64,000 nucleotides of DNA from Accumulibacter sp. GTDB lineage: Bacteria > Pseudomonadota > Gammaproteobacteria > Burkholderiales > Rhodocyclaceae. The position numbers and the translations under genes were made by a program. Positions within the stretch are counted from its first letter, which is position 1, and the number at the start of each line of letters is the position of its first letter. Positions 1 through 64,000 of this stretch are shown here, in pieces. The stretch spans positions 306,271-370,270 of the forward strand of contig JACKLW010000008.1 of the NCBI GenBank assembly GCA_024235715.1. The letters run 5' to 3'. Under the pieces are notes generated by a model that was not told the origin of the DNA, ran no database searches, and saw only the letters and a program-made list of their open reading frames with translations.

Positions 1-495
1 ATGGGTATCCGGGTGGTGATGCTCACCGGCGACCATGCGGCAACGGCCGCGGCGATTGCCGACGAAGCCGGCATAGACGATTTTCGTGCCGGCATACTCC
101 CGGGCGAAAAAGCCAGTGCAGTCAATGCCCTGAAGACTGACGGCGCCGTCGTGGCCATGGTCGGCGATGGGATCAACGACGCGCCGGCACTGGCGGCTGC
201 GGATGTCAGCTTTGCCATCGGTGCCGGATCCGACGCCGCGATCGAGGCGGCCGATGTGACGCTGGTCCGCGGCGACCTCAACGGGATTGCCGATGCTGTC
301 CTTCTTTCGCGTGCCACGCTACGCAAAATCAGGCAGAATCTGTTTTCCGCGTTCATCTACAACGTGCTCGGGATACCACTGGCGGCACTGGGCATGCTCA
401 ATCCGGTGATTGCCGGGGCGGCGATGGCGATGAGTTCGGTCTCGGTGGTATCCAACTCCCTGCTCCTCAAGCGCTGGCGTCCCGGCGGTAGCTAG
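1..495 (+). CDS. copA: Cu(I)-exporting P1B-type ATPase, C-terminal part (cut by window start)
   Basis: This is the last 164 residues of a heavy-metal P-type ATPase that pumps copper out of the cytoplasm at the cost of ATP. The fragment starts inside the P/N domain region, with TGDHAATA and the hinge motif VGDGINDAP that coordinates Mg near the phosphorylated aspartate. It ends with the last two membrane helices. These carry YNVLGIP (the YNx4P pattern) and MAMSS (the MxxSS pattern), which are the signatures of the Cu(I)-selective P1B-1 group. The true start lies upstream of the window, so the ATG at position 1 is internal. A small metal-binding protein follows 91 nt downstream, as expected for a copper-efflux unit. 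Family and metal are seen in the motifs; the direction of transport is family knowledge. Confidence 0.93.
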
Positions 496-586
496 CATCT
501 GCGACGGCGCGGCAGACTGACCAGCGGCTGACTGGAGCGAACGCCGCTGCCGATCGGCACCAGAAACGAATGATTGGGAAATCCGG

Positions 587-793
587 ATGGAAACGATTGC
601 AATTGATGTTGTCGGGATGCACTGCCAGGCTTGTGTGAAGAGCGTCAGCACCGCCATCCAGGCCTTGCCCGGGGTTGGCCGGGTTGAGGTCGCCCTCGAC
701 AGCGGTAAAGCGACGATCAGCTATGACCCGAGCGTGGCAAACATTGCCCAGCTTCGTGGCGCCATCGAAGAGGCTGGCTTTGACGTCGGCTGA
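587..793 (+). CDS. copZ: CopZ-like copper chaperone (single HMA domain)
   Basis: A 68-residue protein made of a single heavy-metal-associated domain with a ferredoxin-like fold. The metal site is GMHCQAC near residues 10-16 (CxxC), placed after the first beta strand as in CopZ and Atx1. The rest shows the usual pattern of PGV, then VEVALDSGKATISYDP, then a C-terminal EEAGFDV. It should bind Cu(I) in the cytoplasm and pass it to the ATPase whose end lies just upstream. There is no signal peptide or membrane segment. Length and layout are typical of the family, so function is well supported, though related domains can bind other soft metals. Confidence 0.87.
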   Translation: METIAIDVVGMHCQACVKSVSTAIQALPGVGRVEVALDSGKATISYDPSVANIAQLRGAIEEAGFDVG

Positions 794-863
794 GATACCT
801 CGTCGCTGGCCGCCGGCCAGCGAGCGACCGTAATACCCGCAATTTAGTCACCACCGGACTCCC

Positions 864-1976
864 ATGGCCAAGAAGAAGTCAAGAACCGACGAGCTCGATG
901 CTCCGGAAACCGGATTGGCGGAACCCGTCCGGCTCACTCAGTTTTCACATGGCGGCGGTTGCGGGTGCAAGATCGCTCCCGGTGTGCTCGAACAGATTCT
1001 CGGCAAGACGGCGCCAACCATCGTGCCAAAGCAGCTGCTGGTCGGCATCGAGACGAGCGACGACGCGGCCGTATATCAGCTGAACGCCGAGCAGGCGCTG
1101 GTGGCAACCACCGACTTCTTCATGCCGATCGTCGATGATCCCTTCGACTTCGGTTGCATCGCGGCGACCAACGCGCTCTCTGACGTCTATGCCATGGGTG
1201 GCGTACCGCTGCTGGCGCTGGCGGTTGTCGGAATGCCGGTCAACAAGCTACCGCTCGAAACCATCAAACGAATTCTTGACGGCGGCGAGTCGATCTGCGC
1301 GAAGGCCGGCATTCCGATTGCCGGCGGCCATACCATCGATTCGGTCGAACCGATCTACGGACTCGTCGCCATCGGTCTGGTGCATCCGGACAACCTCAAG
1401 CGCAACTCGGGTGCCCGCTCCGGCGACAAGTTGATTCTCGGCAAAGGCCTGGGCGTCGGCTTCTACAGCGCGGCGCTGAAGAAAGGCCTCCTGTCGGCGA
1501 CCGGCTACGCATCGATGATCGCCTCGACGACACAGCTCAATACGCCCGGCAGGGCCCTCGCCTGTCTCGCCGGCGTGCATGCGATGACCGACGTAACAGG
1601 CTTCGGCCTTGTCGGGCATCTGGTTGAAATCTGCAAGGCGTCCCGGGTTTCGGCAGTGATCGATTACGCCACCTTGCCGCTATTGGCCGGTGCTCTCGAT
1701 TACGCAGAAAAAGGCTGCATCACCGGGGCTTCCGAGCGCAACTGGGCGAGCTACGGGGACTACGTGGCCCGCCAGAAGACCCCTCTGACTGACGTCGAGC
1801 GGGCGTTGCTGACCGACCCGCAGACCAGCGGAGGCCTACTGATCGCCTGCGCCCCGGAAGTGGTCACCGAAGTCCTCTCGATTTTCCTCCAGGATGGCTT
1901 CGATCACGCCACGGTAATCGGCGAGGTGTCGGCTGGAAAAGCGCAGGTCTCAGTCGTCAGGGGCAATACGGGCTGA
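864..1976 (+). CDS. selD: Selenide, water dikinase
   Basis: SelD makes selenophosphate from selenide and ATP, the selenium donor for selenocysteine and for 2-selenouridine in tRNA. The 370-residue length is normal. The catalytic loop SHGGGCGCK gives Cys33 and Lys36, the equivalents of E. coli Cys17 and Lys20. The codon is TGC, so this is the Cys form and not a Sec form. Further family motifs are [30 protein letters not shown] and [10 protein letters not shown], ending with DPQTSGGLL. The ATG lies 70 nt after the CopZ-like gene. No selA, selB or selU is visible here, so which selenium pathway it serves cannot be read from the context. Confidence 0.96.
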
Positions 1977-2092
1977 CGCTGACAGCCGGGCACGGCGAGA
2001 ACGGGCGCCTCCCGACACCGCTTGCGAACCGACGGCCGTCGGCGTCTGTCGGAAGGCGGCGCAGCAGCACTTCCTGCCCGCTGGGCCGAGAA

Positions 2093-3337
2093 TCAATCGA
2101 GGACGTGTGATACCAGCCCGTCGGCCAGCTTGGGCTCGAACCAGGTCGACTTTGGCGGCATCACCTGGCCTGCCTCGGCCACCGCCATCAGGTCTGCCAT
2201 CTGCGTTGGATACATCGCAAAGGCGACGGCCATCTCGCCACTATTCACCCGTCGTTCGAGCTCTGCCAGGCCGCGCATGCCGCCAACGAAATCGATGCGC
2301 GTGTCCCGGCGAAGATCGGTGATTCCCAGCAGCGGAGCGAGGATCTGATCGGCAAGCACCGAGACATCGAGGCGCCGCACCGGGTCGGCAGCGGGCAGCA
2401 GTCCGGGCAGCAGCTCGAGCCGATACCAGTTGCCTCCGAGATACATGCCGCACACGCCGGTGCGCTCGGGCTTGACGGGGCCTGTGGACGGGATGACGCG
2501 GTAACGCTCGCCAAGCGCGGCGAGAAATCCTTCCTCGCTCCGTCCGTTCAGGTCGCGTGCGACACGGTTGTAGTCCATGATTCGCATCTGCGACGCCGGG
2601 AAGATCACCGACAGGAAGAACTCGGCACTGTCCCTGGCATCAGCCTTGCCACGCCGCGCTGCAGCGACACGAGAAGCGGCCGCCGAGCGATGATGTCCGT
2701 CGGCGATATAAAGCGCCGGCATGGCGTCGAAGAGTGCCGTGAGACGCTCGACACTCTCGGCATCGTCGATTCCCCAGAGGGTATGTCTGATTCCGTCGTC
2801 AAGCGTCACATCGGTGACCGGCACAGTCGCGGCGGCCTGTCGGAGCAGTTCCGCGACGGTTTCGTCGTCGACACTCACCAGGAGCACCGGACCGGTTTGT
2901 GCATTCAGCGCCTCGATCTGCCGGACGCGGTCGTCTTCCTTGTCGGGACGTGTGAATTCATGCTTGCGGATCCGATTGCTGTCGTAGGCAGCGATCGAGG
3001 CAGCGGCCACCAGTCCGAGTTGGGCGTGTTCGCCCATCGTCAAACGATACGCGTAATAGCGTGGATGCGCGTCGCGGCAGAGAACGCCGCCATCAATCAG
3101 GCGCTGAAAGTTCTCGGCAGACCGGGCATATACTTCGGGCGCAAAGTGATCGATGTCCGGCGAAAGATCAATCTCGGCCTTGGAGACATGCAGGAAGGAC
3201 AACGGCTTGCCGTTCGCCGCAGCGCGCGCTTCTTCACTGGAAAGCACATCATAGGGGGGTGCAGCAACGGCCGCAGCATCCTCGCTGCGCGGGCGAAGGC
3301 CGGAAAACGGCTGAATCAGACGATGATCGAAAGACAA
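2093..3337 (-). CDS. DUF1015 family protein, TTG start
   Basis: A conserved cytosolic family of unknown biochemical role, sometimes annotated as a predicted kinase or HTH protein without experimental support. Conserved blocks include IQPFSGLRP at the N terminus, APPYDVLS, FLHVSKAEIDL, YYAYRL, KHEFTRPDKEDDR, YIADGHHR and a C-terminal region ending FEPKLADGLVSHVLD. The frame stays open upstream to a GTG at 3430 and passes an ATG at 3373. I chose the TTG at 3337 because AGGAG sits six bases before it and the product then starts MSFDHRLIQPF, as this family normally does (414 residues). It follows glgA on the same strand after about 290 nt, so cotranscription with the glycogen genes is possible but unproven. 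It converges with selD. Confidence 0.85.
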   Translation of the reverse strand: MSFDHRLIQPFSGLRPRSEDAAAVAAPPYDVLSSEEARAAANGKPLSFLHVSKAEIDLSPDIDHFAPEVYARSAENFQRLIDGGVLCRDAHPRYYAYRLTMGEHAQLGLVAAASIAAYDSNRIRKHEFTRPDKEDDRVRQIEALNAQTGPVLLVSVDDETVAELLRQAAATVPVTDVTLDDGIRHTLWGIDDAESVERLTALFDAMPALYIADGHHRSAAASRVAAARRGKADARDSAEFFLSVIFPASQMRIMDYNRVARDLNGRSEEGFLAALGERYRVIPSTGPVKPERTGVCGMYLGGNWYRLELLPGLLPAADPVRRLDVSVLADQILAPLLGITDLRRDTRIDFVGGMRGLAELERRVNSGEMAVAFAMYPTQMADLMAVAEAGQVMPPKSTWFEPKLADGLVSHVLD

Positions 3338-3630
3338 TGAGATCTCCTGTGGGAGTTGGATCGTGGAAGCCATGACCGCGGACTTCCACCCCTTGGCGAT
3401 GCCGTCTCGTGAAATGCCGTGACCAACCACGGCTCAGCGAGACTGGCGGAATGCGGCTGCCTCCTTGCGATTATAAGTGCACCCTCGGTTTCGCCAACGG
3501 CGTCGGCACAGCCGCTTGTTCCTTAATGATGTCCTGCCCGTCCGCCAGCCAAGCCGGAAAAGACGCGCCGCCGTCCCGACAGCAGGTGGCTGGTCACGGC
3601 AGCACGGCATGCGGCGACACGGAATCCCTG

Positions 3631-5073
3631 TCAGATGCTTCTATACAGCGCCTCATAGCGTATTGCGGAGTCATTCCAGGAAAAGTTCTGTGCCATGCCA
3701 CGCAACTGAATCTCCCGCCATGCCACGGCATCCTGGTAGAGCGCGCAGGCCCTGCCGATGCGTGCAGCCAGCTTGCGACTGCTGGCATCATCGAAAGTGA
3801 AACCGTTTGCGGTACCCGCTCTGATGTTTTCCGGCGTCGCGTCGATCACCGTGTCTGCCAGGCCGCCTACCCGCCGCACCAGCGGCAAGGTGCCGTAGCG
3901 CAGAGCATAGAGCTGTGTCAAACCGCAGGGCTCGAAACGCGACGGGACCAGCAGTATGTCGGCACCAGCCATGATGCGGTGCGACAAGGCCTCGTCATAG
4001 CCAAGATGTACTGACACGGCGTTGGGGTACGCCGTCGCCGCCGCTCGAAAAGCCGCTTCGATATCCGCCTCGCCACTGCCGATGACGACCAGTTGTGCGC
4101 CATCCGCCACCAGCGTCGGCAATGCACCAAGGACCAGGTCCATTCCCTTCTGCGAGGTCAATCGGCTGACGATCGCGAACAGTGGCGTCCTGGCGTGACG
4201 TGCGAAACCGAGATCAGCCTGCAGCCGGAGCTTGCAGACCGTTTTTCCGCGCAGGCGTCCGGCGCTGTAATTCCTTGGCAGGGCGCCGTTCGTACTCGCA
4301 TCCCAGACCGAATAGTCGACACCATTCAGGATCCCGGAAAGGTCGCCACCGCGACCACGCAGCACGCCATCCAGTCCCCAGCCAAACTCGGCGGTACAGA
4401 TTTCTCGGGCGTATGTCGGACTGACCGCATTCACGCGCTTCGCATGCACCAGAGCGGCCTTCATGAACGACAACTGCCCATGGAACTCGATCCCGCTCTG
4501 ATCGGCACCGGAAATCTGCAAGCCGAGGTCATGGTGGTAGTCGAGAGGAAAGAGACCACGGAAAGAGAGGTTGTGAATGGTGAACACGGTGGCCGTGTTC
4601 AGTGCCGGGTTCTGGGCGATATAGGCAGGTGCCAGCCCTGCATGCCAGTCGTGGGCATGTACGACTTCCGGCTGCCAGTGTCGATCAAGTTCTCCGGCAG
4701 CCAGGTGCGCAGCGACCCAGCCAAGAAGGGCAAAGCGCCGATGATTGTCACGCCAGTCACAGCCGTCGGGACCAAGATAGGGATTGCCGTCGCGCCGGTA
4801 AAGAAAAGGCGCATCAATGACATAGGCGAGCAAACCACTGTCCGGCAGGCGACCCAGGCGCAGCGTGATGACCGCGGCGCCGAATGCCGGACCAAAGCGT
4901 ATTACCTGCTTCAGATCGCTCACGCCATTGAGAATGGCCGGCATTCCGGGCAGCAGCACGCGGACGTCCAGCCCGCGTGCTGCCAGGGCCGCCGGCAGGG
5001 CGGCCACGACGTCGGCAAGACCGCCGGTCTTGACCAGCGGATAGACCTCCGCAGCAGCGTGCAGGATGCGCAC
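3631..5073 (-). CDS. glgA: Glycogen (starch) synthase
   Basis: A GT5-family glycosyltransferase that adds glucose from ADP-glucose to the non-reducing end of alpha-1,4-glucan. The 480 residues are typical for bacterial GlgA. The N terminus has KTGGLADV, the ADP-glucose-binding loop. [11 protein letters not shown] and [10 protein letters not shown] follow in the first Rossmann domain. SRLTSQKG opens the second domain, and [17 protein letters not shown] carries the catalytic glutamate and nucleotide site near the C terminus. The start codon is GTG at 5073. It lies 23 nt after glgC on the same strand, the last of four consecutive genes leading from glucose-6-phosphate to glycogen. No branching enzyme is next to it. 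Confidence 0.97.
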
Positions 5074-5096
5074 GGACGACTACTGCGCCGACTGCC

Positions 5097-6365
5097 TCAA
5101 GTGAGCCGGTCGAGCATTTTCTGCGTAATCAGCGTAATGCCGTTCTCCGTATACCGGAAACGACGCGCATCATCGTCCGGGTCTTCGCCGACCACCATGC
5201 CGGGCGGGATCTCACAGGCGCTGTCGACAACGCAGCGACTCAGACGGGCGCGCGACCCGATGACGGTATCGGGAAGCAGCACCGACAGGTTCACCCTGGC
5301 GTAGGAATGGACGCGGGAACTGGAGAACAGCAGCGAACGGTTTATTTCGCCGGAAACGATACAGCCGCCGGAAACCGTGGACTCGATGGCCGTGCCACGC
5401 CGATCAAGATGGTTGTGCACGAATTTGGCCGGCGGCAACTGCTGTTGATAGGTCCAAACCGGCCAGTTGCTGTCATAGAGATTGAGCGCCGGAACCGTGG
5501 CGGTCAGATCGATGTTGGCATCCCAGTAGGCGTCGATCGTTCCGGCGTCGCGCCAGTAGTGTTCCCGGAAAGGTTCATCGGGTGCCATGACACAGCTGCG
5601 CGAAAACGAGTGTGCTACCGCACAGCGGTTGGCCACGGCGCGCGGGATGATGTCCTTGCCGAAATCATGATTGGAAGTATTGTCGGCAATATCGCGGGCC
5701 AGTTCCGAGTACAGGTACTTGGCATTGAAGACATAGACGCCCATGCTGCACAGCGACATCTCCGGATTGCCCGGCATCGGCGGTGGATCGGCAGGCTTCT
5801 CGATGAAGTCGGTGATCATGCCGTTTTCATCGACGGCGACGATACCGAAACCACTGGCCTCCTTGCGCGGCACCTCGATGCAGGCAACAGTGCATTCTGC
5901 GCCGCTCTCGACGTGATCCACCAGCATGATGCCGTAGTTCATCTTGTAGACGTGGTCGCCGGCCAGGATCACCACGTATTCGGGTGCCGGGTTATAGGTC
6001 TCGAGGATGTCGATGTTCTGGTAAACGGCGTCGGCCGTACCCCGATACCAGGATTCCTCGTCAATCCGCTGCTGCGCCGGAAGCAGGTCGACGAACTCGT
6101 TGACTTCGCCGTGCAGGAAGCTCCAGCCACGCTGCAGGTGGCGCAAGAGGCTGTGCGATTTGTACTGGGTCACCACACCGACGCGTCGAAGCTGCGAATT
6201 GACGCAGTTCGACAACGCGAAATCGATGATCCGGAACTTGCCACCGAAATGTACCGCCGGTTTGGCGCGGCGATCGGTCAGTTCGTGCAAGCGACTGCCG
6301 CGCCCGCCAGCGAGGACCAAGGCTATCGCCTTGCGGGACAACTGGAATGTTCTCCTTTCAACCAT
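5097..6365 (-). CDS. glgC: Glucose-1-phosphate adenylyltransferase (ADP-glucose pyrophosphorylase)
   Basis: GlgC converts glucose-1-phosphate and ATP to ADP-glucose and pyrophosphate, the committed and usually allosterically controlled step of bacterial glycogen synthesis. The 422-residue protein has the nucleotidyltransferase signature [15 protein letters not shown], then [45 protein letters not shown] and the sugar-binding [18 protein letters not shown]. The C-terminal part has the beta-helix pattern [20 protein letters not shown] lies eight bases before the ATG. It sits between pgm (64 nt) and glgA (23 nt) on the same strand. Effector specificity cannot be read from the sequence alone. Confidence 0.97.
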
Positions 6366-6429
6366 CTTCTATACCCCTTTTCATGCTTCATTCACTGCAT
6401 CTGGCGGCCAACACAGTCACCACCAGTCT

Positions 6430-8127
<1,698 letters not shown>

Positions 8128-9762
8128 TCATGCGAGATGCTGCCGTGTGAAGTCCAGCAGCCCTTGCGTCGACGCGTCGAGCTTTGTCGCCAGCCGCGCA
8201 TCGCTCACCGCCGGCAGGATGCTGCTGGCCACCGCCTTGCCAAGCTCGACGCCCCATTGGTCGAAGGAATTGAGCCCCCAGATGATGCCTTGCACGAACA
8301 CCTTGTGCTCGTAGAGTGCAACCAGGGCGCCAAGTGTTTGCGGATCGAGTCGTGAAAGCATCAGTGTGGACGAAGGCTGGTTGCCGGCAAAAACCTTGTG
8401 CGGCAGAAGCGCCGCAAGCGCTGCTCCCGACATGCTGCGGCTGAGTTCGCTGCGGGCCTCGTCCTCGGTCTTGCCGAATGCCAGGGCCGCACTCTGCGCA
8501 AAGCAGTTGGCCAGCAGTGCTTCCTGATGCCCGGGCAGCGGGAAATCGGAACGTGCGGCAGCGATGAAATCGCAGGGCACCAGCCGGCCACCCTGGTGGA
8601 GCAGCTGGAAGAAAGCGTGCTGGCCATTGTTGCCGAGTTCACCCCAGACGATCGGGTTCGTCGCCTGTGCGACTGGCTGACCATCGATGCCGACAGACTT
8701 GCCGTTGCTCTCCATTTCGAGCTGTTGCAGGAAAGAGGGGAAATAGCGCAGAGACTCGTTGTAGGGCAATACGGCGTTGGTCGTCGCACCCAGGAAGTCG
8801 GTGTTCCAGATCCCGATCAGGGCCATCACCACGGGCAGGTTGCGCTCGAACGGCGTAGTGCGGAAGTGCTCGTCCATCCGCTCGGCACCGGCGAGCAACT
8901 CCGCGTAGGCGTGCGGACCGATGGCGATCATCAGTGCCAGACCAACCGCCGACCACAGCGAAAAACGCCCGCCGACCCAGTCCCAAAGCGGAAACACGGA
9001 CTCCTTGTTGATCCCGAAATCGACTGCACGCTCGGGTTTGGCCGTCAACGCGGCGAAATGCCGGGCGACCGCCGCGGCATCACCCAGATTGGCTACCAGC
9101 CAGTCACGCGCTGTCTGCGCATTGAGCATCGTTTCCTGAGTAGTAAAGGTCTTGCTGGCGACCAGGAAAAGCGTCGTGCGCGGATCAAGAGTCTGCAGGA
9201 GCGGCGCCAGTTGTGCGCTGTCGAGGTTTGAGACGTAATGCACGGCCAGTGCCGGATGCGAGATCGAGCGCAGCGCGTAGGCGAGCATTTTCGGTCCGAG
9301 ATCGGAACCACCGATGCCGATATTGACGACCGTGCGAATCGGCATGCCGGTGAAACCAAGTGCCTCCCCGGAGCGGATCTTCTCCGCGAAGGCAGCCATA
9401 CGCTGGCGTGTGGGCAGAACCTCGGCCATGACGTCCAGATCAGCGCTGGGGAACGGCGCAGCCGATCGCCGCAAGGCGACGTGCAGCACCGCTCGATCCT
9501 CGCTGACATTGATCTTCTCACCGCCGAACATGCGGGTCGTCGCTTCGGCAAGCCCGGCTTCCCTGGTCAATTCGACCAGCAGGGCCAGGGTTGTCGAATC
9601 CATGCGCTGTTTCGAGAAGTCGAAGAGGAGCCCTTCGAAGCCGAGTGATAGCGCTGCGACGCGATTTGGGTCGCGGGCAAACAGCTCTCTGAGATGCACC
9701 GGCGAGAGAGATTGCCGGTGCGCTTCGATCGCCTTCCAGGCGGCTGTGGCGGTGATGTTCAT
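8128..9762 (-). CDS. pgi: Glucose-6-phosphate isomerase
   Basis: Pgi interconverts fructose-6-phosphate and glucose-6-phosphate, linking gluconeogenesis or glycolysis with the glycogen branch. Family motifs are NIGIGGSDLGPKM, a SIS-type VASKTFTTQETM, WDWVGGRFSLWSAVG (PROSITE-type signature 1), and GNQPSSTLML with the C-terminal GLNSFDQWGVELGK (signature 2). An upstream in-frame ATG at 9798 would add 12 residues. I prefer the ATG at 9762 because MNITATAAWKAI is the usual family start, although neither has a strong Shine-Dalgarno (544 residues from 9762). It is the first gene of the minus-strand block pgi-pgm-glgC-glgA. Confidence 0.95.
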   Translation of the reverse strand: MNITATAAWKAIEAHRQSLSPVHLRELFARDPNRVAALSLGFEGLLFDFSKQRMDSTTLALLVELTREAGLAEATTRMFGGEKINVSEDRAVLHVALRRSAAPFPSADLDVMAEVLPTRQRMAAFAEKIRSGEALGFTGMPIRTVVNIGIGGSDLGPKMLAYALRSISHPALAVHYVSNLDSAQLAPLLQTLDPRTTLFLVASKTFTTQETMLNAQTARDWLVANLGDAAAVARHFAALTAKPERAVDFGINKESVFPLWDWVGGRFSLWSAVGLALMIAIGPHAYAELLAGAERMDEHFRTTPFERNLPVVMALIGIWNTDFLGATTNAVLPYNESLRYFPSFLQQLEMESNGKSVGIDGQPVAQATNPIVWGELGNNGQHAFFQLLHQGGRLVPCDFIAAARSDFPLPGHQEALLANCFAQSAALAFGKTEDEARSELSRSMSGAALAALLPHKVFAGNQPSSTLMLSRLDPQTLGALVALYEHKVFVQGIIWGLNSFDQWGVELGKAVASSILPAVSDARLATKLDASTQGLLDFTRQHLA

Positions 9763-10042
9763 GGTCGGTAAACGCTCATTTGTAAGTGATCGGGCCATCG
9801 GAAAATAGCCGGCTGGCGAGGCTTGCGATGAAATATGACAACATATGCTGTTCCGGTTATCAGCTTGCCAGAATGCTCCGAAGAACGCAAAAAATAGTGA
9901 TCAACGACAGCTTGCAGGAACCCTGGCAAGAGCACTGCCGGGAAGGCCCGGACAGCATCTCCGATCGACGCGGGTCACCGCTTCCCGACGGTCGCCCGCA
10001 CGCTGTCCGCACCAGGCGGATTGTGCCGGGCACAGGGAGAAG

Positions 10043-10444
10043 TCAGGCGGCGCGGTTTCGCAGTCTGTCAGCGAAAGGCTTGTCTTCCTCGGCGATATGG
10101 CGCTCAAACCAGTACTCGGCATAGCGCAGGAAGGAATGCACATCCTGCGAACCGTCATGCACGGCGGCGAGTGCCCTGCGCAGCATGTGCAGGTTCTGGT
10201 CGTGGACGCGGGCGTGATCGGCAAAATCGACGCCGCGTTCTCGCGCTACGCTCTCTTCACTGGCGAAATGCCACTCCAGATAGTCGAGCAGGTCGTGACA
10301 CTCTTCAAAGGAGACGGGCCCGGTTCCGAAGGATGCCCTCTTGAGCGCCTCGATACGGCGAAAAATTTCCTCGTGCTGAACATCAATCTCAGGCAGATCG
10401 ATCAACAGAGCCGCTGGCAACAAACCGGTAAGGGTGTACTCCAT
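10043..10444 (-). CDS. Bacteriohemerythrin (first of two)
   Basis: A 133-residue single-domain hemerythrin that should bind O2 at a non-heme di-iron site. The ligand pattern is visible in order: DVQHEEIF (His24 and nearby acidic residues), YLEWHFASEE, HARVHDQN, and WFERHIAEEDKPF. No membrane helix or fused sensor domain is present, so it is a soluble single-domain form like those used for oxygen storage or delivery in microaerobic bacteria. GGAG precedes the ATG by seven bases. It stands alone between pgi and imuB and shares the SFLRYAExWFERHI core with the second copy at 20182-20643. Confidence 0.94.
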   Translation of the reverse strand: MEYTLTGLLPAALLIDLPEIDVQHEEIFRRIEALKRASFGTGPVSFEECHDLLDYLEWHFASEESVARERGVDFADHARVHDQNLHMLRRALAAVHDGSQDVHSFLRYAEYWFERHIAEEDKPFADRLRNRAA

Positions 10445-10533
10445 GGTCAGGCTCCGCAGGTGAACGACCGATGTGCAACAATAAGCATATTATAAAAAGG
10501 GTGATCATAAAGCACCAGTTAAATCGGTCTCCT

Positions 10534-12018
10534 TCAGGCAAACACCCCATGCAGAAACCACCCTCTCCGGCAGCGAAAGATCCATAACCACTCGCCGCGC
10601 ATGGAAAGCGCCACGAAGTAGTCGCGACGCACATCCCCGAGCGTATCGGGCTCGTTCGCATCCCACCAGCCACTTTCGATTCGCTCGGGGCCGGCGAGCA
10701 GTCGCAAGGAACCAGCGCACTGCGGCCGACCGGACATTTCGCGCAAAGCCTGCGGCCGGGCCAGCAGCCACAAGGGACGCGGGCCAGGCCCTGAATCCGA
10801 CATGGCGGAGGCCGCCAACAAGTTCGTCGATGACTTTTCTCCCGCCAGCAGATTGGCGGGGACGGCTCGCGAAGCATTCTCCGGACGATGCTCGGCTACT
10901 GTCGAAAGCGCATGCACGCTGCCATTGCCGAGGCGCGCCTGCAGGCGCTCGACCAGTGCCGCCAGCGAATCACCACCAGCGCCGTCGTCACGCTTGCCGA
11001 ACAGGCCGGACGTACGTCCTGGAAGCGTTTCCAGCGCCTCGGCCCGCAAGCTGATCGACTCGACGGCGGTGGGCAATTCGAGCCGCTGCAGGCGCTCGAC
11101 GAGGACTCTGGTGATCCGTTCAGGGTCACGCGTAAGCGAGCCAAAACCGAGGGTCATGACGGTGGCCGGGCACGGCCGCGCAACACCTTCATGCGCAAAC
11201 TCGAAGCAACATTCACTGATGCCCCCGGCACGGGCTGCAAGCCAGCCACACAGGGTGGCGATCAGGCGACGCCCGGCAAAACCGAGAGCGATCGCATTCT
11301 CGATCCGCGCCGGCAGTTCCAGCCGTTCGGCAAAGCGCTCCGGAAAAACAAAGCGTGCCCGGGGGTCTGGCAACTCCCCGAGCGCACGCGCCAGATCAGC
11401 GACAAAAGCGGCGCCGAGCCGACGCGCCAGGCCCGCACGTGGCAAGCGGAGCACATCGCCGAGCAGGCGCGTACCAAAACTTCTGAGGCGTGCCTGGTTC
11501 TGTCGCGAAAGATCGAGGACCGCCAGCGGCAATCTGCCAAGACGCTGTGGCAATTGATTGACCTCGAGACAGGGCATGTCGTCACCGGCCAATGCCAACC
11601 ACTGTGCGGCGAGTGGCGTTGGCGCCAGCGCCGCCTGGGCGACGAAACCCTGCTCGGCACAGCCAGCCACGACGCGTTCGAAGAGAACCGCGGCGCCACC
11701 GAAGAGACGTAGCGATGCAGCGACTTCCAGCAGCAGCGTCCGGGGTGGCAGACAGCAGATTTCCGAAGTAAACCCGCCTGCCCAGCAGGCGAGCCGGGTC
11801 AAGGCTGCCTGTTCACGCTCGATATCACGCTCCTGCACGGCCAGAGTGGGTAAAAACGCCCACGCCTCGGCCAGTCGCAGCCCGGGCATCACGCCAGCCG
11901 AAGCCGCCGCCTGATCGGCGACGACGATACGTTCACGGCTGATGATGGCGCTAGGCGACGGCAGGCTGGGAAAGACTTCGAGCGGCAGGCGCGGCAGGTA
12001 CAGGACAAGCCAGAGCAT
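10534..12018 (-). CDS. imuB: ImuB, Y-family-like translesion synthesis protein
   Basis: ImuB is a catalytically inactive relative of Y-family polymerases that links ImuA and the sliding clamp to the error-prone polymerase DnaE2 during SOS mutagenesis. The N terminus reads MLWLVLYLPRLPLEVF, where active polymerases have the catalytic acidic motif DxDxFFxxVE, so catalysis is not expected. Later blocks fit the family, such as AAASAGVMPGLRLAEA, LLLEVAASLRLFGG and the C-terminal AGPERIESGWWD and RDYFVALSMRGEWLWIFR. Length is 494 residues. Its start overlaps the end of imuA by 68 bases, implying coupled translation. No dnaE2 follows; the next gene is a bacteriohemerythrin. Confidence 0.92.
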   Translation of the reverse strand: MLWLVLYLPRLPLEVFPSLPSPSAIISRERIVVADQAAASAGVMPGLRLAEAWAFLPTLAVQERDIEREQAALTRLACWAGGFTSEICCLPPRTLLLEVAASLRLFGGAAVLFERVVAGCAEQGFVAQAALAPTPLAAQWLALAGDDMPCLEVNQLPQRLGRLPLAVLDLSRQNQARLRSFGTRLLGDVLRLPRAGLARRLGAAFVADLARALGELPDPRARFVFPERFAERLELPARIENAIALGFAGRRLIATLCGWLAARAGGISECCFEFAHEGVARPCPATVMTLGFGSLTRDPERITRVLVERLQRLELPTAVESISLRAEALETLPGRTSGLFGKRDDGAGGDSLAALVERLQARLGNGSVHALSTVAEHRPENASRAVPANLLAGEKSSTNLLAASAMSDSGPGPRPLWLLARPQALREMSGRPQCAGSLRLLAGPERIESGWWDANEPDTLGDVRRDYFVALSMRGEWLWIFRCRRGWFLHGVFA

Positions 12019-12658
12019 GACTCAGGCGCAGCGGGCGTCGAATGGCGATTGACAGAGGCATGGGCTGCGCAGCGCCACGACGCTTGAGGAGACGAACGAT
12101 CAGTTGCTCTCCCTCGCCTTCGAGCGCCAGACGCAACGGCGCTGGCGACGGCTGGCTGGCACAGGCCGCCGGACGAAAGACGAAGAGCAGCGTACGACTG
12201 CTCTCGGCAGCAAACTGCAGACGACGAAGCGCGTTGGCCTGCACCTCAGGCAGCCAGGCGACAACGGCGCCGACGCCATCGGCAGCGAGCGAGCGCTCGC
12301 AGGCCCAGACGGCATCGCGACCGGGAGCACTGGCGACCAGCAAACGCGACAAATCAAGACCGTATGCATGCAGTGCCGGCGCATGCAGTGGCTGCGGTGA
12401 GGCAACACAAACGAGCCAGGCAAGTTCATCGCTCGATAGCCGTGCCAGAGCCGGCAGCAGCAGGCTCAGTTCGCCAATACCACGATGCAGCGGCAGGATT
12501 TCGGTCAGGCCGCCACGCGGCCAGCCCCCTCCGGGCAACTCCCGGTCAAGCTTGGCAAAGCCCGTCGGCACACCGGGCAGCGGCGCCCTGGCCAGGGCAT
12601 CACCGCGCCAGACATCGGGGCGATCAAGGACTTGCGAAAGCGTCAGCGTTGCAGACAT
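11951..12658 (-). CDS. imuA: ImuA, SOS mutagenesis accessory protein (RecA/SulA-like fold)
   Basis: ImuA is a RecA-like protein that works with ImuB in DNA-damage-induced mutagenesis. The 235-residue product has the typical start with VPTGFAKLDRELPGGGWPRG, then LTEILPLHRGIGELSLLLPAL, which resembles a degenerate RecA-type nucleotide-binding region. AWLPEVQANALRRLQFAAE and a C-terminal LKRRGA region follow. It starts 19 nt after the lexA stop on the same strand and overlaps imuB by 68 bases, so lexA-imuA-imuB should be one SOS-controlled transcript from the operator at 13314-13329. Confidence 0.92.
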   Translation of the reverse strand: MSATLTLSQVLDRPDVWRGDALARAPLPGVPTGFAKLDRELPGGGWPRGGLTEILPLHRGIGELSLLLPALARLSSDELAWLVCVASPQPLHAPALHAYGLDLSRLLVASAPGRDAVWACERSLAADGVGAVVAWLPEVQANALRRLQFAAESSRTLLFVFRPAACASQPSPAPLRLALEGEGEQLIVRLLKRRGAAQPMPLSIAIRRPLRLSHALACPVPAAPAARSLSQPAVA

Positions 12659-12677
12659 GGTCGAGACCAGATCGCTC

Positions 12678-13289
12678 TCACATCGTGTCGCTGCCGCGGA
12701 TCACCCCGACAGCAATGCCTTCGATAGCCAATGTCTGCGTTTCTGAATCAACGATGATCGGATCGAAATCGGGATTCTCGGCGATCAGTTCGACCGTCCC
12801 GCCCTGCTGGCGGAAACGCTTGACCGTCACCTCGTCGTCGAGTCTGGCAACGACGATCTGCCCGTTGCGCGCCTCGCTGCTGCGGTGCACGGCAAGCAGG
12901 TCACCCTCCAGAATGCCGGCGTTGATCATCGACAGGCCGCGCACGCGCAAAAGAAAGTCGGCACGCGGCCTGAACAGACTGGTATCGACCGTATAACGGC
13001 GCTGTACGTTTTCCACCGCCAGAATCGGGCTGCCGGCAGCGACGCTGCCGATCAGAGGCAAACCGAGTTGTTCGACCAGGCGGATGCCGCGCGCTGAACC
13101 TGGCTCGAGCACGATGATGCCTTTCTTGGCAAGCGCCTTGAGGTGTTCCTCGGCGGCATTGTGCGAAGCGAACCCGAAAGCGCTGGCAATTTCGGCCCGG
13201 GTCGGCGGTGCGCCAAGGATCTCCAGTGTGTTACGGATGAAGTCGAGAATTTCCTGTTGTCGCGGAGTAAGCGATGCAACTCTGGTCAT
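12678..13289 (-). CDS. lexA: LexA SOS repressor
   Basis: LexA represses SOS genes and cleaves itself when RecA filaments form on damaged DNA. The N terminus has the winged-helix DNA-binding domain ([39 protein letters not shown]). The self-cleavage site is the Ala-Gly bond in VAAGSP. The catalytic serine lies in [14 protein letters not shown] and the lysine in DDEVTVKRF. The length of 203 residues is normal. AGGAG lies nine bases before the ATG, and a perfect CTGT-N8-ACAG operator lies 25-40 bases upstream, so the gene should be autoregulated. imuA and imuB follow on the same strand; bcp is divergent. Confidence 0.97.
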
Positions 13290-13313
13290 GGTTGTGAGCT
13301 CCTGTCGTCAGGA

Positions 13314-13329
13314 CTGTATTTTTATACAG
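13314..13329. promoter_or_regulatory. LexA-binding SOS box upstream of lexA-imuA-imuB
   Basis: CTGTATTTTTATACAG matches the consensus CTGT-N8-ACAG with an AT-only centre. It is the only such site I noticed in the lexA/bcp intergenic region. On the minus strand it contains a TATAAA-like -10 element, so bound LexA would block the lexA promoter. It also lies 105 bases before bcp, but nothing shows that bcp is controlled by it. Confidence 0.9.
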
Positions 13330-13433
13330 CTTCCGGCAAAAAGGCAAGCAGCACGATTACCACCGCATCAACCGGCTTGACCAACGCCGCGCTTTCTTAC
13401 AACAATCCACTCCCCTTCTCCTGAAAGAAAGCC

Positions 13434-13889
13434 ATGCTCGACCAGACCGTCGCCGACTTCAGTCTGCCGGCTACCGGCGGCCAGACCTTCACGCTGTCGG
13501 CCTGCCAGGGCAGCACCGTCGTCCTCTATTTCTACCCCAAGGACAGCACGCCGGGATGCACCACCGAGGCACAGCAATTCCGCGACCTCCATCCACAGTT
13601 CGTCAGGGCCGGCGCCATTGTGGTCGGTGTCTCACGTGACAGCGTCCGATCGCATGAGAACTTCAAGGCCAAGCAGGACCTGCCCTACGACCTGCTTTCC
13701 GATGCTGACGAAGTGCTGTGCGCCCGCTTCTCGGTGATCAAGATGAAGTCGATGTACGGAAAACAGGTACGCGGCATCGAGCGCAGCACCTTCGTCATCG
13801 ACCGTCAAGGCGTTTTGCGGCGCGAATGGCGTGGCGTCAAGGTGGCTGGGCATGCGCAGGCAGTGCTCGATTTCGTCGCGCAGCTCTGA
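13434..13889 (+). CDS. bcp: Thioredoxin-dependent peroxiredoxin, Bcp/PrxQ type
   Basis: A cytosolic thiol peroxidase that reduces hydrogen peroxide and organic hydroperoxides. The peroxidatic cysteine lies in the active-site motif YFYPKDSTPGCTTEA. The classic Bcp resolving cysteine five residues later is absent because this protein reads CTTEAQQF, so the recycling mechanism may be 1-Cys-like or use another cysteine. Further conserved parts are DFSLPATGG near the start, VGVSRDSVRSHENF, PYDLLSDAD and ERSTFVIDRQGVL. Length is 151 residues. It is transcribed divergently from lexA and followed after 43 nt by the PIN-PhoH gene on the same strand. Confidence 0.94.
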   Translation: MLDQTVADFSLPATGGQTFTLSACQGSTVVLYFYPKDSTPGCTTEAQQFRDLHPQFVRAGAIVVGVSRDSVRSHENFKAKQDLPYDLLSDADEVLCARFSVIKMKSMYGKQVRGIERSTFVIDRQGVLRREWRGVKVAGHAQAVLDFVAQL

Positions 13890-13932
13890 TCACCGCTGCC
13901 GACCTGCAAACCCTTATCCGGAAAACACTCGT

Positions 13933-15360
13933 ATGGCCCGTCAATCCGCAGTAGGCAGCCATGGCGACTCTGCCACCAAGCCAGGCAAACTCTTCGTTCT
14001 CGACACCAATGTCCTGATGCACGATCCGACCAGTGTCTATCGCTTCGAAGAGCACGACGTCTTCCTGCCGATCATGACCCTGGAGGAGCTGGACAACCAC
14101 AAGAAGGGGATGTCGGAGATCGCCCGCAATGCTCGCCAGGTGACACGGACGCTCGACGAGATCGTCAGCAGCATGAACGACGCCATCGACCGGGGCATCG
14201 CGCTCGACGAACCGTCTCACGGACTGGCCAGCGGCCGCCTGCTCCTGCAGACCGAGGCGATTGCCAGCGAGCTCCCGGCGGGATTGCCGACAGCCAAGGC
14301 CGACAACCAGATTCTGGCAGTCGTCATCTACCTGCAACGCCTGCATCCGGAGCGTTCGGTGATCCTCGTCTCCAAGGATATCAACATGCGCATCAAGGCC
14401 CGCACGCTCGGCCTGCAGGCGCAGGATTATTTCAACGACAAGGTCCTGGAAGACACCGACATCCTGTACAGCGGCATGCGCGAACTGACCGCGGAATTCT
14501 GGGAAGAATACGGCCAGGACATGGAATCCTGGCAGCAGGGAGGTCAGACACTCTATCGCCTCAAAGGAGCACTTTGCACGCAATTGCTGGCCAACCAGTT
14601 CCTCATCCAGGAAGGCACGCCCCCCCTGCATGCGATCGTCCGCGAGGTTTCGGGAACGAGCGCCGAGATCGAGACCCTGACCGACTACACGCACGTCAGG
14701 AACAACGTCTGGGGAATCACCGCGCGCAACCGTGAGCAGAACTTCGCGCTCAATCTACTGATGAATCCGGAGATCGATTTCGTCACCCTGCTGGGCCAGG
14801 CGGGTACCGGCAAGACGCTGCTCACCCTGGCGGCGGGGCTCACCCAGGTGCTCGAAGCCAGACGCTACAGTGAAATCGTCATGACCCGGGTCACCGTACC
14901 GGTGGGAGAGGACATCGGCTTCCTGCCGGGAACCGAAGAAGAAAAGATGGGGCCGTGGATGGGCGCCCTCGAAGACAACCTCGAGGTCCTAAACAAGAGC
15001 GACAACGATGCCGGCGACTGGGGCCGTGCGGCTACACACGATCTGATTCGCAACCGGATCAAGGTCAAGTCGCTCAACTTCATGCGCGGCCGGACCTTCC
15101 TCAACAAATTCCTGATCATCGATGAAGCACAGAACCTGACGCCGAAGCAGATGAAGACGCTGATCACCCGCGCCGGCCCAGCGACCAAGGTGGTCTGTCT
15201 CGGCAACATTGCCCAGATCGATACGCCCTATCTTACCGAGGGCAGCTCCGGTCTCGCCTATGTCGTCGATCGCTTCAAGGGATGGGCGCACGCCGGCCAT
15301 ATCACGCTGCAACGCGGCGAACGCTCCCGGCTCGCGGACTACGCTGCCGAAGTGCTATAA
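13933..15360 (+). CDS. PIN-PhoH family protein (PhoH2-type RNA helicase/nuclease)
   Basis: The protein joins an N-terminal PIN nuclease domain to a C-terminal PhoH ATPase, the PhoH2 layout known from Mycobacterium and from YlaK of Bacillus. PIN acidic residues are visible in FVLDTNVLMHD, LEELDNH and the SKDINMRIKA strand. The ATPase has Walker A GQAGTGKT near residue 290, Walker B FLIIDEAQNLTP and the RGRTFLNKF block. Open frame extends upstream to 13831, but the ATG at 13933 gives the conserved start before KLFVLDTN (475 residues). Known relatives unwind and cut RNA; the physiological target here is unknown. A GC-rich hairpin follows the stop. Confidence 0.93.
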   Translation: MARQSAVGSHGDSATKPGKLFVLDTNVLMHDPTSVYRFEEHDVFLPIMTLEELDNHKKGMSEIARNARQVTRTLDEIVSSMNDAIDRGIALDEPSHGLASGRLLLQTEAIASELPAGLPTAKADNQILAVVIYLQRLHPERSVILVSKDINMRIKARTLGLQAQDYFNDKVLEDTDILYSGMRELTAEFWEEYGQDMESWQQGGQTLYRLKGALCTQLLANQFLIQEGTPPLHAIVREVSGTSAEIETLTDYTHVRNNVWGITARNREQNFALNLLMNPEIDFVTLLGQAGTGKTLLTLAAGLTQVLEARRYSEIVMTRVTVPVGEDIGFLPGTEEEKMGPWMGALEDNLEVLNKSDNDAGDWGRAATHDLIRNRIKVKSLNFMRGRTFLNKFLIIDEAQNLTPKQMKTLITRAGPATKVVCLGNIAQIDTPYLTEGSSGLAYVVDRFKGWAHAGHITLQRGERSRLADYAAEVL

Positions 15361-15374
15361 TTTTCGGACGCTAA

Positions 15375-15399
15375 CGGGCCGTGTCTATGACACGGCCCG
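15375..15399 (+). terminator. Probable terminator after the PIN-PhoH gene
   Basis: A perfect 11-bp inverted repeat (CGGGCCGTGTC, loop TAT, GACACGGCCCG) begins 15 bases after the stop codon. It is followed by GTCGTTTGT, so the T-tract is weak. It may act as a terminator, or as an mRNA-stabilising hairpin between this gene and the next. Confidence 0.55.
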
Positions 15400-15469
15400 G
15401 TCGTTTGTAGCCACCGATCCGTGCTACCAGCTCCCTACGACAAGGATCCAGCGCTTACCGGAGGGTCGA

Positions 15470-16678
15470 TTGAAACGACGCAATTTCCTTGCTGCCTCGG
15501 CACTTCTTCCGCTGCTGGCGCCTTCGTCGGCGGTCGCTGCCAACAAGAAGAAAGCGGCCGCCAGACCGGCGAGGAACACCACGAAGAAGGCCAGCAGGCA
15601 AAGCGCCAAAGCGGCCACTGAAAAACCCGAAACAGCTTCAGCGGCAAGTACCGCGCCGGAGCAGCCTGATGCTACCGGTTTGCCGGACGAGCCGGCAGCG
15701 CCGTGGCGGACCTACGATATCACGTCGACCATCGCGCTCAGCAACGTCAATGGCAAGCTGCGACTGTGGCTACCGCTGGCACTGCACAAGGACACCCCCT
15801 GGCAGCGTTCGCTCGGCCACAGTTGGCAGGGGAATTTCGCGAATGCAGGAATCTACCGTGACCCGGCAGGGGAGATGGTGGTGTTCTACGCTGACTGGAA
15901 CGACGGTGTCGATGCGCCCCGGCTGCAAATCACCAGCCAGGTCAACAAGCGGGACCGGCACTTCGATATTACCCGGCGTGGCAGCGCCGCTGAACGTAGC
16001 GACATCCTGCGCCGTTGCCTGCACGCCAGCAACATGGTCCCGACCGATGGACTGGTACGCCATACAGCCGAGCGCGCCGTCGGCCGTATCAAGGATCCGC
16101 TCGCGCGGGGCAAGGCGATCTACGACTGGGTTCTGGAAAACACTTCCTACGATCCGTCGTTGCCCGGTATCGGCAGAGGGGATATCGAGGCCATGCTCGA
16201 CAGCGGTCACTTGAGCGGAAAGAGCGCCGACATCTCGCTGCTGTTCGTCGGCCTGTGTCGGGCAATCGGCATCCCGGCACGACCGATTTTCGGGCAGCGC
16301 ATCGATAGCTCGCGATTGTTTGCTGGCCTCGGCGCCACCGGCAACCTCAGCACGGCGCAGCAGTGCCGTGCCGAATTCTATACCCCGGGTTACGGCTGGA
16401 TACCAGTCAATCCAGCGGACGTAGGCGAGGCAATCCACGACGAGCACCTGAGCAGCAGCGATCCGAGGCTGGTCGTACTGAGCAAGCTGCTATTCGGTTT
16501 CTGGGAGATGAACTGGATCGCTTTCAACAGCGCTCAGGACGTCCGGCTGCGCGGCGGCAACGGCAAGCCCCTGCCTTTCCTGGCCCTGCCGGAGGCAGAG
16601 GTGGCTACCGACCGCTTTGACAGCCTCGATAGTGCGCACTTCAGCTACACGGTCAACGCCAGCCGCGTCGAGGGCTGA
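15470..16678 (+). CDS. Exported transglutaminase-fold protein with all three catalytic residues replaced
   Basis: The protein belongs to the transglutaminase-like domain group found in many proteobacteria. A TTG start at 15470 follows GGAGGG and gives MKRRNFLAASALLPLLAP, a Tat-like signal peptide, then a low-complexity Lys/Ala stretch to about residue 60. The core domain covers about residues 220-320 with GKSADISLLFVGLCRAIGIP, then AQQCRAEFY, GYGWIPVNPADV. In active relatives, as I know the family, the triad reads GKCAD, QHCRAE and DPADV. Here Cys is Ser, His is Gln and Asp is Asn, so peptidase or transglutaminase activity is unlikely. The C terminus (FGFWEMNWIAFNSAQDV, LPFLALPEAE) is conserved and looks intact. 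It may be a binding protein. It converges with dnaB. Confidence 0.85.
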   Translation: MKRRNFLAASALLPLLAPSSAVAANKKKAAARPARNTTKKASRQSAKAATEKPETASAASTAPEQPDATGLPDEPAAPWRTYDITSTIALSNVNGKLRLWLPLALHKDTPWQRSLGHSWQGNFANAGIYRDPAGEMVVFYADWNDGVDAPRLQITSQVNKRDRHFDITRRGSAAERSDILRRCLHASNMVPTDGLVRHTAERAVGRIKDPLARGKAIYDWVLENTSYDPSLPGIGRGDIEAMLDSGHLSGKSADISLLFVGLCRAIGIPARPIFGQRIDSSRLFAGLGATGNLSTAQQCRAEFYTPGYGWIPVNPADVGEAIHDEHLSSSDPRLVVLSKLLFGFWEMNWIAFNSAQDVRLRGGNGKPLPFLALPEAEVATDRFDSLDSAHFSYTVNASRVEG

Positions 16679-16702
16679 GCCGAGCAGGCAGTCAGTCGAT
16701 AG

Positions 16703-18154
16703 TCAGTACGAACCCGGCGAGGCAAAATTCTCGAAGCGTGTGTACTCGCCCAGAAAAGTCAGGCGCACGGTCCCGATTGGCCCGTTACGCTGCTTGCCGA
16801 TGATAATCTCGGCAACGCCCTTCTCGGCCGTATCGTGGTTATAGACCTCGTCGCGGTAGATGAACATGATCACGTCGGCGTCCTGTTCTATCGCGCCCGA
16901 TTCGCGCAGGTCGGACATCACCGGGCGCTTGTTGGGCCGCTGTTCGAGCGAGCGATTGAGCTGTGAAAGCGCCATTACGGGAACGCCAAGTTCCTTGGCC
17001 AGGCTCTTCAGTGAGCGCGAAATCTCGGAAATTTCGGTCGCCCTGTTCTCTCCGTGGCTGGTTGACGACATCAGCTGCAGATAGTCGATGACGATCAGCC
17101 CGAGCTTGCCGCACTGGCGGTGCAGACGGCGTGCGCGGGCCCGCAAATCAATCGGGTTGAGCGCCGGTGTCTCGTCGATATAGATCGGCGCTTCGTGCAT
17201 CTTGCCGAGAGCGAACGAGAGACGCGACCACTCGTCGTCGTTGAGACGCCCGGTGCGGACGCGATGCGCGTCGAGGCGGCCGACCGAGGACAGCATCCGC
17301 ATGGCAAGCTGGGTGCCGCCCATCTCCATCGAGAAGACAGCCACCGGCAAGCCCACCTCGATCGCTACGTGCTCGGCGATATTCAACGCGAAGGAAGTCT
17401 TGCCCATCGATGGCCGGCCGGCGACGATCAGCAGATCGCCGCTCTGCAGGCCGGAGGTCTTGCCGTCAAGATCGTGATAGCCGCTGGGAACGCCAGTGAT
17501 ATCCGATGGGTTGTCGCGATCGTGCAGTTCCTGGATGCGCTCGACCACCTGTGTCAATAGCGGGTTGATGTGCTGAAAACCCGTCTGGTGGCGAAAGCCG
17601 CCTTCAGCAATCGCAAAGACCTTCGCCTCAGCCTCGTCAAGCAGGGTTTTCGGATCACGGCCGAGCGGATTGAGCGCGCTGCCGGCGATCTCGTCGCCGG
17701 CCGTGACCAACTGCCGCAGAATCGCTCGCTCACGAACGATTTCAGCGTAGCGCCGAATGTTCGCCGCCGACGGCGTATTGGCAGCGAGTTCGCCGAGGTA
17801 GGCCAGACCGCCGGTATCGTTGCCCTCGCCTGCCAGGTCGAGGCTCTCGGCCACGGTCACTGCGTCGGCTGGCTTGCCACGCTCAAGGAGTTTGCAGATC
17901 TGCCGGTAGATGCGCCGGTGTTCGTCCCGATAAAAGTCGCCTCCGGCGATCAGGTCGGCGATCTTGTCGAAAGCGGCATTGTCGAGCAGCAAACCGCCGA
18001 GGACCGATTGCTCGGCTTCCATGGAATGTGGCGGGACACGCAGTGCAGACAGCGTGGGGTCAGTCTGGGTGCCGGACTGTCGCCGCACGCCGCGACCGCT
18101 GGCTCGGGACGAATTTTCCGGGTTGGACGGATCTGAATCAAGCGACTTGGCCAT
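16703..18154 (-). CDS. dnaB: Replicative DNA helicase
   Basis: The hexameric helicase that unwinds DNA at the replication fork. The N-terminal domain (from about residue 38, PPHSMEAEQSVLGGLLLDN) is followed by the RecA-like motor. Walker A is GRPSMGKTSFALN, Walker B is LGLIVIDYLQLM, and the arginine-rich C terminus contains SRSLKSLAKELGVPV, QLNRSLEQRPNKRPVMSDLRESGAIEQDAD and RNGPIG. The 483-residue length is normal, and no intein insertion is seen at the Walker A or DRESG sites. It lies downstream of the S6-PriB-S18-L9 operon on the same strand, separated from rplI by a terminator, so it may need its own promoter. Confidence 0.97.
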   Translation of the reverse strand: MAKSLDSDPSNPENSSRASGRGVRRQSGTQTDPTLSALRVPPHSMEAEQSVLGGLLLDNAAFDKIADLIAGGDFYRDEHRRIYRQICKLLERGKPADAVTVAESLDLAGEGNDTGGLAYLGELAANTPSAANIRRYAEIVRERAILRQLVTAGDEIAGSALNPLGRDPKTLLDEAEAKVFAIAEGGFRHQTGFQHINPLLTQVVERIQELHDRDNPSDITGVPSGYHDLDGKTSGLQSGDLLIVAGRPSMGKTSFALNIAEHVAIEVGLPVAVFSMEMGGTQLAMRMLSSVGRLDAHRVRTGRLNDDEWSRLSFALGKMHEAPIYIDETPALNPIDLRARARRLHRQCGKLGLIVIDYLQLMSSTSHGENRATEISEISRSLKSLAKELGVPVMALSQLNRSLEQRPNKRPVMSDLRESGAIEQDADVIMFIYRDEVYNHDTAEKGVAEIIIGKQRNGPIGTVRLTFLGEYTRFENFASPGSY

Positions 18155-18233
18155 GGGCGATCAGCGCGTAGAGCGGAATGAACAAGGCAGCGAGTTTACC
18201 CGCTTCGTGGGCATCCCCCGGCGCCCCGGACGC

Positions 18234-18260
18234 AAAAAAGCCTTGCCCGTGGGCAAGGCT
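18234..18260 (-). terminator. Intrinsic terminator after rplI
   Basis: On the minus strand AGCCTTGCCC pairs with GGGCAAGGCT and is followed directly by a run of six T. It sits 37-63 bases after the rplI stop codon and so closes the rpsF-priB-rpsR-rplI transcript before dnaB. Confidence 0.88.
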
Positions 18261-18296
18261 CTTTGCGTGGCGCAGACCGACGGTGCCGGCTCGGAC

Positions 18297-18755
18297 CTAG
18301 ATCCTGAACTGCTCGGCGACCACGGAAACCGTGATCTTCGCCGTGACGTCACTATGCAGAGAAACCTCCAGCTCGGCATCGCCGATCATCTTCAGCGGAC
18401 CCGCGGCCATGCGAATGTCCGATTTCTCGACCTCGAAACCGAGCGCGCGCAGACCATCGGCGACATCGAAGTTGCTCACGGAACCGAACAGGCGACCGTC
18501 TACGCCGGCCTTGCGCTCGATCCTGACGACGACGCCGTCAAACTTTTCGGCGTAGGTCTGTGCCATCGCCAGCTTCTCGGCCGCCGCTCTCTCGAGTTCG
18601 GCGCGCTTGGTTTCAAACTCCTTCAGCGTCACCGGCGTCGCACGTTTCGCTTTGCCCTTCGGAATCAGGAAATTCCGGGCATAACCATTCTTGACGTTGA
18701 CCAGATCACCGAGGCCGCCGAGGTTGCCGACCTTTTCCATCAGAATTACTTGCAT
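18297..18755 (-). CDS. rplI: 50S ribosomal protein L9
   Basis: L9 binds 23S rRNA near the L1 stalk and helps keep the reading frame. The N-terminal rRNA-binding domain reads [36 protein letters not shown] long helix rich in Ala, Glu and Lys follows, then the C-terminal domain with [15 protein letters not shown] and [13 protein letters not shown]. The length of 152 residues is typical. It starts 14 nt after the rpsR stop on the same strand, in the usual S6-PriB-S18-L9 order. Confidence 0.97.
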
Positions 18756-18769
18756 CTCTTTGTCCTCGC

Positions 18770-19045
18770 TTACTGGTGATTGTCGGTGTACGGCAGCAAC
18801 GCCAGGAAACGGGCACGCTTGATGGCCACCGACAGCATGCGTTGATAACCTGCCTTGGTACCGGTCAGGCGAGCCGGCATGATCTTGGCGTTCTCGGCAA
18901 CATACTCCTTGAACAGATCGACGTCCTTGTAGTCGATCTCTTCCATCTTCTCGGCGGTGAAGCGGCAGAACTTGCGCCGCTTGAACAGACCACCACCACG
19001 TTTCTTGACGTTCTTGTCATCCTTCTTCTTGAAGAATCTTCCCAT
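18770..19045 (-). CDS. rpsR: 30S ribosomal protein S18
   Basis: S18 forms a heterodimer with S6 on the platform of the small subunit. The ATG at 19045 has AAGGA seven bases upstream and gives [12 protein letters not shown]; an in-frame start at 19063 would add six unneeded residues. The core [18 protein letters not shown], the [19 protein letters not shown] block and the C-terminal [10 protein letters not shown] are diagnostic. The product is 91 residues. The start overlaps the end of priB by 29 bases, which suggests coupled translation. Confidence 0.96.
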
Positions 19046-19346
19046 TTTGCTTTCCTTCGACAAATTCGATCGTAGTTACATGCAGCCTTGGCTGCTTGCT
19101 GTTGCGGCTCCTGGCGGCCAGAAAGCCCGTCAGATGGAGGGCAGCCCCAGGATTTGCCGCCTGCAGCCACTGTGCCGTGGCACCCAGAGCAATGGCCTGG
19201 ATTTCACATTCGACACGTCGTGGACCACCCGCTTCGAGCTGTTCGGATTGGTGCCCGATCAGACATTCCACTACCGGCACACCAGCCGGCGTAAAACGCA
19301 GCGCCTTGCGCTCGATCAGGATTCCAGTGAGCTCGACGCGGTTCAG
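19017..19346 (-). CDS. priB: Primosomal replication protein N (PriB), non-standard start codon
   Basis: PriB is a small OB-fold single-strand DNA-binding protein used with PriA in restarting stalled forks. The core is [75 protein letters not shown]. It lies between rpsF and rpsR, its standard place in beta- and gammaproteobacteria. No ATG, GTG or TTG occurs in frame near the conserved start. I placed the start at CTG 19346 because GAGG lies five bases before it and the product then starts with (M)NRVELTG, giving 109 residues. An ATT at 19361 overlapping the rpsF stop is the alternative. The gene identity is firm; the start is not. Confidence 0.87.
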
Positions 19347-19360
19347 CAGAGCCTCAACAA

Positions 19361-19750
19361 TCAGGCAGCCGGCTCGCCGGCAGCTTCCTCGGCGGGTTCC
19401 GGTTCGCGTGCCTGCAGCAGCGACTTGGACTTTTCGTCCTTCATCATCGGCGACGGCCCGCTGACCGCGCGCTTGGTCTTGATCGTCAGGTGACGAAGAA
19501 CGGCGTCGGTAAACTTGAAGCCGTGCTCGAGTTCGGTCAGCGTCTCGCCATCGCACTCGATGTTCAGCAGCAGGTAATGCGCCTTGTGCAACTTCTGGAT
19601 CGGGTAAGCGAGCTGGCGGCGTCCCCAGTCTTCGAGACGGTGAATCTGCCCGGCACGCGCGGCGATCAAGGCCTTGTAGCGCTCGACCATCGCCGGCACC
19701 TGTTCACTCTGATCCGGATGGATGATCAGAACGATTTCGTAATGACGCAT
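19361..19750 (-). CDS. rpsF: 30S ribosomal protein S6
   Basis: S6 pairs with S18 on the 30S platform. The ATG at 19750 follows AGGAG at five bases and gives [19 protein letters not shown]. Core motifs are [28 protein letters not shown] and [12 protein letters not shown]. The C terminus is an Ala/Glu/Pro-rich tail (residues about 105-129), common in betaproteobacterial S6. The frame is open far upstream, but that part lies beyond the promoter and shows no S6 similarity. It is the first gene of the operon. Confidence 0.96.
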
Positions 19751-20181
19751 GAACACTCCTTGTGGTTGAAGCCCCCCGCCATGCAAACGGTGGAGCAAGG
19801 TGGAAAACCGTGCATTATAGCCGTCTGATGACCTTTTCGGCAAACTGCTTTTGCGTTCTGCCCGGCACGAACCGGAAATGCGCGGCAATCCCCGGCGCTC
19901 GTTCCGCGGCTGTGAGAAAGCCCAGGTGCCGCGAGCGCCGCATCTTCGCCGACGACCGCCTCGACCATGTCGACCGCCGTATCCGGCTGGCCGGTCATGG
20001 TCCCTGGACGGCACGCCGCGCAGCGGCGAAGATATGCGCTCTTCGGGCAGATCGTCGCGCCGGGGCATGATCGTAGCGATATTTGTCTGACTTAAAGTGG
20101 ATTTTGCTGGAATTCTGCACGATCTCTTCCTATACTCACTGGATAACAAGAAGCCTTTGATCTTTACCAGAGGAGACCAGC
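19751..20181. other. Intergenic region between rpsF and the second bacteriohemerythrin gene
   Basis: This 431-base gap between divergent genes holds the rpsF promoter. Closer to the plus-strand gene there is a TATACT at 20131-20136 that could be a -10 element, but I see no well-spaced -35 for it. I see no gene in it; the long open frames crossing it lack protein-like composition. Confidence 0.5.
19814..19843 (-). promoter_or_regulatory. Sigma-70 type promoter of the rpsF operon
   Basis: On the minus strand TTGCCG (19843-19838) and a perfect TATAAT (19819-19814) are 18 bases apart. Transcription would start near 19807, giving a leader of about 57 bases before the rpsF ATG. The site is placed as expected for a ribosomal protein operon. 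Confidence 0.72.
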
Positions 20182-20643
20182 ATGGAAATTGCCTTTTCGC
20201 CGTTCTTGCCGGATGCCTTGTTACTCGATCTGCCTGAAGTGGACGCCCAGCACGAAGAAGTGTTTACCCGTATAGAGTCACTCAAAGCGGGCTGTTTTGA
20301 AAGTAGCTACGTAGACATCGACGAATTCCAGGGACTGATCGAATTGTTCGAGCGGCATTTCGCTACTGAAGAGCGGATTGCAAGAGAAGCCGGAGTGAAC
20401 TTCAGCACGCATGCCACGATCCACCGGAATACGCTCGACTTGCTACGCAAGGTCCTCAGCGACATCCTCGCGGGCAGCGCGGATGCGCATTCATTCCTGC
20501 GCTATGCCGAGTTCTGGTTTGAACGTCACATTCGCGACGAAGACAAACGCTTCGTCGCCAAGCTGCAGGGATCAAGTCACTTCGATCGTCCATCAAAGCG
20601 TCGGCCGGTGGCCGCCGATCGCTATTCTTCGAACCACGCCTGA
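20182..20643 (+). CDS. Bacteriohemerythrin (second copy)
   Basis: A 153-residue single-domain hemerythrin and a paralogue of the one at 10043-10444. Iron-ligand motifs appear in order: [26 protein letters not shown] and [13 protein letters not shown]. Compared with the first copy it has a C-terminal extension of about 20 residues rich in Arg, Pro and Ser. GAGGAG lies seven bases before the ATG. Both copies stand alone and show no fused signalling domain, so O2 binding or buffering is the most likely role. It is transcribed away from the ribosomal protein operon. Confidence 0.94.
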
Positions 20644-20886
20644 TCGAGCACCTGCCCTGCCACCTGTCGGCGACAGCATCGCATCCCTGTGGTGAACGCC
20701 GAGCCATCCGGCCGCGGGCATGCAGCAGTCCGAATCGACTCTCCCCCGTGCAGGGGCACTGCCAACGGCCCACGGGCGGGGTTGCCGCCGGGAAAACCTA
20801 TGGCGCGCTCAAGCGTCTGCCAGTTCCCGCGGCGAGCCGCACAACAGCGGGTTCGCCCGACCGCTGCCTCCAGAAAACATCAAGCC

Positions 20887-21837
20887 CTAGCGCCCGAGAG
20901 CAATCTGGCGTGGTCCGCTTCCTCCGTCCCACTCCCACAGTTTGCCATCCGCCGAGAAAGCCAGCGTTGTCCCGTTGCCAGCCGAGACGGCAACAATGCG
21001 GTCGGCAATCTTGGTGGGCTCGATGGCAAACCCGCTTCCCCAAGCCCAGAGCGAGCCGTCCTCGCGAATCGCAGCCGAATGTGCTGCACCGGTGGCGATT
21101 GCCTTTGCACCACTGAAGATGCTGGTCCATTTCACGACCTTGTCTCCGAGTCCCGGGGCTGATAGCGGACCATTGACATTACCGCCCGTTCCGAACACCT
21201 CGCCGTCCTTGTCGAGATACAGCGCATGACCGCTATGCGCCCTGACTGCCGCCACCCCTGAAGCGGTTTTGACAAAGTCGCTGGTGGCGACGAGATGGCC
21301 ATCACCGTACTGGCCACGATTCGCCTGACCACGGACATAGAGGTCGCCAGCCGTGGTCAGGTAGTAGTCCGTTCCGTCGCCAACCGCGGCCGCCATCACT
21401 CTTTCGGCGATCTTCCGTGGCGGCTCCCGGACAGCGCCGGCCCCCTGCCAAAGCGACCAGGTACGGTTGATCGCCAGCCATCCCGAATTGCCTGCGGAAA
21501 AGCTGACCACGTCGCGCATCAAGACCATGGCGTTGGCCGGCGAGCCCGACCAGGTCAGCAGGGTGCCGTTCTTGCGCAGTGCATAGTAGACATCCTTGGC
21601 CACCCCTACCTGCACGACCTCGGCGACCATCGCCGTCGGCCGCTCCTTGCCGGTCCAGCCGTAGGCGGTGCCGCCGCTGATCGCCATGTGCCGGTCGTAA
21701 TACGAGGCCAGCTGCTCGCCCGAGGCGTCGGCTGCAGCGATCGAGCTAAGGCTGAGCGTCGCAATCATGACCATCGCCGGCACCAGAAACGCGCGTTCGG
21801 CAAAACGCACCATGGCCAACAAGCTACTCATATTCAT
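20887..21837 (-). CDS. Exported RCC1-like repeat (beta-propeller) protein
   Basis: A 316-residue protein with an N-terminal signal peptide (hydrophobic stretch about residues 15-36, cleavage likely after AAADA). It is followed by repeats of RCC1 type, seen as units with GDGTDYYLTTAGDLYVRG, AHSGHALYLDKDGEVFGTG, GAAHSAAIREDGSLWAWGSG and GNGTTLAFSADGKLWEWDGG. Each has the G-x-x-H/Y-x-x-x-L-x-x-D/G-G-x-x-x-x-W/G pattern. Around five or six units would make a propeller. GGAG lies seven bases before the ATG. Such proteins are usually binding scaffolds; no ligand or enzymatic role can be read here. It stands alone and its neighbours give no hint. Confidence 0.78.
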   Translation of the reverse strand: MNMSSLLAMVRFAERAFLVPAMVMIATLSLSSIAAADASGEQLASYYDRHMAISGGTAYGWTGKERPTAMVAEVVQVGVAKDVYYALRKNGTLLTWSGSPANAMVLMRDVVSFSAGNSGWLAINRTWSLWQGAGAVREPPRKIAERVMAAAVGDGTDYYLTTAGDLYVRGQANRGQYGDGHLVATSDFVKTASGVAAVRAHSGHALYLDKDGEVFGTGGNVNGPLSAPGLGDKVVKWTSIFSGAKAIATGAAHSAAIREDGSLWAWGSGFAIEPTKIADRIVAVSAGNGTTLAFSADGKLWEWDGGSGPRQIALGR

Positions 21838-21883
21838 CGTTGTTCTCCGCTACTCAGTGCTGACCCGACCACCCCGCGCCGCC

Positions 21884-22927
21884 CTACACGCTGGCGCACC
21901 ACTGGCGTGCGGCGCTCGCCGAGTGAGGGAACGGTATCCGCTCCATCAGATAGCATAAACAATCCTGCCGCACGACGCGCGCATCCAGCGTCAGCATCGC
22001 CGGTGTCGATGTTCGCCGCAGGCTGATGCTACCGCCGCTGCAATCGAAATACTCTTCACTCACGTCTCGCCGGCCTTCGTCGCGCACGTCGAGCGGCAGA
22101 GCCAGGCGCGTACGCCCAAATGCGGTACCAGGATCGAGCTGCCGGAAGTTCATGTGATCGAGCCGCGGATCGAAGTCCACATCCGCCTGCGCATCGCCAA
22201 AACCGAAAGACACTGCGGCCGGAACTCTCACCGTCGCCACCGTATGATAGAGGTCAATGTCGTGCTCGTGTACGTCGTGCGATGGAAACTGCGCAAGATG
22301 CAGGCAGCCGTCGATGAAGTTCGCGGCGTGCGCTTCGTGTGCCGGCGTGCCGGGCTTGCCGCATTCAAGCGTGACGGACGGACAGACCGGCGAGAACGCA
22401 GTCGTCTGTGATCCGGCCAGACCACGGAACCAGACTACCGTCCGGGAGAACAGCAAGGCCAGATGCAGAACAGCCTGATCGAGGCTGTTCACCACACAGT
22501 AGAGAGGATTTATGCCGGTATTGTTGTGGACGTCGATACTGGCGAAGACGCCGCGCGCCTGCATGATGCGATGAACCTCGCTCATCGCGGCATGCTCCGG
22601 CGTCGCTGCATGCAGCTCGGTGCCGGGCCAGACGCGGTTGTAATCGGGTTGATGATCGAGCCGTCGCAGGCCCTCGCGCGCCGCCGCAACGTTGCCGACC
22701 AGGATCGACAACGCCCGCGGCAACTGCCGGCCCGCGTGCGTGCGCAACACACTTTGCAGCGCCACGACGCCGCTGTCTTCATTGCCATGCAGGAGTACCG
22801 AGACGAGCAGCGGCGCCTCGCGTCGGCCAGGCAGATGGATCAGGGTCGGACCGCGCAGCAGACGATGCAGCTCGCGGGCGGGAGTATCGAGAAAGCCTTC
22901 GGGTAGAGATTCGAGTACGGTCAGCAT
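21884..22927 (-). CDS. Succinylglutamate desuccinylase/aspartoacylase family zinc hydrolase
   Basis: An M14-like zinc amidohydrolase related to AstE and aspartoacylase. The zinc-binding HGNE motif is in SVLLHGNEDSGVVALQ, the substrate-binding arginine region is in DYNRVWPG, and a second zinc ligand is probably the His in SIDVHNNTG. TLECGKPG may hold the catalytic glutamate. The ATG at 22927 gives 347 residues starting MLTVLESLPEGFL; the frame is open further but would overlap the upstream gene. It starts 10 nt after the GCS2-family gene on the same strand. The pairing suggests release or editing of an N-acyl or gamma-glutamyl amino acid; the substrate is unknown. Confidence 0.85.
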   Translation of the reverse strand: MLTVLESLPEGFLDTPARELHRLLRGPTLIHLPGRREAPLLVSVLLHGNEDSGVVALQSVLRTHAGRQLPRALSILVGNVAAAREGLRRLDHQPDYNRVWPGTELHAATPEHAAMSEVHRIMQARGVFASIDVHNNTGINPLYCVVNSLDQAVLHLALLFSRTVVWFRGLAGSQTTAFSPVCPSVTLECGKPGTPAHEAHAANFIDGCLHLAQFPSHDVHEHDIDLYHTVATVRVPAAVSFGFGDAQADVDFDPRLDHMNFRQLDPGTAFGRTRLALPLDVRDEGRRDVSEEYFDCSGGSISLRRTSTPAMLTLDARVVRQDCLCYLMERIPFPHSASAARQWCASV

Positions 22928-22937
22928 GAAATGGGGC

Positions 22938-24359
22938 TCAGATCGGCCACTCATGCACAGGCACGAGACGGCGTTGGTGCTCAAGATAGTCGGCGGTCAG
23001 CCGGAAGAAGTCCTGGTACTTCGCGTAGTGTGCCAGTTGCCAGGCAGCGCCGTTCTGCCGGGAACGCAGGCGCGCACCGATGACATCGAGGTAGCGTTCG
23101 ATGTCGGCAGCGGCGAGGTCGAGTTCGGCCAGCCCTTCGCGAGCCATCGGCAACAGCTCACGCAGCAGCAATTCGGCAACGTTCTCACGGCGTCCGTTGA
23201 TCCAGACCAGCTGCGCCTCGAGACCGTAGCGCGCCGCACGGTAGAAATTGTCACGCGCAACCGAGAACGGTAACTTTGATTCGGGTGCGACGGCCTGCCT
23301 GGCCAGGCAGCGCACTGCGCCGTAGTAGAACGCCGCGTTGGCGATCATGTCGATCAGGCTCGGACCAGCGGGCATGACGCGCTGCTCTACCCGCAAGTGC
23401 GGCACCTCGTCTTTCGCGAAACCGATCAGCAGCCGATTCCACCGCCAGATGGTTCCGTTGTGCAGACGCAGGTGCGCGTACGCGCTTGCCGGCCCCGGTT
23501 CTTCGTAGGGCAGCAGCACCGGGTACGACGAGAGGTTCTCGGCGAAACAGGCGGTCGGGTCGTCGCCCAGATAGCCTGAACCGAAGGTCACCCGCATGTG
23601 CTCTGGATGGCCGGGCTGACAGCAGTCGACAGCCTGCTCGAACAAGGGGATGCGTGTTTCGTGCCAGAGAGCGCGTCCGAAGAGGAAGGGCGAATTGGCG
23701 GTCAGCGCGACCAGTGGCGCAGCAAGCACCTGTGACGCATTGTAGGTGCGCGCAACCTCTCTGGCCGGGGTCTGCAGATGCACCTGAAAGGACGTCGTTG
23801 CCGCTTCGAGCATCACGTCGGTGTGCGTCGCCGCAAGGGTATCGATACCCGCGATATCGAGCGTCAGCGGCCGGCCCTCGCGCAAGCGAAGGATCTGTTC
23901 GTTGAGTGCGGCATAGCGTTTGAAAGGAGACATGCTGGCCAGCGACAGATCACGCTCACGCAATGTCGGCAAGGTGCCGATGGCGATCAACGCCTCCCCG
24001 TCCTCAGCTGCAACGCGCTGACACTGCTGCCAGGTTGCGGTCAGTTCGCCCTCGAGCTGCGACAGTGCGGTGCCACGTAGCGGCTGTGCCGTACCGTTGA
24101 TCTCGACGTTGAACAGCGACAACTCCGGCACCACCAGCGGGCTGTCCATCCGCTTCAGGAAGCCGACATTGCGAGGCGCCGGAAAGAAGTGCTCGTCGAC
24201 CAGCCAGGCCTCCAACTCGAAGCCCGCGACCAGACCGTCGTTGGCGAAGCCGCCGCTGGCGTAAGCAGCGCGCGCCTGCGCTGTCTCCTGCTCAAGGCGC
24301 TGACTGAAACGCGCGAAGTCCTCCGCCGTAAAGCCGTCGCTGCCAATCTCCTGCCCCAT
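22938..24359 (-). CDS. Glutamate-cysteine ligase family 2 (GCS2-type carboxylate-amine ligase)
   Basis: An ATP-grasp-like ligase of the GCS2 family, which forms gamma-glutamyl or similar amide bonds. The N-terminal part has AGFELEAWLVDEHFFPAP, with an acidic metal-site motif, and LSLFNVEINGTAQPL. Central blocks are ATTSFQVHLQTP, ALTANSPFLFGR and AHLRLHNGTIWRWNR. The RVEQRVMPAGPSLIDMIAN stretch is typical of the family. Length is 473 residues, somewhat longer than YbdK. It lies just upstream of the AstE-like hydrolase, with which it is probably cotranscribed. It need not make glutathione: the substrate cannot be told from sequence. Confidence 0.86.
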   Translation of the reverse strand: MGQEIGSDGFTAEDFARFSQRLEQETAQARAAYASGGFANDGLVAGFELEAWLVDEHFFPAPRNVGFLKRMDSPLVVPELSLFNVEINGTAQPLRGTALSQLEGELTATWQQCQRVAAEDGEALIAIGTLPTLRERDLSLASMSPFKRYAALNEQILRLREGRPLTLDIAGIDTLAATHTDVMLEAATTSFQVHLQTPAREVARTYNASQVLAAPLVALTANSPFLFGRALWHETRIPLFEQAVDCCQPGHPEHMRVTFGSGYLGDDPTACFAENLSSYPVLLPYEEPGPASAYAHLRLHNGTIWRWNRLLIGFAKDEVPHLRVEQRVMPAGPSLIDMIANAAFYYGAVRCLARQAVAPESKLPFSVARDNFYRAARYGLEAQLVWINGRRENVAELLLRELLPMAREGLAELDLAAADIERYLDVIGARLRSRQNGAAWQLAHYAKYQDFFRLTADYLEHQRRLVPVHEWPI

Positions 24360-24536
24360 CGCTCCCCCTCAAAATGCGGTGCACGACCCCCCACTTCGAC
24401 TGCGGAGTCTATGCGCTAGCCATTATGATCGCTTGCGGTAGATCAAGTTCTCGTCAAAGCGCCGATCAGCGCCGCGGACCAGCAGCGCTGCTGCCTGCAG
24501 CGGCCGGACTGCAGCCGCCACGGCCGCGCAGGTCCG

Positions 24537-25406
24537 TCACGCTCTCCTGACCTGCATCCCACGACCCATTGCCACCGTCATGCAGACGAGCACGGCAAAA
24601 ACCAGTGCCGTCGCGTCCACCGCCTCACCCAGCAGAACCGCTGCCGCAAGCAGTGTAAGGAAAGGTTGCAGCAGCTGCGTCTGTCCCACCCGCGCAATGC
24701 CGCCAAGAGCGAGCCCACGGTACCAGGGAATGAAGCCGAGAAACTGGCTGACCAGACTCACGTACAGAAAGGCCAGCCACGAATCGAGCGGCACACCGAC
24801 GCTGTCCGGAGCAAAGTGGCCCGCCGGAATCAGCAAGGCCGGGGCAGCAATGACCACCGCCCAGGAGATCACCTGCACGCCACCCAGCGATTGCGCCAGG
24901 CGCGTGCCTTCGGCATAACCAACAGCGGCGCTGGCAACCGCCGCGAGCAGTGCCAGGTCGGCCCAGCTGACGCTACCACCACCTTCGTTGAGGGCAAAGG
25001 CAACGACCAGCAGGCTGCCAAGCGAAGCCATCGCCCAGAATCCCGGCGACGGACGCTCACCCGAAACCGCGGCACCAGCCGCGGCAGTCGCCAGAGGCAG
25101 CACGCCGAGCATGATTCCAGCATGTGAGGCCTCGACGTGACGCATCGCCAGAGCGGTCAGCACCGGGAAGCCGAAAGCGACGCCCAGTGACACAACCACC
25201 AACGACCTGAACTCGCCGCGGGTTGGCCAGCCGCGCCGACTGATCAGCAGGTACGTCGCGGCCGGTATCGCAGCCACCACCACTCTCCCCATCCCGACGA
25301 AAATCGGATTCAGTGCAGCCACTGCGACCCGCGTCGCCGGCAAGGTCAGGCTGAAAGCCGCGACTCCCAGCAAACCCAGCCACATTCCTTTTGTTTCGCT
25401 GTTCAT
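24537..25406 (-). CDS. EamA/DMT-superfamily transporter
   Basis: An inner-membrane protein with about ten predicted hydrophobic helices arranged as two five-helix EamA repeats. The first repeat begins WLGLLGVAAFSLTLPATRVAV and the second around residue 145 (WAMASLGSLLVVAFAL). Typical family features are the TRVAVAALNPIFVGMGR block and the GFIPWYRGLALGGIARVGQ loop, which precedes the last two helices. The ATG at 25406 gives 289 residues starting MNSETKGMW; longer in-frame starts add a polar tail that does not fit the family. Family members export amino acids or metabolites; the substrate is unknown. The gene stands alone on the minus strand. Confidence 0.88.
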   Translation of the reverse strand: MNSETKGMWLGLLGVAAFSLTLPATRVAVAALNPIFVGMGRVVVAAIPAATYLLISRRGWPTRGEFRSLVVVSLGVAFGFPVLTALAMRHVEASHAGIMLGVLPLATAAAGAAVSGERPSPGFWAMASLGSLLVVAFALNEGGGSVSWADLALLAAVASAAVGYAEGTRLAQSLGGVQVISWAVVIAAPALLIPAGHFAPDSVGVPLDSWLAFLYVSLVSQFLGFIPWYRGLALGGIARVGQTQLLQPFLTLLAAAVLLGEAVDATALVFAVLVCMTVAMGRGMQVRRA

Positions 25407-25550
25407 CGCGGCTCGGCAGGACGTGACAGGGAGCTGCCAGGAGAGATTTCTGCTGTCGACAGGCACTCGATTCGGCCGCTGCCCAAGAGAAGCCGACTCG
25501 TCGGATATTCGCTGTCACCGATGCTGAGAGCATCCCGGGAACGCTGTCGC

Positions 25551-26342
25551 TCAGGCACTTGCGGCCGATCCGGCCTGATGTCCGGAGAGGTGCCCGTTCT
25601 CCGTCTCGGCAGGGAGATAGTGGGTCAGCAGCCGCTCACCCGGCAACCAGTCGTGGCAAAGGTAGCCACCGGGCTCCCGCGAAAAGGCCAGCGGACCATC
25701 CTGCAGCGCAACCTGCTGCGCGGGTGACGGCGCAACAATTGCCGGGCGTCCGGCGAAAGAGGTGCTGACGAAGCGATGCACATGCCCGCAGAGTACGGCC
25801 TCGACGGCTGCATGACTTGCCAGCCACTGCGCGAGGAGTTGCTCACCGCGACAGCGAATGGCGTCCAAGCCGGCGATGCCGACCGCGAAAGGCGGCTGAT
25901 GCTGGGCGAGCAGCACCGGCCGCCTTTCCGGACAGGCATCCTCCAGCCAGTCCAGCTGCGCCGCCGCGACTTCACCCCATTCCTCGCCGGGGACCACCGT
26001 ATCGAGCAACAGCAAGGTACCATCACCAACATCGATCCGCTGACAGCACAGTGAGCCGCCACTCCACGCCTGATCTCCAAAAACCGCCCGCAAGGCTGCG
26101 CGATCGTCATGATTGCCGGGCACCAGGGCATAGCGAAGGGAGAGCGAATCGAGGCGATCACGCAACAGCCGATACTCGTCCCGATCACCATGGGCCACCA
26201 GATCGCCCGTGATGAGTAACAGATCGGGAGGCTCCGAAGAACGTACGCGATGCAACACCCGGTCAAAAGCCGCCAGGGTATCGACCAAGCCGTACAGCGG
26301 CTCGCCACCGAGATGAAGATCGGAAAGCTGAATGATTCTCAC
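25551..26342 (-). CDS. Calcineurin-like phosphoesterase (CpdA/Icc type)
   Basis: A 263-residue metallophosphoesterase. The binuclear metal motifs appear in order: SDLHLGG (D-x-H), TGDLVAHGD (GD), PGNHDD (GNHD), LAQHQPP (H) and GHVHR (GHxH). The layout and length match the class III cAMP phosphodiesterase CpdA/Icc group. The substrate could be cAMP, but many CpdA-like proteins act on other phosphoesters. The gene is soluble and alone, with the tRNA-Thr gene upstream on the same strand. Confidence 0.88.
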   Translation of the reverse strand: MRIIQLSDLHLGGEPLYGLVDTLAAFDRVLHRVRSSEPPDLLLITGDLVAHGDRDEYRLLRDRLDSLSLRYALVPGNHDDRAALRAVFGDQAWSGGSLCCQRIDVGDGTLLLLDTVVPGEEWGEVAAAQLDWLEDACPERRPVLLAQHQPPFAVGIAGLDAIRCRGEQLLAQWLASHAAVEAVLCGHVHRFVSTSFAGRPAIVAPSPAQQVALQDGPLAFSREPGGYLCHDWLPGERLLTHYLPAETENGHLSGHQAGSAASA

Positions 26343-26524
26343 GGCGACAGCTTAGCAAGAAAAACGCCCGCTCCGCAGACAAGCTGCGAAGCGTCAGCAT
26401 AGAACGTCATCGGCAGGGGCTCGTATGGACCGGCCGACATGTCATCGGAAAAGCATATACGCCCACTGGCTTTGGCAAGCGCGCGCGTACCATTACTGTC
26501 GGAGTAATCGTGATGCCCAGAAAG

Positions 26525-26551
26525 CAAAAAAGCCGCGTCCGCGGCTCTTTT
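26525..26551 (-). terminator. Intrinsic terminator after tRNA-Thr
   Basis: On the minus strand AGCCGCG, a two-base loop and CGCGGCT are followed by a run of T. It lies 27 bases downstream of the tRNA 3' end and should end its transcript. The 5' side also carries a run of A/T, so it could act weakly in the other direction. Confidence 0.85.
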
Positions 26552-26577
26552 GCAACTAGCTGTCCAGGAGAGATCTC

Positions 26578-26653
26578 TGGTGCCGCTGGCCGGAATCGAA
26601 CTGGCGACCTTCGCATTACGAATGCGCTGCTCTACCAACTGAGCTACAGCGGC
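26578..26653 (-). tRNA. tRNA-Thr (anticodon CGT)
   Basis: A 76-base cloverleaf with acceptor GCCGCTG paired to CAGCGGC, discriminator A and an encoded CCA. The D arm is GTAGCTCAGTTGGTAGAGC, the anticodon loop TTCGTAA shows CGT, and the T loop is GTTCGATTC. It reads the ACG codon. Confidence 0.95.
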
Positions 26654-26772
26654 ACGGCCACCCTTCAAGCACATGCAGGGTCGGCATTCTAGCAGCGCCC
26701 ACCGATATTTGGAACCTCTATTTTGCGCCCCGGAAGCTCGCACGCGCGCCGCCGACAAGCCCAGGACGGCGA

Positions 26773-28128
26773 CTAATCCAGTCGCGCCAGCGTCGACTTG
26801 GCCAACGGCGGATTCATGGCCAGGTATTTCTTTATCCCCGAGAAGATCGCCTCGGCCAGCTTGTCCTGGTAAGCGTCGTCGTTCAGGCGTTTCTCCTCTT
26901 CCGGATTGGAGATGAAGGCCGTCTCGATGAGAATCGACGGAATGTCGGGCGCTTTGAGGACGGCAAAGCCGGCCTGCTCGACACTCGCCTTGTGCAGCCG
27001 GTTGATCCCGCCGATTTCGCCGAGGACAGCTTTGCCCAGCTTGAGGCTGTCGCTGATCGTCGCCGTCTGCGAGAGATCAAGCAGGGTACGCGCCAGAACG
27101 GGATCCCTGACGTCGATATTGACGCCGCCGATCAGATCTGAGGCATTCTCTTTTTGCGCCAGATAGCGCGCAGCCGAACTCGAGGCACCGCTCTCGGAAA
27201 GAACGAAGACCGACGATCCATTGGCATCGGGCCTGACGAAGGCGTCGGCATGGATCGAAACGAAGAGGTCGGACTGGATCCGCCGTGCTTTCTGGACCCG
27301 GGCCCGCAACGGTACGAAGAAGTCGGATTCACGGGTAAGCACGGCACGCATGTTCGGGTCAGCCGCGATCTTGGCCTGCAAGCGCTTGGCAACTGCCAGC
27401 GTGACGTGTTTTTCGTAGCTGCCACCGCGGCCTGTGGCACCGGGATCCTCGCCGCCGTGTCCGGGGTCCAGGGTGATGGTCACCAGACGATCGATGACCG
27501 GGCCCCGCTGCTTGCTTGCCGGCCGGCGTTCGGCGAGCGGCCTGGACCTGGTGTCGGGCCTGGCATCGCCACCGGTACTTTCGCGAGTGCTGTCGGCCGC
27601 GATCGCGGGCCTGTCCTCGACGGGTGCTGCCTGCCAGTCCTTGCTGTCCAGCAAGGAGAGCAGCGGATCCGGCGGGCTCAGCGGGTAGACGTCGAGGACC
27701 AGACGATGTCCGTAGTCACCGACGGGTGCCAACTCGAAGACCTGCGGGTCGACTTCATTCTTGAGTTCCATCACCAGACGCACAACGCCCGGCTTGTAGC
27801 GTCCCGCGCGCACCAGCTTGATGTTCGGGTCGTCCGGCAGCACCTTGTTGGAAATACTCTCCAGCACACTGGTCAGTTCGATACCCTCGAGGTCGACGAC
27901 CAGCCGTTCGGGATTCTTCACCGTGAAGTGCGTGTACTTCAAGGGCGCGCTGTGTTCGATCGTCACGCGCGTGTACTCCGGCGCGGGCCAGATGCGCACA
28001 GCAAGAACACGCGGAGTTCTGTTGGCGGAAGCCTTCGCTATCGGACTGACCGTCAAAAACAGCGAAGCGCCGGCAAACTTGATCAGTCTCCGGCGTCCCG
28101 CCAACCGCTCTTCAGCGCGTTCAGACAT
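26773..28128 (-). CDS. amiC: N-acetylmuramoyl-L-alanine amidase with AMIN domain, Tat signal
   Basis: A periplasmic amidase that cuts the bond between N-acetylmuramic acid and L-alanine and helps separate daughter cells. The start MSERAEERLAGRRRLIKFAG has a twin-arginine motif followed by a hydrophobic stretch, as in E. coli AmiC. An AMIN domain for septal localisation covers about residues 38-140. After a variable linker the Amidase_3 domain (about 215-440) shows the zinc ligands in LDPGHGGEDPG, SYEKHVTLA and SIHADAF, and the catalytic glutamate in ILIETAFISNPEEE. Length is 451 residues. Its start overlaps the end of tsaE by 46 bases, the usual tsaE-amiC neighbourhood. Confidence 0.94.
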   Translation of the reverse strand: MSERAEERLAGRRRLIKFAGASLFLTVSPIAKASANRTPRVLAVRIWPAPEYTRVTIEHSAPLKYTHFTVKNPERLVVDLEGIELTSVLESISNKVLPDDPNIKLVRAGRYKPGVVRLVMELKNEVDPQVFELAPVGDYGHRLVLDVYPLSPPDPLLSLLDSKDWQAAPVEDRPAIAADSTRESTGGDARPDTRSRPLAERRPASKQRGPVIDRLVTITLDPGHGGEDPGATGRGGSYEKHVTLAVAKRLQAKIAADPNMRAVLTRESDFFVPLRARVQKARRIQSDLFVSIHADAFVRPDANGSSVFVLSESGASSSAARYLAQKENASDLIGGVNIDVRDPVLARTLLDLSQTATISDSLKLGKAVLGEIGGINRLHKASVEQAGFAVLKAPDIPSILIETAFISNPEEEKRLNDDAYQDKLAEAIFSGIKKYLAMNPPLAKSTLARLD

Positions 28129-28586
28129 TTTTGCCCCTCCTCGCTAGCCGCGACGACGTCCAGCGTCCGCCCTTCCCCGACAATGTGGAAGATAACGACC
28201 AGATCAGCCGCGGGCACCCAGCCGGCAGCCTTCTCGGGCCACTCGACCATGCATACGGCATCGTCACGGAAGTACTCGCCAAACCCTGCATCCAAGAACT
28301 CTTCTGGAAAGTTGAAACGATAGAAATCAAAGTGATACCAGTATATCCTCGAAATCACATAAATTTCAACCAGTGTATAGGTAGGGCTTCTCACCGGACC
28401 GCCATGACCGAGTGCCCGCAGCAGAGCACGAACCAGGGTCGTCTTCCCGGCGCCAAGGTCGCCGTCGAGCCAGACAACCATACCGGGAGCAAGCAGTGGG
28501 GCCAGTTGGCAGCCAAGCCTGGCGGTCGCCGCTTCATCCGACAGATGCAGGGTCAGCGTCGACTGGTTATGATCCGGGCTATGCAA
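28083..28586 (-). CDS. tsaE: tRNA threonylcarbamoyladenosine biosynthesis ATPase TsaE, TTG start
   Basis: TsaE is the ATPase that drives cycling of the TsaBDE complex, which makes t6A37 in ANN-decoding tRNAs. The Walker A loop is GDLGAGKTTLVRALL, and the conserved SPTYTLVE and DFYRF follow. The Walker B-like acidic segment is VCMVEWPEKAAG. Length 167 residues is normal. The start is TTG at 28586 with GGAG eight bases upstream. It lies back to back with the queG start: the two start codons are directly adjacent on opposite strands. The 3' end overlaps amiC by 46 bases. Confidence 0.93.
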   Translation of the reverse strand: MHSPDHNQSTLTLHLSDEAATARLGCQLAPLLAPGMVVWLDGDLGAGKTTLVRALLRALGHGGPVRSPTYTLVEIYVISRIYWYHFDFYRFNFPEEFLDAGFGEYFRDDAVCMVEWPEKAAGWVPAADLVVIFHIVGEGRTLDVVAASEEGQKCLNALKSGWRDAGD

Positions 28587-29708
28587 GAAGAGAACTCCCG
28601 AGCAGGAGCCGGCGGCCGCCTGGCTGACAGCCAGGGCACCTACGCCGGCATAGTGAATAGAATCAAGGGCTTTGGGCAGGAACTCGGCTTTGCCTCGATC
28701 GGCATAGCCAGGGCCGATGTGTCAGCGGCGGCGCCGTGGCTGATGCGCTGGCTGGCGCTGGGCCGGCACGGCGAAATGGATTATATGGCCAAACACGCGT
28801 CGCTGCGCGCGGCCCCGCAGCAGCTGTTCCCGGGAGTCCTGTCGGTAATTTCGGCCCGCCTCCCATACTGGCCGGTCGCCGCCGATGCCTTCCACGTACT
28901 TGGTGATAGCAAGCTGGCATATGTCTCGCGCTATGCGCTCGGCCGGGACTATCACAAGACGGTCCGCCATCGGCTGCAGAAACTTGCCGACCATGTTCGT
29001 CACGAAGCAGAAGCTATAGAAACCCTGGAAAGGGAAATGCCCTTTGCCTGCCGCGTGTTTTCCGATTCGGCGCCGGTGATGGAAACCGATTTTGCATGCC
29101 AGTCGGGTATTGCCTGGCGCGGCAAGCATACGCTCTCGCTGACACGCGGCGGATCCTGGCATTTTCTCGGGGAGATCTACACCACCCTGCCACTGCCCGC
29201 CGATGTGCCGATGGCCGACCACTGCGGAGACTGCCGTCGCTGCCTCGATGCCTGCCCGACCGGCGCGATCGTGGCGCCCTACGAGGTCGATGCCCGCCTG
29301 TGCATTTCCTACCTGACGATCGAGCTGAAAGGTGCGATTCCCGTCGCGCTGCGGCCCTCGATCGGCAACCGCATCTACGGCTGTGACGACTGCCAGTTGT
29401 GCTGTCCCTGGAACCGATTTGCCGAGATGGGCGACGCCGATTTTGCCGTTCGCAACGGTCTTGATGCGACCCCACTGACGACCCTCTTCGCCTGGAACGA
29501 AGACGACTTCAATACCCGGCTGGCAGGCAGCGCGATACGCAGGATCGGGCATCAGCGCTGGCTGCGCAACATCGCCGTCGCGCTGGGCAATGCGGACAGC
29601 TCGCCAGCCGTCGTCCAGGCGCTCGCTGCGCGCCGGGACGACCCGTCGCCTCTGCTGCGCGAGCACGTCGGCTGGGCGCTGAACCAACATCGCCAGCCAA
29701 GCGCCTGA
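28581..29708 (+). CDS. queG: Epoxyqueuosine reductase
   Basis: QueG reduces epoxyqueuosine to queuosine in tRNA using a cobalamin and two 4Fe-4S clusters. The N-terminal cobalamin-binding part has GQELGFASIGIAR and GRHGEMDYMAKH. The ferredoxin-like part carries the two cysteine sets CGDCRRCLDACPTGAI and CDDCQLCCPWN. The C terminus has HEAT-like repeats (RRIGHQRWLRNIAVALGN). The open frame extends far upstream, but the ATG at 28581 gives a normal 375-residue protein. No strong Shine-Dalgarno precedes it, and a GTG about 70 bases further in is the alternative. Confidence 0.93.
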   Translation: MQEENSRAGAGGRLADSQGTYAGIVNRIKGFGQELGFASIGIARADVSAAAPWLMRWLALGRHGEMDYMAKHASLRAAPQQLFPGVLSVISARLPYWPVAADAFHVLGDSKLAYVSRYALGRDYHKTVRHRLQKLADHVRHEAEAIETLEREMPFACRVFSDSAPVMETDFACQSGIAWRGKHTLSLTRGGSWHFLGEIYTTLPLPADVPMADHCGDCRRCLDACPTGAIVAPYEVDARLCISYLTIELKGAIPVALRPSIGNRIYGCDDCQLCCPWNRFAEMGDADFAVRNGLDATPLTTLFAWNEDDFNTRLAGSAIRRIGHQRWLRNIAVALGNADSSPAVVQALAARRDDPSPLLREHVGWALNQHRQPSA

Positions 29709-29748
29709 TTTCGCTGGGGCGGCTTGTCAGCATTGACAAGCGGCAGCC

Positions 29749-31389
29749 TCACATGTCGGGGTAGTTCGGCCCGCCGCCGCCTTCCGGCGCCACCCAGCGG
29801 ATGTTCTGCGTCGGATCCTTGATGTCGCAGGTCTTGCAATGAACGCAGTTGGAGGCATTTATCTGCAGACGCGGACCAGCTGCCTCTTCGACGATTTCGT
29901 AGACGCCGGCCGGGCAATAGCGTTGTTCCGGCGACGCGTATTCCTTGTAGTTGACACTTATCGCCTTGCTGCTGTCCAGCAACTTCAGATGAACGGGCTG
30001 CTCCTCCTCGTGCGCCGTGTTCGAAATGAACACCGACGACAGACGATCGAAACTCAATACACCATCCGGCCTGGCATACTCGATCGGCTGATAACGGGCG
30101 GCGGGCTGCAATTGTTCGTGGTCGCTGGTTTCGTCCTTCAGTGTGAAGAACATGCGACCGCCGAAAAGATTCTGCTCGATCCAGTTGAAAGCCCCCCCAC
30201 CAAAAGTGCCGAACTTGTGCAGTGCCGGCCCGAAGTTGCGGGCCTGGTAGAGCTCGGCATACAGCCAGGACTCCTTGAAGGCTTCGCCATAGGCGACCAG
30301 ATCGGCACGCCCTTCGTCGCCTGCCTGCAGCGCCGCATTCACCGTCTCGGCAGCGAGCATTCCCGACTTCATTGCCGTGTGAATGCCCTTGATCTTGGCA
30401 AAATTCAGCGTACCGGCGTCGCAGCCGATCAGCAAGCCGCCAGGGAAACTCTGCTTTGGCAGGCTGTTGAAGCCACCCTTGGTAATCGCGCGCGCCCCGT
30501 AGCACAGGCGTTTACCGCCTTCGAGATACTTCCTGATACCTTCGTGCGACTTGAAACGCTGAAATTCCTCGAACGGGGAGAGATAGGGATTGGCGTAGTT
30601 GAGGTCGGCGATCAGACCGACGGCGACCTGATTGCCTTCGAGGTGGTAGAGGAAGGAACCACCCGTCGCGCCATGCTCGCTGAGTGGCCAGCCGGCACCG
30701 TGCACCACCAGCCCGGCCTGATGCTTCGCCGGCTCGATTTCCCAGAGTTCCTTGATACCGATACCGTAGTGCTGGGCCGTCGCGCCGCTCGCCAGGTCGT
30801 ATCTGGCGATCAACTCCTTGCCGAGCTGCCCGCGCGCACCTTCGGCGAACAGCGTGTACCTGGCGTGCAACTCGAGGCCTGGCTGGAAGCCCTCTTTGGG
30901 CTCGCCGTTCTTGTCGCGCCCCAGGTCACCCGTCGCCACACCCTTGACCGTCGCGTCGTCGTGGTAGAGAACTTCGGCGGCGGCAAATCCCGGAAAGATC
31001 TCGACACCTAGCGCTTCCGCCTGTTCGGCGAGCCAACGGCAGAGCTTGCCCAGGCTGATCACGTAGTTACCCGTGTTGTGCATCGGTGCCGGAACGGCAA
31101 AGCCAGGCAATTTCACCGCGGCGGCCTGGTTACGATAGAGATAGACCTGATCTTCGCTGACCGGGGTATTCAAGGGAGCGCCCTGCGCCTGCCAATCGGG
31201 AAGCAGCTCGTCCAGCGCCCGACTCTCGAACAGGGCTCCCGACAAGATGTGGGCGCCGACCTCCGAACCCTTCTCCAGCACCATGACCGACAGGTCGGCG
31301 TTCAGCTGCTTGAGGCGAATCGCCGCACTCAGGCCTGCCGGTCCTGCTCCGACGACAACTACGTCATACTCCATCGCTTCACGTTCCAT
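29749..31389 (-). CDS. Electron transfer flavoprotein-ubiquinone oxidoreductase
   Basis: ETF-QO passes electrons from electron transfer flavoprotein to ubiquinone in the membrane and so links fatty-acid and amino-acid oxidation to respiration. The FAD-binding motif VVGAGPAGLSAAIRL lies near the N terminus, followed by LEKGSEVGAHILSGAL. GCDAGTLNFAKIKGIH marks the second FAD-contact region. The C-terminal 4Fe-4S domain has CPAGVYEI and CVHCKTCDIKDPTQNI. The ATG at 31389 has GGGAG five bases upstream and gives 546 residues, the family length. It stands alone, so the etfAB genes are elsewhere. Confidence 0.95.
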   Translation of the reverse strand: MEREAMEYDVVVVGAGPAGLSAAIRLKQLNADLSVMVLEKGSEVGAHILSGALFESRALDELLPDWQAQGAPLNTPVSEDQVYLYRNQAAAVKLPGFAVPAPMHNTGNYVISLGKLCRWLAEQAEALGVEIFPGFAAAEVLYHDDATVKGVATGDLGRDKNGEPKEGFQPGLELHARYTLFAEGARGQLGKELIARYDLASGATAQHYGIGIKELWEIEPAKHQAGLVVHGAGWPLSEHGATGGSFLYHLEGNQVAVGLIADLNYANPYLSPFEEFQRFKSHEGIRKYLEGGKRLCYGARAITKGGFNSLPKQSFPGGLLIGCDAGTLNFAKIKGIHTAMKSGMLAAETVNAALQAGDEGRADLVAYGEAFKESWLYAELYQARNFGPALHKFGTFGGGAFNWIEQNLFGGRMFFTLKDETSDHEQLQPAARYQPIEYARPDGVLSFDRLSSVFISNTAHEEEQPVHLKLLDSSKAISVNYKEYASPEQRYCPAGVYEIVEEAAGPRLQINASNCVHCKTCDIKDPTQNIRWVAPEGGGGPNYPDM

Positions 31390-31661
31390 TGCCGCTCCCC
31401 AAGGTTTCCAAGATTTCATCGCCAGCCGGCCGTCGTCGGACAATGAAGACAGCGCTTCATGGATATACCGCAGCCTGAAAGCGCGGTCAAGATCATCGCG
31501 CCCGCCGGCGGCTTCGGGGCCCCCACCGCTTGCTGCGCGGCAATCTCGAGGGCAACACGCCATGCGCCAGGCGGCGGAGACGCCTGGTCGCATCCGCAGT
31601 CACCAAAATCGTGGCGGGCGTCATTGACCCCCGTGATACCAGCTTGTAGAATGCGCGCTCT

Positions 31662-31738
31662 CGGGGCGTGGCGCAGCCTGGTAGCGCATCTGCTTTGGGA
31701 GCAGAGGGTCGTGAGTTCGAATCCCACCGCCCCGACCA
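31662..31738 (+). tRNA. tRNA-Pro (anticodon TGG)
   Basis: A 77-base cloverleaf with acceptor CGGGGCG paired to CGCCCCG and CCA encoded. The anticodon loop CTTTGGG shows TGG and the T arm is GTTCGAATC. First of a three-tRNA array. Confidence 0.95.
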
Positions 31739-31799
31739 GTCGTTGGATGTATCAAGAAGCGGTTCCAGCGGGAAGTTCCGACAAGGGCTGTCCGCACTT

Positions 31800-31876
31800 G
31801 CGCCCGTAGCTCAACCGGATAGAGCACCGGCCTTCTAAGCCGGGGGTCGTGAGTTCGAGTCTCGCCGGGCGCGCCA
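31800..31876 (+). tRNA. tRNA-Arg (anticodon TCT)
   Basis: A 77-base cloverleaf with acceptor GCGCCCG paired to CGGGCGC, discriminator G and CCA encoded. The anticodon loop CTTCTAA shows TCT for AGA codons, which are rare in this high-GC genome. It starts 61 bases after tRNA-Pro. Confidence 0.95.
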
Positions 31877-31883
31877 GATCAAT

Positions 31884-31960
31884 GGCGGTGTTAGCTCAGT
31901 TGGTAGAGCCCTGGATTGTGATTCCAGTGGTCACGGGTTCGAGTCCCGTACATCGCCCCA
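31884..31960 (+). tRNA. tRNA-His (anticodon GTG)
   Basis: A 77-base gene counting the extra G at position -1, which pairs with C73 as in all bacterial tRNA-His. The acceptor GCGGTGT pairs with ACATCGC and CCA is encoded. The anticodon loop ATTGTGA shows GTG. It lies only seven bases after tRNA-Arg, so the three tRNAs are surely one transcript. Confidence 0.95.
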
Positions 31961-32350
31961 GAACATCGAAAAGCCGAAACCTGCAGGGAATTGTCAATTG
32001 TCGTCGACTCTCGTCTCCTTTCTTGGCATCACCCCGGCCCAGCGGCGCACCGCGGGCACTGCATCTCATCATGTCGCTCGACATGCTCGCATGCCTGAAG
32101 GCGAGGGCCTTGACCGCCCGATGCGCAGCCAGTCCGCCGTCTGCGCCGCGTCTCCGTTCGCTACGGCGAGATGAGACATCTGCTGGCTGATCGAAGCGGC
32201 GGGGTCCCGCTCTCGCCTGCAGCACGACATGCAGGTGAAATCCCGCATACCCCTGCATGATGCGGCCCTGAACGTCCAGTCCCAAGATCCCGAGGCAGCC
32301 AGCGCGTGCTCTCCTGGGATTCCCCGATAACAACGGAGAAGCGAGCAACA
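31961..32350 (+). other. Intergenic region between tRNA-His and rkpA
   Basis: This 390-base gap marks the change from core genes to the surface-glycan locus. I see no gene, integrase or tRNA fragment in it. GGAG 13-16 bases before the rkpA ATG is the only functional site I can point to, and no convincing promoter or terminator stands out. Confidence 0.5.
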
Positions 32351-35300
32351 ATGACAGGGCGCGTTGCCATCACCGGCTATTCGTTCAGAATGCCGGGAAC
32401 AAGCACCAGCCAGTATTGGCAAGACCTGCTTGACCGTCGAAACCTGGTCACCGAAGTCGATTCACGGCGCTGGGCGCAGGACACCTTCCTGCATCCCCGC
32501 CGAAGCCACCCGGGAACAAGCTACACCTTTGCCGCAGGCTCTCTGGGGGACATCACGACTTTCGACGCCGCCTTCTTCGGCATTTCGCCGCGTGAAGCTG
32601 CGCTGATGGATCCGCAGCAGCGTTTGCTGCTCGAGATGAGCTGGGAGGCACTCGAAAACTCGGGAATCAAACCCTCCAGCCTGCGCGGCAGCCGTTGCGG
32701 CGTCTATATGGGGATCGCCAGCGCCGATTATTCCTATCGCATGGCGGACGATCTGGCCGTGGTCGACTCGACGACGGCCACCGGCAACACCGCGAGCATT
32801 GCCGCCAACCGCATCTCGTACGCCTTCGACCTGCGCGGACCGAGCATGGCGATCGACACCGCCTGCTCGTCGTCGCTGGTTGCGTTTCACCAGGCCTGTC
32901 GTTCGATCATTTCCGGAGAAAGCACGCAAGCCCTCGCCGGCGGCATCAGCCTGCATCTGCACCCTTATGGCTTCCTCGTCTTTGCCAAGGCCTCAATGCT
33001 CTCGCCGCGCGGCCGCTGCAATGTCTTTGACGCCTCCGGTGACGGTTACGTGCGTTCGGAAGGCGGCGGTGTCTTCTTCCTCAAGGACTTTGATCAGGCG
33101 CTGGCCGACGGCGACCCGATCCTCGCCGTCGTGGCCGGCTCGGCCGTCAATACCGACGGGCGAAAGACCGGTCTGACCGTGCCGAGTCCGCAGGTACAGG
33201 CGGCACTCCTGGAACAGACCTACGCGCAGGCCGGCATTGACCCGGCGTCCATCGACTACCTCGAAGCGCATGGCACCGGCACGGCCGTCGGCGACCCGAT
33301 CGAAACCCTGGCCATCGGACAGGCACTCGGCAAGCGCCGGCCTGCCGGCAAGCCGCTCCCCATCGGCTCGGTAAAAAGCAATCTGGGGCATCTCGAAACC
33401 GCCTCCGGCGTTGCCGGCCTGGTCAAGGCACTGCACTGCATAAAGCACCGAACGGTGCCGGCAACCATCGGCATCGAGATGCTCAATCCGCACATCAAGG
33501 CTGACGAGTGGAACATCAAGATCGTCACCAGCAATCTCGCGCTGGCGAAGACCGGCAAAGTAACCGTCGGGATCAACTCCTTCGGCTTTGGCGGATCGAA
33601 TGCGCACGTGATTCTCGAGAGCCATCAACAGCCGACCACCACGGCGGTTGCGAACCCCCCTGTGGCAGGCCTGCTGCCGATCATCGTCTCGGCACGGGAC
33701 ACCGCTGCACTGCAGGTCGCTGCGCGCGATTTCGCCACCTTCCTGACCGAGCTGCCGGCGGCCAATCTCTACGATGTCGCCTACACGGCCGCCTTCCGGC
33801 GCGAACGGCACCAGCAGCAGGCAATCGTCTTCGGGCAGCAGCCGCGGGCGATCGCCAGCGCGCTCCGCCTCTTTGCCGACGGAACAGCCGACGAGACGCT
33901 TGTGGAAACCGGCAGCAGCTTGCCAAGACCGCGTGGCCCGGCCTTCATCTATTCCGGAAACGGTTCGCAGTGGGCCGGCATGGGCAAGCGCCTGCTGGCG
34001 GAAGAGCCGCTGTTCCGAATGGCCGTCCGGGAAGTCGACGCCCTGTTCGCTCTTCATGCCAAATACTCGCTGGAAGATGAACTTTCCGGCGTCAATGGCG
34101 AAGACCGCTATGCACTTACCGAGATCGCCCAGCCCGCGCTTTTCGCGATGCAGGTAGGGATCACCCGCATGCTCGCCGCGCGCGGCGTCACGCCGATGGT
34201 GGTCGCCGGCCACAGCGTGGGTGAAGTCGCAGCCGCCTGGGCGGCGGGCGCGCTGACCCTCGCCGAAGCCGTCGCGGTGATCTACCAGCGCAGCCGCCTG
34301 CAGGGGACGACCAGGGGCCGGGGGCAGATGAGCGCAGTGGCGCTGGGGGATCAGACTGCCCTGACCCTGCTCGACGAATTGGGTCTCGATTCGGTGCTCG
34401 AGGTCGCCGGCATCAACAGCTCGCGCGGAGTGACCATCGCCGGCGACCCCGCGCAGCTCGCCGTTCTCGAGGCCGCCCTCGCCGAGAGGAATATTGCCCA
34501 CAAACGACTGGACCTCGATTACGCGTTTCACAGCCCGGCCATGGACGACATCGAAATCGTCCTCAAGGACGCGCTGGCCCATCTTGAACCCACTGAAACC
34601 CTGCTGCCGTTCTGCTCCACGGTCAGCGGCAAGCTGCTGAGCGGGCGCCAGCTCGATGCCGAGTACTGGTGGCAAAACGTCCGCAAACCGGTGCTCTTCG
34701 AAGCGGCGATCAACACCTTTCTCGACGACGGAATCAACATTTTTATCGAGATCGGTCCCAGTCCGATCTTGCGCAGCTATCTGAACGACTGCCTCAAGGA
34801 TCGCGCGATCGATGGCCAGGTCATCCCTACCGTGTTGCGTGCCGACGATGCCCCGCAACGAATCTGGGGCGCGGCCAGCCAGGCAGTAATTGCCGGAGCA
34901 AGTCCTGACTGGCAAGTTCTCTTCCCTCGGCCCGGTCGTTTCGTGCAGCTGCCGAGCTATCCGTGGCAGCGCGAGCGCCACTGGCACCCGGTCAGCACGG
35001 CATCGGCGGGATTGATATACCGCCGCAAACTGCATCCGCTGCTCGGCTACCCGCTGCCCCAGCATGAGCTGACCTGGGAAAACGAGCTCGATACGCAGCT
35101 CGAACCAATTCTCGCCGACCACGTGGTCGGCGATGCAACGGTATTCCCCGGCGCCGGCTTCGCCGAAATCGCGCTGGCTGCCGCTTTGGCGTGGCACGCG
35201 GAGGGCGTTGCCGCAATCGAAGATCTGGAAATTCGTACGCCACTGCTGATCGGCGACGAACGCACGACCGTGGTCCGCTCGACGATCAATCCGCAGGACG

Positions 35301-38300
35301 GCAGCCTGACCATCGAGAGTCGTGAGCAGCTCGCCAGCGACCCCTGGACATTGCACAGCACGGCCCGCGTGCTGCGTGAAACCGCAGCCACGCCGCTGTT
35401 CGAGCGGGCACCTCCCCTGCCGACACGCCGCCCGGATTTCGACGCCAGCAGTCACGCCGAACTGACGCGCGCCGTTGGTATCGCTTATGGTCCGGCATTC
35501 CAGTGCATCGACCACGGCTGGATCCAGGGCAATTCGGTATTGGCGGTCTATCGGCTTCCGGCGGCAGTGGATGAGCAATTGCCGTACAGTCACCTTCACC
35601 CGGCGTTGCTGGACAACGCTTTTCAACTGGTCTTCCAGCTGCTGAAGAGCGCCGTTCAAGAACACCATGGGCTGGCATTCGTTCCGGTGCGGATGGGACG
35701 AATCACTCTGCGAACCGCCATGGCGCGGCCAAGCCATGCGCGTGCAACGTTGCTCAAGCGGGGTTCGCGCTCGCTGCAGGCCGAATTTGCCGTCTTCGCT
35801 GCCGACGGAAGCACCATTGCCGCCGTCAGCGACGTCCGCTTTCGCAGCGTTCGCCTGAGCCGGAATGCGGCAGACCAACTGCGCTGCCTTGCTTATCACG
35901 CGACACCGAAGCCGCACCCACTGACAGCTGCCGCCTGCCCGAGCATTGCCTACGACAGCGTCAGGTCGGCGCTGGCCGATCTCGTCAGGCGTGCCGCCCT
36001 GAAGGGAACGCATCGTCGCTACTCGGAAGAAGTCGATCCGCTGCTCGACAGCCTGTGCAGCCGCTTCACCCGGCTGGCACTGCTGGAGCTCTCACCGGAC
36101 GGGCGCCGCCTGCCGTCGGAAACGGTGCTCGCCTGCCAGAGAGCCAACCCGGAGGTCGAACCGTACCTGGCCCGCCTGCTGTCGCTGGCCGAGGACGAAC
36201 AGTCACTGGCGGTCACCACCGACGGCTGGGATATCGTGCCCGATCAGCGAGAGGAGTCTTCGGCACAGGACATCTGGAACAGCCTCGTCGCCGACTATCC
36301 GGACTATTTTCAGATTGTGCATTCGGTAGGGCGTATCGGCATGTATCTCGGCAGGCTGCTGTCGGGCGGCGCCGCACTGAGCGCCGTCTGCCCCCAGGAG
36401 TCGTCACTGGCAACGCTGTTGCGCCAGGTCCTTGGAACGAGCGGGAGGCAGAAGATCGGTCATGCGCTACGCGAGCTGATCGCCCGGGGATTGCAGGATC
36501 TGCCCGAAGGCCGGCGGCTGGGGATTGTCGAGATCAGCGCCGGTGCACCCTCGTTCGCCATGGACGTCTGCATCGCGATGGATTTCGACCGCGGCGACTA
36601 TTGCTTTGCCAGCACGTCGGCGGCGACGCTGGACGAGGTCGCCGGCGGGCTGAAGGAGTGCTCGCCGCGAATCGAAACGCAGCTGATCGGCAGCGCCGGG
36701 ACAGACGCGGGCGGCGCCGCAAGCTGCGCGATAGCCGTCGTCGCCCTTGATTTCGCCACCATCGAGCAGGCGCTGCAAGCCCTCGAGTACGCACGCGGCC
36801 GACTCGCGGTTGGTGCGTCGCTGGTCGTCATCGGCCAGCATCCGTCGCGCTGGATCGACTTCGTGTTCGGCGCCCAACGGGCCGGATGGTCGGAGCCGGA
36901 AAGCGGTCGCTGGCTATCGAACCAGCGCCCGAGCTTCTTCTGGCAGCAGAAGATGCAGGAATACGGCTTCGCGGCCAGCGAACCTTTCGAGTTTTCGCCG
37001 GACACCCTGTCCGGTCCCTATCTGCTGCTCGGCCAGCGCACCGACAGCGACGCCTCGGCAGTGGATGCAAGGCGATCAGCTTTGCGTAGCTGGATCCTGT
37101 TTGCCGATCCGGATGGCTACTCGGGACAACTCTCGGATAACCTGACGAGGAAGCTACAGGCGCGCGGCGACCTGGTCATCCAGGCCAGCGCGGGCGATCG
37201 CGCGCAGATAGAGTCACTGCTCGGCGAAACCACCACCAACTACGGCGACCTCGACGGCATTGTTCATCTTGCCGGCCTGCAACCTGAACCAGCCGAGGTG
37301 CCGGCAGACCTCGCTTTTGATCGCCAGGTCGCCCGCTGCGCGGCTGCCGCCCGCATTGTCCAGGCCTGCGCGGAAACGCAAACGGCAACCACCTGCTGGC
37401 TGATTACCGCCAACGCCGCGAGCAGCCTGCTCCCCGGTCGCGCCAGCGCCGTCGCGGCGAGCCTTGCCGCCGACAGTGCGCTGTGGGGATTCGGGCGGAC
37501 GATGCTCAACGAAACGGACAACTGCGCCATTCGCCTGATCGATCTGGAGACACCGCTACCCGTGGAAACGGCAAGCGCAGCGCTGGACAGGGAGTTCGAG
37601 CAACCCGACGACGAGCAGGAAGTGATCATTACTGCCAGCGGCGAGCGCTACGCCCTGCGCCTGCGTATCGAGGAGCGCCCCGACGGACAGCAGCAGGAGA
37701 CGATCGAAACGCCGACCTTGTCGCTTGGCTTCGAGTTCCCGGGGCAGCTCCGCAATCTGCGCTGGGAGGCACACCCGCGGCGCACACTTGCCCCGGGCCA
37801 GATCGAAGTCGAGGTCCGTGCCACGGGTCTCAATTTCCGCGACGTCATGTATGCGCTGGGACTGCTTTCCGACGAAGCGATCGAGAACGGCTTCGCCGGA
37901 CCGTCCCTGGGCTTCGAGTTCGCCGGTATCGTCAGTCGCACCGGCAGCGAGGACACCCCCTTCAGCCCGGGCGATGAAGTCGTTGGCTTCGGTCCATCGA
38001 GCTTCGGCAACCGGGTGGTGACGCAGACCGACGCGATAGCGCATATCCCGCACGGCATTTCCTTCGAAGCCGCCGCGACGATCCCCAGCACCTTCTTTAC
38101 CGTCTATTACGCGCTACACTACCTGGCTCGCCTGCAGCCGGAAGAAAAAGTGCTGATCCACGGCGCCGCAGGCGGCGTCGGAATTGCCGCCATACAGATC
38201 GCCAAGTGGCTCGGCGCCGAAATCTACGCCACCGCCGGATCCGACGAGAAGCGCGACTTCCTGCGCCTGCTCGGCGTCGATCATATCTTCGACTCGCGTT

Positions 38301-39994
38301 CGCTGACCTTTGCCGACCAGATCGCGGCGCAGACCGGTGGACAGGGCGTCGACGTGGTGCTCAATTCGCTTGCCGGCGAGGCAATCAACCGCAATTTCCA
38401 GGTCCTGAAGCCCTTCGGCCGTTTCCTCGAACTCGGCAAGCGCGATTTCTACGAAAACACCCGCATCGGCCTGCGCCCGTTCCGCAACAACATCAGCTAC
38501 TTCGGCATCGATGCCGACCAGTTGATGCTGGTGCGTCCGGATCTCACGCGCAGCCTTTTCGCCGAGCTCATGGCCTTGTTCTCCGAAGGCGTTCTCCATC
38601 CGCTGCCCTATCACGCCTTCGAAGCCGAAGACGTTGTCGACGCCTTCCGCTACATGCAACAGGCCCGCCAGATCGGCAAGATCGTCATCACCTATGGCCA
38701 TGGCATTAATCGTGTTCACACCCCGAGCCCTTTGGCGCGCGCGCAACTGCAGCTGGCGGCGGACGCCTCCTATCTGGTCACCGGCGGCCTGCAGGGGTTC
38801 GGTCTGCGCACCGCCGAGTGGCTGGCCAGCAAGGGCGCCCGCCAGTTGATCCTGATCAGCCGGCGCGGCCCGGGCTCCGACGAAGCGCGCGAGGTTATCG
38901 AGCGCCTCGAAAAGGACGGGGTGAGCGTGCATGCCGCCGCCTGCGACGTCACCGACCGTGCCCAACTGGCGGCCCTGCTGGCCGAAACGGGGCGGACCCT
39001 GCCACCACTCAAAGGGGTCGTGCACGCTGCCGCGGTGATCGATGACGGCCTCGTGCGCAAGCTCGACGCGGAGCAGATTCGCCGCGTGCTGGCGCCCAAA
39101 ATTCTGGGCGCCCGCCACCTCGATGAGCTGACGCGAGAGCACGCGCTGGATCTGTTCGTCCTCTTTTCTTCCGCCACCACCGTCTTCGGCAACCCCGGAC
39201 AGGCCAGCTACGTTGCCGCCAACGCCTGCCTGGAGGCGCTTGCCGGAGTTCGTCGCGCGCTCGGCCTGTGCGCCACCTGCGTCGGCTGGGGCCCGATCGA
39301 CGACGTCGGGTTTCTGGCGCGCAACGAAAAGATCAAGGAAGCGCTGCAAAGCCGCATGGGTGGCGCGGCGCTGACGTCGGCGATCGCTCTCGATGCCCTG
39401 GAAGACATGCTGCTCGCCGATCGTTCGGGACTGGCGGTGCTCGAAGTCGACTGGAATGCCCTCAGCCGGCTGCTGCCCAGCGCGGCCAGTCCGAAGTTCC
39501 AGGAACTCGCCTGGCACGCCGGCGACGGCGATCACCAGGAGGACCACTCGCAAGACATCCAGCGGCTGCTGGCGGAACTCGGCAACGACGAACTGCTGAT
39601 CGCCTTCGCCGACATCCTGCGCAGCGAAATCGGCGAAATCCTGCGCGTCGCCCCGGACAAGATCGACCCCAACCGCTCGCTCTTTGACATGGGGCTGGAC
39701 TCGCTGATGGGGGTCGAACTGGTGGTCGCGCTCGAAACGCGTTTCGGAATCAGGCTGCCGGTCATGGCCCTGAGCCAGAGTCCGACCATCGCCAAGCTGG
39801 CGGCGAAAGTGGTCCAGCAATTGCGCGCAAGCGACGATGGCAGCGAATCGGACGACGCGACCGCGATGCTTGCGCAGGCCGAGCAGGTGGCCCGGCAGCA
39901 AGGTGCCGATGTTTCGCCCGAATTGATCGCCACCGTGGCAAACGGCATGCAGCGCTCGGCTGGCGCTGCCGCGACCGTGCAGAGGATCGAGTAG
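32351..39994 (+). CDS. rkpA: RkpA-like type I polyketide/fatty acid synthase, single module
   Basis: A 2547-residue multidomain synthase. Domains in order: ketosynthase (about 1-430; Cys172 in DTACSSSL, EAHGTGTAVGDP, SNLGHLE), acyltransferase (about 550-850; Ser622 in GHSVGEV), dehydratase (about 905-1180; His924 in HVVGDATVFP, Asp1088 in HPALLDNAF), a degenerate methyltransferase-like stretch (about 1250-1520), enoylreductase (about 1790-2110; GAAGGVG at 1938), ketoreductase (about 2135-2330; TGG at 2144, FSS, Tyr2287), and an acyl carrier domain (Ser2451 in GLDSLMG). All reducing domains look intact, so a saturated acyl chain is expected, perhaps by iterative use. The next gene is an alpha-oxoamine synthase, as with rhizobial rkpA-rkpG for K-antigen capsule. 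The ATG at 32351 is preceded by GGAG. Confidence 0.9.
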   Translation: MTGRVAITGYSFRMPGTSTSQYWQDLLDRRNLVTEVDSRRWAQDTFLHPRRSHPGTSYTFAAGSLGDITTFDAAFFGISPREAALMDPQQRLLLEMSWEALENSGIKPSSLRGSRCGVYMGIASADYSYRMADDLAVVDSTTATGNTASIAANRISYAFDLRGPSMAIDTACSSSLVAFHQACRSIISGESTQALAGGISLHLHPYGFLVFAKASMLSPRGRCNVFDASGDGYVRSEGGGVFFLKDFDQALADGDPILAVVAGSAVNTDGRKTGLTVPSPQVQAALLEQTYAQAGIDPASIDYLEAHGTGTAVGDPIETLAIGQALGKRRPAGKPLPIGSVKSNLGHLETASGVAGLVKALHCIKHRTVPATIGIEMLNPHIKADEWNIKIVTSNLALAKTGKVTVGINSFGFGGSNAHVILESHQQPTTTAVANPPVAGLLPIIVSARDTAALQVAARDFATFLTELPAANLYDVAYTAAFRRERHQQQAIVFGQQPRAIASALRLFADGTADETLVETGSSLPRPRGPAFIYSGNGSQWAGMGKRLLAEEPLFRMAVREVDALFALHAKYSLEDELSGVNGEDRYALTEIAQPALFAMQVGITRMLAARGVTPMVVAGHSVGEVAAAWAAGALTLAEAVAVIYQRSRLQGTTRGRGQMSAVALGDQTALTLLDELGLDSVLEVAGINSSRGVTIAGDPAQLAVLEAALAERNIAHKRLDLDYAFHSPAMDDIEIVLKDALAHLEPTETLLPFCSTVSGKLLSGRQLDAEYWWQNVRKPVLFEAAINTFLDDGINIFIEIGPSPILRSYLNDCLKDRAIDGQVIPTVLRADDAPQRIWGAASQAVIAGASPDWQVLFPRPGRFVQLPSYPWQRERHWHPVSTASAGLIYRRKLHPLLGYPLPQHELTWENELDTQLEPILADHVVGDATVFPGAGFAEIALAAALAWHAEGVAAIEDLEIRTPLLIGDERTTVVRSTINPQDGSLTIESREQLASDPWTLHSTARVLRETAATPLFERAPPLPTRRPDFDASSHAELTRAVGIAYGPAFQCIDHGWIQGNSVLAVYRLPAAVDEQLPYSHLHPALLDNAFQLVFQLLKSAVQEHHGLAFVPVRMGRITLRTAMARPSHARATLLKRGSRSLQAEFAVFAADGSTIAAVSDVRFRSVRLSRNAADQLRCLAYHATPKPHPLTAAACPSIAYDSVRSALADLVRRAALKGTHRRYSEEVDPLLDSLCSRFTRLALLELSPDGRRLPSETVLACQRANPEVEPYLARLLSLAEDEQSLAVTTDGWDIVPDQREESSAQDIWNSLVADYPDYFQIVHSVGRIGMYLGRLLSGGAALSAVCPQESSLATLLRQVLGTSGRQKIGHALRELIARGLQDLPEGRRLGIVEISAGAPSFAMDVCIAMDFDRGDYCFASTSAATLDEVAGGLKECSPRIETQLIGSAGTDAGGAASCAIAVVALDFATIEQALQALEYARGRLAVGASLVVIGQHPSRWIDFVFGAQRAGWSEPESGRWLSNQRPSFFWQQKMQEYGFAASEPFEFSPDTLSGPYLLLGQRTDSDASAVDARRSALRSWILFADPDGYSGQLSDNLTRKLQARGDLVIQASAGDRAQIESLLGETTTNYGDLDGIVHLAGLQPEPAEVPADLAFDRQVARCAAAARIVQACAETQTATTCWLITANAASSLLPGRASAVAASLAADSALWGFGRTMLNETDNCAIRLIDLETPLPVETASAALDREFEQPDDEQEVIITASGERYALRLRIEERPDGQQQETIETPTLSLGFEFPGQLRNLRWEAHPRRTLAPGQIEVEVRATGLNFRDVMYALGLLSDEAIENGFAGPSLGFEFAGIVSRTGSEDTPFSPGDEVVGFGPSSFGNRVVTQTDAIAHIPHGISFEAAATIPSTFFTVYYALHYLARLQPEEKVLIHGAAGGVGIAAIQIAKWLGAEIYATAGSDEKRDFLRLLGVDHIFDSRSLTFADQIAAQTGGQGVDVVLNSLAGEAINRNFQVLKPFGRFLELGKRDFYENTRIGLRPFRNNISYFGIDADQLMLVRPDLTRSLFAELMALFSEGVLHPLPYHAFEAEDVVDAFRYMQQARQIGKIVITYGHGINRVHTPSPLARAQLQLAADASYLVTGGLQGFGLRTAEWLASKGARQLILISRRGPGSDEAREVIERLEKDGVSVHAAACDVTDRAQLAALLAETGRTLPPLKGVVHAAAVIDDGLVRKLDAEQIRRVLAPKILGARHLDELTREHALDLFVLFSSATTVFGNPGQASYVAANACLEALAGVRRALGLCATCVGWGPIDDVGFLARNEKIKEALQSRMGGAALTSAIALDALEDMLLADRSGLAVLEVDWNALSRLLPSAASPKFQELAWHAGDGDHQEDHSQDIQRLLAELGNDELLIAFADILRSEIGEILRVAPDKIDPNRSLFDMGLDSLMGVELVVALETRFGIRLPVMALSQSPTIAKLAAKVVQQLRASDDGSESDDATAMLAQAEQVARQQGADVSPELIATVANGMQRSAGAAATVQRIE

Positions 39995-39995
39995 G

Positions 39996-41348
39996 ATGGT
40001 GCGCAAGGGATTGCCTGGACTCAGTGCCCAGATCAAGGACAAACTCATCCAGCAAGCGCTGGAACGTCGGCTCCGGCAGGCCTCTGATCAGGGCAGGAAC
40101 CTGGACCCGCCAACCCATTCGTCGGGTGGCGGCCCCGACACGCCAGAGCAGCACTACCGCTTTCACCTGCATCCCGGCTACCAGCAGATTCGCATCATCA
40201 GCGAGGGCGCGGCCCGCCTCGGCATCGACAGTCCCTTCTTCAAGCTTCACGAAGGCATTGCTGGCGCCGGCACGCGCATCGACGGCCGCGACTACATCAA
40301 CTTCGCAAGCTACAACTACCTCGCGCTTTCCGGTCACCCGGAGGTTTCTGCCGCGGCCAAGGAAGCAATCGACAGCTACGGCACCTCGGTTTCCGCCAGC
40401 CGCCTGGTCTCCGGCGAAAGACCGGTGCACCGCGAACTCGAGCAGGCCATCGCCCGTGCCTACGCGAGCGACGACGCCATTACCTTCGTCAGCGGCCACG
40501 CCGCCAACGTCACCACTATCGGTCATCTGTTCGCCGCCCAGGATCTGATTGTTCACGATGAGCTGATCCACAACAGCGTCGTGCAGGGAATAACTCTCTC
40601 GGGCGCCAGGCGCCTGTCGTTTCCGCACAACGACCCGGAAGCACTGGATGCCATCCTCAGCCAGCAGCGCCAGCACTTCCAGAGAGTGCTGATCGTCCTG
40701 GAAGGGATCTACAGCATGGACGGCGACCATCCCGACCTGCCCCGCTTCGTGGCCATCAAGAACAGGCATCGCGCCTTCCTGATGGTCGATGAGGCACACT
40801 CCTTCGGCGTGATGGGCGGCACGGGACTCGGCATCAGGGAGCACTTCGGGCTGGCGAGCGCTGACGTCGACATCTGGATGGGCACCCTGAGCAAGGCCCT
40901 GGCCGGGTGCGGCGGCTATATCGCCGGCGAAGCGGCGCTCGTCGAGCACCTGAAGTTCCTGGCGCCGGGCTTTCTCTATAGCGTCGGAATGCCGCCAGCG
41001 ATCGCCGCGGCATCCCTTGCGGCGCTGCAGGTGATGCAGCGCGAGCCCGGTCGTGTCGCCACGCTGCGGGCGCGCGGGCAGTACTTCCTGGCGAAAGCCA
41101 GCGCCGTCGGCGTTGACACCGGAAACAGCGCGGGCTTCGCGGTGATCCCGGCAATCACCGGCAGCTCGATCAAGGCGGCGCGACTGGCGGCGGCACTGTT
41201 CGCACGCGGCATCAATGTGCAGCCGATCCTCTACCCGGCGGTTCCGGAGAAATCTGCCCGCCTGCGCTTCTTCATCTCCTGCGAGCACAGCGAGCAGCAG
41301 ATTCAGCAGAGCGTGGACGCCCTTGCCGAGGAACTCGGAAGGCTCTGA
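39996..41348 (+). CDS. rkpG: RkpG-like alpha-oxoamine synthase (AONS family, PLP)
   Basis: A 450-residue PLP enzyme of the family of 8-amino-7-oxononanoate synthase and serine palmitoyltransferase, which condense an amino acid with an acyl thioester and lose CO2. The PLP lysine is Lys300 in GTLSKALAGCGG. VDEAHSFGVMG holds the cofactor aspartate, and NYLALSGHPEV, SRLVSGERPVHRELE and SGHAANVTTI match the family. About 80 extra N-terminal residues precede the catalytic core, which is more than BioF has. The ATG comes one base after the rkpA stop, so the enzyme probably takes its acyl chain directly from the RkpA carrier domain to yield an aminoketone lipid. The 3' end overlaps the facing gene by 46 bases. 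Confidence 0.9.
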   Translation: MVRKGLPGLSAQIKDKLIQQALERRLRQASDQGRNLDPPTHSSGGGPDTPEQHYRFHLHPGYQQIRIISEGAARLGIDSPFFKLHEGIAGAGTRIDGRDYINFASYNYLALSGHPEVSAAAKEAIDSYGTSVSASRLVSGERPVHRELEQAIARAYASDDAITFVSGHAANVTTIGHLFAAQDLIVHDELIHNSVVQGITLSGARRLSFPHNDPEALDAILSQQRQHFQRVLIVLEGIYSMDGDHPDLPRFVAIKNRHRAFLMVDEAHSFGVMGGTGLGIREHFGLASADVDIWMGTLSKALAGCGGYIAGEAALVEHLKFLAPGFLYSVGMPPAIAAASLAALQVMQREPGRVATLRARGQYFLAKASAVGVDTGNSAGFAVIPAITGSSIKAARLAAALFARGINVQPILYPAVPEKSARLRFFISCEHSEQQIQQSVDALAEELGRL

Positions 41349-42886
41349 GTTGAGAGCAATCCCACTTCCTGCAGGAATACGCGGCCGAGATCCTCGACCT
41401 TGAGATCACGACGCGTCCCCGGCCGCTCCTTGCCGCCGTCTTTCCGCCAGACGAAGTAATCGGTCTGCCCGCCGGGTTGACCCAGCGTCCGGTAAACCTC
41501 GGGCATGATCGGCACGTGATCACCGAACCAGCACAGTCCGCCCCTGCCGGGCAAGACCTCCAGCCCCGCCCGCAGCATGCCGGCCATCCGGTCGGCATTG
41601 CTCAAATGGCGCAGGTAAATGGTCAGGTCGTTGCAGCCGGGAGCCGGTGGCGTCGAATGGAAGCGCTCCACGTCCCCGGGGAGAACTTTCTCGAGATGCA
41701 AGGGGCCGTGGTTTTCCATGGTGATGACGAATACGAAGAGTGGCTGCCTGGAGGCACTCCTCAGCAAGGCGCAGACCTTTTCGGCAACGGCCAGGTCGCT
41801 GACGTAAGGCCCGCTTCTTGCTGCACCGGCAAAGCTGCGAATATCGATGAACTCATCGAAACCAAGCCCCGGATAGACCTTGTGGCGGTCGTAGAAGCTG
41901 GCCGAATACGGGTGTACGCAGACCGTCCGGTAGCCGCAGTGCTGCAGGAAACTGGCCACCGTCGCCACGCCCTGCCTGGCCAGCCGGCGATAGGGATTGA
42001 AACGATGCACGCCGAGCGCGTCGCCGGAAAGCCCGGACAGAAATGCAAACTCCGTGCGCACCGTATTGGCACCCCAGGCAGACACCTCGACCTGCCCGCT
42101 GCACAGTGCTTCCGCCTGCAGGGCATCGAACTCGCGCAGAACGTCGCTCCGGATGCCGGCGAACGGCCGCCGCGGATCGAAAAAGGACTCGCTCTGCACG
42201 ACGACAAGATGCGCAGGCTCTCCGGTGGCAGCCGTCACCGAACTCGCCAAGGCATCATCGTAGGGCCAACGCTGCTGGCCGGGTCGCAACTCCTCTTCGC
42301 CGTATCGCCACATGGCGGCAAGCAAGCCCAGTCGGGCCAGGTCGGCTGCAGCCTGGCAAGTCACAGCCAACTTCTGCCTCGCCCCCCACCAGAGGAGAGT
42401 GATTGCGGCCAGCACAAGCATCGCCGACCCGCGCAGAACCTGGTCGACGGACAACGCCACGAGCACGGAGTCCTCCATCGCCAGTCCCGCATAGACCGCA
42501 CCAGCAAGCGCCAACACCGCCAGCACAGCCCTTCCGGCGCCGAGGAAAGGCAGGTAGAGGCGGGGATGCCTGAAAGCGTCGCTGAAATACTCGAAGTCCT
42601 GAAAGATGAAGGGCTCGCGCAAGGAGTGGTATTTGGCGTTGCTCACCAGCACGAGAAAGAGCATCCCGGCGAGCAGCGCGCTGGCCGCGAACACCGGCCG
42701 CCGGAGAACCAGCAACAGGCACGCAAACAGGAGCAGCCAGAGTCCGAGGTGGATGGCCAGAGCGGCGGCAGGTCGCCGCCAGAAAGGCAACACGGGTGGT
42801 TGCAGCAACCGCTCAAGCAGCAAGGAAAGGCCGGCGCCGACGGCCAGCGACGGCGCCACCGCCGACCAGAACGGATCAGCCACCAT
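41303..42886 (-). CDS. LTA-synthase/sulfatase-family membrane phosphotransferase (RkpI-like)
   Basis: A 527-residue alkaline-phosphatase-superfamily protein with about five N-terminal membrane helices (to about residue 185) and a large periplasmic domain. VVVQSESFFDPRR holds the first metal site. NTVRTEFAFLSG carries the likely nucleophile threonine. YSASFYDRHKVYPGLGFDEF, TMENHGPL and WFGDHVPIMP complete the family pattern. Relatives move phosphoglycerol or phosphoethanolamine from lipids to glycans. ATG at 42886 overlaps the end of the SDR gene by 11 bases. Position beside rkpA, rkpG, rkpH and rkpJ suggests it is the counterpart of rhizobial rkpI; I recall that match from memory, so no symbol is given. 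Confidence 0.84.
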   Translation of the reverse strand: MVADPFWSAVAPSLAVGAGLSLLLERLLQPPVLPFWRRPAAALAIHLGLWLLLFACLLLVLRRPVFAASALLAGMLFLVLVSNAKYHSLREPFIFQDFEYFSDAFRHPRLYLPFLGAGRAVLAVLALAGAVYAGLAMEDSVLVALSVDQVLRGSAMLVLAAITLLWWGARQKLAVTCQAAADLARLGLLAAMWRYGEEELRPGQQRWPYDDALASSVTAATGEPAHLVVVQSESFFDPRRPFAGIRSDVLREFDALQAEALCSGQVEVSAWGANTVRTEFAFLSGLSGDALGVHRFNPYRRLARQGVATVASFLQHCGYRTVCVHPYSASFYDRHKVYPGLGFDEFIDIRSFAGAARSGPYVSDLAVAEKVCALLRSASRQPLFVFVITMENHGPLHLEKVLPGDVERFHSTPPAPGCNDLTIYLRHLSNADRMAGMLRAGLEVLPGRGGLCWFGDHVPIMPEVYRTLGQPGGQTDYFVWRKDGGKERPGTRRDLKVEDLGRVFLQEVGLLSTQSLPSSSARASTLC

Positions 42887-43652
42887 AGTCGAGCAAACGC
42901 AGAATGCGCTGCGAGACCGTCGGCGGCAGGACCGACAGCCACCAGGTACCGAAGTTGAGCGGAAACGGAAAGCTGATGCGCGCCTGGTTGCGCGCCAGAC
43001 CGCGCCTGATGCAGCGAGCCGCCCGCTCCGGCGACCACAGGAAGGGCTTCGGCCCCGGCATCTCGCGGCACATCTTCGATTCGACGTAGCCCGGCATGAC
43101 CACGCTGACCCGCACGCCCTCCCTGGCCAGCCAGCCACGCAGCGCTTCCCCGTAGGTCTTGATCGCCGCCTTGCTGGCACAGTAACTGGGCGTCACCGGC
43201 AGCCCGTAATATGCGGCCAGGGAACTGATCAGGGCAATCTGACCGCGGCCGCGAGCGCGCATCGCCGGCAACACCGCATCGACCGTCGCCATCACGGCGA
43301 GGACATTGACCTCGATGAGCGCCTCGACATCCGCCCAGCGTTCCCCTGCGCCCTGCGGCCCGATATTGGTATTGACGCCGGCATTGACGATCACCAGGTC
43401 GAGCTGCTCCTGCGCAGCAAGGGCCGCCAGCCAGTCGGCCAGGGCCGGACGGTCACGCAGGTCGAGCGACCGTGTCAGCACCCGCGCACCGCGCGACTCG
43501 CAGGCCGCCGCCAGTTCCGCCAGCCGAGCCGCATTGCGCCCCTGCAGGATCAGCGTGCCACCCGCTTCGGCATAGACAACGGCCAGCGCACCGCCAATCC
43601 CGCCGGTCGCACCGGTGATCAGCACCGTCCGCGGGCCTGCGGCTTCGCTCAC
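42876..43652 (-). CDS. rkpH: RkpH-like short-chain dehydrogenase
   Basis: A 258-residue classical SDR. The NAD(P) motif is TGATGGIG, followed by NAG in VIVNAGVN, the catalytic Ser in ISSLAAYYG and the Tyr-Lys pair in SYCASKAA. The C terminus (about 215-258, FPLNFGTWWLSVLPP) is hydrophobic and may touch the membrane. In the rhizobial rkp set the equivalent enzyme is thought to reduce the keto group of the lipid made by RkpA and RkpG, by analogy with 3-ketosphinganine reductase. It starts with GTG overlapping the rkpJ stop by four bases and overlaps the next gene by 11, so the three minus-strand genes are translationally coupled. Confidence 0.87.
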   Translation of the reverse strand: MSEAAGPRTVLITGATGGIGGALAVVYAEAGGTLILQGRNAARLAELAAACESRGARVLTRSLDLRDRPALADWLAALAAQEQLDLVIVNAGVNTNIGPQGAGERWADVEALIEVNVLAVMATVDAVLPAMRARGRGQIALISSLAAYYGLPVTPSYCASKAAIKTYGEALRGWLAREGVRVSVVMPGYVESKMCREMPGPKPFLWSPERAARCIRRGLARNQARISFPFPLNFGTWWLSVLPPTVSQRILRLLDYGG

Positions 43653-44872
43653 AACAACTCGTCCAGTGGCGAGCGCTCTGGTTCAAGAAAGCGCCGGCAG
43701 TTGTGAACTGCCAACTTGATGGCGGCAGAAGAATAGAAGCCGCCGTTGACCTGTGTGGCGTGGATCACGGTATTGCGAAAACGACGGAACAGTTCGCGCT
43801 CGGGCTTGAAGGCAAGAGTCCAGAAGTCGTCGAAGGGTCCCTGAAACGTGAGCCCGGGCAGGTTGTAGATCGGATCGCTCAAGGTCACCGTTGGACACCC
43901 CTCACCCAGCGAGACGAAACCGACGGTACTGTTGACGGTCACGACGCCCTGAGCATTCTGCAGCAGGGGGCCCAGATCGCCGCTCTCCAGGTAATCGATT
44001 CGTCCTGCCAGCCCGAAGCGCTGCTCCAGACCGGCGATTATGCGGCGGTAGTTAACCAGGCCGGCGTCGAGCGGATGGTTCTTGATCACCAGGCGCGCGT
44101 CGCCGGGTGCATGCCGAGCAAAGGACTCCATCACGAATTCCATCACGCCGTTCATGTCGTTGAAGCGACAATGGTCGCGAATCTGCGCATCGCTGTTCAG
44201 TTGCAGCGGCAGCACGTAGTAGCGCGCCCCGCCGCTGGCGAGTTGGTCAATCAGGGCCTTGTCTCTCGGTTTGCGAAAGTGAAGCATCGAAAAGCGCCCG
44301 ACGAACCCGGCGTACTCCACCGCCGCGTTGAGCGGCGCGTGGCTTCGGTAGCGCGGGAAGACGATCGGGTTGGCTGACCCGGCCAGATGGTAGGCCACAT
44401 CGTGCATGGCACGCACTCTGAAAGGCGAGTGGAACGGCTCGCCGTCGCCGTAATCCGGCAGCTTCGCTCCAACGCTGCGAAACCAGTCAGGGTCACGCGG
44501 CAGCAGCGAGTGGCCGTTGACCCCGTCACGCTCGAGCGTCACCCAGAAAGGGCGCAGATAGCCTTCCTCGAAGACATGCGTGCGGATGCCCAGCGCCGGC
44601 GCGTGATCGACGGCCGGTCGATGTACCGGGCGTCGGTCGCCAAACAATATCTGGTCGGTGATGTCGAAGCGGCGGTACCTGTCATCGAGGAAATCGCGAA
44701 GGCCGGATAGTTCGGCGCGAAAGTTCCACGCTCGCCGCAGGCCCCAATAGGCGACATCACCGGCGTTGAAGTTGACCTTGAAAACCTGATGACCATCGGC
44801 CGTAAGCTGATCGGCCAGCCGGGCAAAGAATGGCGAACAGACCCCCTGGAGGAATAGAAACGAACGTCTCAA
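43649..44872 (-). CDS. rkpJ: KpsS-type capsule polysaccharide glycosyltransferase (RkpJ-like), TTG start
   Basis: A 407-residue protein of the capsule synthesis family that includes KpsS, which adds the first Kdo to the lipid anchor of group 2 capsules. Conserved parts are RSFLFLQGVCSPFFARLADQL at the start region, KVNFNAGDVAYWG, HVFEEGYLRPFWVTLE, the KNHPLDAGLVNYRR block, and TVNSTVGFVSLGEGCP near the end. The frame is open to 45304. I chose the TTG at 44872 because AAGGGA lies nine bases upstream and relatives start just there; the ATG at 44926 is an alternative. It is the first gene of a three-gene minus-strand unit with the SDR and the LTA-synthase-like gene. Confidence 0.86.
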   Translation of the reverse strand: MRRSFLFLQGVCSPFFARLADQLTADGHQVFKVNFNAGDVAYWGLRRAWNFRAELSGLRDFLDDRYRRFDITDQILFGDRRPVHRPAVDHAPALGIRTHVFEEGYLRPFWVTLERDGVNGHSLLPRDPDWFRSVGAKLPDYGDGEPFHSPFRVRAMHDVAYHLAGSANPIVFPRYRSHAPLNAAVEYAGFVGRFSMLHFRKPRDKALIDQLASGGARYYVLPLQLNSDAQIRDHCRFNDMNGVMEFVMESFARHAPGDARLVIKNHPLDAGLVNYRRIIAGLEQRFGLAGRIDYLESGDLGPLLQNAQGVVTVNSTVGFVSLGEGCPTVTLSDPIYNLPGLTFQGPFDDFWTLAFKPERELFRRFRNTVIHATQVNGGFYSSAAIKLAVHNCRRFLEPERSPLDELL

Positions 44873-45677
44873 ACTACTGAAATCCCTTTTCTCTTCGCAT
44901 GAATTGTGATCGTCTCGCCTTGTCATTCTGGCTCTATTGCAGCGCCGGCTCGATCTGGCACGGCGGTCGTGGCGTACACGTTTCCTCCTGCCCGGGGCTC
45001 CTGCGACTGACCACGGTCGAAACCGGCAGCGCCGGCCCACCAGAGGCCTGACGGCCGTTCCCCGGAGAGCCGCGCCAGTCGGCAACGTACTCTGACTAGC
45101 CGGTGAATCTAGCACATACAGCGGCACAATGGCGCTGCAGTCCGCGAACTTCTGCAATCGGTGCGGCACGTGGATAGGCCAGAGGCAGGCCTGTGGCGTG
45201 CATTGCGCACCCGATGGTGACCGCCGACCTGAAATAGCCCGACGCGCGTGCCATACTCGTTCGCGGACATTGCCGCACGGACAAATTGTTCGCTGCGAAG
45301 GCAATCCGGGTGACAGCCACGCGACATCACGCTTATAATTTCAAGTTTGCCTGACCTGCCTTGGCTAGCATGACACCGATTCGTAGAATTCCGTGCTGCG
45401 GGACACGCGTCCCGCTCGGGCCCGCGTCCAGCGAGCCGCACCTCTGGCGCCCTACCCGCTTGGTGGATACCCGAGAACTGACGAGGAGTGCGCTACTCAA
45501 CGCAGATCCTGCTCACAAGATTGCTCGAGACAACCGCTGCCTGCAGCCGGAATCCGGCCACTCGAAATTCGTTGGTGGTCCGCGTATCGGCAGCGACCGA
45601 CGTTCGTCTGCCCGGCATCGGTTTGCTGTCTTCGCGTATCGGATCGGAAGGCCAGGACCATTGTCATCGGAAGCGCT
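44873..45677. other. Divergent control region between rkpJ and kpsE
   Basis: This 805-base gap separates the minus-strand rkp unit from the plus-strand export operon. It holds the promoter at 45310-45339, a 7-bp hairpin (GCGGGAC, ACGC, GTCCCGC) at 45398-45415 in the leader, and no convincing gene. The kpsE frame is open back to 45393, but its composition there is not protein-like. I found no JUMPstart/ops sequence (GGCGGTAG). Confidence 0.6.
45310..45339 (+). promoter_or_regulatory. Sigma-70 promoter of the capsule export operon
   Basis: GTGACA (45310-45315) and a perfect TATAAT (45334-45339) are 18 bases apart. Transcription would begin near 45346, giving a leader of about 330 bases before kpsE. 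Confidence 0.7.
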
Positions 45678-46832
45678 GTGAATAGTCCTGTGGGAAAGCT
45701 CTCAGAAAGCAACGGCAAGCCTTTGGCCAGCGGATTCGTTGCACGAATCAAGCGGATCAACACACTGTTTCTGCTGACGCTTGTCATACCTACTCTGTTG
45801 TCAGTGCTCTACTTCGGGTTTATCGCATCCGACGTTTACATCTCCGAATCACGCTTCGTGGTCCGCAGCCCGGAAAGACAAACAGCGTCCCCGCTGGGAA
45901 TGCTGTTGAAAGGCTCAGGCTTTTCCCGTGCGCAGGATGATACCTATACCGTGCAGGATTTCATGCTCTCACGCGACGCCCTGCACGCGCTTGATGAGAA
46001 GCTTGGCCTGAAACAGGCCTTTTCCAGCGACGCTGTGGACATCTTCAGCCGTTTTGCGGGACTAGACTGGGATGACAGCTTCGAAGCATTGCACCTCTAC
46101 TACCAGAACAAGGTCGAGATCCAGCTTGATGCCGCGTCGTCAATCACCACGCTCCGCGTACGGAGCTTCACCGGAGACGATTCGTTTCAGATCAACGAGT
46201 ACCTGCTCGGCATGGCGGAGACTCTTATCAACCAGCTTAACGAGCGTGGTCGGCAAGACATGATACGCTTTGCCGCGGGTGAAGTGGCAGCAGCCGAGGA
46301 TAAAGCGAAAGCGGCTGCGCTGGCTCTCTCCGCCTACCGCAATCAAACGAATGTGATAGACCCGGAACGTCAATCGACGATTCAATTGCAACAGATCGCC
46401 AAACTCCAGGACGAATTGATCGCCACGCAGGCGCAACTCTCTCAACTGCAGACTTTCGCCAAGAACAACCCGCAGATCCCATCATTGCAGCAAATGGTTA
46501 GAAATCTGCAGCAGGAAATCGCTGCGGAAACGGGCCGCGTTGCGGGCGGTAACCGCTCCTTGGCCAACAAAGCCGCCGAATACCAGCGCCTTGCGCTGGA
46601 TCGTGAGTTCGCCGACAAGCAACTTGGCAGCGCCTTCGCCTCCCTCGAGCAAGCGCGTAGCGAAGCGCAGCGCCAACAGCTCTACCTTGAGCGGATCGTT
46701 CAGCCCAGCAAACCCGACATCGCGATGGAACCTCGGCGGATTCGTGGCGTCCTGTCTACCGTCGTGATCGGCCTCATCGCGTGGGGTATTCTTTCCATGC
46801 TCATAGCTGGAGTCAAGGAACATCAGGACTGA
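45678..46832 (+). CDS. kpsE: Capsule export inner-membrane protein KpsE (PCP family)
   Basis: A 384-residue polysaccharide co-polymerase-type protein that links the KpsMT transporter to the outer-membrane channel. One membrane helix lies near the N terminus (LFLLTLVIPTLLSVLYFGFI), followed by the periplasmic SDVYISESRFVVRSPE motif shared by KpsE, BexC and CtrB. A long coiled coil covers about residues 200-350, and a second helix ends the protein (VLSTVVIGLIAWGILSMLI). The start is GTG at 45678 with GGAAG a few bases upstream; this gives almost the same length as E. coli KpsE. It is two bases before kpsM. Confidence 0.92.
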   Translation: MNSPVGKLSESNGKPLASGFVARIKRINTLFLLTLVIPTLLSVLYFGFIASDVYISESRFVVRSPERQTASPLGMLLKGSGFSRAQDDTYTVQDFMLSRDALHALDEKLGLKQAFSSDAVDIFSRFAGLDWDDSFEALHLYYQNKVEIQLDAASSITTLRVRSFTGDDSFQINEYLLGMAETLINQLNERGRQDMIRFAAGEVAAAEDKAKAAALALSAYRNQTNVIDPERQSTIQLQQIAKLQDELIATQAQLSQLQTFAKNNPQIPSLQQMVRNLQQEIAAETGRVAGGNRSLANKAAEYQRLALDREFADKQLGSAFASLEQARSEAQRQQLYLERIVQPSKPDIAMEPRRIRGVLSTVVIGLIAWGILSMLIAGVKEHQD

Positions 46833-46834
46833 CG

Positions 46835-47632
46835 ATGGCGATGGACGGCTCCACCCCTTTGCGTCGTTCTCTGGTGATTCAGTCGCGAGTCATCGCTGCC
46901 TTGCTCATGCGTGAGGTGCTTACACGCTATGGGCGTCACAACATTGGCTTTCTCTGGCTCTTCGTCGAGCCAATGATCTTCACCCTCGGCGTCACGGCAT
47001 TTTGGTCACTCGCAAAAGGCACCCACGGAAGCGGGCTGCCAATCGTCGCCTTCGCGGTCACTGGCTATTCCGCAGTCCTGCTCTGGCGCAACATGCCCAG
47101 CCGCTGCTGCAACGCAATCGAGCCAAATCTGTCGTTGATGTATCACCGGCACGTGAAAATCATCGACATTTTTGCTGCACGCCTGTTACTGGAGATTCTC
47201 GGCGCCACGACCTCCTTCGTCACACTCCTCCTTGTCTTTGGCGCAATTGGCTGGATGCACGCACCCGAGGACATCTTCAAGGTCGTGCTCGGCTGGGTGA
47301 TGCTTGCCTGGTTCGGTGCAGCCCTGGCCTTGTTGATTGGTGCCCTGTCCACCCGCTCGGAACTCGTGGAAAAAATCTGGCACCCAATGTCCTACCTGCT
47401 GTTTCCCATGTCTGGCGCAGTGTTCATGGTTGACTGGCTCCCACCAATCGCACAAAAAGCGGTACTCCTGCTACCGATGGTGCACGGTGTAGAGATACTC
47501 CGGGAAGGCTATTTTGGCTCCATTGTACGTGCCCACTATGACCTGCCCTACATGGCACTCTGTTGCCTTCTCCTGACTCTCGTTGGGCTCGCTTTGGAGC
47601 GAGCGTGCTCGCGCGAGGTAATTCCCGAATGA
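46835..47632 (+). CDS. kpsM: Capsule polysaccharide ABC transporter permease KpsM
   Basis: The membrane subunit of the ABC-2 type exporter that moves lipid-linked capsule polymer across the inner membrane. The 265-residue protein has a cytosolic start with [20 protein letters not shown], typical of KpsM/Wzm, followed by six hydrophobic helices. The conserved region [18 protein letters not shown] lies in the fifth helix and loop. ATG at 46835 follows AGGA by seven bases; an in-frame start at 46781 would lie within kpsE. It overlaps kpsT by the ATGA sequence. Confidence 0.94.
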
Positions 47633-48279
47633 TAGAGCTGGACAACGTTGTCAAGCGCTACTCCACCCGTCACGGCAGCAATACCGTCCTTGATGGCGTC
47701 ACTTTTCAGGTGAAGCCCGGCGAAAAGATGGGCATCCTCGGTCGCAATGGCGCCGGGAAATCGACCCTGATTCGCCTCATCAGCGGTGCCGAAAGGCCAA
47801 GCAGCGGCAGCATCACCCGCGGCATGAGCGTTTCCTGGCCACTGGCGTTTGGCGGCGCTTTTCAGGGTAGTCTCACCGGACTCGATAATCTTCGCTTCAT
47901 TTGCCGTGTCTACGGCGCCAGCATCGACGACAGAATCCCTTACGTACAGGAATTTTCCGAGCTTGGCAAGTACCTGCGCGAACCAGTCAAAACCTATTCA
48001 GCAGGCATGCGCGCGCGCCTTGCATTTGCAATTTCCATGGTTATCGAATTTGATTGCTTTCTGATTGATGAAATCATTGCCGTCGGCGACAGTCGCTTCC
48101 ATGAGAAATGCCGCCATGAGCTCTTCGAGAAGCGTCGGGATCGCGCGATGATAATCGTTTCGCACCACCCCGGGGAAATTCGCGCCCACTGCGAGACGAT
48201 TCTGGTACTGGATCATGGCCGCGTTGAGAAATTTGACCACATAGACGAGGCGTATGACTACTACTCCAACCAAGGCTGA
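47629..48279 (+). CDS. kpsT: Capsule polysaccharide ABC transporter ATPase KpsT
   Basis: The ATP-binding subunit that pairs with KpsM. Walker A is [10 protein letters not shown], the signature loop reads [13 protein letters not shown] in the form usual for KpsT/Wzt and not LSGGQ, Walker B is [12 protein letters not shown], and the H-loop is IIVSHH. The protein is 216 residues and has no C-terminal carbohydrate-binding domain of the Wzt kind. This points to a group 2 capsule mechanism, in which the lipid end rather than a modified sugar end is recognised. ATG at 47629 overlaps the kpsM stop. Confidence 0.95.
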
Positions 48280-49789
48280 GAAGAGCAGGATCCTCCTGGA
48301 TCTCAAGCCGGCTCTCGATGGCTACGCCGGAATACCACAGGAAACGCGGCTGCTCTTCCGTGGCCTACGTTCCATGGATAGTTGCGACGTCGAAGGCCTG
48401 ATTCAGCATGGCGCGCGAAAGCTCCGCTCTGCCGTCCCGCCAAGAGGAAAGCAACTGCCGGCTTCAAAACAAATAAACCGACTATCACGAGTCGTCGTTT
48501 CACTGTACGAGAAACCTTACAGCAGCGTCTATGACACGGTCGTTGACGCCATCGACCACTATTTCTCGCGCTCACTGCTTCGAGGCCGCGCGCTCATCGG
48601 ACTCTCCATCCATCCCGGCGTATTCGAATCGGCGCTGTTCGACGATTTCATCTGGCGCACATTCTTCAACAAGACGCTGACACCACGCGACAAGGAACTG
48701 GTCACTTCAGCACGTTACCGAGTACTCAATACGCCGAGGCGGCTGCTTCATCGGGTGGGGCTTGCCGGAATCAAGTATTCGTCGACCCCAAGATACGTAA
48801 AGCTGGACACTCGCGGATTCGATTACTTCCTTGCGCAAACACCATTCCCTGCGAGAGTTTCGCGCGGAACGCGAATGATCGTTCGCTATCACGACGCGGT
48901 TCCCATCTTGCTTCCGCATACGATCAACGACAAGGCTTTTCACCAAGCTTCGCATTTCTACGCGCTGCAACAGAACGTTAGGTCGCGCGCATGGTTTTCC
49001 TGCGTATCCGAGGCTACTCGCCACGACCTGCTGAAGATATTCCCCGAGGTGGAATCCAGATCATCGGTCATTCATAACATCGTCTCTGCCGAATACTTCG
49101 AAGACGACACGCCCAAAGGGCTGATCGTTCAAATCGTCGGCAACCGCCTGGCCAGCGTCGACGAGTTCGAGACCAACATCGGCGGCATCCGATTCGACGA
49201 CAAAGGGAGTCAAGGGCAGGGATTTGATTACCTGTTGATGGTCTCGACTCTTGAACCGCGCAAGAACCACATGCTTCTGCTGAGCGCATGGGAAAAGTTG
49301 AAATACACTTCCATGCCAGACCTGAAACTGGTTGTTGTCGGCAGCGCCGGCTGGGATAGCGCATCAATTCTGCGTGGCTTCAAACCTTGGGCGGAGCGCA
49401 GCGATCTCTTCTACCTCAACAATGTGCCGTCAGCGGAACTGCGTGTTCTTTACAAGCACGCTGCCGCGACCGTTTGTCCAAGCGTCGCAGAGGGATTTGA
49501 TTATTCTGGTGTAGAGGCCATGCGCAGTGGTGGGCTAGTGATCTCTTCCGACATTCCCGTTCATCGGGAGATATACCAGAATGCTTCCGAGTATTTTTCT
49601 CCATATTCAACCGACGATGCCTTCATGGCGATCCGTCGGGTCCTCTCGAAAGACAGCGCATCACTTCGCGAGCGCTTGCGGGCCGAAGGGCGAAAGGTAT
49701 CGGAAAACTACACACCACGAAGCATATTGCCGAAGTGGCAGGAGTTCTTTAGGAAGCAGAACGAAATTCAGAGCGGATCGTCTGCGTGA
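48254..49789 (+). CDS. GT4-family glycosyltransferase
   Basis: A 511-residue GT-B glycosyltransferase. The N-terminal domain starts [19 protein letters not shown], a motif common to group 1 transferases. The C-terminal nucleotide-sugar domain is clearer: [45 protein letters not shown], then [19 protein letters not shown], which holds the E-x7-E type motif, and [19 protein letters not shown] lies just before the ATG, which overlaps the kpsT end by 26 bases. Its place straight after the exporter genes suggests it builds the capsule chain. Donor and linkage are unknown. Confidence 0.88.
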
Positions 49790-49820
49790 GTCCGGCGGCC
49801 GTTGATAACTGGAGAGAATC

Positions 49821-51953
49821 GTGAAAACTGTAATAACCTGCGGTCACCCGTACTCGGGTTTCCAACTGGCGTACGAAGCTCAAGCGCAGGCGGGCCTCGC
49901 GTGCGCGCAACCATCTCGGCGCGAGGCGATATCGATCGAGGGACTGCATGAAAAGATCTTCAGGGGGCACGACCTCGACCCACAGGGCTTGAGTGTCATG
50001 ACTGCTCTTGCACCCGGAAGGATCTGGCAGGACTTGAGTGTCGATTTGTTTATCGGGAATATTGAACAGGGCGACTGGGGCTGGGCCGATGCGAGAAGTG
50101 TCTGGCTGCTGAACTTCTGGAGCGAACTGGAGCCTCGCGCGCGGTTTGTACTGGCCTACTCGGCTCCAGAGTACGCGATCGGCCACGCACTGCGCACGCA
50201 GGCAGTCGGCGCGAATGACATAGACGGGATCCTGGCTAGCTGGGTTGCGTATCACTCCGAAATGCTGAGCTTCTACAACCGCAACGCGGACCGCTGCTTG
50301 CTGGTCAATGTAGCGACATTGCTCCGCAGCACCGGGCCGTTCATAGAAGCTCTCAACAGCGCATTCAACCTCAAGCTCAGCCTCTCGTCCTCCGAGGGCT
50401 CGCTTGATCGGGCAGGCCTTTCCGCCGTCGCTGCGACGCTTGCGAAACGTCTGATTGAAGACAGCGCCGAGGTTAACTCGCTGTATAGCGAACTTGAAAG
50501 CACGGGCGACATTGCCGACCCTGACGCGCTCGCGTCCGGCATGGAAAAACAGCAAGCCATCGAGGAGTACCTCGCGCTTATTGCCAGGGTGGAGCACGAA
50601 AAGGCCGCAACAAAAAAGTGTGGCGAACGCGTGAACGAGCAGGGCGCCGAACTCGGCAAGCTGACGGCAGAATTGCAGGAGCAGGCAAAGCAGCTCGCAC
50701 AGACCGAAGATGAGCGCAACCAGTTGAAACAGCAGAGATCCGAGCTGACTGGCAAGCAAGAAGACCTCAAACGTCAACTGGATGAAGCGAAGCGCAGTCT
50801 GGAAAATGTGCGAGCCAAACTTGCGCAGGAGAACGAGAGCCTGCTGGGTCAGTTGCACCAGGCTCAGGAGGAACTCGAGGACCACTTCCTGCAAGTGCGG
50901 GAGTGCACTACTCAGAGGGCGGCAGAACAGGCCCGTGCCGAAACACTGATCCTCGCACGCGATGAGCAGGCCAAACTGGCAACCGACCGCCAGGTGCAGA
51001 TCCAGAAAATGACGCAGGCGCGCGACGAGCAGGCAAAATTGGCGACCGACCGCCAGGTGCAGATTCAGAAAATGACGCAGGCGCGCGACGAACAGGCAAA
51101 ACTGGCGACCGACCGCCAGGTGCAGATTCAGAAAATGACGCAGGCGCGCGACGAACAGGCAAAACTGGCGACCGACCGGCAAGCGCAAATCCAGAAGCTG
51201 ACCCAGGCACGCGACGAACAGGCAAAACTGGCGACCGACCGCCAAGCGCAAATCCAGAAGCTGACCCAGACTCAGAGCGAGCACGAAAGCCTGAAGAAGC
51301 AGTATTCAGACCTCAGGGCGAAGCACGCTGCCCTGGAGTCCCGGCTGAAGGATGCCGAATCCGCCGGCTCCAGGAAGCTCGCCGAACTTGACAAGGAAAA
51401 CGAAATACTCCTCCTTCAGTTGCATCAAGTGCAGGAAGAACTCGAGCACTACTTTCAGCAATCGCAGGAGCTTCCGGTCGCGAGCCAAGCTTCTCCAGTC
51501 GATTCGTCGGATCTCGTCAGCCGCTTCTGGCAACAGCACCCACCGCGGGAAGTCGTGATTGACTTCCGCGACGAAATCGACGGAGACAACTGGTACTATG
51601 CAGAACACGACGGTCGCTGGGCAGGCCCTGACCTTGTCAGCACACTGAGACTGCCAACCCTCAAGGGGCGACGATGCGAGTTCTCCCTCGACGTTGTTGA
51701 CGCCATGGAGCCCGAAATTCTCGCCGGGATGACGGTCGCTCTGAATGGACAAACGTTCGAAACGACGTTGGATGGCGCGGAATATCCCGCCGTCGTGGCA
51801 GGCGAATTCGCCATTGGCGACCCAGAGCAACAACGTGTATGGGAGTTTCAGCTCTCCCTCCCCGGTACTGTCTCTCCTGTCCAGCGTGGATCTGAAGACC
51901 AGCGCCACCTGGGAGTTCGTGTCCGCTCGCTACGGCTGCGGGTTCTTGAATGA
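49821..51953 (+). CDS. Sulfotransferase-like protein with 21-residue coiled-coil repeats and C-terminal sandwich-like domain
   Basis: I do not recognise a named family for the whole 710-residue protein. The N terminus (about 1-185) resembles sulfotransferase-like P-loop proteins of glycan loci: TVITCGHPYSGFQLAYEA looks like a 5'-phosphosulfate loop, and RFVLAYSAPEYAI and NRNADRCLLVNVATLL fit that fold. Residues about 250-560 are coiled coil. They contain five tandem copies of a 21-residue unit (ARDEQAKLATDRQVQIQKMTQ type) at residues 379-483. Residues about 575-710 form a beta-rich domain that may bind sugar (DNWYYAEHDGRWAGPDL). It starts with GTG after GGAGAGAATC. The neighbours are a GT4 and an FkbM-like protein with the same repeat. 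Confidence 0.75.
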   Translation: MKTVITCGHPYSGFQLAYEAQAQAGLACAQPSRREAISIEGLHEKIFRGHDLDPQGLSVMTALAPGRIWQDLSVDLFIGNIEQGDWGWADARSVWLLNFWSELEPRARFVLAYSAPEYAIGHALRTQAVGANDIDGILASWVAYHSEMLSFYNRNADRCLLVNVATLLRSTGPFIEALNSAFNLKLSLSSSEGSLDRAGLSAVAATLAKRLIEDSAEVNSLYSELESTGDIADPDALASGMEKQQAIEEYLALIARVEHEKAATKKCGERVNEQGAELGKLTAELQEQAKQLAQTEDERNQLKQQRSELTGKQEDLKRQLDEAKRSLENVRAKLAQENESLLGQLHQAQEELEDHFLQVRECTTQRAAEQARAETLILARDEQAKLATDRQVQIQKMTQARDEQAKLATDRQVQIQKMTQARDEQAKLATDRQVQIQKMTQARDEQAKLATDRQAQIQKLTQARDEQAKLATDRQAQIQKLTQTQSEHESLKKQYSDLRAKHAALESRLKDAESAGSRKLAELDKENEILLLQLHQVQEELEHYFQQSQELPVASQASPVDSSDLVSRFWQQHPPREVVIDFRDEIDGDNWYYAEHDGRWAGPDLVSTLRLPTLKGRRCEFSLDVVDAMEPEILAGMTVALNGQTFETTLDGAEYPAVVAGEFAIGDPEQQRVWEFQLSLPGTVSPVQRGSEDQRHLGVRVRSLRLRVLE
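50955..51269 (+). repeat. Five tandem 63-bp coding repeats (21 residues, three heptads each)
   Basis: Five head-to-tail copies of a 63-base unit encode ARDEQAKLATDRQ-V/A-QIQK-M/L-TQ. Copies two to four are almost identical at base level, which points to recent duplication or ongoing recombination. The last two have Ala and Leu in place of Val and Met. The reading frame is kept, so copy number could change without breaking the gene. Confidence 0.95.
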
Positions 51954-51979
51954 AATGATCGCTCTCGACCGAGATCTGA

Positions 51980-53587
51980 ATGCAGAAAACCTTTTCATTT
52001 CCCGACTGGCTTGACTACCTGCGCCGCCTGATGCCGATTTCAGGCCTGGTTCACGTTGGTGCCGGTGCAGGCATGGACTCCGTTCGCTATGCCAAATGGT
52101 CCGTCCCTCGTGCTGCGCTAATTGAAGCAGACGACGCGCTGGCAAACAAACTTGCGGTGGCGATCAAGGACTACCCCACTTGGTCCTCGCATGCTGCCTT
52201 CCTCGGCGACAAGGAAGGCGAAAGCACCTTCTATCTCGCCTCACACGCCAACGAAAGCGGCGCCCTCAAGCCGGAAGATCTGGGAAGAATCTGGCGAAAT
52301 CTGCGGACCGTGGAGGAACGCGCCCTAAGAACGTCGACCCTCGACGCCATGCTTGGCGAGCTTGACACCACTGAACCCATCAACTGGGGAGTCATCGACT
52401 GCCTTCCAGCCCTGCCAGTACTGCGCGGTGCGGATGGCTTTCTTGCACAGGCCGATATCATCGTCGCCAGAGTCGTTCTCGATGAAACGCTACTATCGGA
52501 CCAGGGGTGCGGAAAATCCGAAGTTGACCGATTTCTGGAAACATGCGGCTACCGGTGCGTCGCATCAGAAGAAGAACACCAGCCAGCGCTCGGGAGAGCA
52601 GTTTATCTCAGAGACTGGAAAGCCCTGTTCGCCACCACTTGCGCGACACAGAGGAAGCTTGCCTTCGACCAGGAAGCGCAGATCAAGCAACACAGCCAGG
52701 CACATGACGAACTAAGCAAGCTTGCCACCGACCGCTTGGTGCAGGTCGAGAAGCTCTCTCAAGCATGCGAAGAGCAGAGCAAGCGGGTAGCGGACGCACA
52801 CACGCAGGTCGCGCAACTGACCCAGGCGCGGGACGAACAGGCCAAGCTCGCTGCCGACCGACAGGCACAGGTCCAGAAACTCACACAAGTACGCGACGAA
52901 CAGGCGAAGCAGGTCGCCGACGCGCACGCGCAAGTCGAGCAACTGACCCAGGCACGGGACGAACAGGCCAAGCTCGCCGCCGACCGACAGGCACAGGTCC
53001 AGAAACTCATCCAAGCGAGCGATGAACAGACCAGGCAGGTCTCGGACTTCCACGCGCAAGTCTCGCAACTGACCCAGGCACGGGACGAACAGGCCAAGCT
53101 CGCTGCTGACCGACAGGCACAGGTCCAGAAACTCACACAAGTACGCGACGAACAGGCGAAGCAGGTTGCCGATGCGCACGCGCAAGTCGCGCAACTGACC
53201 CAGGCGCACGACGAACAGGCCAAGCTCGCTGCCGACCGACAGGCACAGGTCCAGAAGCTCGCGCAAGTACGCGACGAACAGACCAGGCAGGTTGCCGATG
53301 CGCACGCGCAAGTCCAGCAACTGACCCAGGCACGGGACGAACAGGCCAAGCTTGCCGCCGAGCGGCAGACGCAGATCGAGGCATTGACGCATGCACGTGA
53401 CGAGCAAGCGAAACTGGTAACCGAACAACAACGCCAGCTAGACGAGGCGAGGCTTAAGCTTGAACAGATGGAAGTGCAAAACAGTGCTTTCGCCACACAC
53501 CAAACCCTGCTCCGGGACGAACTTGTCAGGGCGGAGGCGCAGATAGACCTGATCAAGGACGTCCTGCTCCGGGAGCCCGGCTTGTGA
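51980..53587 (+). CDS. FkbM-like methyltransferase domain fused to 21-residue coiled-coil repeats
   Basis: A 535-residue protein. Residues about 1-215 resemble FkbM-type methyltransferases: LVHVGAGAGMDSVRYAKW replaces the usual S-adenosylmethionine loop, IEADDALANKL follows, and RTSTLDAMLGELDTTEPINW matches the late FkbM motif. The usual acidic D-x-x-G-x-E motif is weak (GVIDCLPALPVLRG), so activity is uncertain. Residues 241-492 are twelve 21-residue coiled-coil units, and the C-terminal tail continues the helix. The unit is the same kind as in the upstream gene. The ATG has GAGA upstream; the stop overlaps the next start (GTGA). A role in capsule synthesis is inferred from position. Confidence 0.77.
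   Translation: MQKTFSFPDWLDYLRRLMPISGLVHVGAGAGMDSVRYAKWSVPRAALIEADDALANKLAVAIKDYPTWSSHAAFLGDKEGESTFYLASHANESGALKPEDLGRIWRNLRTVEERALRTSTLDAMLGELDTTEPINWGVIDCLPALPVLRGADGFLAQADIIVARVVLDETLLSDQGCGKSEVDRFLETCGYRCVASEEEHQPALGRAVYLRDWKALFATTCATQRKLAFDQEAQIKQHSQAHDELSKLATDRLVQVEKLSQACEEQSKRVADAHTQVAQLTQARDEQAKLAADRQAQVQKLTQVRDEQAKQVADAHAQVEQLTQARDEQAKLAADRQAQVQKLIQASDEQTRQVSDFHAQVSQLTQARDEQAKLAADRQAQVQKLTQVRDEQAKQVADAHAQVAQLTQAHDEQAKLAADRQAQVQKLAQVRDEQTRQVADAHAQVQQLTQARDEQAKLAAERQTQIEALTHARDEQAKLVTEQQRQLDEARLKLEQMEVQNSAFATHQTLLRDELVRAEAQIDLIKDVLLREPGL
52700..53455 (+). repeat. Twelve tandem 63-bp coding repeats, partly alternating in two types
   Basis: Twelve 21-residue units run without a break. 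Units of the type ARDEQAKLAADRQAQVQKLTQ alternate with units of the type VRDEQAKQVADAHAQVEQLTQ, so the higher-order period is 126 bases. Ends are more diverged than the middle, the usual pattern for repeats homogenised by recombination. Confidence 0.93.
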
Positions 53588-55239
53588 AGAGAAAACAGCG
53601 TCGTGCCGCTCGCCGTGGGAAGGCGAAGGGCGTGCCCGTGACCACGGTAGCGCTCCCGAATTCCGACGAAAAGCTCTTGCCGGAACCGCCAGGCAGCTAC
53701 GACCAGTCCACGATTGAACACCTTGCACAAGCAGAGTCCGTTCCCTATGACGAAAATCTCCTGGAACGTGCGCGTACGCAATGGCAGTTCGGTGATTGGC
53801 GAAGCCTGGCACAACTTGAGCGCGACGTCCTGCAACACCACCCCGACCGTGCCAAGCTGGCCCTCCTGGCTGCCGCTGGGCACATGCAGCAAGGTGACGA
53901 TCAGGTCGCGCGGCACTACACCCGCCTGGCCCAGGACTGGGGGTGCAGCAAGCGACTGGTCAGCCAGATCCTGATCGCCGGAGTGCACAACACCCTCGGG
54001 CGTGCAGCTGCGGCAGCCGGCCAGGAACCCCGGGCACTCCGACATTTTCAAAGCGCGATCGCGACTGGCGCGCCCACGAGCGCGGTAGGGCTGCTGACCC
54101 GTGCGCGAGCCAATGAACAACTGGCACAGCTGGGCTTGCTCTCGCCGGCAGGGGTGTTACCTGACGGTGAGCCCAGCCCTGCGAAACGAGACTTCAGTCA
54201 CCCCAGCCCTTTGCGAGAACCGCCTTCCGCGATCGTGAAGTTGGTCGAGGCCTGTTTCACCGCCGATGACCTGTTGGAAGCAATTGACCGTACCGTCGAG
54301 CGGAGCAACTTCAATGGCCAGGAGTCATTCTTCTTCTTCTTGCTGATCTCTGACCGACTTCGGACCCAGAAAGACAAGTTGACGGCGCTTCACTTCCTCA
54401 ATTCCGCGCGCGAACACCTCGCTGCCGTTAGCCAGCATCTTTGCGCCGTGTTGGCCAGGAGATTCATCGACTTGGGTCGCTCGGAGGATGCCACAGACAT
54501 CCTGGTGCAGTGTTCATTGTCGCGCATGGCGGAAGGCGATCTGAGCGATGGCGACCGAAAAGCACTGGAGTCTTCCTACAAGAAGGCGCGAACCGAACGA
54601 ATGGCAATGACCGAGCATGGTCACGAAGTCTTGCTCGCGTACTTGCGTCAGCATCTGGCGCCGTTAACAGACGCTCTCAAAGGCAACAAACCTGTTCTCA
54701 TAGAAATCGGCACAACCCGAGAAAATGTCCCGGGACAGGGATCAACGCGAAAGATCGCCGAGTTCTGCAAGGAAAATGCGCTTCATTTCATTACCGTCGA
54801 CATGGACCCGCACAATACCCGTCTCGCCGAGAACATGTTTCGCGAGATGCAGACGACATTCGAGGCCGTTAACATGAAGGGTGAAGACTACTTATGCGAT
54901 TACTCCGGGAGTTTTGACATCGTCTTTCTTGATGCTTACGACTTCGACCACGGCAAGCACAGCAAATTGCGGCAAAGCCGCTACGTAAAATTCCTGGGTG
55001 CCCCGGTAGACGACCGCGAGTGTCACAGAATGCACCTTGATTGCGCCAGAGCGGTCGCCGAGAAGCTCTCTAGAAGAGGGCTGGTGTGTATCGATGACAC
55101 GTGGCTGGAAGATGGGCAATGGACTGCGAAAGGCACGCTCGCCATGCCATATCTCATCGAGAACGGATTCCGCATCCTTGATGTGCGAAACCGGGCCGCA
55201 CTGCTGGACCGTGGTTGCGAGGCCTCCGTTGAATCCTAG
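53584..55239 (+). CDS. TPR-like protein with C-terminal class I methyltransferase domain
   Basis: A 551-residue protein that starts with GTG overlapping the previous stop by four bases. The first 20 residues are strongly basic. Residues about 55-180 look like TPR or other helical repeats (ERARTQWQFGDWRSLAQLER, AAAGHMQQGDDQVARHYTRL). Residues about 365-540 form a Rossmann-type methyltransferase-like domain with KPVLIEIGTTREN, FITVDMDPHN, SFDIVFLDAYDFDHG and RGLVCIDDTWLEDGQW. The DAYDFDHG motif could bind metal, as in class I O-methyltransferases of glycan loci. No named family is recognised. Modification of a capsule sugar or lipid is the likely role by position. Confidence 0.72.
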   Translation: MKRKQRRAARRGKAKGVPVTTVALPNSDEKLLPEPPGSYDQSTIEHLAQAESVPYDENLLERARTQWQFGDWRSLAQLERDVLQHHPDRAKLALLAAAGHMQQGDDQVARHYTRLAQDWGCSKRLVSQILIAGVHNTLGRAAAAAGQEPRALRHFQSAIATGAPTSAVGLLTRARANEQLAQLGLLSPAGVLPDGEPSPAKRDFSHPSPLREPPSAIVKLVEACFTADDLLEAIDRTVERSNFNGQESFFFFLLISDRLRTQKDKLTALHFLNSAREHLAAVSQHLCAVLARRFIDLGRSEDATDILVQCSLSRMAEGDLSDGDRKALESSYKKARTERMAMTEHGHEVLLAYLRQHLAPLTDALKGNKPVLIEIGTTRENVPGQGSTRKIAEFCKENALHFITVDMDPHNTRLAENMFREMQTTFEAVNMKGEDYLCDYSGSFDIVFLDAYDFDHGKHSKLRQSRYVKFLGAPVDDRECHRMHLDCARAVAEKLSRRGLVCIDDTWLEDGQWTAKGTLAMPYLIENGFRILDVRNRAALLDRGCEASVES

Positions 55240-55921
55240 ACTGACTTCATTTCGCGGCCGGCATGACGGCCAGCGCGCCGTTCTCGTGGCCAATGGCCCG
55301 TCCTTGAACCGCATGGATCTGTCCTTTCTTCGCCACGAAACAGCTATAGGGCTGAACAAGATCCACCTCGGAATAAAAAGGTTTGGTTTCTACCCACGCT
55401 ATCTCGTCGCCGTGAACGACCGTGTCGTTGCCCAGTCTGCACCTGAAATAAGGGCCATGAACTGCGTGAAATTCATCAGCCAACGCAATGCCGACATCGT
55501 TCCCGAAAACGCCCTCACCTTCCACATCAACACCGCAAATCCCCCGGCGCGCTTCTGCAACAACATTGCTCAAGGCGTTCACGAGGGCTGGACGGTGAGC
55601 TATGCAGCAATGCAAATTGCTTTCTATCTTGGCTTCCAGGAGTTGATCATCATCGGTATGGACCATCGCTTCGAATACACGGGAAGACCCAACGACCCAT
55701 GCCGAATGATCGGTGCGGACCCAAATCACTTTAGCGCCGACTATTTTGGCGGCGGGCAAACCTGGGACAACCCCGACCTGCTCCGTTCTGAAGAATCGTA
55801 CCGTATCGCCAGATCGGAATTCGAGAAAGCGGGTCGACGCATTATCGACGCCACTGTCGACGGCGCCTGTGAGGTGTTCGAAAAAACGGACTATCGACAA
55901 TTCTTCGGGGAAACAAGATGA
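55229..55921 (+). CDS. DUF115 (MptE/Maf-like) protein, TTG start
   Basis: A 230-residue protein of the DUF115 group, which includes motility accessory factors that transfer nonulosonic acids and archaeal MptE. Motifs are RAVLVANGPSLNRMDLSFL, FYPRYLVAVNDRV, ELIIIGMDHRFEY and the C-terminal NHFSADYFGGGQTWDNPDL followed by RIARSEFEKAGRRIIDAT. I placed the start at TTG 55229, six bases after GAGG, overlapping the previous gene by 11 bases; earlier in-frame starts read through non-homologous sequence. The stop overlaps the next ATG. The last domain of the giant protein at 60482 carries the same motifs. Confidence 0.82.
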   Translation: MNPRLTSFRGRHDGQRAVLVANGPSLNRMDLSFLRHETAIGLNKIHLGIKRFGFYPRYLVAVNDRVVAQSAPEIRAMNCVKFISQRNADIVPENALTFHINTANPPARFCNNIAQGVHEGWTVSYAAMQIAFYLGFQELIIIGMDHRFEYTGRPNDPCRMIGADPNHFSADYFGGGQTWDNPDLLRSEESYRIARSEFEKAGRRIIDATVDGACEVFEKTDYRQFFGETR

Positions 55922-57585
55922 GCGGCAGCGGACGTATCCCGATTCAGATGCTGGGCCAGTCGGGCTGCCGACTGTCGTTCCCGGAAGCGACGGTCTATCT
56001 CGACCCTTACCTGTCGAACTCGGTGCAGGAACTCGACGCACCAGACCTGGAACGTCAAGTACCCATAGTCTGCTTGCCGGAAAGCGTGGTAGACGCCGAC
56101 TGGGTCCTGATTACCCATGAACACATCGATCATTGCGACCCGCACACACTTCCCAAGCTTGCCGATGCCTCGCCGCAGGCGCGCTTTGTCGGCCCCATGC
56201 CGGTGCTCGAGCGACTGCGCGAGTGGGGCCTAGACGAAAGCCGCATCATGCTTGCTTCCGAGGACTGGACGACCCTGACGCCTGGCCTGCGCCTGCGCGC
56301 CGTTCCTGCGGCCCATCCGGAGATCGTGCGCGACGCGCAAGGGCGACTGGCCTGCGTAGGCTACCTGCTCGAGTACGCACAGAAGGTCATCTATCTCGCT
56401 GGCGACACCTGTGCGAAGCAGGAAGTCATCGACGCTCTCGTCGCCAACGGCCCCATCCATACCGCCTTTCTACCCGTCAATGAACACAATTTCTTTCGGG
56501 GCCAGCGCGGCATCGTTGGCAACATGTCGGTGCGTGAGGCCTTTCATCTGGCCGTGGCGATTGGTGCCAGGCAAGTCGTCGCGGTGCATTGGGACATGTT
56601 CGCCGTAAACGCCGTCGACCCGGATGAAATCCGCCTGATCCACCGACGCATGAACCCCGGCTTTTCTCTGCTGCTCAGACCACGCACAATCAATCTGACC
56701 GATATCCGGGTGAGCATCATCCTTCGAACACTCGACGAGGCGGTTCACCTCGATGACCTGCTGCAAAGCATCGCCAGTCAGCAAACCGATGGCCTGACCC
56801 ATGAAGTTGTCCTTGTCGATTCCGGTTCGACCGATGACACCCTCAAGATCGCCCAGCGTCACCGCTGTCACATCCACCATATCACTCGCGAAGAGTTCTC
56901 GTTTGGCCGCTCGCTGAACATGGGTTGCGAGGCTGCAAGCGGCGACATCCTGGTCATCACCAGCGGCCATTGCGTGCCCAATGACGAACACTGGCTGCAG
57001 AAGCTATGTCAACCGATTGTTGCCGGCGAAGCTGACTACACCTACGGATGCCAGCTTGGCGGCCCGGACAGTCACTTCAGCGAATGCCGAATTTTCGCCA
57101 AGTATTACCCAGACCAATCACGCATCCCACAGGAAGGCTTCTTCTGCAACAACGCCAACTCGGCCCTGTTGCGTAGCGCGTGGGAGACTTATCTCTTCGA
57201 TGAAGAACTGACCGGTCTCGAGGACATGGAACTTGCCCAACGCCTGGTGCGCGGCGGCGGGAAAGTCGCCTATGTAGCCGACGCTACCGTTCTTCACTAC
57301 CATAACGAAGGATGGTGGCAGGTTCGGCGCCGCTTCGAGCGCGAGGCTATCGCGCTGCAGAAGATCATGCCGCAGGTCCACATCGGCCCACTCGATACGC
57401 TGCGCTACATCCTTGCCAGCGTACGCAAGGACTGGCTGTGTGCCTGGCGCACCAACTCCTGGCGCGCCAAACTACTGGAGATCGTTCTCTATCGCACCAA
57501 CCAGTACATTGGCTCGTACAAGGGCAACCACCAACACCGCAAGCTCTCGCACGCCGAGAAAGACAAATATTTCTACCCGCATTAA
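55918..57585 (+). CDS. Fusion of a metallo-beta-lactamase-fold hydrolase with a GT2 glycosyltransferase
   Basis: A 555-residue protein with two unlike halves in one frame. Residues 1-262 are an UlaG-like metallo-beta-lactamase fold: GQSGCRLSFPEATVYLDPYL, the metal motif HEHIDH at residues 67-72, PAAHPEI, YLAGDTCAKQE and VAVHWDMF. Residues about 264-490 are a GT-A glycosyltransferase of family 2: VSIILRTLDEAVHLDDLLQS, VVLVDSGSTDDTLKIA, FSFGRSLNMGCEAASGDILV, NANSALLRSAW and LEDMELAQRLVRGG. No stop or frameshift lies between them. The hydrolase might trim or activate the acceptor that the transferase uses. The ATG overlaps the previous stop. Confidence 0.85.
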   Translation: MSGSGRIPIQMLGQSGCRLSFPEATVYLDPYLSNSVQELDAPDLERQVPIVCLPESVVDADWVLITHEHIDHCDPHTLPKLADASPQARFVGPMPVLERLREWGLDESRIMLASEDWTTLTPGLRLRAVPAAHPEIVRDAQGRLACVGYLLEYAQKVIYLAGDTCAKQEVIDALVANGPIHTAFLPVNEHNFFRGQRGIVGNMSVREAFHLAVAIGARQVVAVHWDMFAVNAVDPDEIRLIHRRMNPGFSLLLRPRTINLTDIRVSIILRTLDEAVHLDDLLQSIASQQTDGLTHEVVLVDSGSTDDTLKIAQRHRCHIHHITREEFSFGRSLNMGCEAASGDILVITSGHCVPNDEHWLQKLCQPIVAGEADYTYGCQLGGPDSHFSECRIFAKYYPDQSRIPQEGFFCNNANSALLRSAWETYLFDEELTGLEDMELAQRLVRGGGKVAYVADATVLHYHNEGWWQVRRRFEREAIALQKIMPQVHIGPLDTLRYILASVRKDWLCAWRTNSWRAKLLEIVLYRTNQYIGSYKGNHQHRKLSHAEKDKYFYPH

Positions 57586-57608
57586 ACCCAAACACGAAGG
57601 AAGAATCC

Positions 57609-58319
57609 ATGCCCAGCGCCAAACCCCGGGTTGTCGCCCTGTTACCCATGAAAGCCAACAGCGAGCGCGTGAAAGGCAAGAACTTTCGCGACTTCTGCGG
57701 CAAGCCGCTATTCCGGTGGATCCTCGAAACCCTGTTGGCGGTCGAGGAAATTGAACAAGTGGTGATCAACACTGACGCCCGCGAGATTCTCGCCGACAAT
57801 GGACTTGTGGAGACAGACCGAATCGTCATCCGCGACCGCAAGCCGGAAATCTGCGGTGACTTGGTGAGCATGAATCTCGTTCTTGCCGACGACGTGGCCA
57901 ACGTGGACGCCGACGTCTACCTCATGACCCACACCACCAATCCCTTGATGAGTGCGGAGACCGTTCGCGGCGCGCTCAAGGCCTTCCTGGCGTCCCGCGC
58001 CAAGGAGTCGGCCGATTCGCTGTTTACCGTCGACAAGGTTCAAACCCGTTTTTACCGTAGCGATTGCAGCGCGGTCAACCACGATCCTGACAACCTCATC
58101 CGTACGCAGGATCTCGAACCCTGGTTCGAAGAGAACTCCAACCTCTACATCTTCACTCGCGACAGTTTCCGCAAGACCAACGCGCGTATCGGCAAGCAGC
58201 CGATGATGTACGAGGGGCCACAGTTCGAATCAATCGATATCGACGACCCGCAGGACTGGGATTTCGCAGTGGTCGCCGCCCGTTTTCTGCTGGAGCAGCG
58301 CGAGGAAGCGAAGTCATGA
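57609..58319 (+). CDS. NeuA-like acylneuraminate cytidylyltransferase
   Basis: A 236-residue nucleotidyltransferase that should activate an acidic sugar as its CMP derivative. The nucleotide-binding start reads VVALLPMKANSERVKGKNFR, the family motif with Arg and Lys. GKPLFRWILETLL, VVINTDAREI, DADVYLMTHTTNPLMSAETV and the metal-binding ESIDIDDPQDWDFA near the end all fit NeuA/PtmB. GGAAG lies seven bases before the ATG. No neuB or neuC is in the window, so the substrate could be sialic, legionaminic or another ulosonic acid. It overlaps the next gene by ATGA. Confidence 0.86.
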   Translation: MPSAKPRVVALLPMKANSERVKGKNFRDFCGKPLFRWILETLLAVEEIEQVVINTDAREILADNGLVETDRIVIRDRKPEICGDLVSMNLVLADDVANVDADVYLMTHTTNPLMSAETVRGALKAFLASRAKESADSLFTVDKVQTRFYRSDCSAVNHDPDNLIRTQDLEPWFEENSNLYIFTRDSFRKTNARIGKQPMMYEGPQFESIDIDDPQDWDFAVVAARFLLEQREEAKS

Positions 58320-59248
58320 AGGTTCTTGTCACCTGCCCACCAATGCTTGGAATGATTGACGACTTTCGGCCCATCTTCGCAGATTTTGGCGTCGAAGTAA
58401 CTGCGCCCACTGTCGTGCAGACCCTTTCGGTCGATGAACTCAAGAAGATCGTACCGCAGCACGATGGCTGGATCATTGGCGACGACCCGGCCACGCGCGC
58501 GGTATTCGCCGCCGGCAAGGCCGGTCGCCTCAAGGCCGCCGTAAAATGGGGCATTGGCGTCGACAACGTCGATTTCGCAGCCTGCGCGGACCTCGGCATC
58601 CCGATCATCAACACGCCGAACATGTTTGGCGGCGAAGTAGCGGATATCGCCGTCGGCTATGTAATCGCCCTCGCGCGCGAGACCTTCGCCATCGACCGCA
58701 GCGTCAGGCAGGGCCAATGGCCGAAGCCCCGCGGCATCTCGCTTTCCGGCAAGACAGTCGCCCTTGTCGGCTTCGGCGACATCGGAAAAAGTGCCGCCCG
58801 ACGCCTGTTGGCGGCCGACATGCGAATCATCGCTTACGACCCGGTGGCCTCGAACACCCGCGAACTCGCCGCGGTGGAGCGGGCGGACTGGCCGCTGCGA
58901 CTTGAGGAGGCCCACTTCATCGTCATCACCTGCGCGCTAACGCCCAGCAGCCGCCGCATGGTCAACGAGGAGACCCTCTCGCGTGCCAAGGATGGCGTGC
59001 GCATCGTCAACGTCGGGCGCGGCCCGATCATCGACGAAACCGCGCTCGAGGCAGCGCTCCAGTCCGGCAAGGTGCACTCGGCAGCGCTGGATGTATTCGA
59101 AGTCGAACCTCTGCCCATGAACTCCTATCTCCGCACCAATCCGCACTGTGTCTTTGGCTCGCACAATGCCTCGAACACCGCCGACGCCGTAGCGCGTACC
59201 AGCGAGATCGCAATCGGCAAGCTGATGGACTTCCTCAACTCGAAATGA
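58316..59248 (+). CDS. D-2-hydroxyacid dehydrogenase (PGDH-like)
   Basis: A 310-residue NAD-dependent dehydrogenase of the SerA type. The Rossmann motif is LVGFGDIGKSAARRL. The catalytic residues lie in NVGRGPIIDETAL (Arg), DVFEVEPLPMNSYL (Glu) and GSHNASNT (His). The N-terminal catalytic domain contains VKWGIGVDNVDFAAC and INTPNMFGGEVADIAVG. There is no C-terminal ACT domain, so it is not a regulated serine-pathway SerA. Its position between a cytidylyltransferase and an SDR suggests it makes or alters an intermediate of the acidic sugar. The substrate is unknown. Confidence 0.87.
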   Translation: MKVLVTCPPMLGMIDDFRPIFADFGVEVTAPTVVQTLSVDELKKIVPQHDGWIIGDDPATRAVFAAGKAGRLKAAVKWGIGVDNVDFAACADLGIPIINTPNMFGGEVADIAVGYVIALARETFAIDRSVRQGQWPKPRGISLSGKTVALVGFGDIGKSAARRLLAADMRIIAYDPVASNTRELAAVERADWPLRLEEAHFIVITCALTPSSRRMVNEETLSRAKDGVRIVNVGRGPIIDETALEAALQSGKVHSAALDVFEVEPLPMNSYLRTNPHCVFGSHNASNTADAVARTSEIAIGKLMDFLNSK

Positions 59249-59442
59249 GCAACTGGACAAGAGGAGACGCCAGCAGCACAGCCTTCTCCACCATGATCGA
59301 GCGATCGAAGCAAGCAACAGCGGGTGGGCATGGACTGATCGTTCGCCACTTTCCCGCTCCGCGGCATGTCTCGCACCCGCACCTGCGCCCAACTTGCCGA
59401 ATTTTCGCGCTCTTTCCATGGGAGTTCAGGAGGCGCCGATGA
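59245..59442 (+). CDS. Possible small coupled protein (65 residues)
   Basis: This frame fills the gap between the dehydrogenase and the SDR exactly: its ATG overlaps the previous stop (ATGA) and its stop overlaps the next start (ATGA). The product is basic and has no recognisable motif, signal peptide or membrane helix. Its last codons contain the Shine-Dalgarno AGGAGG of the next gene. The double overlap supports translation, but the codon choice is not clearly that of a real gene and it could be a leftover of a decayed gene. Confidence 0.35.
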   Translation: MSNWTRGDASSTAFSTMIERSKQATAGGHGLIVRHFPAPRHVSHPHLRPTCRIFALFPWEFRRRR

Positions 59443-60203
59443 CCACTTCCGCAAGCTTCGCGCCGCCGACCGCTGTTGTCACCGGTGCAGCCGGAGGGAT
59501 CGGCGAAGCACTGGTTCTTGCGTTTCATCAAGCAGGCTATGAAGTCATCGCCAGCGACGTTGTCGCCAGGCCATGTGCTCTTCCGTGCACCGACTACATC
59601 CAGGCGGATCTCGCCCGCGTCGTTGCCGATGAAGCCTATGCCGACACCATCTTCCGCGCAATCCGTGGCCGTCTCGATGGGCGTGGCCTCGACGCCCTGA
59701 TCAACAACGCGGCCATCCAGATCCTCGGCGGTGCGGAATCGCTCACGCGCGTCGACTGGCATCGCACCCTCGATGTGAACCTCCTCGCCCCCTTCCTCTT
59801 CGCACAGGCCCTCCTCGCCCAGTTGGAAGCCGCACGGGGCTGCGTCCTCAATATCAGCAGCATTCACGCACGGCTGACCAAGAAGAACTTTGTCGCCTAC
59901 GCTACGAGCAAGGCCGCCTTGAGCGGTATGACCCGCGCGCTGGCCGTTGACCTCGGCCCACGCGTTCGCGTAAACGCAATTGAACCCGCGGCGATCGCAA
60001 CCAAGATGCTCCAGGAAGGATTTTCTGGGAAACCCACCTCGTATCGGCAACTGCAGGATTGCCACCCGCTGCAGAGAATTGGCCAAGCTACGGAACTCGC
60101 CGAACTGGCACTTGCCATCGCCGGGGGTGGCATGGACTTCCTCCATGGCGCCTGTGTGGGCCTTGACGGCGGTATTGGCGCCCGCCTCTTTGATCCCGCC
60201 TGA
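59439..60203 (+). CDS. Short-chain dehydrogenase/reductase (PtmA-like position)
   Basis: A 254-residue SDR. The cofactor motif is TGAAGGIG, then NNAA in LDALINNAAIQILGG, the catalytic Ser in NISSIHARL, and the pair in YATSKAAL. The C terminus GACVGLDGGIGARLF is the usual SDR end. AGGAGG lies five bases before the ATG at 59439. It is the third gene after the NeuA-like cytidylyltransferase. In Campylobacter a similar pair (ptmA SDR and ptmB cytidylyltransferase) works in legionaminic acid synthesis; that parallel is inference. The gene is followed by a 278-base gap in which I see nothing. Confidence 0.87.
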   Translation: MTTSASFAPPTAVVTGAAGGIGEALVLAFHQAGYEVIASDVVARPCALPCTDYIQADLARVVADEAYADTIFRAIRGRLDGRGLDALINNAAIQILGGAESLTRVDWHRTLDVNLLAPFLFAQALLAQLEAARGCVLNISSIHARLTKKNFVAYATSKAALSGMTRALAVDLGPRVRVNAIEPAAIATKMLQEGFSGKPTSYRQLQDCHPLQRIGQATELAELALAIAGGGMDFLHGACVGLDGGIGARLFDPA

Positions 60204-60481
60204 CACAATATGCCAGCCACCCACGCGCGCGCAAATGCCTGCCACGCCACCCTCCGTGGCTCACCAAAGCAGGTGCCCAAAACCCGTCACGCATGCGCGT
60301 GCTCGTCACGCTCCCCGCCGACGGAACGCATTGACGGGGTCCGCACCGACTTCTATTCGCAGCAAGAACCCGCTCTGCCCGTCCGCCTAACCCGATTCAG
60401 CCGCCTGAGCCATCCCGAGAGTAAATGACCCTCCCTAAAACCACCGGCCCCAAACCCGCATTCTGACAAATAGGTTTTGCA

Positions 60482-63400
60482 ATGAGAAACATTCTGGTTT
60501 TTACCGACAGCAGAGGCCAGCACAAGCCCTCCGGAAGCAATCACCCAATCTTCGCTGAGCGTTTAAGGGATGAATTGCCCGACACTCATGTCGACATCGT
60601 TCTTTGTCCGATGAAGTGGACGACCACTTTGGATTTTCTGCAGTATGCAGAAAATAATGACCTGAGCAGGTACGAATGGATAATCCTGTATACCGGCATA
60701 GTGGAATGGTCTCCGCGTCCTGCGAGCAGTGCCTATAACGACTTGTATGCGAATACCAACGAGCAGAATCTTGACGCATTGCATCTCAACACGCGAGACT
60801 ACTCCAAGAAGATCGTAAACAACAAAAAGATATTTTTTGACCGGTTGTTTGGTGAAACCGAGATTCAAACATATCTCACCACTCCTTTTGATGTCGAGTT
60901 TCTTGGCGAACCCACCATTAACATGTACAGCCTGGAGATGGCAAGGAGCAAAATATGTCCAAGACTTTCGCAATTCCACAACCTTATTTTTGTCAACTCC
61001 AACAGGATACTGAGCGACTGGGCCGGAGATCACAAGAAGGGCCGCCCCAGGAACATGGCGATAACTCACCAGTATTCCGACGTTGTCTCGCAGAGCTTCC
61101 CCCCCGAGCGCTTGGTCGATATCAGCACCTGGTCGGAAAGCGAAATAAAGCACTACACTTGCGACAACATGCATTTGACAAAAGAAGGTAGCGACTACAT
61201 CTTCTCGCAAATACTTGCAAAAATAAACTCCACCCAGACCAACACATCGACGATGAATACGACGCCCGTACAGCACCGAAACGACTCAATATTGGTAATT
61301 GGCAATGGCCCATCAACCAGAAAATTAATTGACTATGGATTAAGCAATCTCCCTGACGGACTAGATACTTTCGGCATGGGCGCCGCATACCGGTATTTTG
61401 AAGAAGTTGATTGGTGGCCAACGTATTATGCATGGTGCGACATGAAGGTCGTCCATTCACATTTTTCCGAGTTCAAACGAATCGTTGAGAGCCCGAACAT
61501 TGCCACCACGACGAGAAAGTTTTTCTTCTCCCTTCCGGTTTCAAAAAGCGACACTTTCGAACAGATTCCTCACGGATCGACCGGTGACTTCTGCTTTAGA
61601 AAAGCTGCCGAACTCGGCTACAAGAACATCTATATCATTGGCGTCGAAGGAAACTATGTCGAGGAAATTTCCGAGTCGAGACCTCTCGACGATGATGAAT
61701 ACAAAAACCTTGGATTTGACCAACTGTTCCAGCATTTTGAGAACATCGTACCCGACAAGAAGGAAGCCTATCGAATATTCCGAGATAACCTCCGAATAAT
61801 AAAGGAAACCCCTACCGAAAACCCAAACTATTTTTTTGACAGCTACCAGAGAAAGGGTGATGTTTTTTCCCTGCCACGATCGCAGACGCACCGGAATGCG
61901 TGGAAGAAGAGCGTAACGACTACAAAGCAGGATGGCGTCCACTTTTTCAATCTGAGCGAGAGCTCACAAATCGAGAACATCCCGAAGCTGCCATGGCCTG
62001 TATTTCTCAATCGGATAAATAACCGGCCGGATAACGCTTTTTCACCGTATGGCAGACCAATTGACATGCCAAGAGTCCTTACTCGCGAGAAGCGGGAAGC
62101 GCTGCTAGCCATGACCAAGCACAGTGCCTCCGACAAACTTGCCTGCCTGATAATAGGCGTTCGCCTCAAGGAGCACGAACTGGAGAGGATCCGCAATCTG
62201 CAGTTTCTCCTGGGATGGATCGACAAGTACTACGGCGACCTGTTTGACGTGTTGCTTGTCGAGCAGGACGAGCAACCACGGGCCCTGCAACTCCTGCCTG
62301 GCCTCAAGAACTATGTTCGGCACGAATTTCTCTATAACCCGAGAAGCTTCAATCGCGGCTGGGGCTATAACGTTGCCGCACGCCGGTTTACTGATGCCCA
62401 GGTCATGGCGCTGATGGACACAGACGTTCTCACGGGTGCGAACTTTGCAAACGAGATCGTAAGCTGCCACCTGCAATACAAGGCGATCTCGCCATACATG
62501 AACGTGTACTTTGCCGACGAAGCCGAGACCGACGCTATTCTCGCTCAAGGCGGGCTGTCACAGCTGGTTCGGAAGGACGGCGTAAAAAAACCCACTACGA
62601 TAACAGGGGGAATCCTGATAGCGAGAAGAGCGGTCTTTCTCGAAGTGGCTGGATTCGAGCAGTACATCGAGTACGCCGGCGAAGACCGCGCTCTGGACGT
62701 AACCTTGCTGAACCATTGTGCGAAATCCGAGCTGAGAATGGCACCATTCACTTACGTTCATTTGCATCATCCGACCAGTGACGAACCGCGCCCGCGAGCG
62801 AAAGAGCTTTTCAAACATCTCAACGACAACTTCGGCTGCAAGGTTAACCCGACCATAACGCCCGAAGAAGACATCCACAAGAACTGCAAGCATGTCAGCA
62901 AGGAAGTTTCCCTGAAGCATTTGATGCGCCGAAAGAAATGCTACGGCGATCCGCACATGTATAAAAATAACCCGCCTGAAGCCATAAATGGCGTTCCACC
63001 TGGCGAGACTCGCGAGGGCTTGGACTCCATAATATTTCCGCCGGCGTTCAAGGGACTTGACAAATACGAGGCCAACGAGACATACAAAGCCCCCGAGCCA
63101 GACACAAAACGGCTTGCCGGACTCTACAACGCTTTCAAGGGCGAGAGATGCTTCATCGTTGGAAATGGACCTTCCTTGAACCAGCACAACCTTGACTTGC
63201 TTGACGGCGAATATGTCTTCGCTGTGAATTCAATATACTACAAGACCAAAGCGACAGGCTTCCGGCCAACGTTTTTCGTGGTTGAAGACAGCTCGGTGAT
63301 GACGGAGAACATCGAAGAAATAAAGATCTACCAAGCACCTTACAAGTTCTTTCCAACAAACTACAAGAGTATTCACCCGGAAGCAGACAATGTCTTCTTT

Positions 63401-64000
63401 TTCAGGATGAACAGGGGCTTCTACGAGAAGTCGAGTCCGAACTACTGCATTCCAAGGTTTTCGACTGACGCATCCAAGCAGTTGTATTGCGGCCAGTCGG
63501 TCACCTATATCAATCTGCAACTTGCGCACTTCATGGGTTTCGTGGAGGTCTACTTGATCGGCATGGACTTCAGCTACCAGATACCCGATTCCCACCAACG
63601 AACTGGCGATTTGATTCTCTCGACGACTGACGACCCGAATCATTTCCATAAGGACTATTTTGGCAAGGGGAAAACCTGGAAAGATCCCAAACTCGAACGA
63701 GTGGCCCTAAATTATACACAGGCAAAGCTTGCTTACGAGTCAACGGGGCGTCGTATCTACAATGCAACCATAGGCGGCCACCTCGATATCTTTGACAGAG
63801 TCGATTACAACACGCTTTTAGGCGGAACCCCTGCCCCCTTGCCACGGGACGGCGTTTCGTTTTCCGAAGCGAACTCGCTCTACAGGCAAGGCCGTTACAA
63901 CGAGGCGCTAGCGGCCTACATTTCTCTGGCCCGTCGGAATAGCGCGTTTACCTTGTACAAGAGAAACGCACTTCATGCTTACCAACTTGCCTCTTCCTCT
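60482..64000 (+). CDS. Giant multidomain glycan protein: SGNH-like, Maf-like, GT2, DUF115 and TPR (cut by window end)
   Basis: One frame stays open for 1173 codons to the window end. Residues 1-260 resemble an SGNH hydrolase or acyl-esterase (FTDSRG at 8-13, D-x-x-H at 228-231). Residues about 268-400 look Maf-like (VIGNGPS at 272-278, then STGDFCFRKAAELGYKNI and IIGVEGNY). About 400-545 is unassigned. Residues about 550-790 are a GT-A glycosyltransferase with the DTD motif at 646-648 and GEDRALD at 733-739. Residues about 885-1120 are DUF115 (GNGPSLN at 894-900, LIGMDFSY, HKDYFGKGKTW). From about 1125 a TPR begins (EANSLYRQGRYNEALAAY). Base composition is visibly more AT-rich than upstream, suggesting transfer. 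AGG lies eight bases before the ATG. Function in glycan decoration is inferred. Confidence 0.83.
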   Translation, partial: MRNILVFTDSRGQHKPSGSNHPIFAERLRDELPDTHVDIVLCPMKWTTTLDFLQYAENNDLSRYEWIILYTGIVEWSPRPASSAYNDLYANTNEQNLDALHLNTRDYSKKIVNNKKIFFDRLFGETEIQTYLTTPFDVEFLGEPTINMYSLEMARSKICPRLSQFHNLIFVNSNRILSDWAGDHKKGRPRNMAITHQYSDVVSQSFPPERLVDISTWSESEIKHYTCDNMHLTKEGSDYIFSQILAKINSTQTNTSTMNTTPVQHRNDSILVIGNGPSTRKLIDYGLSNLPDGLDTFGMGAAYRYFEEVDWWPTYYAWCDMKVVHSHFSEFKRIVESPNIATTTRKFFFSLPVSKSDTFEQIPHGSTGDFCFRKAAELGYKNIYIIGVEGNYVEEISESRPLDDDEYKNLGFDQLFQHFENIVPDKKEAYRIFRDNLRIIKETPTENPNYFFDSYQRKGDVFSLPRSQTHRNAWKKSVTTTKQDGVHFFNLSESSQIENIPKLPWPVFLNRINNRPDNAFSPYGRPIDMPRVLTREKREALLAMTKHSASDKLACLIIGVRLKEHELERIRNLQFLLGWIDKYYGDLFDVLLVEQDEQPRALQLLPGLKNYVRHEFLYNPRSFNRGWGYNVAARRFTDAQVMALMDTDVLTGANFANEIVSCHLQYKAISPYMNVYFADEAETDAILAQGGLSQLVRKDGVKKPTTITGGILIARRAVFLEVAGFEQYIEYAGEDRALDVTLLNHCAKSELRMAPFTYVHLHHPTSDEPRPRAKELFKHLNDNFGCKVNPTITPEEDIHKNCKHVSKEVSLKHLMRRKKCYGDPHMYKNNPPEAINGVPPGETREGLDSIIFPPAFKGLDKYEANETYKAPEPDTKRLAGLYNAFKGERCFIVGNGPSLNQHNLDLLDGEYVFAVNSIYYKTKATGFRPTFFVVEDSSVMTENIEEIKIYQAPYKFFPTNYKSIHPEADNVFFFRMNRGFYEKSSPNYCIPRFSTDASKQLYCGQSVTYINLQLAHFMGFVEVYLIGMDFSYQIPDSHQRTGDLILSTTDDPNHFHKDYFGKGKTWKDPKLERVALNYTQAKLAYESTGRRIYNATIGGHLDIFDRVDYNTLLGGTPAPLPRDGVSFSEANSLYRQGRYNEALAAYISLARRNSAFTLYKRNALHAYQLASSS

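Follow-up and report, generated by a model that had tools for sequence, protein, structure and literature searches.

Capsule enzymes with several transferases in a single chain determine how the polymers on bacterial surfaces are built. The chondroitin synthase K4CP and the heparosan synthase PmHS2 each contain two GT-A modules that use UDP-sugars. A giant open reading frame of Accumulibacter sp., found at the end of a 64 000 nt stretch of DNA (the window), also encodes several glycosyltransferases in one chain, but with a single GT-A module flanked by two modules of a putative CMP-sugar type. The GT-A fold is common to K4CP, PmHS2, beta-4-GalT7 and the family of the window protein, which has DTD and ED motifs. 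In NeuA proteins carrying an SGNH domain (a sialic acid O-acetylesterase), an SGNH esterase is tied to a CMP-sugar pathway; there the SGNH domain is fused to the synthetase, while in the giant protein it is fused to transferases. The two flanking modules, which are DUF115-like, match the GT42 sialyltransferases Cst-II and Cst-I (PDB 1ro7, 2p2v) over about 140–160 positions, from GNGPS to a conserved Gly-x-Asp region, although one of the modules departs in its His motif. GT42 enzymes are not known to carry fused SGNH and GT-A modules. The Maf flagellin glycosyltransferase (PDB 5mu5; PF01973) belongs to the same Pfam family as the second DUF115-like module, which scores above the cut-off; Maf differs in lying in a flagellar rather than a capsule locus and in its partner domains, and the PseD cut-off is not reached here. 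The kinship of PF01973 with Cst-II has already been published for Maf (PMC11339370, accessible part). The cluster of Escherichia coli K15, where ORF4 is a predicted alpha-Kdo transferase, combines a group 2 capsule, a Maf/Cst-II-like transferase and an O-acetylation enzyme, and the present locus resembles it in these respects; in K15, however, these are separate proteins and the sugar is plain Kdo, and the accessible part of the report mentions no 2-hydroxyacid dehydrogenase (PMC7387560).

The giant gene lies last in a cluster of capsule genes (Table 1). Homologues of KpsE, KpsM, KpsT and KpsC/KpsS were all present, indicating a group-2-type capsule; all except the KpsC/KpsS-like protein fell below the NCBIfam cut-offs, while PF05159 matches exceeding the cut-off were found both in the window and on contig C15. 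On balance, the product of the giant frame is probably a multi-enzyme glycan assembly protein that is specific to the capsule, works in the cytoplasm and forms the strain-specific portion of a capsule locus of group 2 type (ABC-exported). The initial annotation had proposed either glycan assembly or protein glycosylation; since the locus holds KpsE-, KpsM-, KpsT- and KpsC/S-like genes, polysaccharide assembly is the likelier of the two.

Table 1. Features of the capsule locus, the neighbouring cassette and the giant frame (window coordinates)
Feature	Position	Strand	Remarks
KpsC/KpsS-like Capsule_synth protein	43649..45304	-	PF05159 E 1.9e-78, match at 43733-44650
BexC/CtrB/KpsE-family export protein	45393..46832	+	E 1.4e-114; homology from residue 121; 383 bits (cut-off 437.5)
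ABC-2 permease, KpsM-like	46781..47632	+	E 1.8e-30; 106.7 bits (cut-off 300)
ABC ATPase, polysaccharide-export type, KpsT-like	47563..48279	+	best NCBIfam rows teichoic acid and galactan exporters, all below cut-off
GT4 glycosyltransferase	48254..49789	+	capsule locus
Small DUF115 protein	55037..55921	+	weak WaaZ Kdo transferase match, E 6.2e-6; 25.7 bits (cut-off 200)
Metallo-beta-lactamase-fold + GT2 fusion	55918..57585	+	GT2 half near 15/19 relatives, metallo-beta-lactamase half near 1/19
CMP-sugar-type cytidylyltransferase (PF02348)	57609..58319	+	below NCBIfam cut-off for PseF and KdsB; near 16/19 relatives
D-2-hydroxyacid dehydrogenase	58316..59248	+	near 14/19 relatives; 'phosphoglycerate dehydrogenase' in the annotation of one plasmid relative
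SDR oxidoreductase	59394..60203	+	adjoins giant gene; near 4/19 relatives
Giant multidomain frame	60482..64000	+	1173 codons, open at contig end
SGNH-fold domain	60482..61231	+	residues about 1-250; S10, D228, H231 invariant in 19 aligned rows
First DUF115-like, GT42-like domain ('MafA')	61268..61996	+	residues about 263-505; GNGPS, NPNYF..YQ motifs
GT-A glycosyltransferase (GT2/GT7-like)	62072..62896	+	residues about 531-805; DTD, ED motifs
Second DUF115/MptE-like, GT42-like domain ('MafB')	63095..63820	+	residues about 872-1113; GNGPS, DPNHFHKDYF motifs
C-terminal tail	63821..64000	+	like short tails of Nitrococcus and L023 relatives (by-eye line-up); stop beyond contig

The giant frame begins with an ATG and contains no stop, confirming the single uninterrupted frame first read from the sequence. 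The remaining five frames of the same segment contain 17 to 55 stops each, and the longest open run seen in 200 base-shuffles of it was 212 codons. Since contig C8 ends where the window does (position 370270 of the contig), the frame is truncated there and its stop lies beyond reach. An assembly error, or chance read-through of neighbouring genes, could in principle have generated the SGNH fusion, and it would agree with the exact module order being found in no other retrieved sequence, with the in-frame ATG at residue 258, near the junction, and with the contig break 2.7 kb beyond that junction. It is nevertheless very improbable: the frame is open throughout, the SGNH module lies directly ahead of the same GT2–DUF115 core in 15 other proteins, the G016 protein has the SGNH and first DUF115-like domains in one closed frame, and no ribosome-binding site is visible ahead of the internal ATG. 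Use of this ATG (61253) as an internal start was considered separately and rejected, the Met being inconsistent in 15 relatives. The GC content of the giant frame is 0.496; among 12 other genes measured in the capsule locus it ranges from 0.546 to 0.625, and in the PKS gene it is 0.648, in agreement with the AT-richer composition initially noticed. The composition is foreign, and the later arrival proposed on that basis agrees with the finding that 26 of 27 other genomes of the same genus gave no match to any portion of the giant protein.

The N-terminal module has an SGNH fold. Its invariant residues lie in block I (Ser) and block V (Asp and His) and, judging from the alignment, would form the catalytic triad. 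The canonical block III signature of SGNH enzymes is GxND; the alignment lacks it (by eye, the window reads TGIVEWSPR there), so the module is termed SGNH-fold rather than canonical SGNH esterase. The esterase/acyl-type domain claimed earlier stands as esterase-like. A Pfam SGNH-type model matched only the L022 relative (E 6.1e-5, below cut-off), and in the SGNH tree the window row fell in no supported set. The PDB sequence-profile search with this module gave just two rows, both salivary proteins (E 0.019 and 0.095), which were judged chance matches. The central module has a GT-A fold with DxD and ED motifs, as expected of the DTD-type GT2 glycosyltransferase first described.

The second DUF115-like module matched PF01973 (DUF115/MptE-like) at residues 878–1033 with 81.3 bits (whole-protein E 1.7e-27; Pfam cut-off 34.6 bits), while the first gave 20.5 bits (E 7.8e-4), below the cut-off. 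A profile built from its relatives strengthened the assignment of the first module, matching Cst-II with E 3.4e-9; the second-module profile reached Cst-II with E 2.3e-7 and Maf 5mu5 with E 0.0069, so that the E values of GT42 rows were over four orders of magnitude better. Both modules are therefore akin to GT42 at the level of sequence profiles, and a phage relative of the first matched a PHROG named alpha-2,3-sialyltransferase. The His of the DxNHF motif (H200), a candidate counterpart of the catalytic His of Cst-II, is present in at least 90% of 38 rows of the second-module alignment; in the first module a Tyr replaces it, so this module may rely on a different base or lack activity. DUF115 is best known from the Maf proteins, and a Maf-type protein glycosyltransferase acting on flagellin or some other surface protein would account for the 5mu5 match, as well as for the appearance of 5mu5 (rank 45, E 4.0e-6, among listed rows that were mostly GT-A matches) when a three-module structure model of 868 residues (pTM 0.45) was searched whole. 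This function is improbable, given the capsule-export setting, the better GT42 matches, a FlagModPseD score of 20.2 bits against an NCBIfam cut-off of 670, and the absence of GT-A and SGNH from the three Maf domains described in the accessible part of the literature source (PMC11339370).

The GT2 module and the second DUF115-like module occur together in one frame in 19 other proteins from several phyla and plasmids, preceded by varied front modules, which independently supports the joins in the giant frame; the sialyltransferase-fold-like module of this core is 66–79% identical to that of the window across phyla. These proteins share a recurring core of a GT-A and a sialyltransferase-fold-like module with exchangeable front and back modules. 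The first DUF115-like module was found in three relatives in addition to the window, a single origin for these four being recovered in 38% of 200 bootstrap trees; among the retrieved sequences only the window joins it directly to SGNH. A joint alignment of the SGNH and first DUF115-like modules, in which the GNGPS of distant rows was misplaced, was left out. Among the sequences retrieved, no other protein had all four modules in this order, and of the open-licence PMC papers listed none concerned such an order or cassette by its title or the start of its abstract. The protein is not isolated: it belongs, in reshuffled form, to a mosaic family. Against phage records, the window protein gave two matches, both uncultured and restricted to the GT2 part; one phage first-module protein had no match in 50 697 records of named phages.

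The domain list and order first proposed hold, except for the start of a TPR. Two TPR matches in the tail (E 0.028 and 0.046) were below cut-off. Aligned by eye, the tail corresponds to the short, closed one of Nitrococcus L020 (76 residues when counting starts 60 past HKDYFG) and is similar to the L023 tail (89 residues); a long TPR array is thus doubtful. Tails of other relatives continue into coiled-coil, methyltransferase or sulfotransferase modules, so that of the window may be longer.

The giant protein had been seen as a self-contained machine. It probably is not, since two further enzymes, a cytidylyltransferase and a 2-hydroxyacid dehydrogenase, are kept near its relatives. This genetic linkage is conserved; of the three relatives (out of 19) with no cytidylyltransferase nearby, two lie on short contigs. 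The neighbouring genes probably make the sugar donor of the giant protein, although those visible account for only part of a precursor pathway. NeuB (PF03102) gave no match in this genome, which is 90.5% complete, making a classical sialic-type donor unlikely; it was found in four of the 15 carrier genomes searched, one match being weak. Of the claim that two nonulosonate transferases surround the GT2, the flanking position and a putative sialyltransferase-like fold of CMP-sugar type are retained, while the term 'nonulosonate' is doubtful if taken to imply NeuB. Use of a CMP-sugar donor by these modules is suggested by their linkage to the cytidylyltransferase.

Plain Kdo would be an alternative donor; the protein would then act in a Kdo-containing capsule, as has been proposed in E. 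coli K15, and the additional cytidylyltransferase would be a KpsU-like duplicate. A DUF115/Maf enzyme can take Kdo: the Clostridium botulinum Maf transfers it as well as Neu5Ac (PMC11339370, accessible part). The small DUF115 neighbour weakly matches WaaZ, and CMP-Kdo should be available, the genome having a true KdsB: its other cytidylyltransferase scored 287.6 bits with KdsB (cut-off 155.2). The cassette enzyme, in contrast, reached at best 30.5 bits with KdsB (cut-off 193) and 75.7 with PseF (cut-off 205.7), and plasmid pAge77 has kdsA, kdsB-type and kpsF-type genes apart from those of the cassette. The established Kdo pathway, moreover, has no step for a 2-hydroxyacid dehydrogenase, leaving the linked enzyme without a place in it. 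Plain Kdo is thus a rather unlikely donor.

Returning to capsule assembly by the giant protein, the predicted scheme extends to cellular location, catalysis by the modules, donors and acceptors, order of addition, and whether a polymer or an oligosaccharide is made. The cytidylyltransferase would make a CMP-activated acidic sugar from a precursor that the dehydrogenase and the SDR enzyme have prepared. The GT-A module would add a residue from an ordinary nucleotide sugar. Residues from the CMP-activated sugar would be added by the two sialyltransferase-fold-like modules, and the SGNH module would put on or take off an O-acyl group, either on the donor or on the chain as it grows. Working one after another, the modules could build a short repeat or a polymer, to be carried out by the Kps-like exporter; the protein is possibly a polymerase. 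More tentatively, the conserved cassette may make its CMP-activated acidic sugar without NeuB or KdsA, by a route that would run through the dehydrogenase, sometimes with the SDR enzyme, in bacteria and through an HpcH/HpaI aldolase in phages and some bacteria. The giant protein would then be a three-transferase capsule polymerase with a built-in acyl editor, put together by freely shuffling modules found also as separate genes in uncultured phages. If the donor were a new CMP-sugar, a function would be gained for proteins labelled '6-hydroxymethylpterin diphosphokinase MptE-like', including plasmid and phage kin, and a new sugar acid would come with a system ready for assay.

The frame at the 3′ end of the window opens with an ATG and stays free of stops as far as the window end; each of the other five frames of the same stretch contains 17 to 55 stops and the longest open run over 200 shuffles of it was 212 codons. 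The uninterrupted frame of at least 1173 codons proposed in the initial annotation is thus borne out, as is the AT-richer composition of the gene: its GC content was 0.496, below that of the 12 other genes of the capsule locus that were measured (0.546–0.625) and of the upstream polyketide synthase gene (0.648). Since the window end is also the end of contig C8 (source genome: 25 contigs, 90.5% complete), the true stop of the frame cannot be read.

A scan with six short peptide patterns, using one genome per species (84,980 species), returned 24 loci, 16 of which code for the GT2 and second DUF115 modules fused in one frame (the core). Plasmid records added three such proteins, giving 19 relatives, carried by Alphaproteobacteria, Nitrococcus, a Thiotrichaceae MAG, and Desulfobulbus and Opitutales MAGs. 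An SGNH domain lies immediately ahead of the core in 12 of the 19; a module of ∼600 residues and then SGNH in three; the first DUF115-like module, without SGNH, in three; and the ∼600-residue module without SGNH in one. The ∼600-residue module is common to four proteins (29–57% identity); three of these were scanned with Pfam, and both L023 and L024 showed glycosyltransferase domains, L022 a weak one. Among the window and its 19 relatives, only the window protein has both SGNH and the first DUF115-like module ahead of the core. Within this mosaic family, which is tied to an unassigned CMP-sugar cassette, its set of modules is a rare one. Across the relatives, identity to the window was 66–79% for the second DUF115 module and 39–59% for the GT2, which places the former under stronger constraint. 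In a tree of the core, the window grouped with the three first-module proteins and four of SGNH type (support 97/96); whether the first-module proteins had a single origin was left unsettled.

The second DUF115 module was seen twice in each of two long proteins (L016 and L017). In the L016 protein, the one of the two that was scanned, a second GT2 is also present, as is Methyltransf_24 at the C-terminus. In three Acidimicrobiales MAGs (L029–L031) it forms the C-terminus of 927–929 aa proteins (57–58% identity); the one scanned, L029, contains a GT2 domain.

Features and their positions in the window and in related loci
Feature	Sequence	Position	Strand	Details
Giant frame	window	60482-64000	+	1173 codons, ATG to window end
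Metallo-beta-lactamase fold fused to GT2	window	55918-57585		
Two repeat-rich proteins, capsule locus	window	49821-53587		many near-identical 'RDEQAKLATDRQ'-type repeats
Reducing polyketide synthase, then aminotransferase	window	32306-41348		2562 aa (KS, AT, DH, ER-type, KR, ACP)
Protein with two second DUF115 modules	L016	7995-14006		2003 aa
Protein with two second DUF115 modules	L017	8001-13892		1963 aa
Protein after the cassette in G016	L120	9036-12704	-	1222 aa

In whole-genome searches counting a match to any part of the window protein, matches were found in 4 of 61 relatives, 14 of 369 genomes at class level and 9 of 398 at phylum level (own genome included in each), and in 12 of 385 genomes of the class of G439, the centre of that search and already known as L025. 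Besides the own genome and G439, none of these searches matched both core modules in one frame. Only one of the 27 other same-genus genomes, G016, was matched. Its cassette is syntenic with that of the window (66–76% identity) and is followed, on the opposite strand, by a protein with the order SGNH, GT2-like, first DUF115-like module, Galactosyl_T. The two proteins have parts in common, arranged in a different order.

Immediately upstream of the giant frame lie genes for an SDR, a 2-hydroxyacid dehydrogenase, a CTP_transf_3 cytidylyltransferase, the metallo-beta-lactamase/GT2 fusion and a small DUF115 protein; the whole row is present in Nitrococcus. Within the sequence fetched around the 19 relatives (E at most 1e-20), the cytidylyltransferase was found near 16 (40–75% identity), the linked GT2 near 15, the dehydrogenase near 14, the SDR near four and the metallo-beta-lactamase half near one. 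Of the three relatives lacking the cytidylyltransferase, two sit on contig ends (6 kb in one case, 11 kb in the other). The two halves of the fusion are separate genes in Nitrococcus (L020) and G036 (L007), and fused again in G016. Further upstream are a GT4 gene and KpsE-, KpsM- and KpsT-like genes, homologous but under the NCBIfam cut-offs; a KpsC/S-like Capsule_synth gene on the other strand scored above cut-off. We read this as a group-2-type capsule locus. The second of its repeat-rich proteins matches SMC-type coiled-coil models.

Two CTP_transf_3 genes are present in the source genome: a true KdsB, scoring 287.6 bits, and that of the cassette, which falls far under the cut-offs for both KdsB and PseF. 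NeuB was not found in the source genome (90.5% complete), and was present in four of the 15 carrier genomes searched (one of them weakly; the L021 genome was left out). HpcH/HpaI aldolase-family genes occur elsewhere in the source genome, not near the cassette, and plasmid pAge77 has a separate Kdo set (kdsA, KdsB-type, KpsF-type) besides its cassette. A CMP-activated acidic sugar is therefore the likely donor; a classical sialic-type sugar is unlikely in the source genome, while Kdo would be a possible choice and a new sugar a plausible one.

We propose, with moderate confidence, that the window protein is a capsule-specific multi-enzyme assembly protein. The cassette would supply the CMP donor, the two sialyltransferase-fold-like modules (the first of which has Tyr in place of His and may be inactive) and the GT-A module would build the glycan, the SGNH module would handle O-acyl groups, and the Kps-like transporter would export the product, be it polymer or oligosaccharide. 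One precedent is the transfer of both Neu5Ac and Kdo by a Maf enzyme (PMC11339370); another is the K15 capsule, which is partly O-acetylated and whose predicted alpha-Kdo transferase is a Maf/Cst-II-like ORF (PMC7387560). Multi-transferase capsule enzymes are already known, and the window protein is a new variation on them. The initial observation is correct, and its interpretation as a self-contained glycan assembly or protein-glycosylation machine holds in part only.

Relatives of the first DUF115-like module, a GT42-like gene, were also found in 30 IMG/VR loci, as 31 proteins of 27 distinct sequences; three of these loci duplicate contigs from the SGNH search. The uncultured viral contigs concerned are L051, L055–L057 and L059–L087. 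A cytidylyltransferase homologue was present in the fetched stretch of 27 of the 30 (E at most 1e-4). The SGNH search itself brought up three viral contigs, each with the first module, a cytidylyltransferase and an aldolase homologue as well; one has a 327-aa gene between the first module and SGNH. This co-occurrence is independent evidence of a link between SGNH, first module and cytidylyltransferase. In L051, the one contig checked, the aldolase is HpcH/HpaI (Pfam), and there are genes for a late sigma factor of phage type and for SbcC/D-like proteins; its first-module protein had no match in named phages, and matched a PHROG named alpha-2,3-sialyltransferase (E 2.6e-10). The three plasmid-borne proteins among the 19 relatives are encoded on the Rhodobacterales plasmids pAge77 (L052), p4SUD7 (L053) and Gemmobacter fulvus p5 (L054), together with GDP-fucose-type genes; pAge77 additionally has dTDP-rhamnose and ABC transporter genes alongside its own Kdo set.
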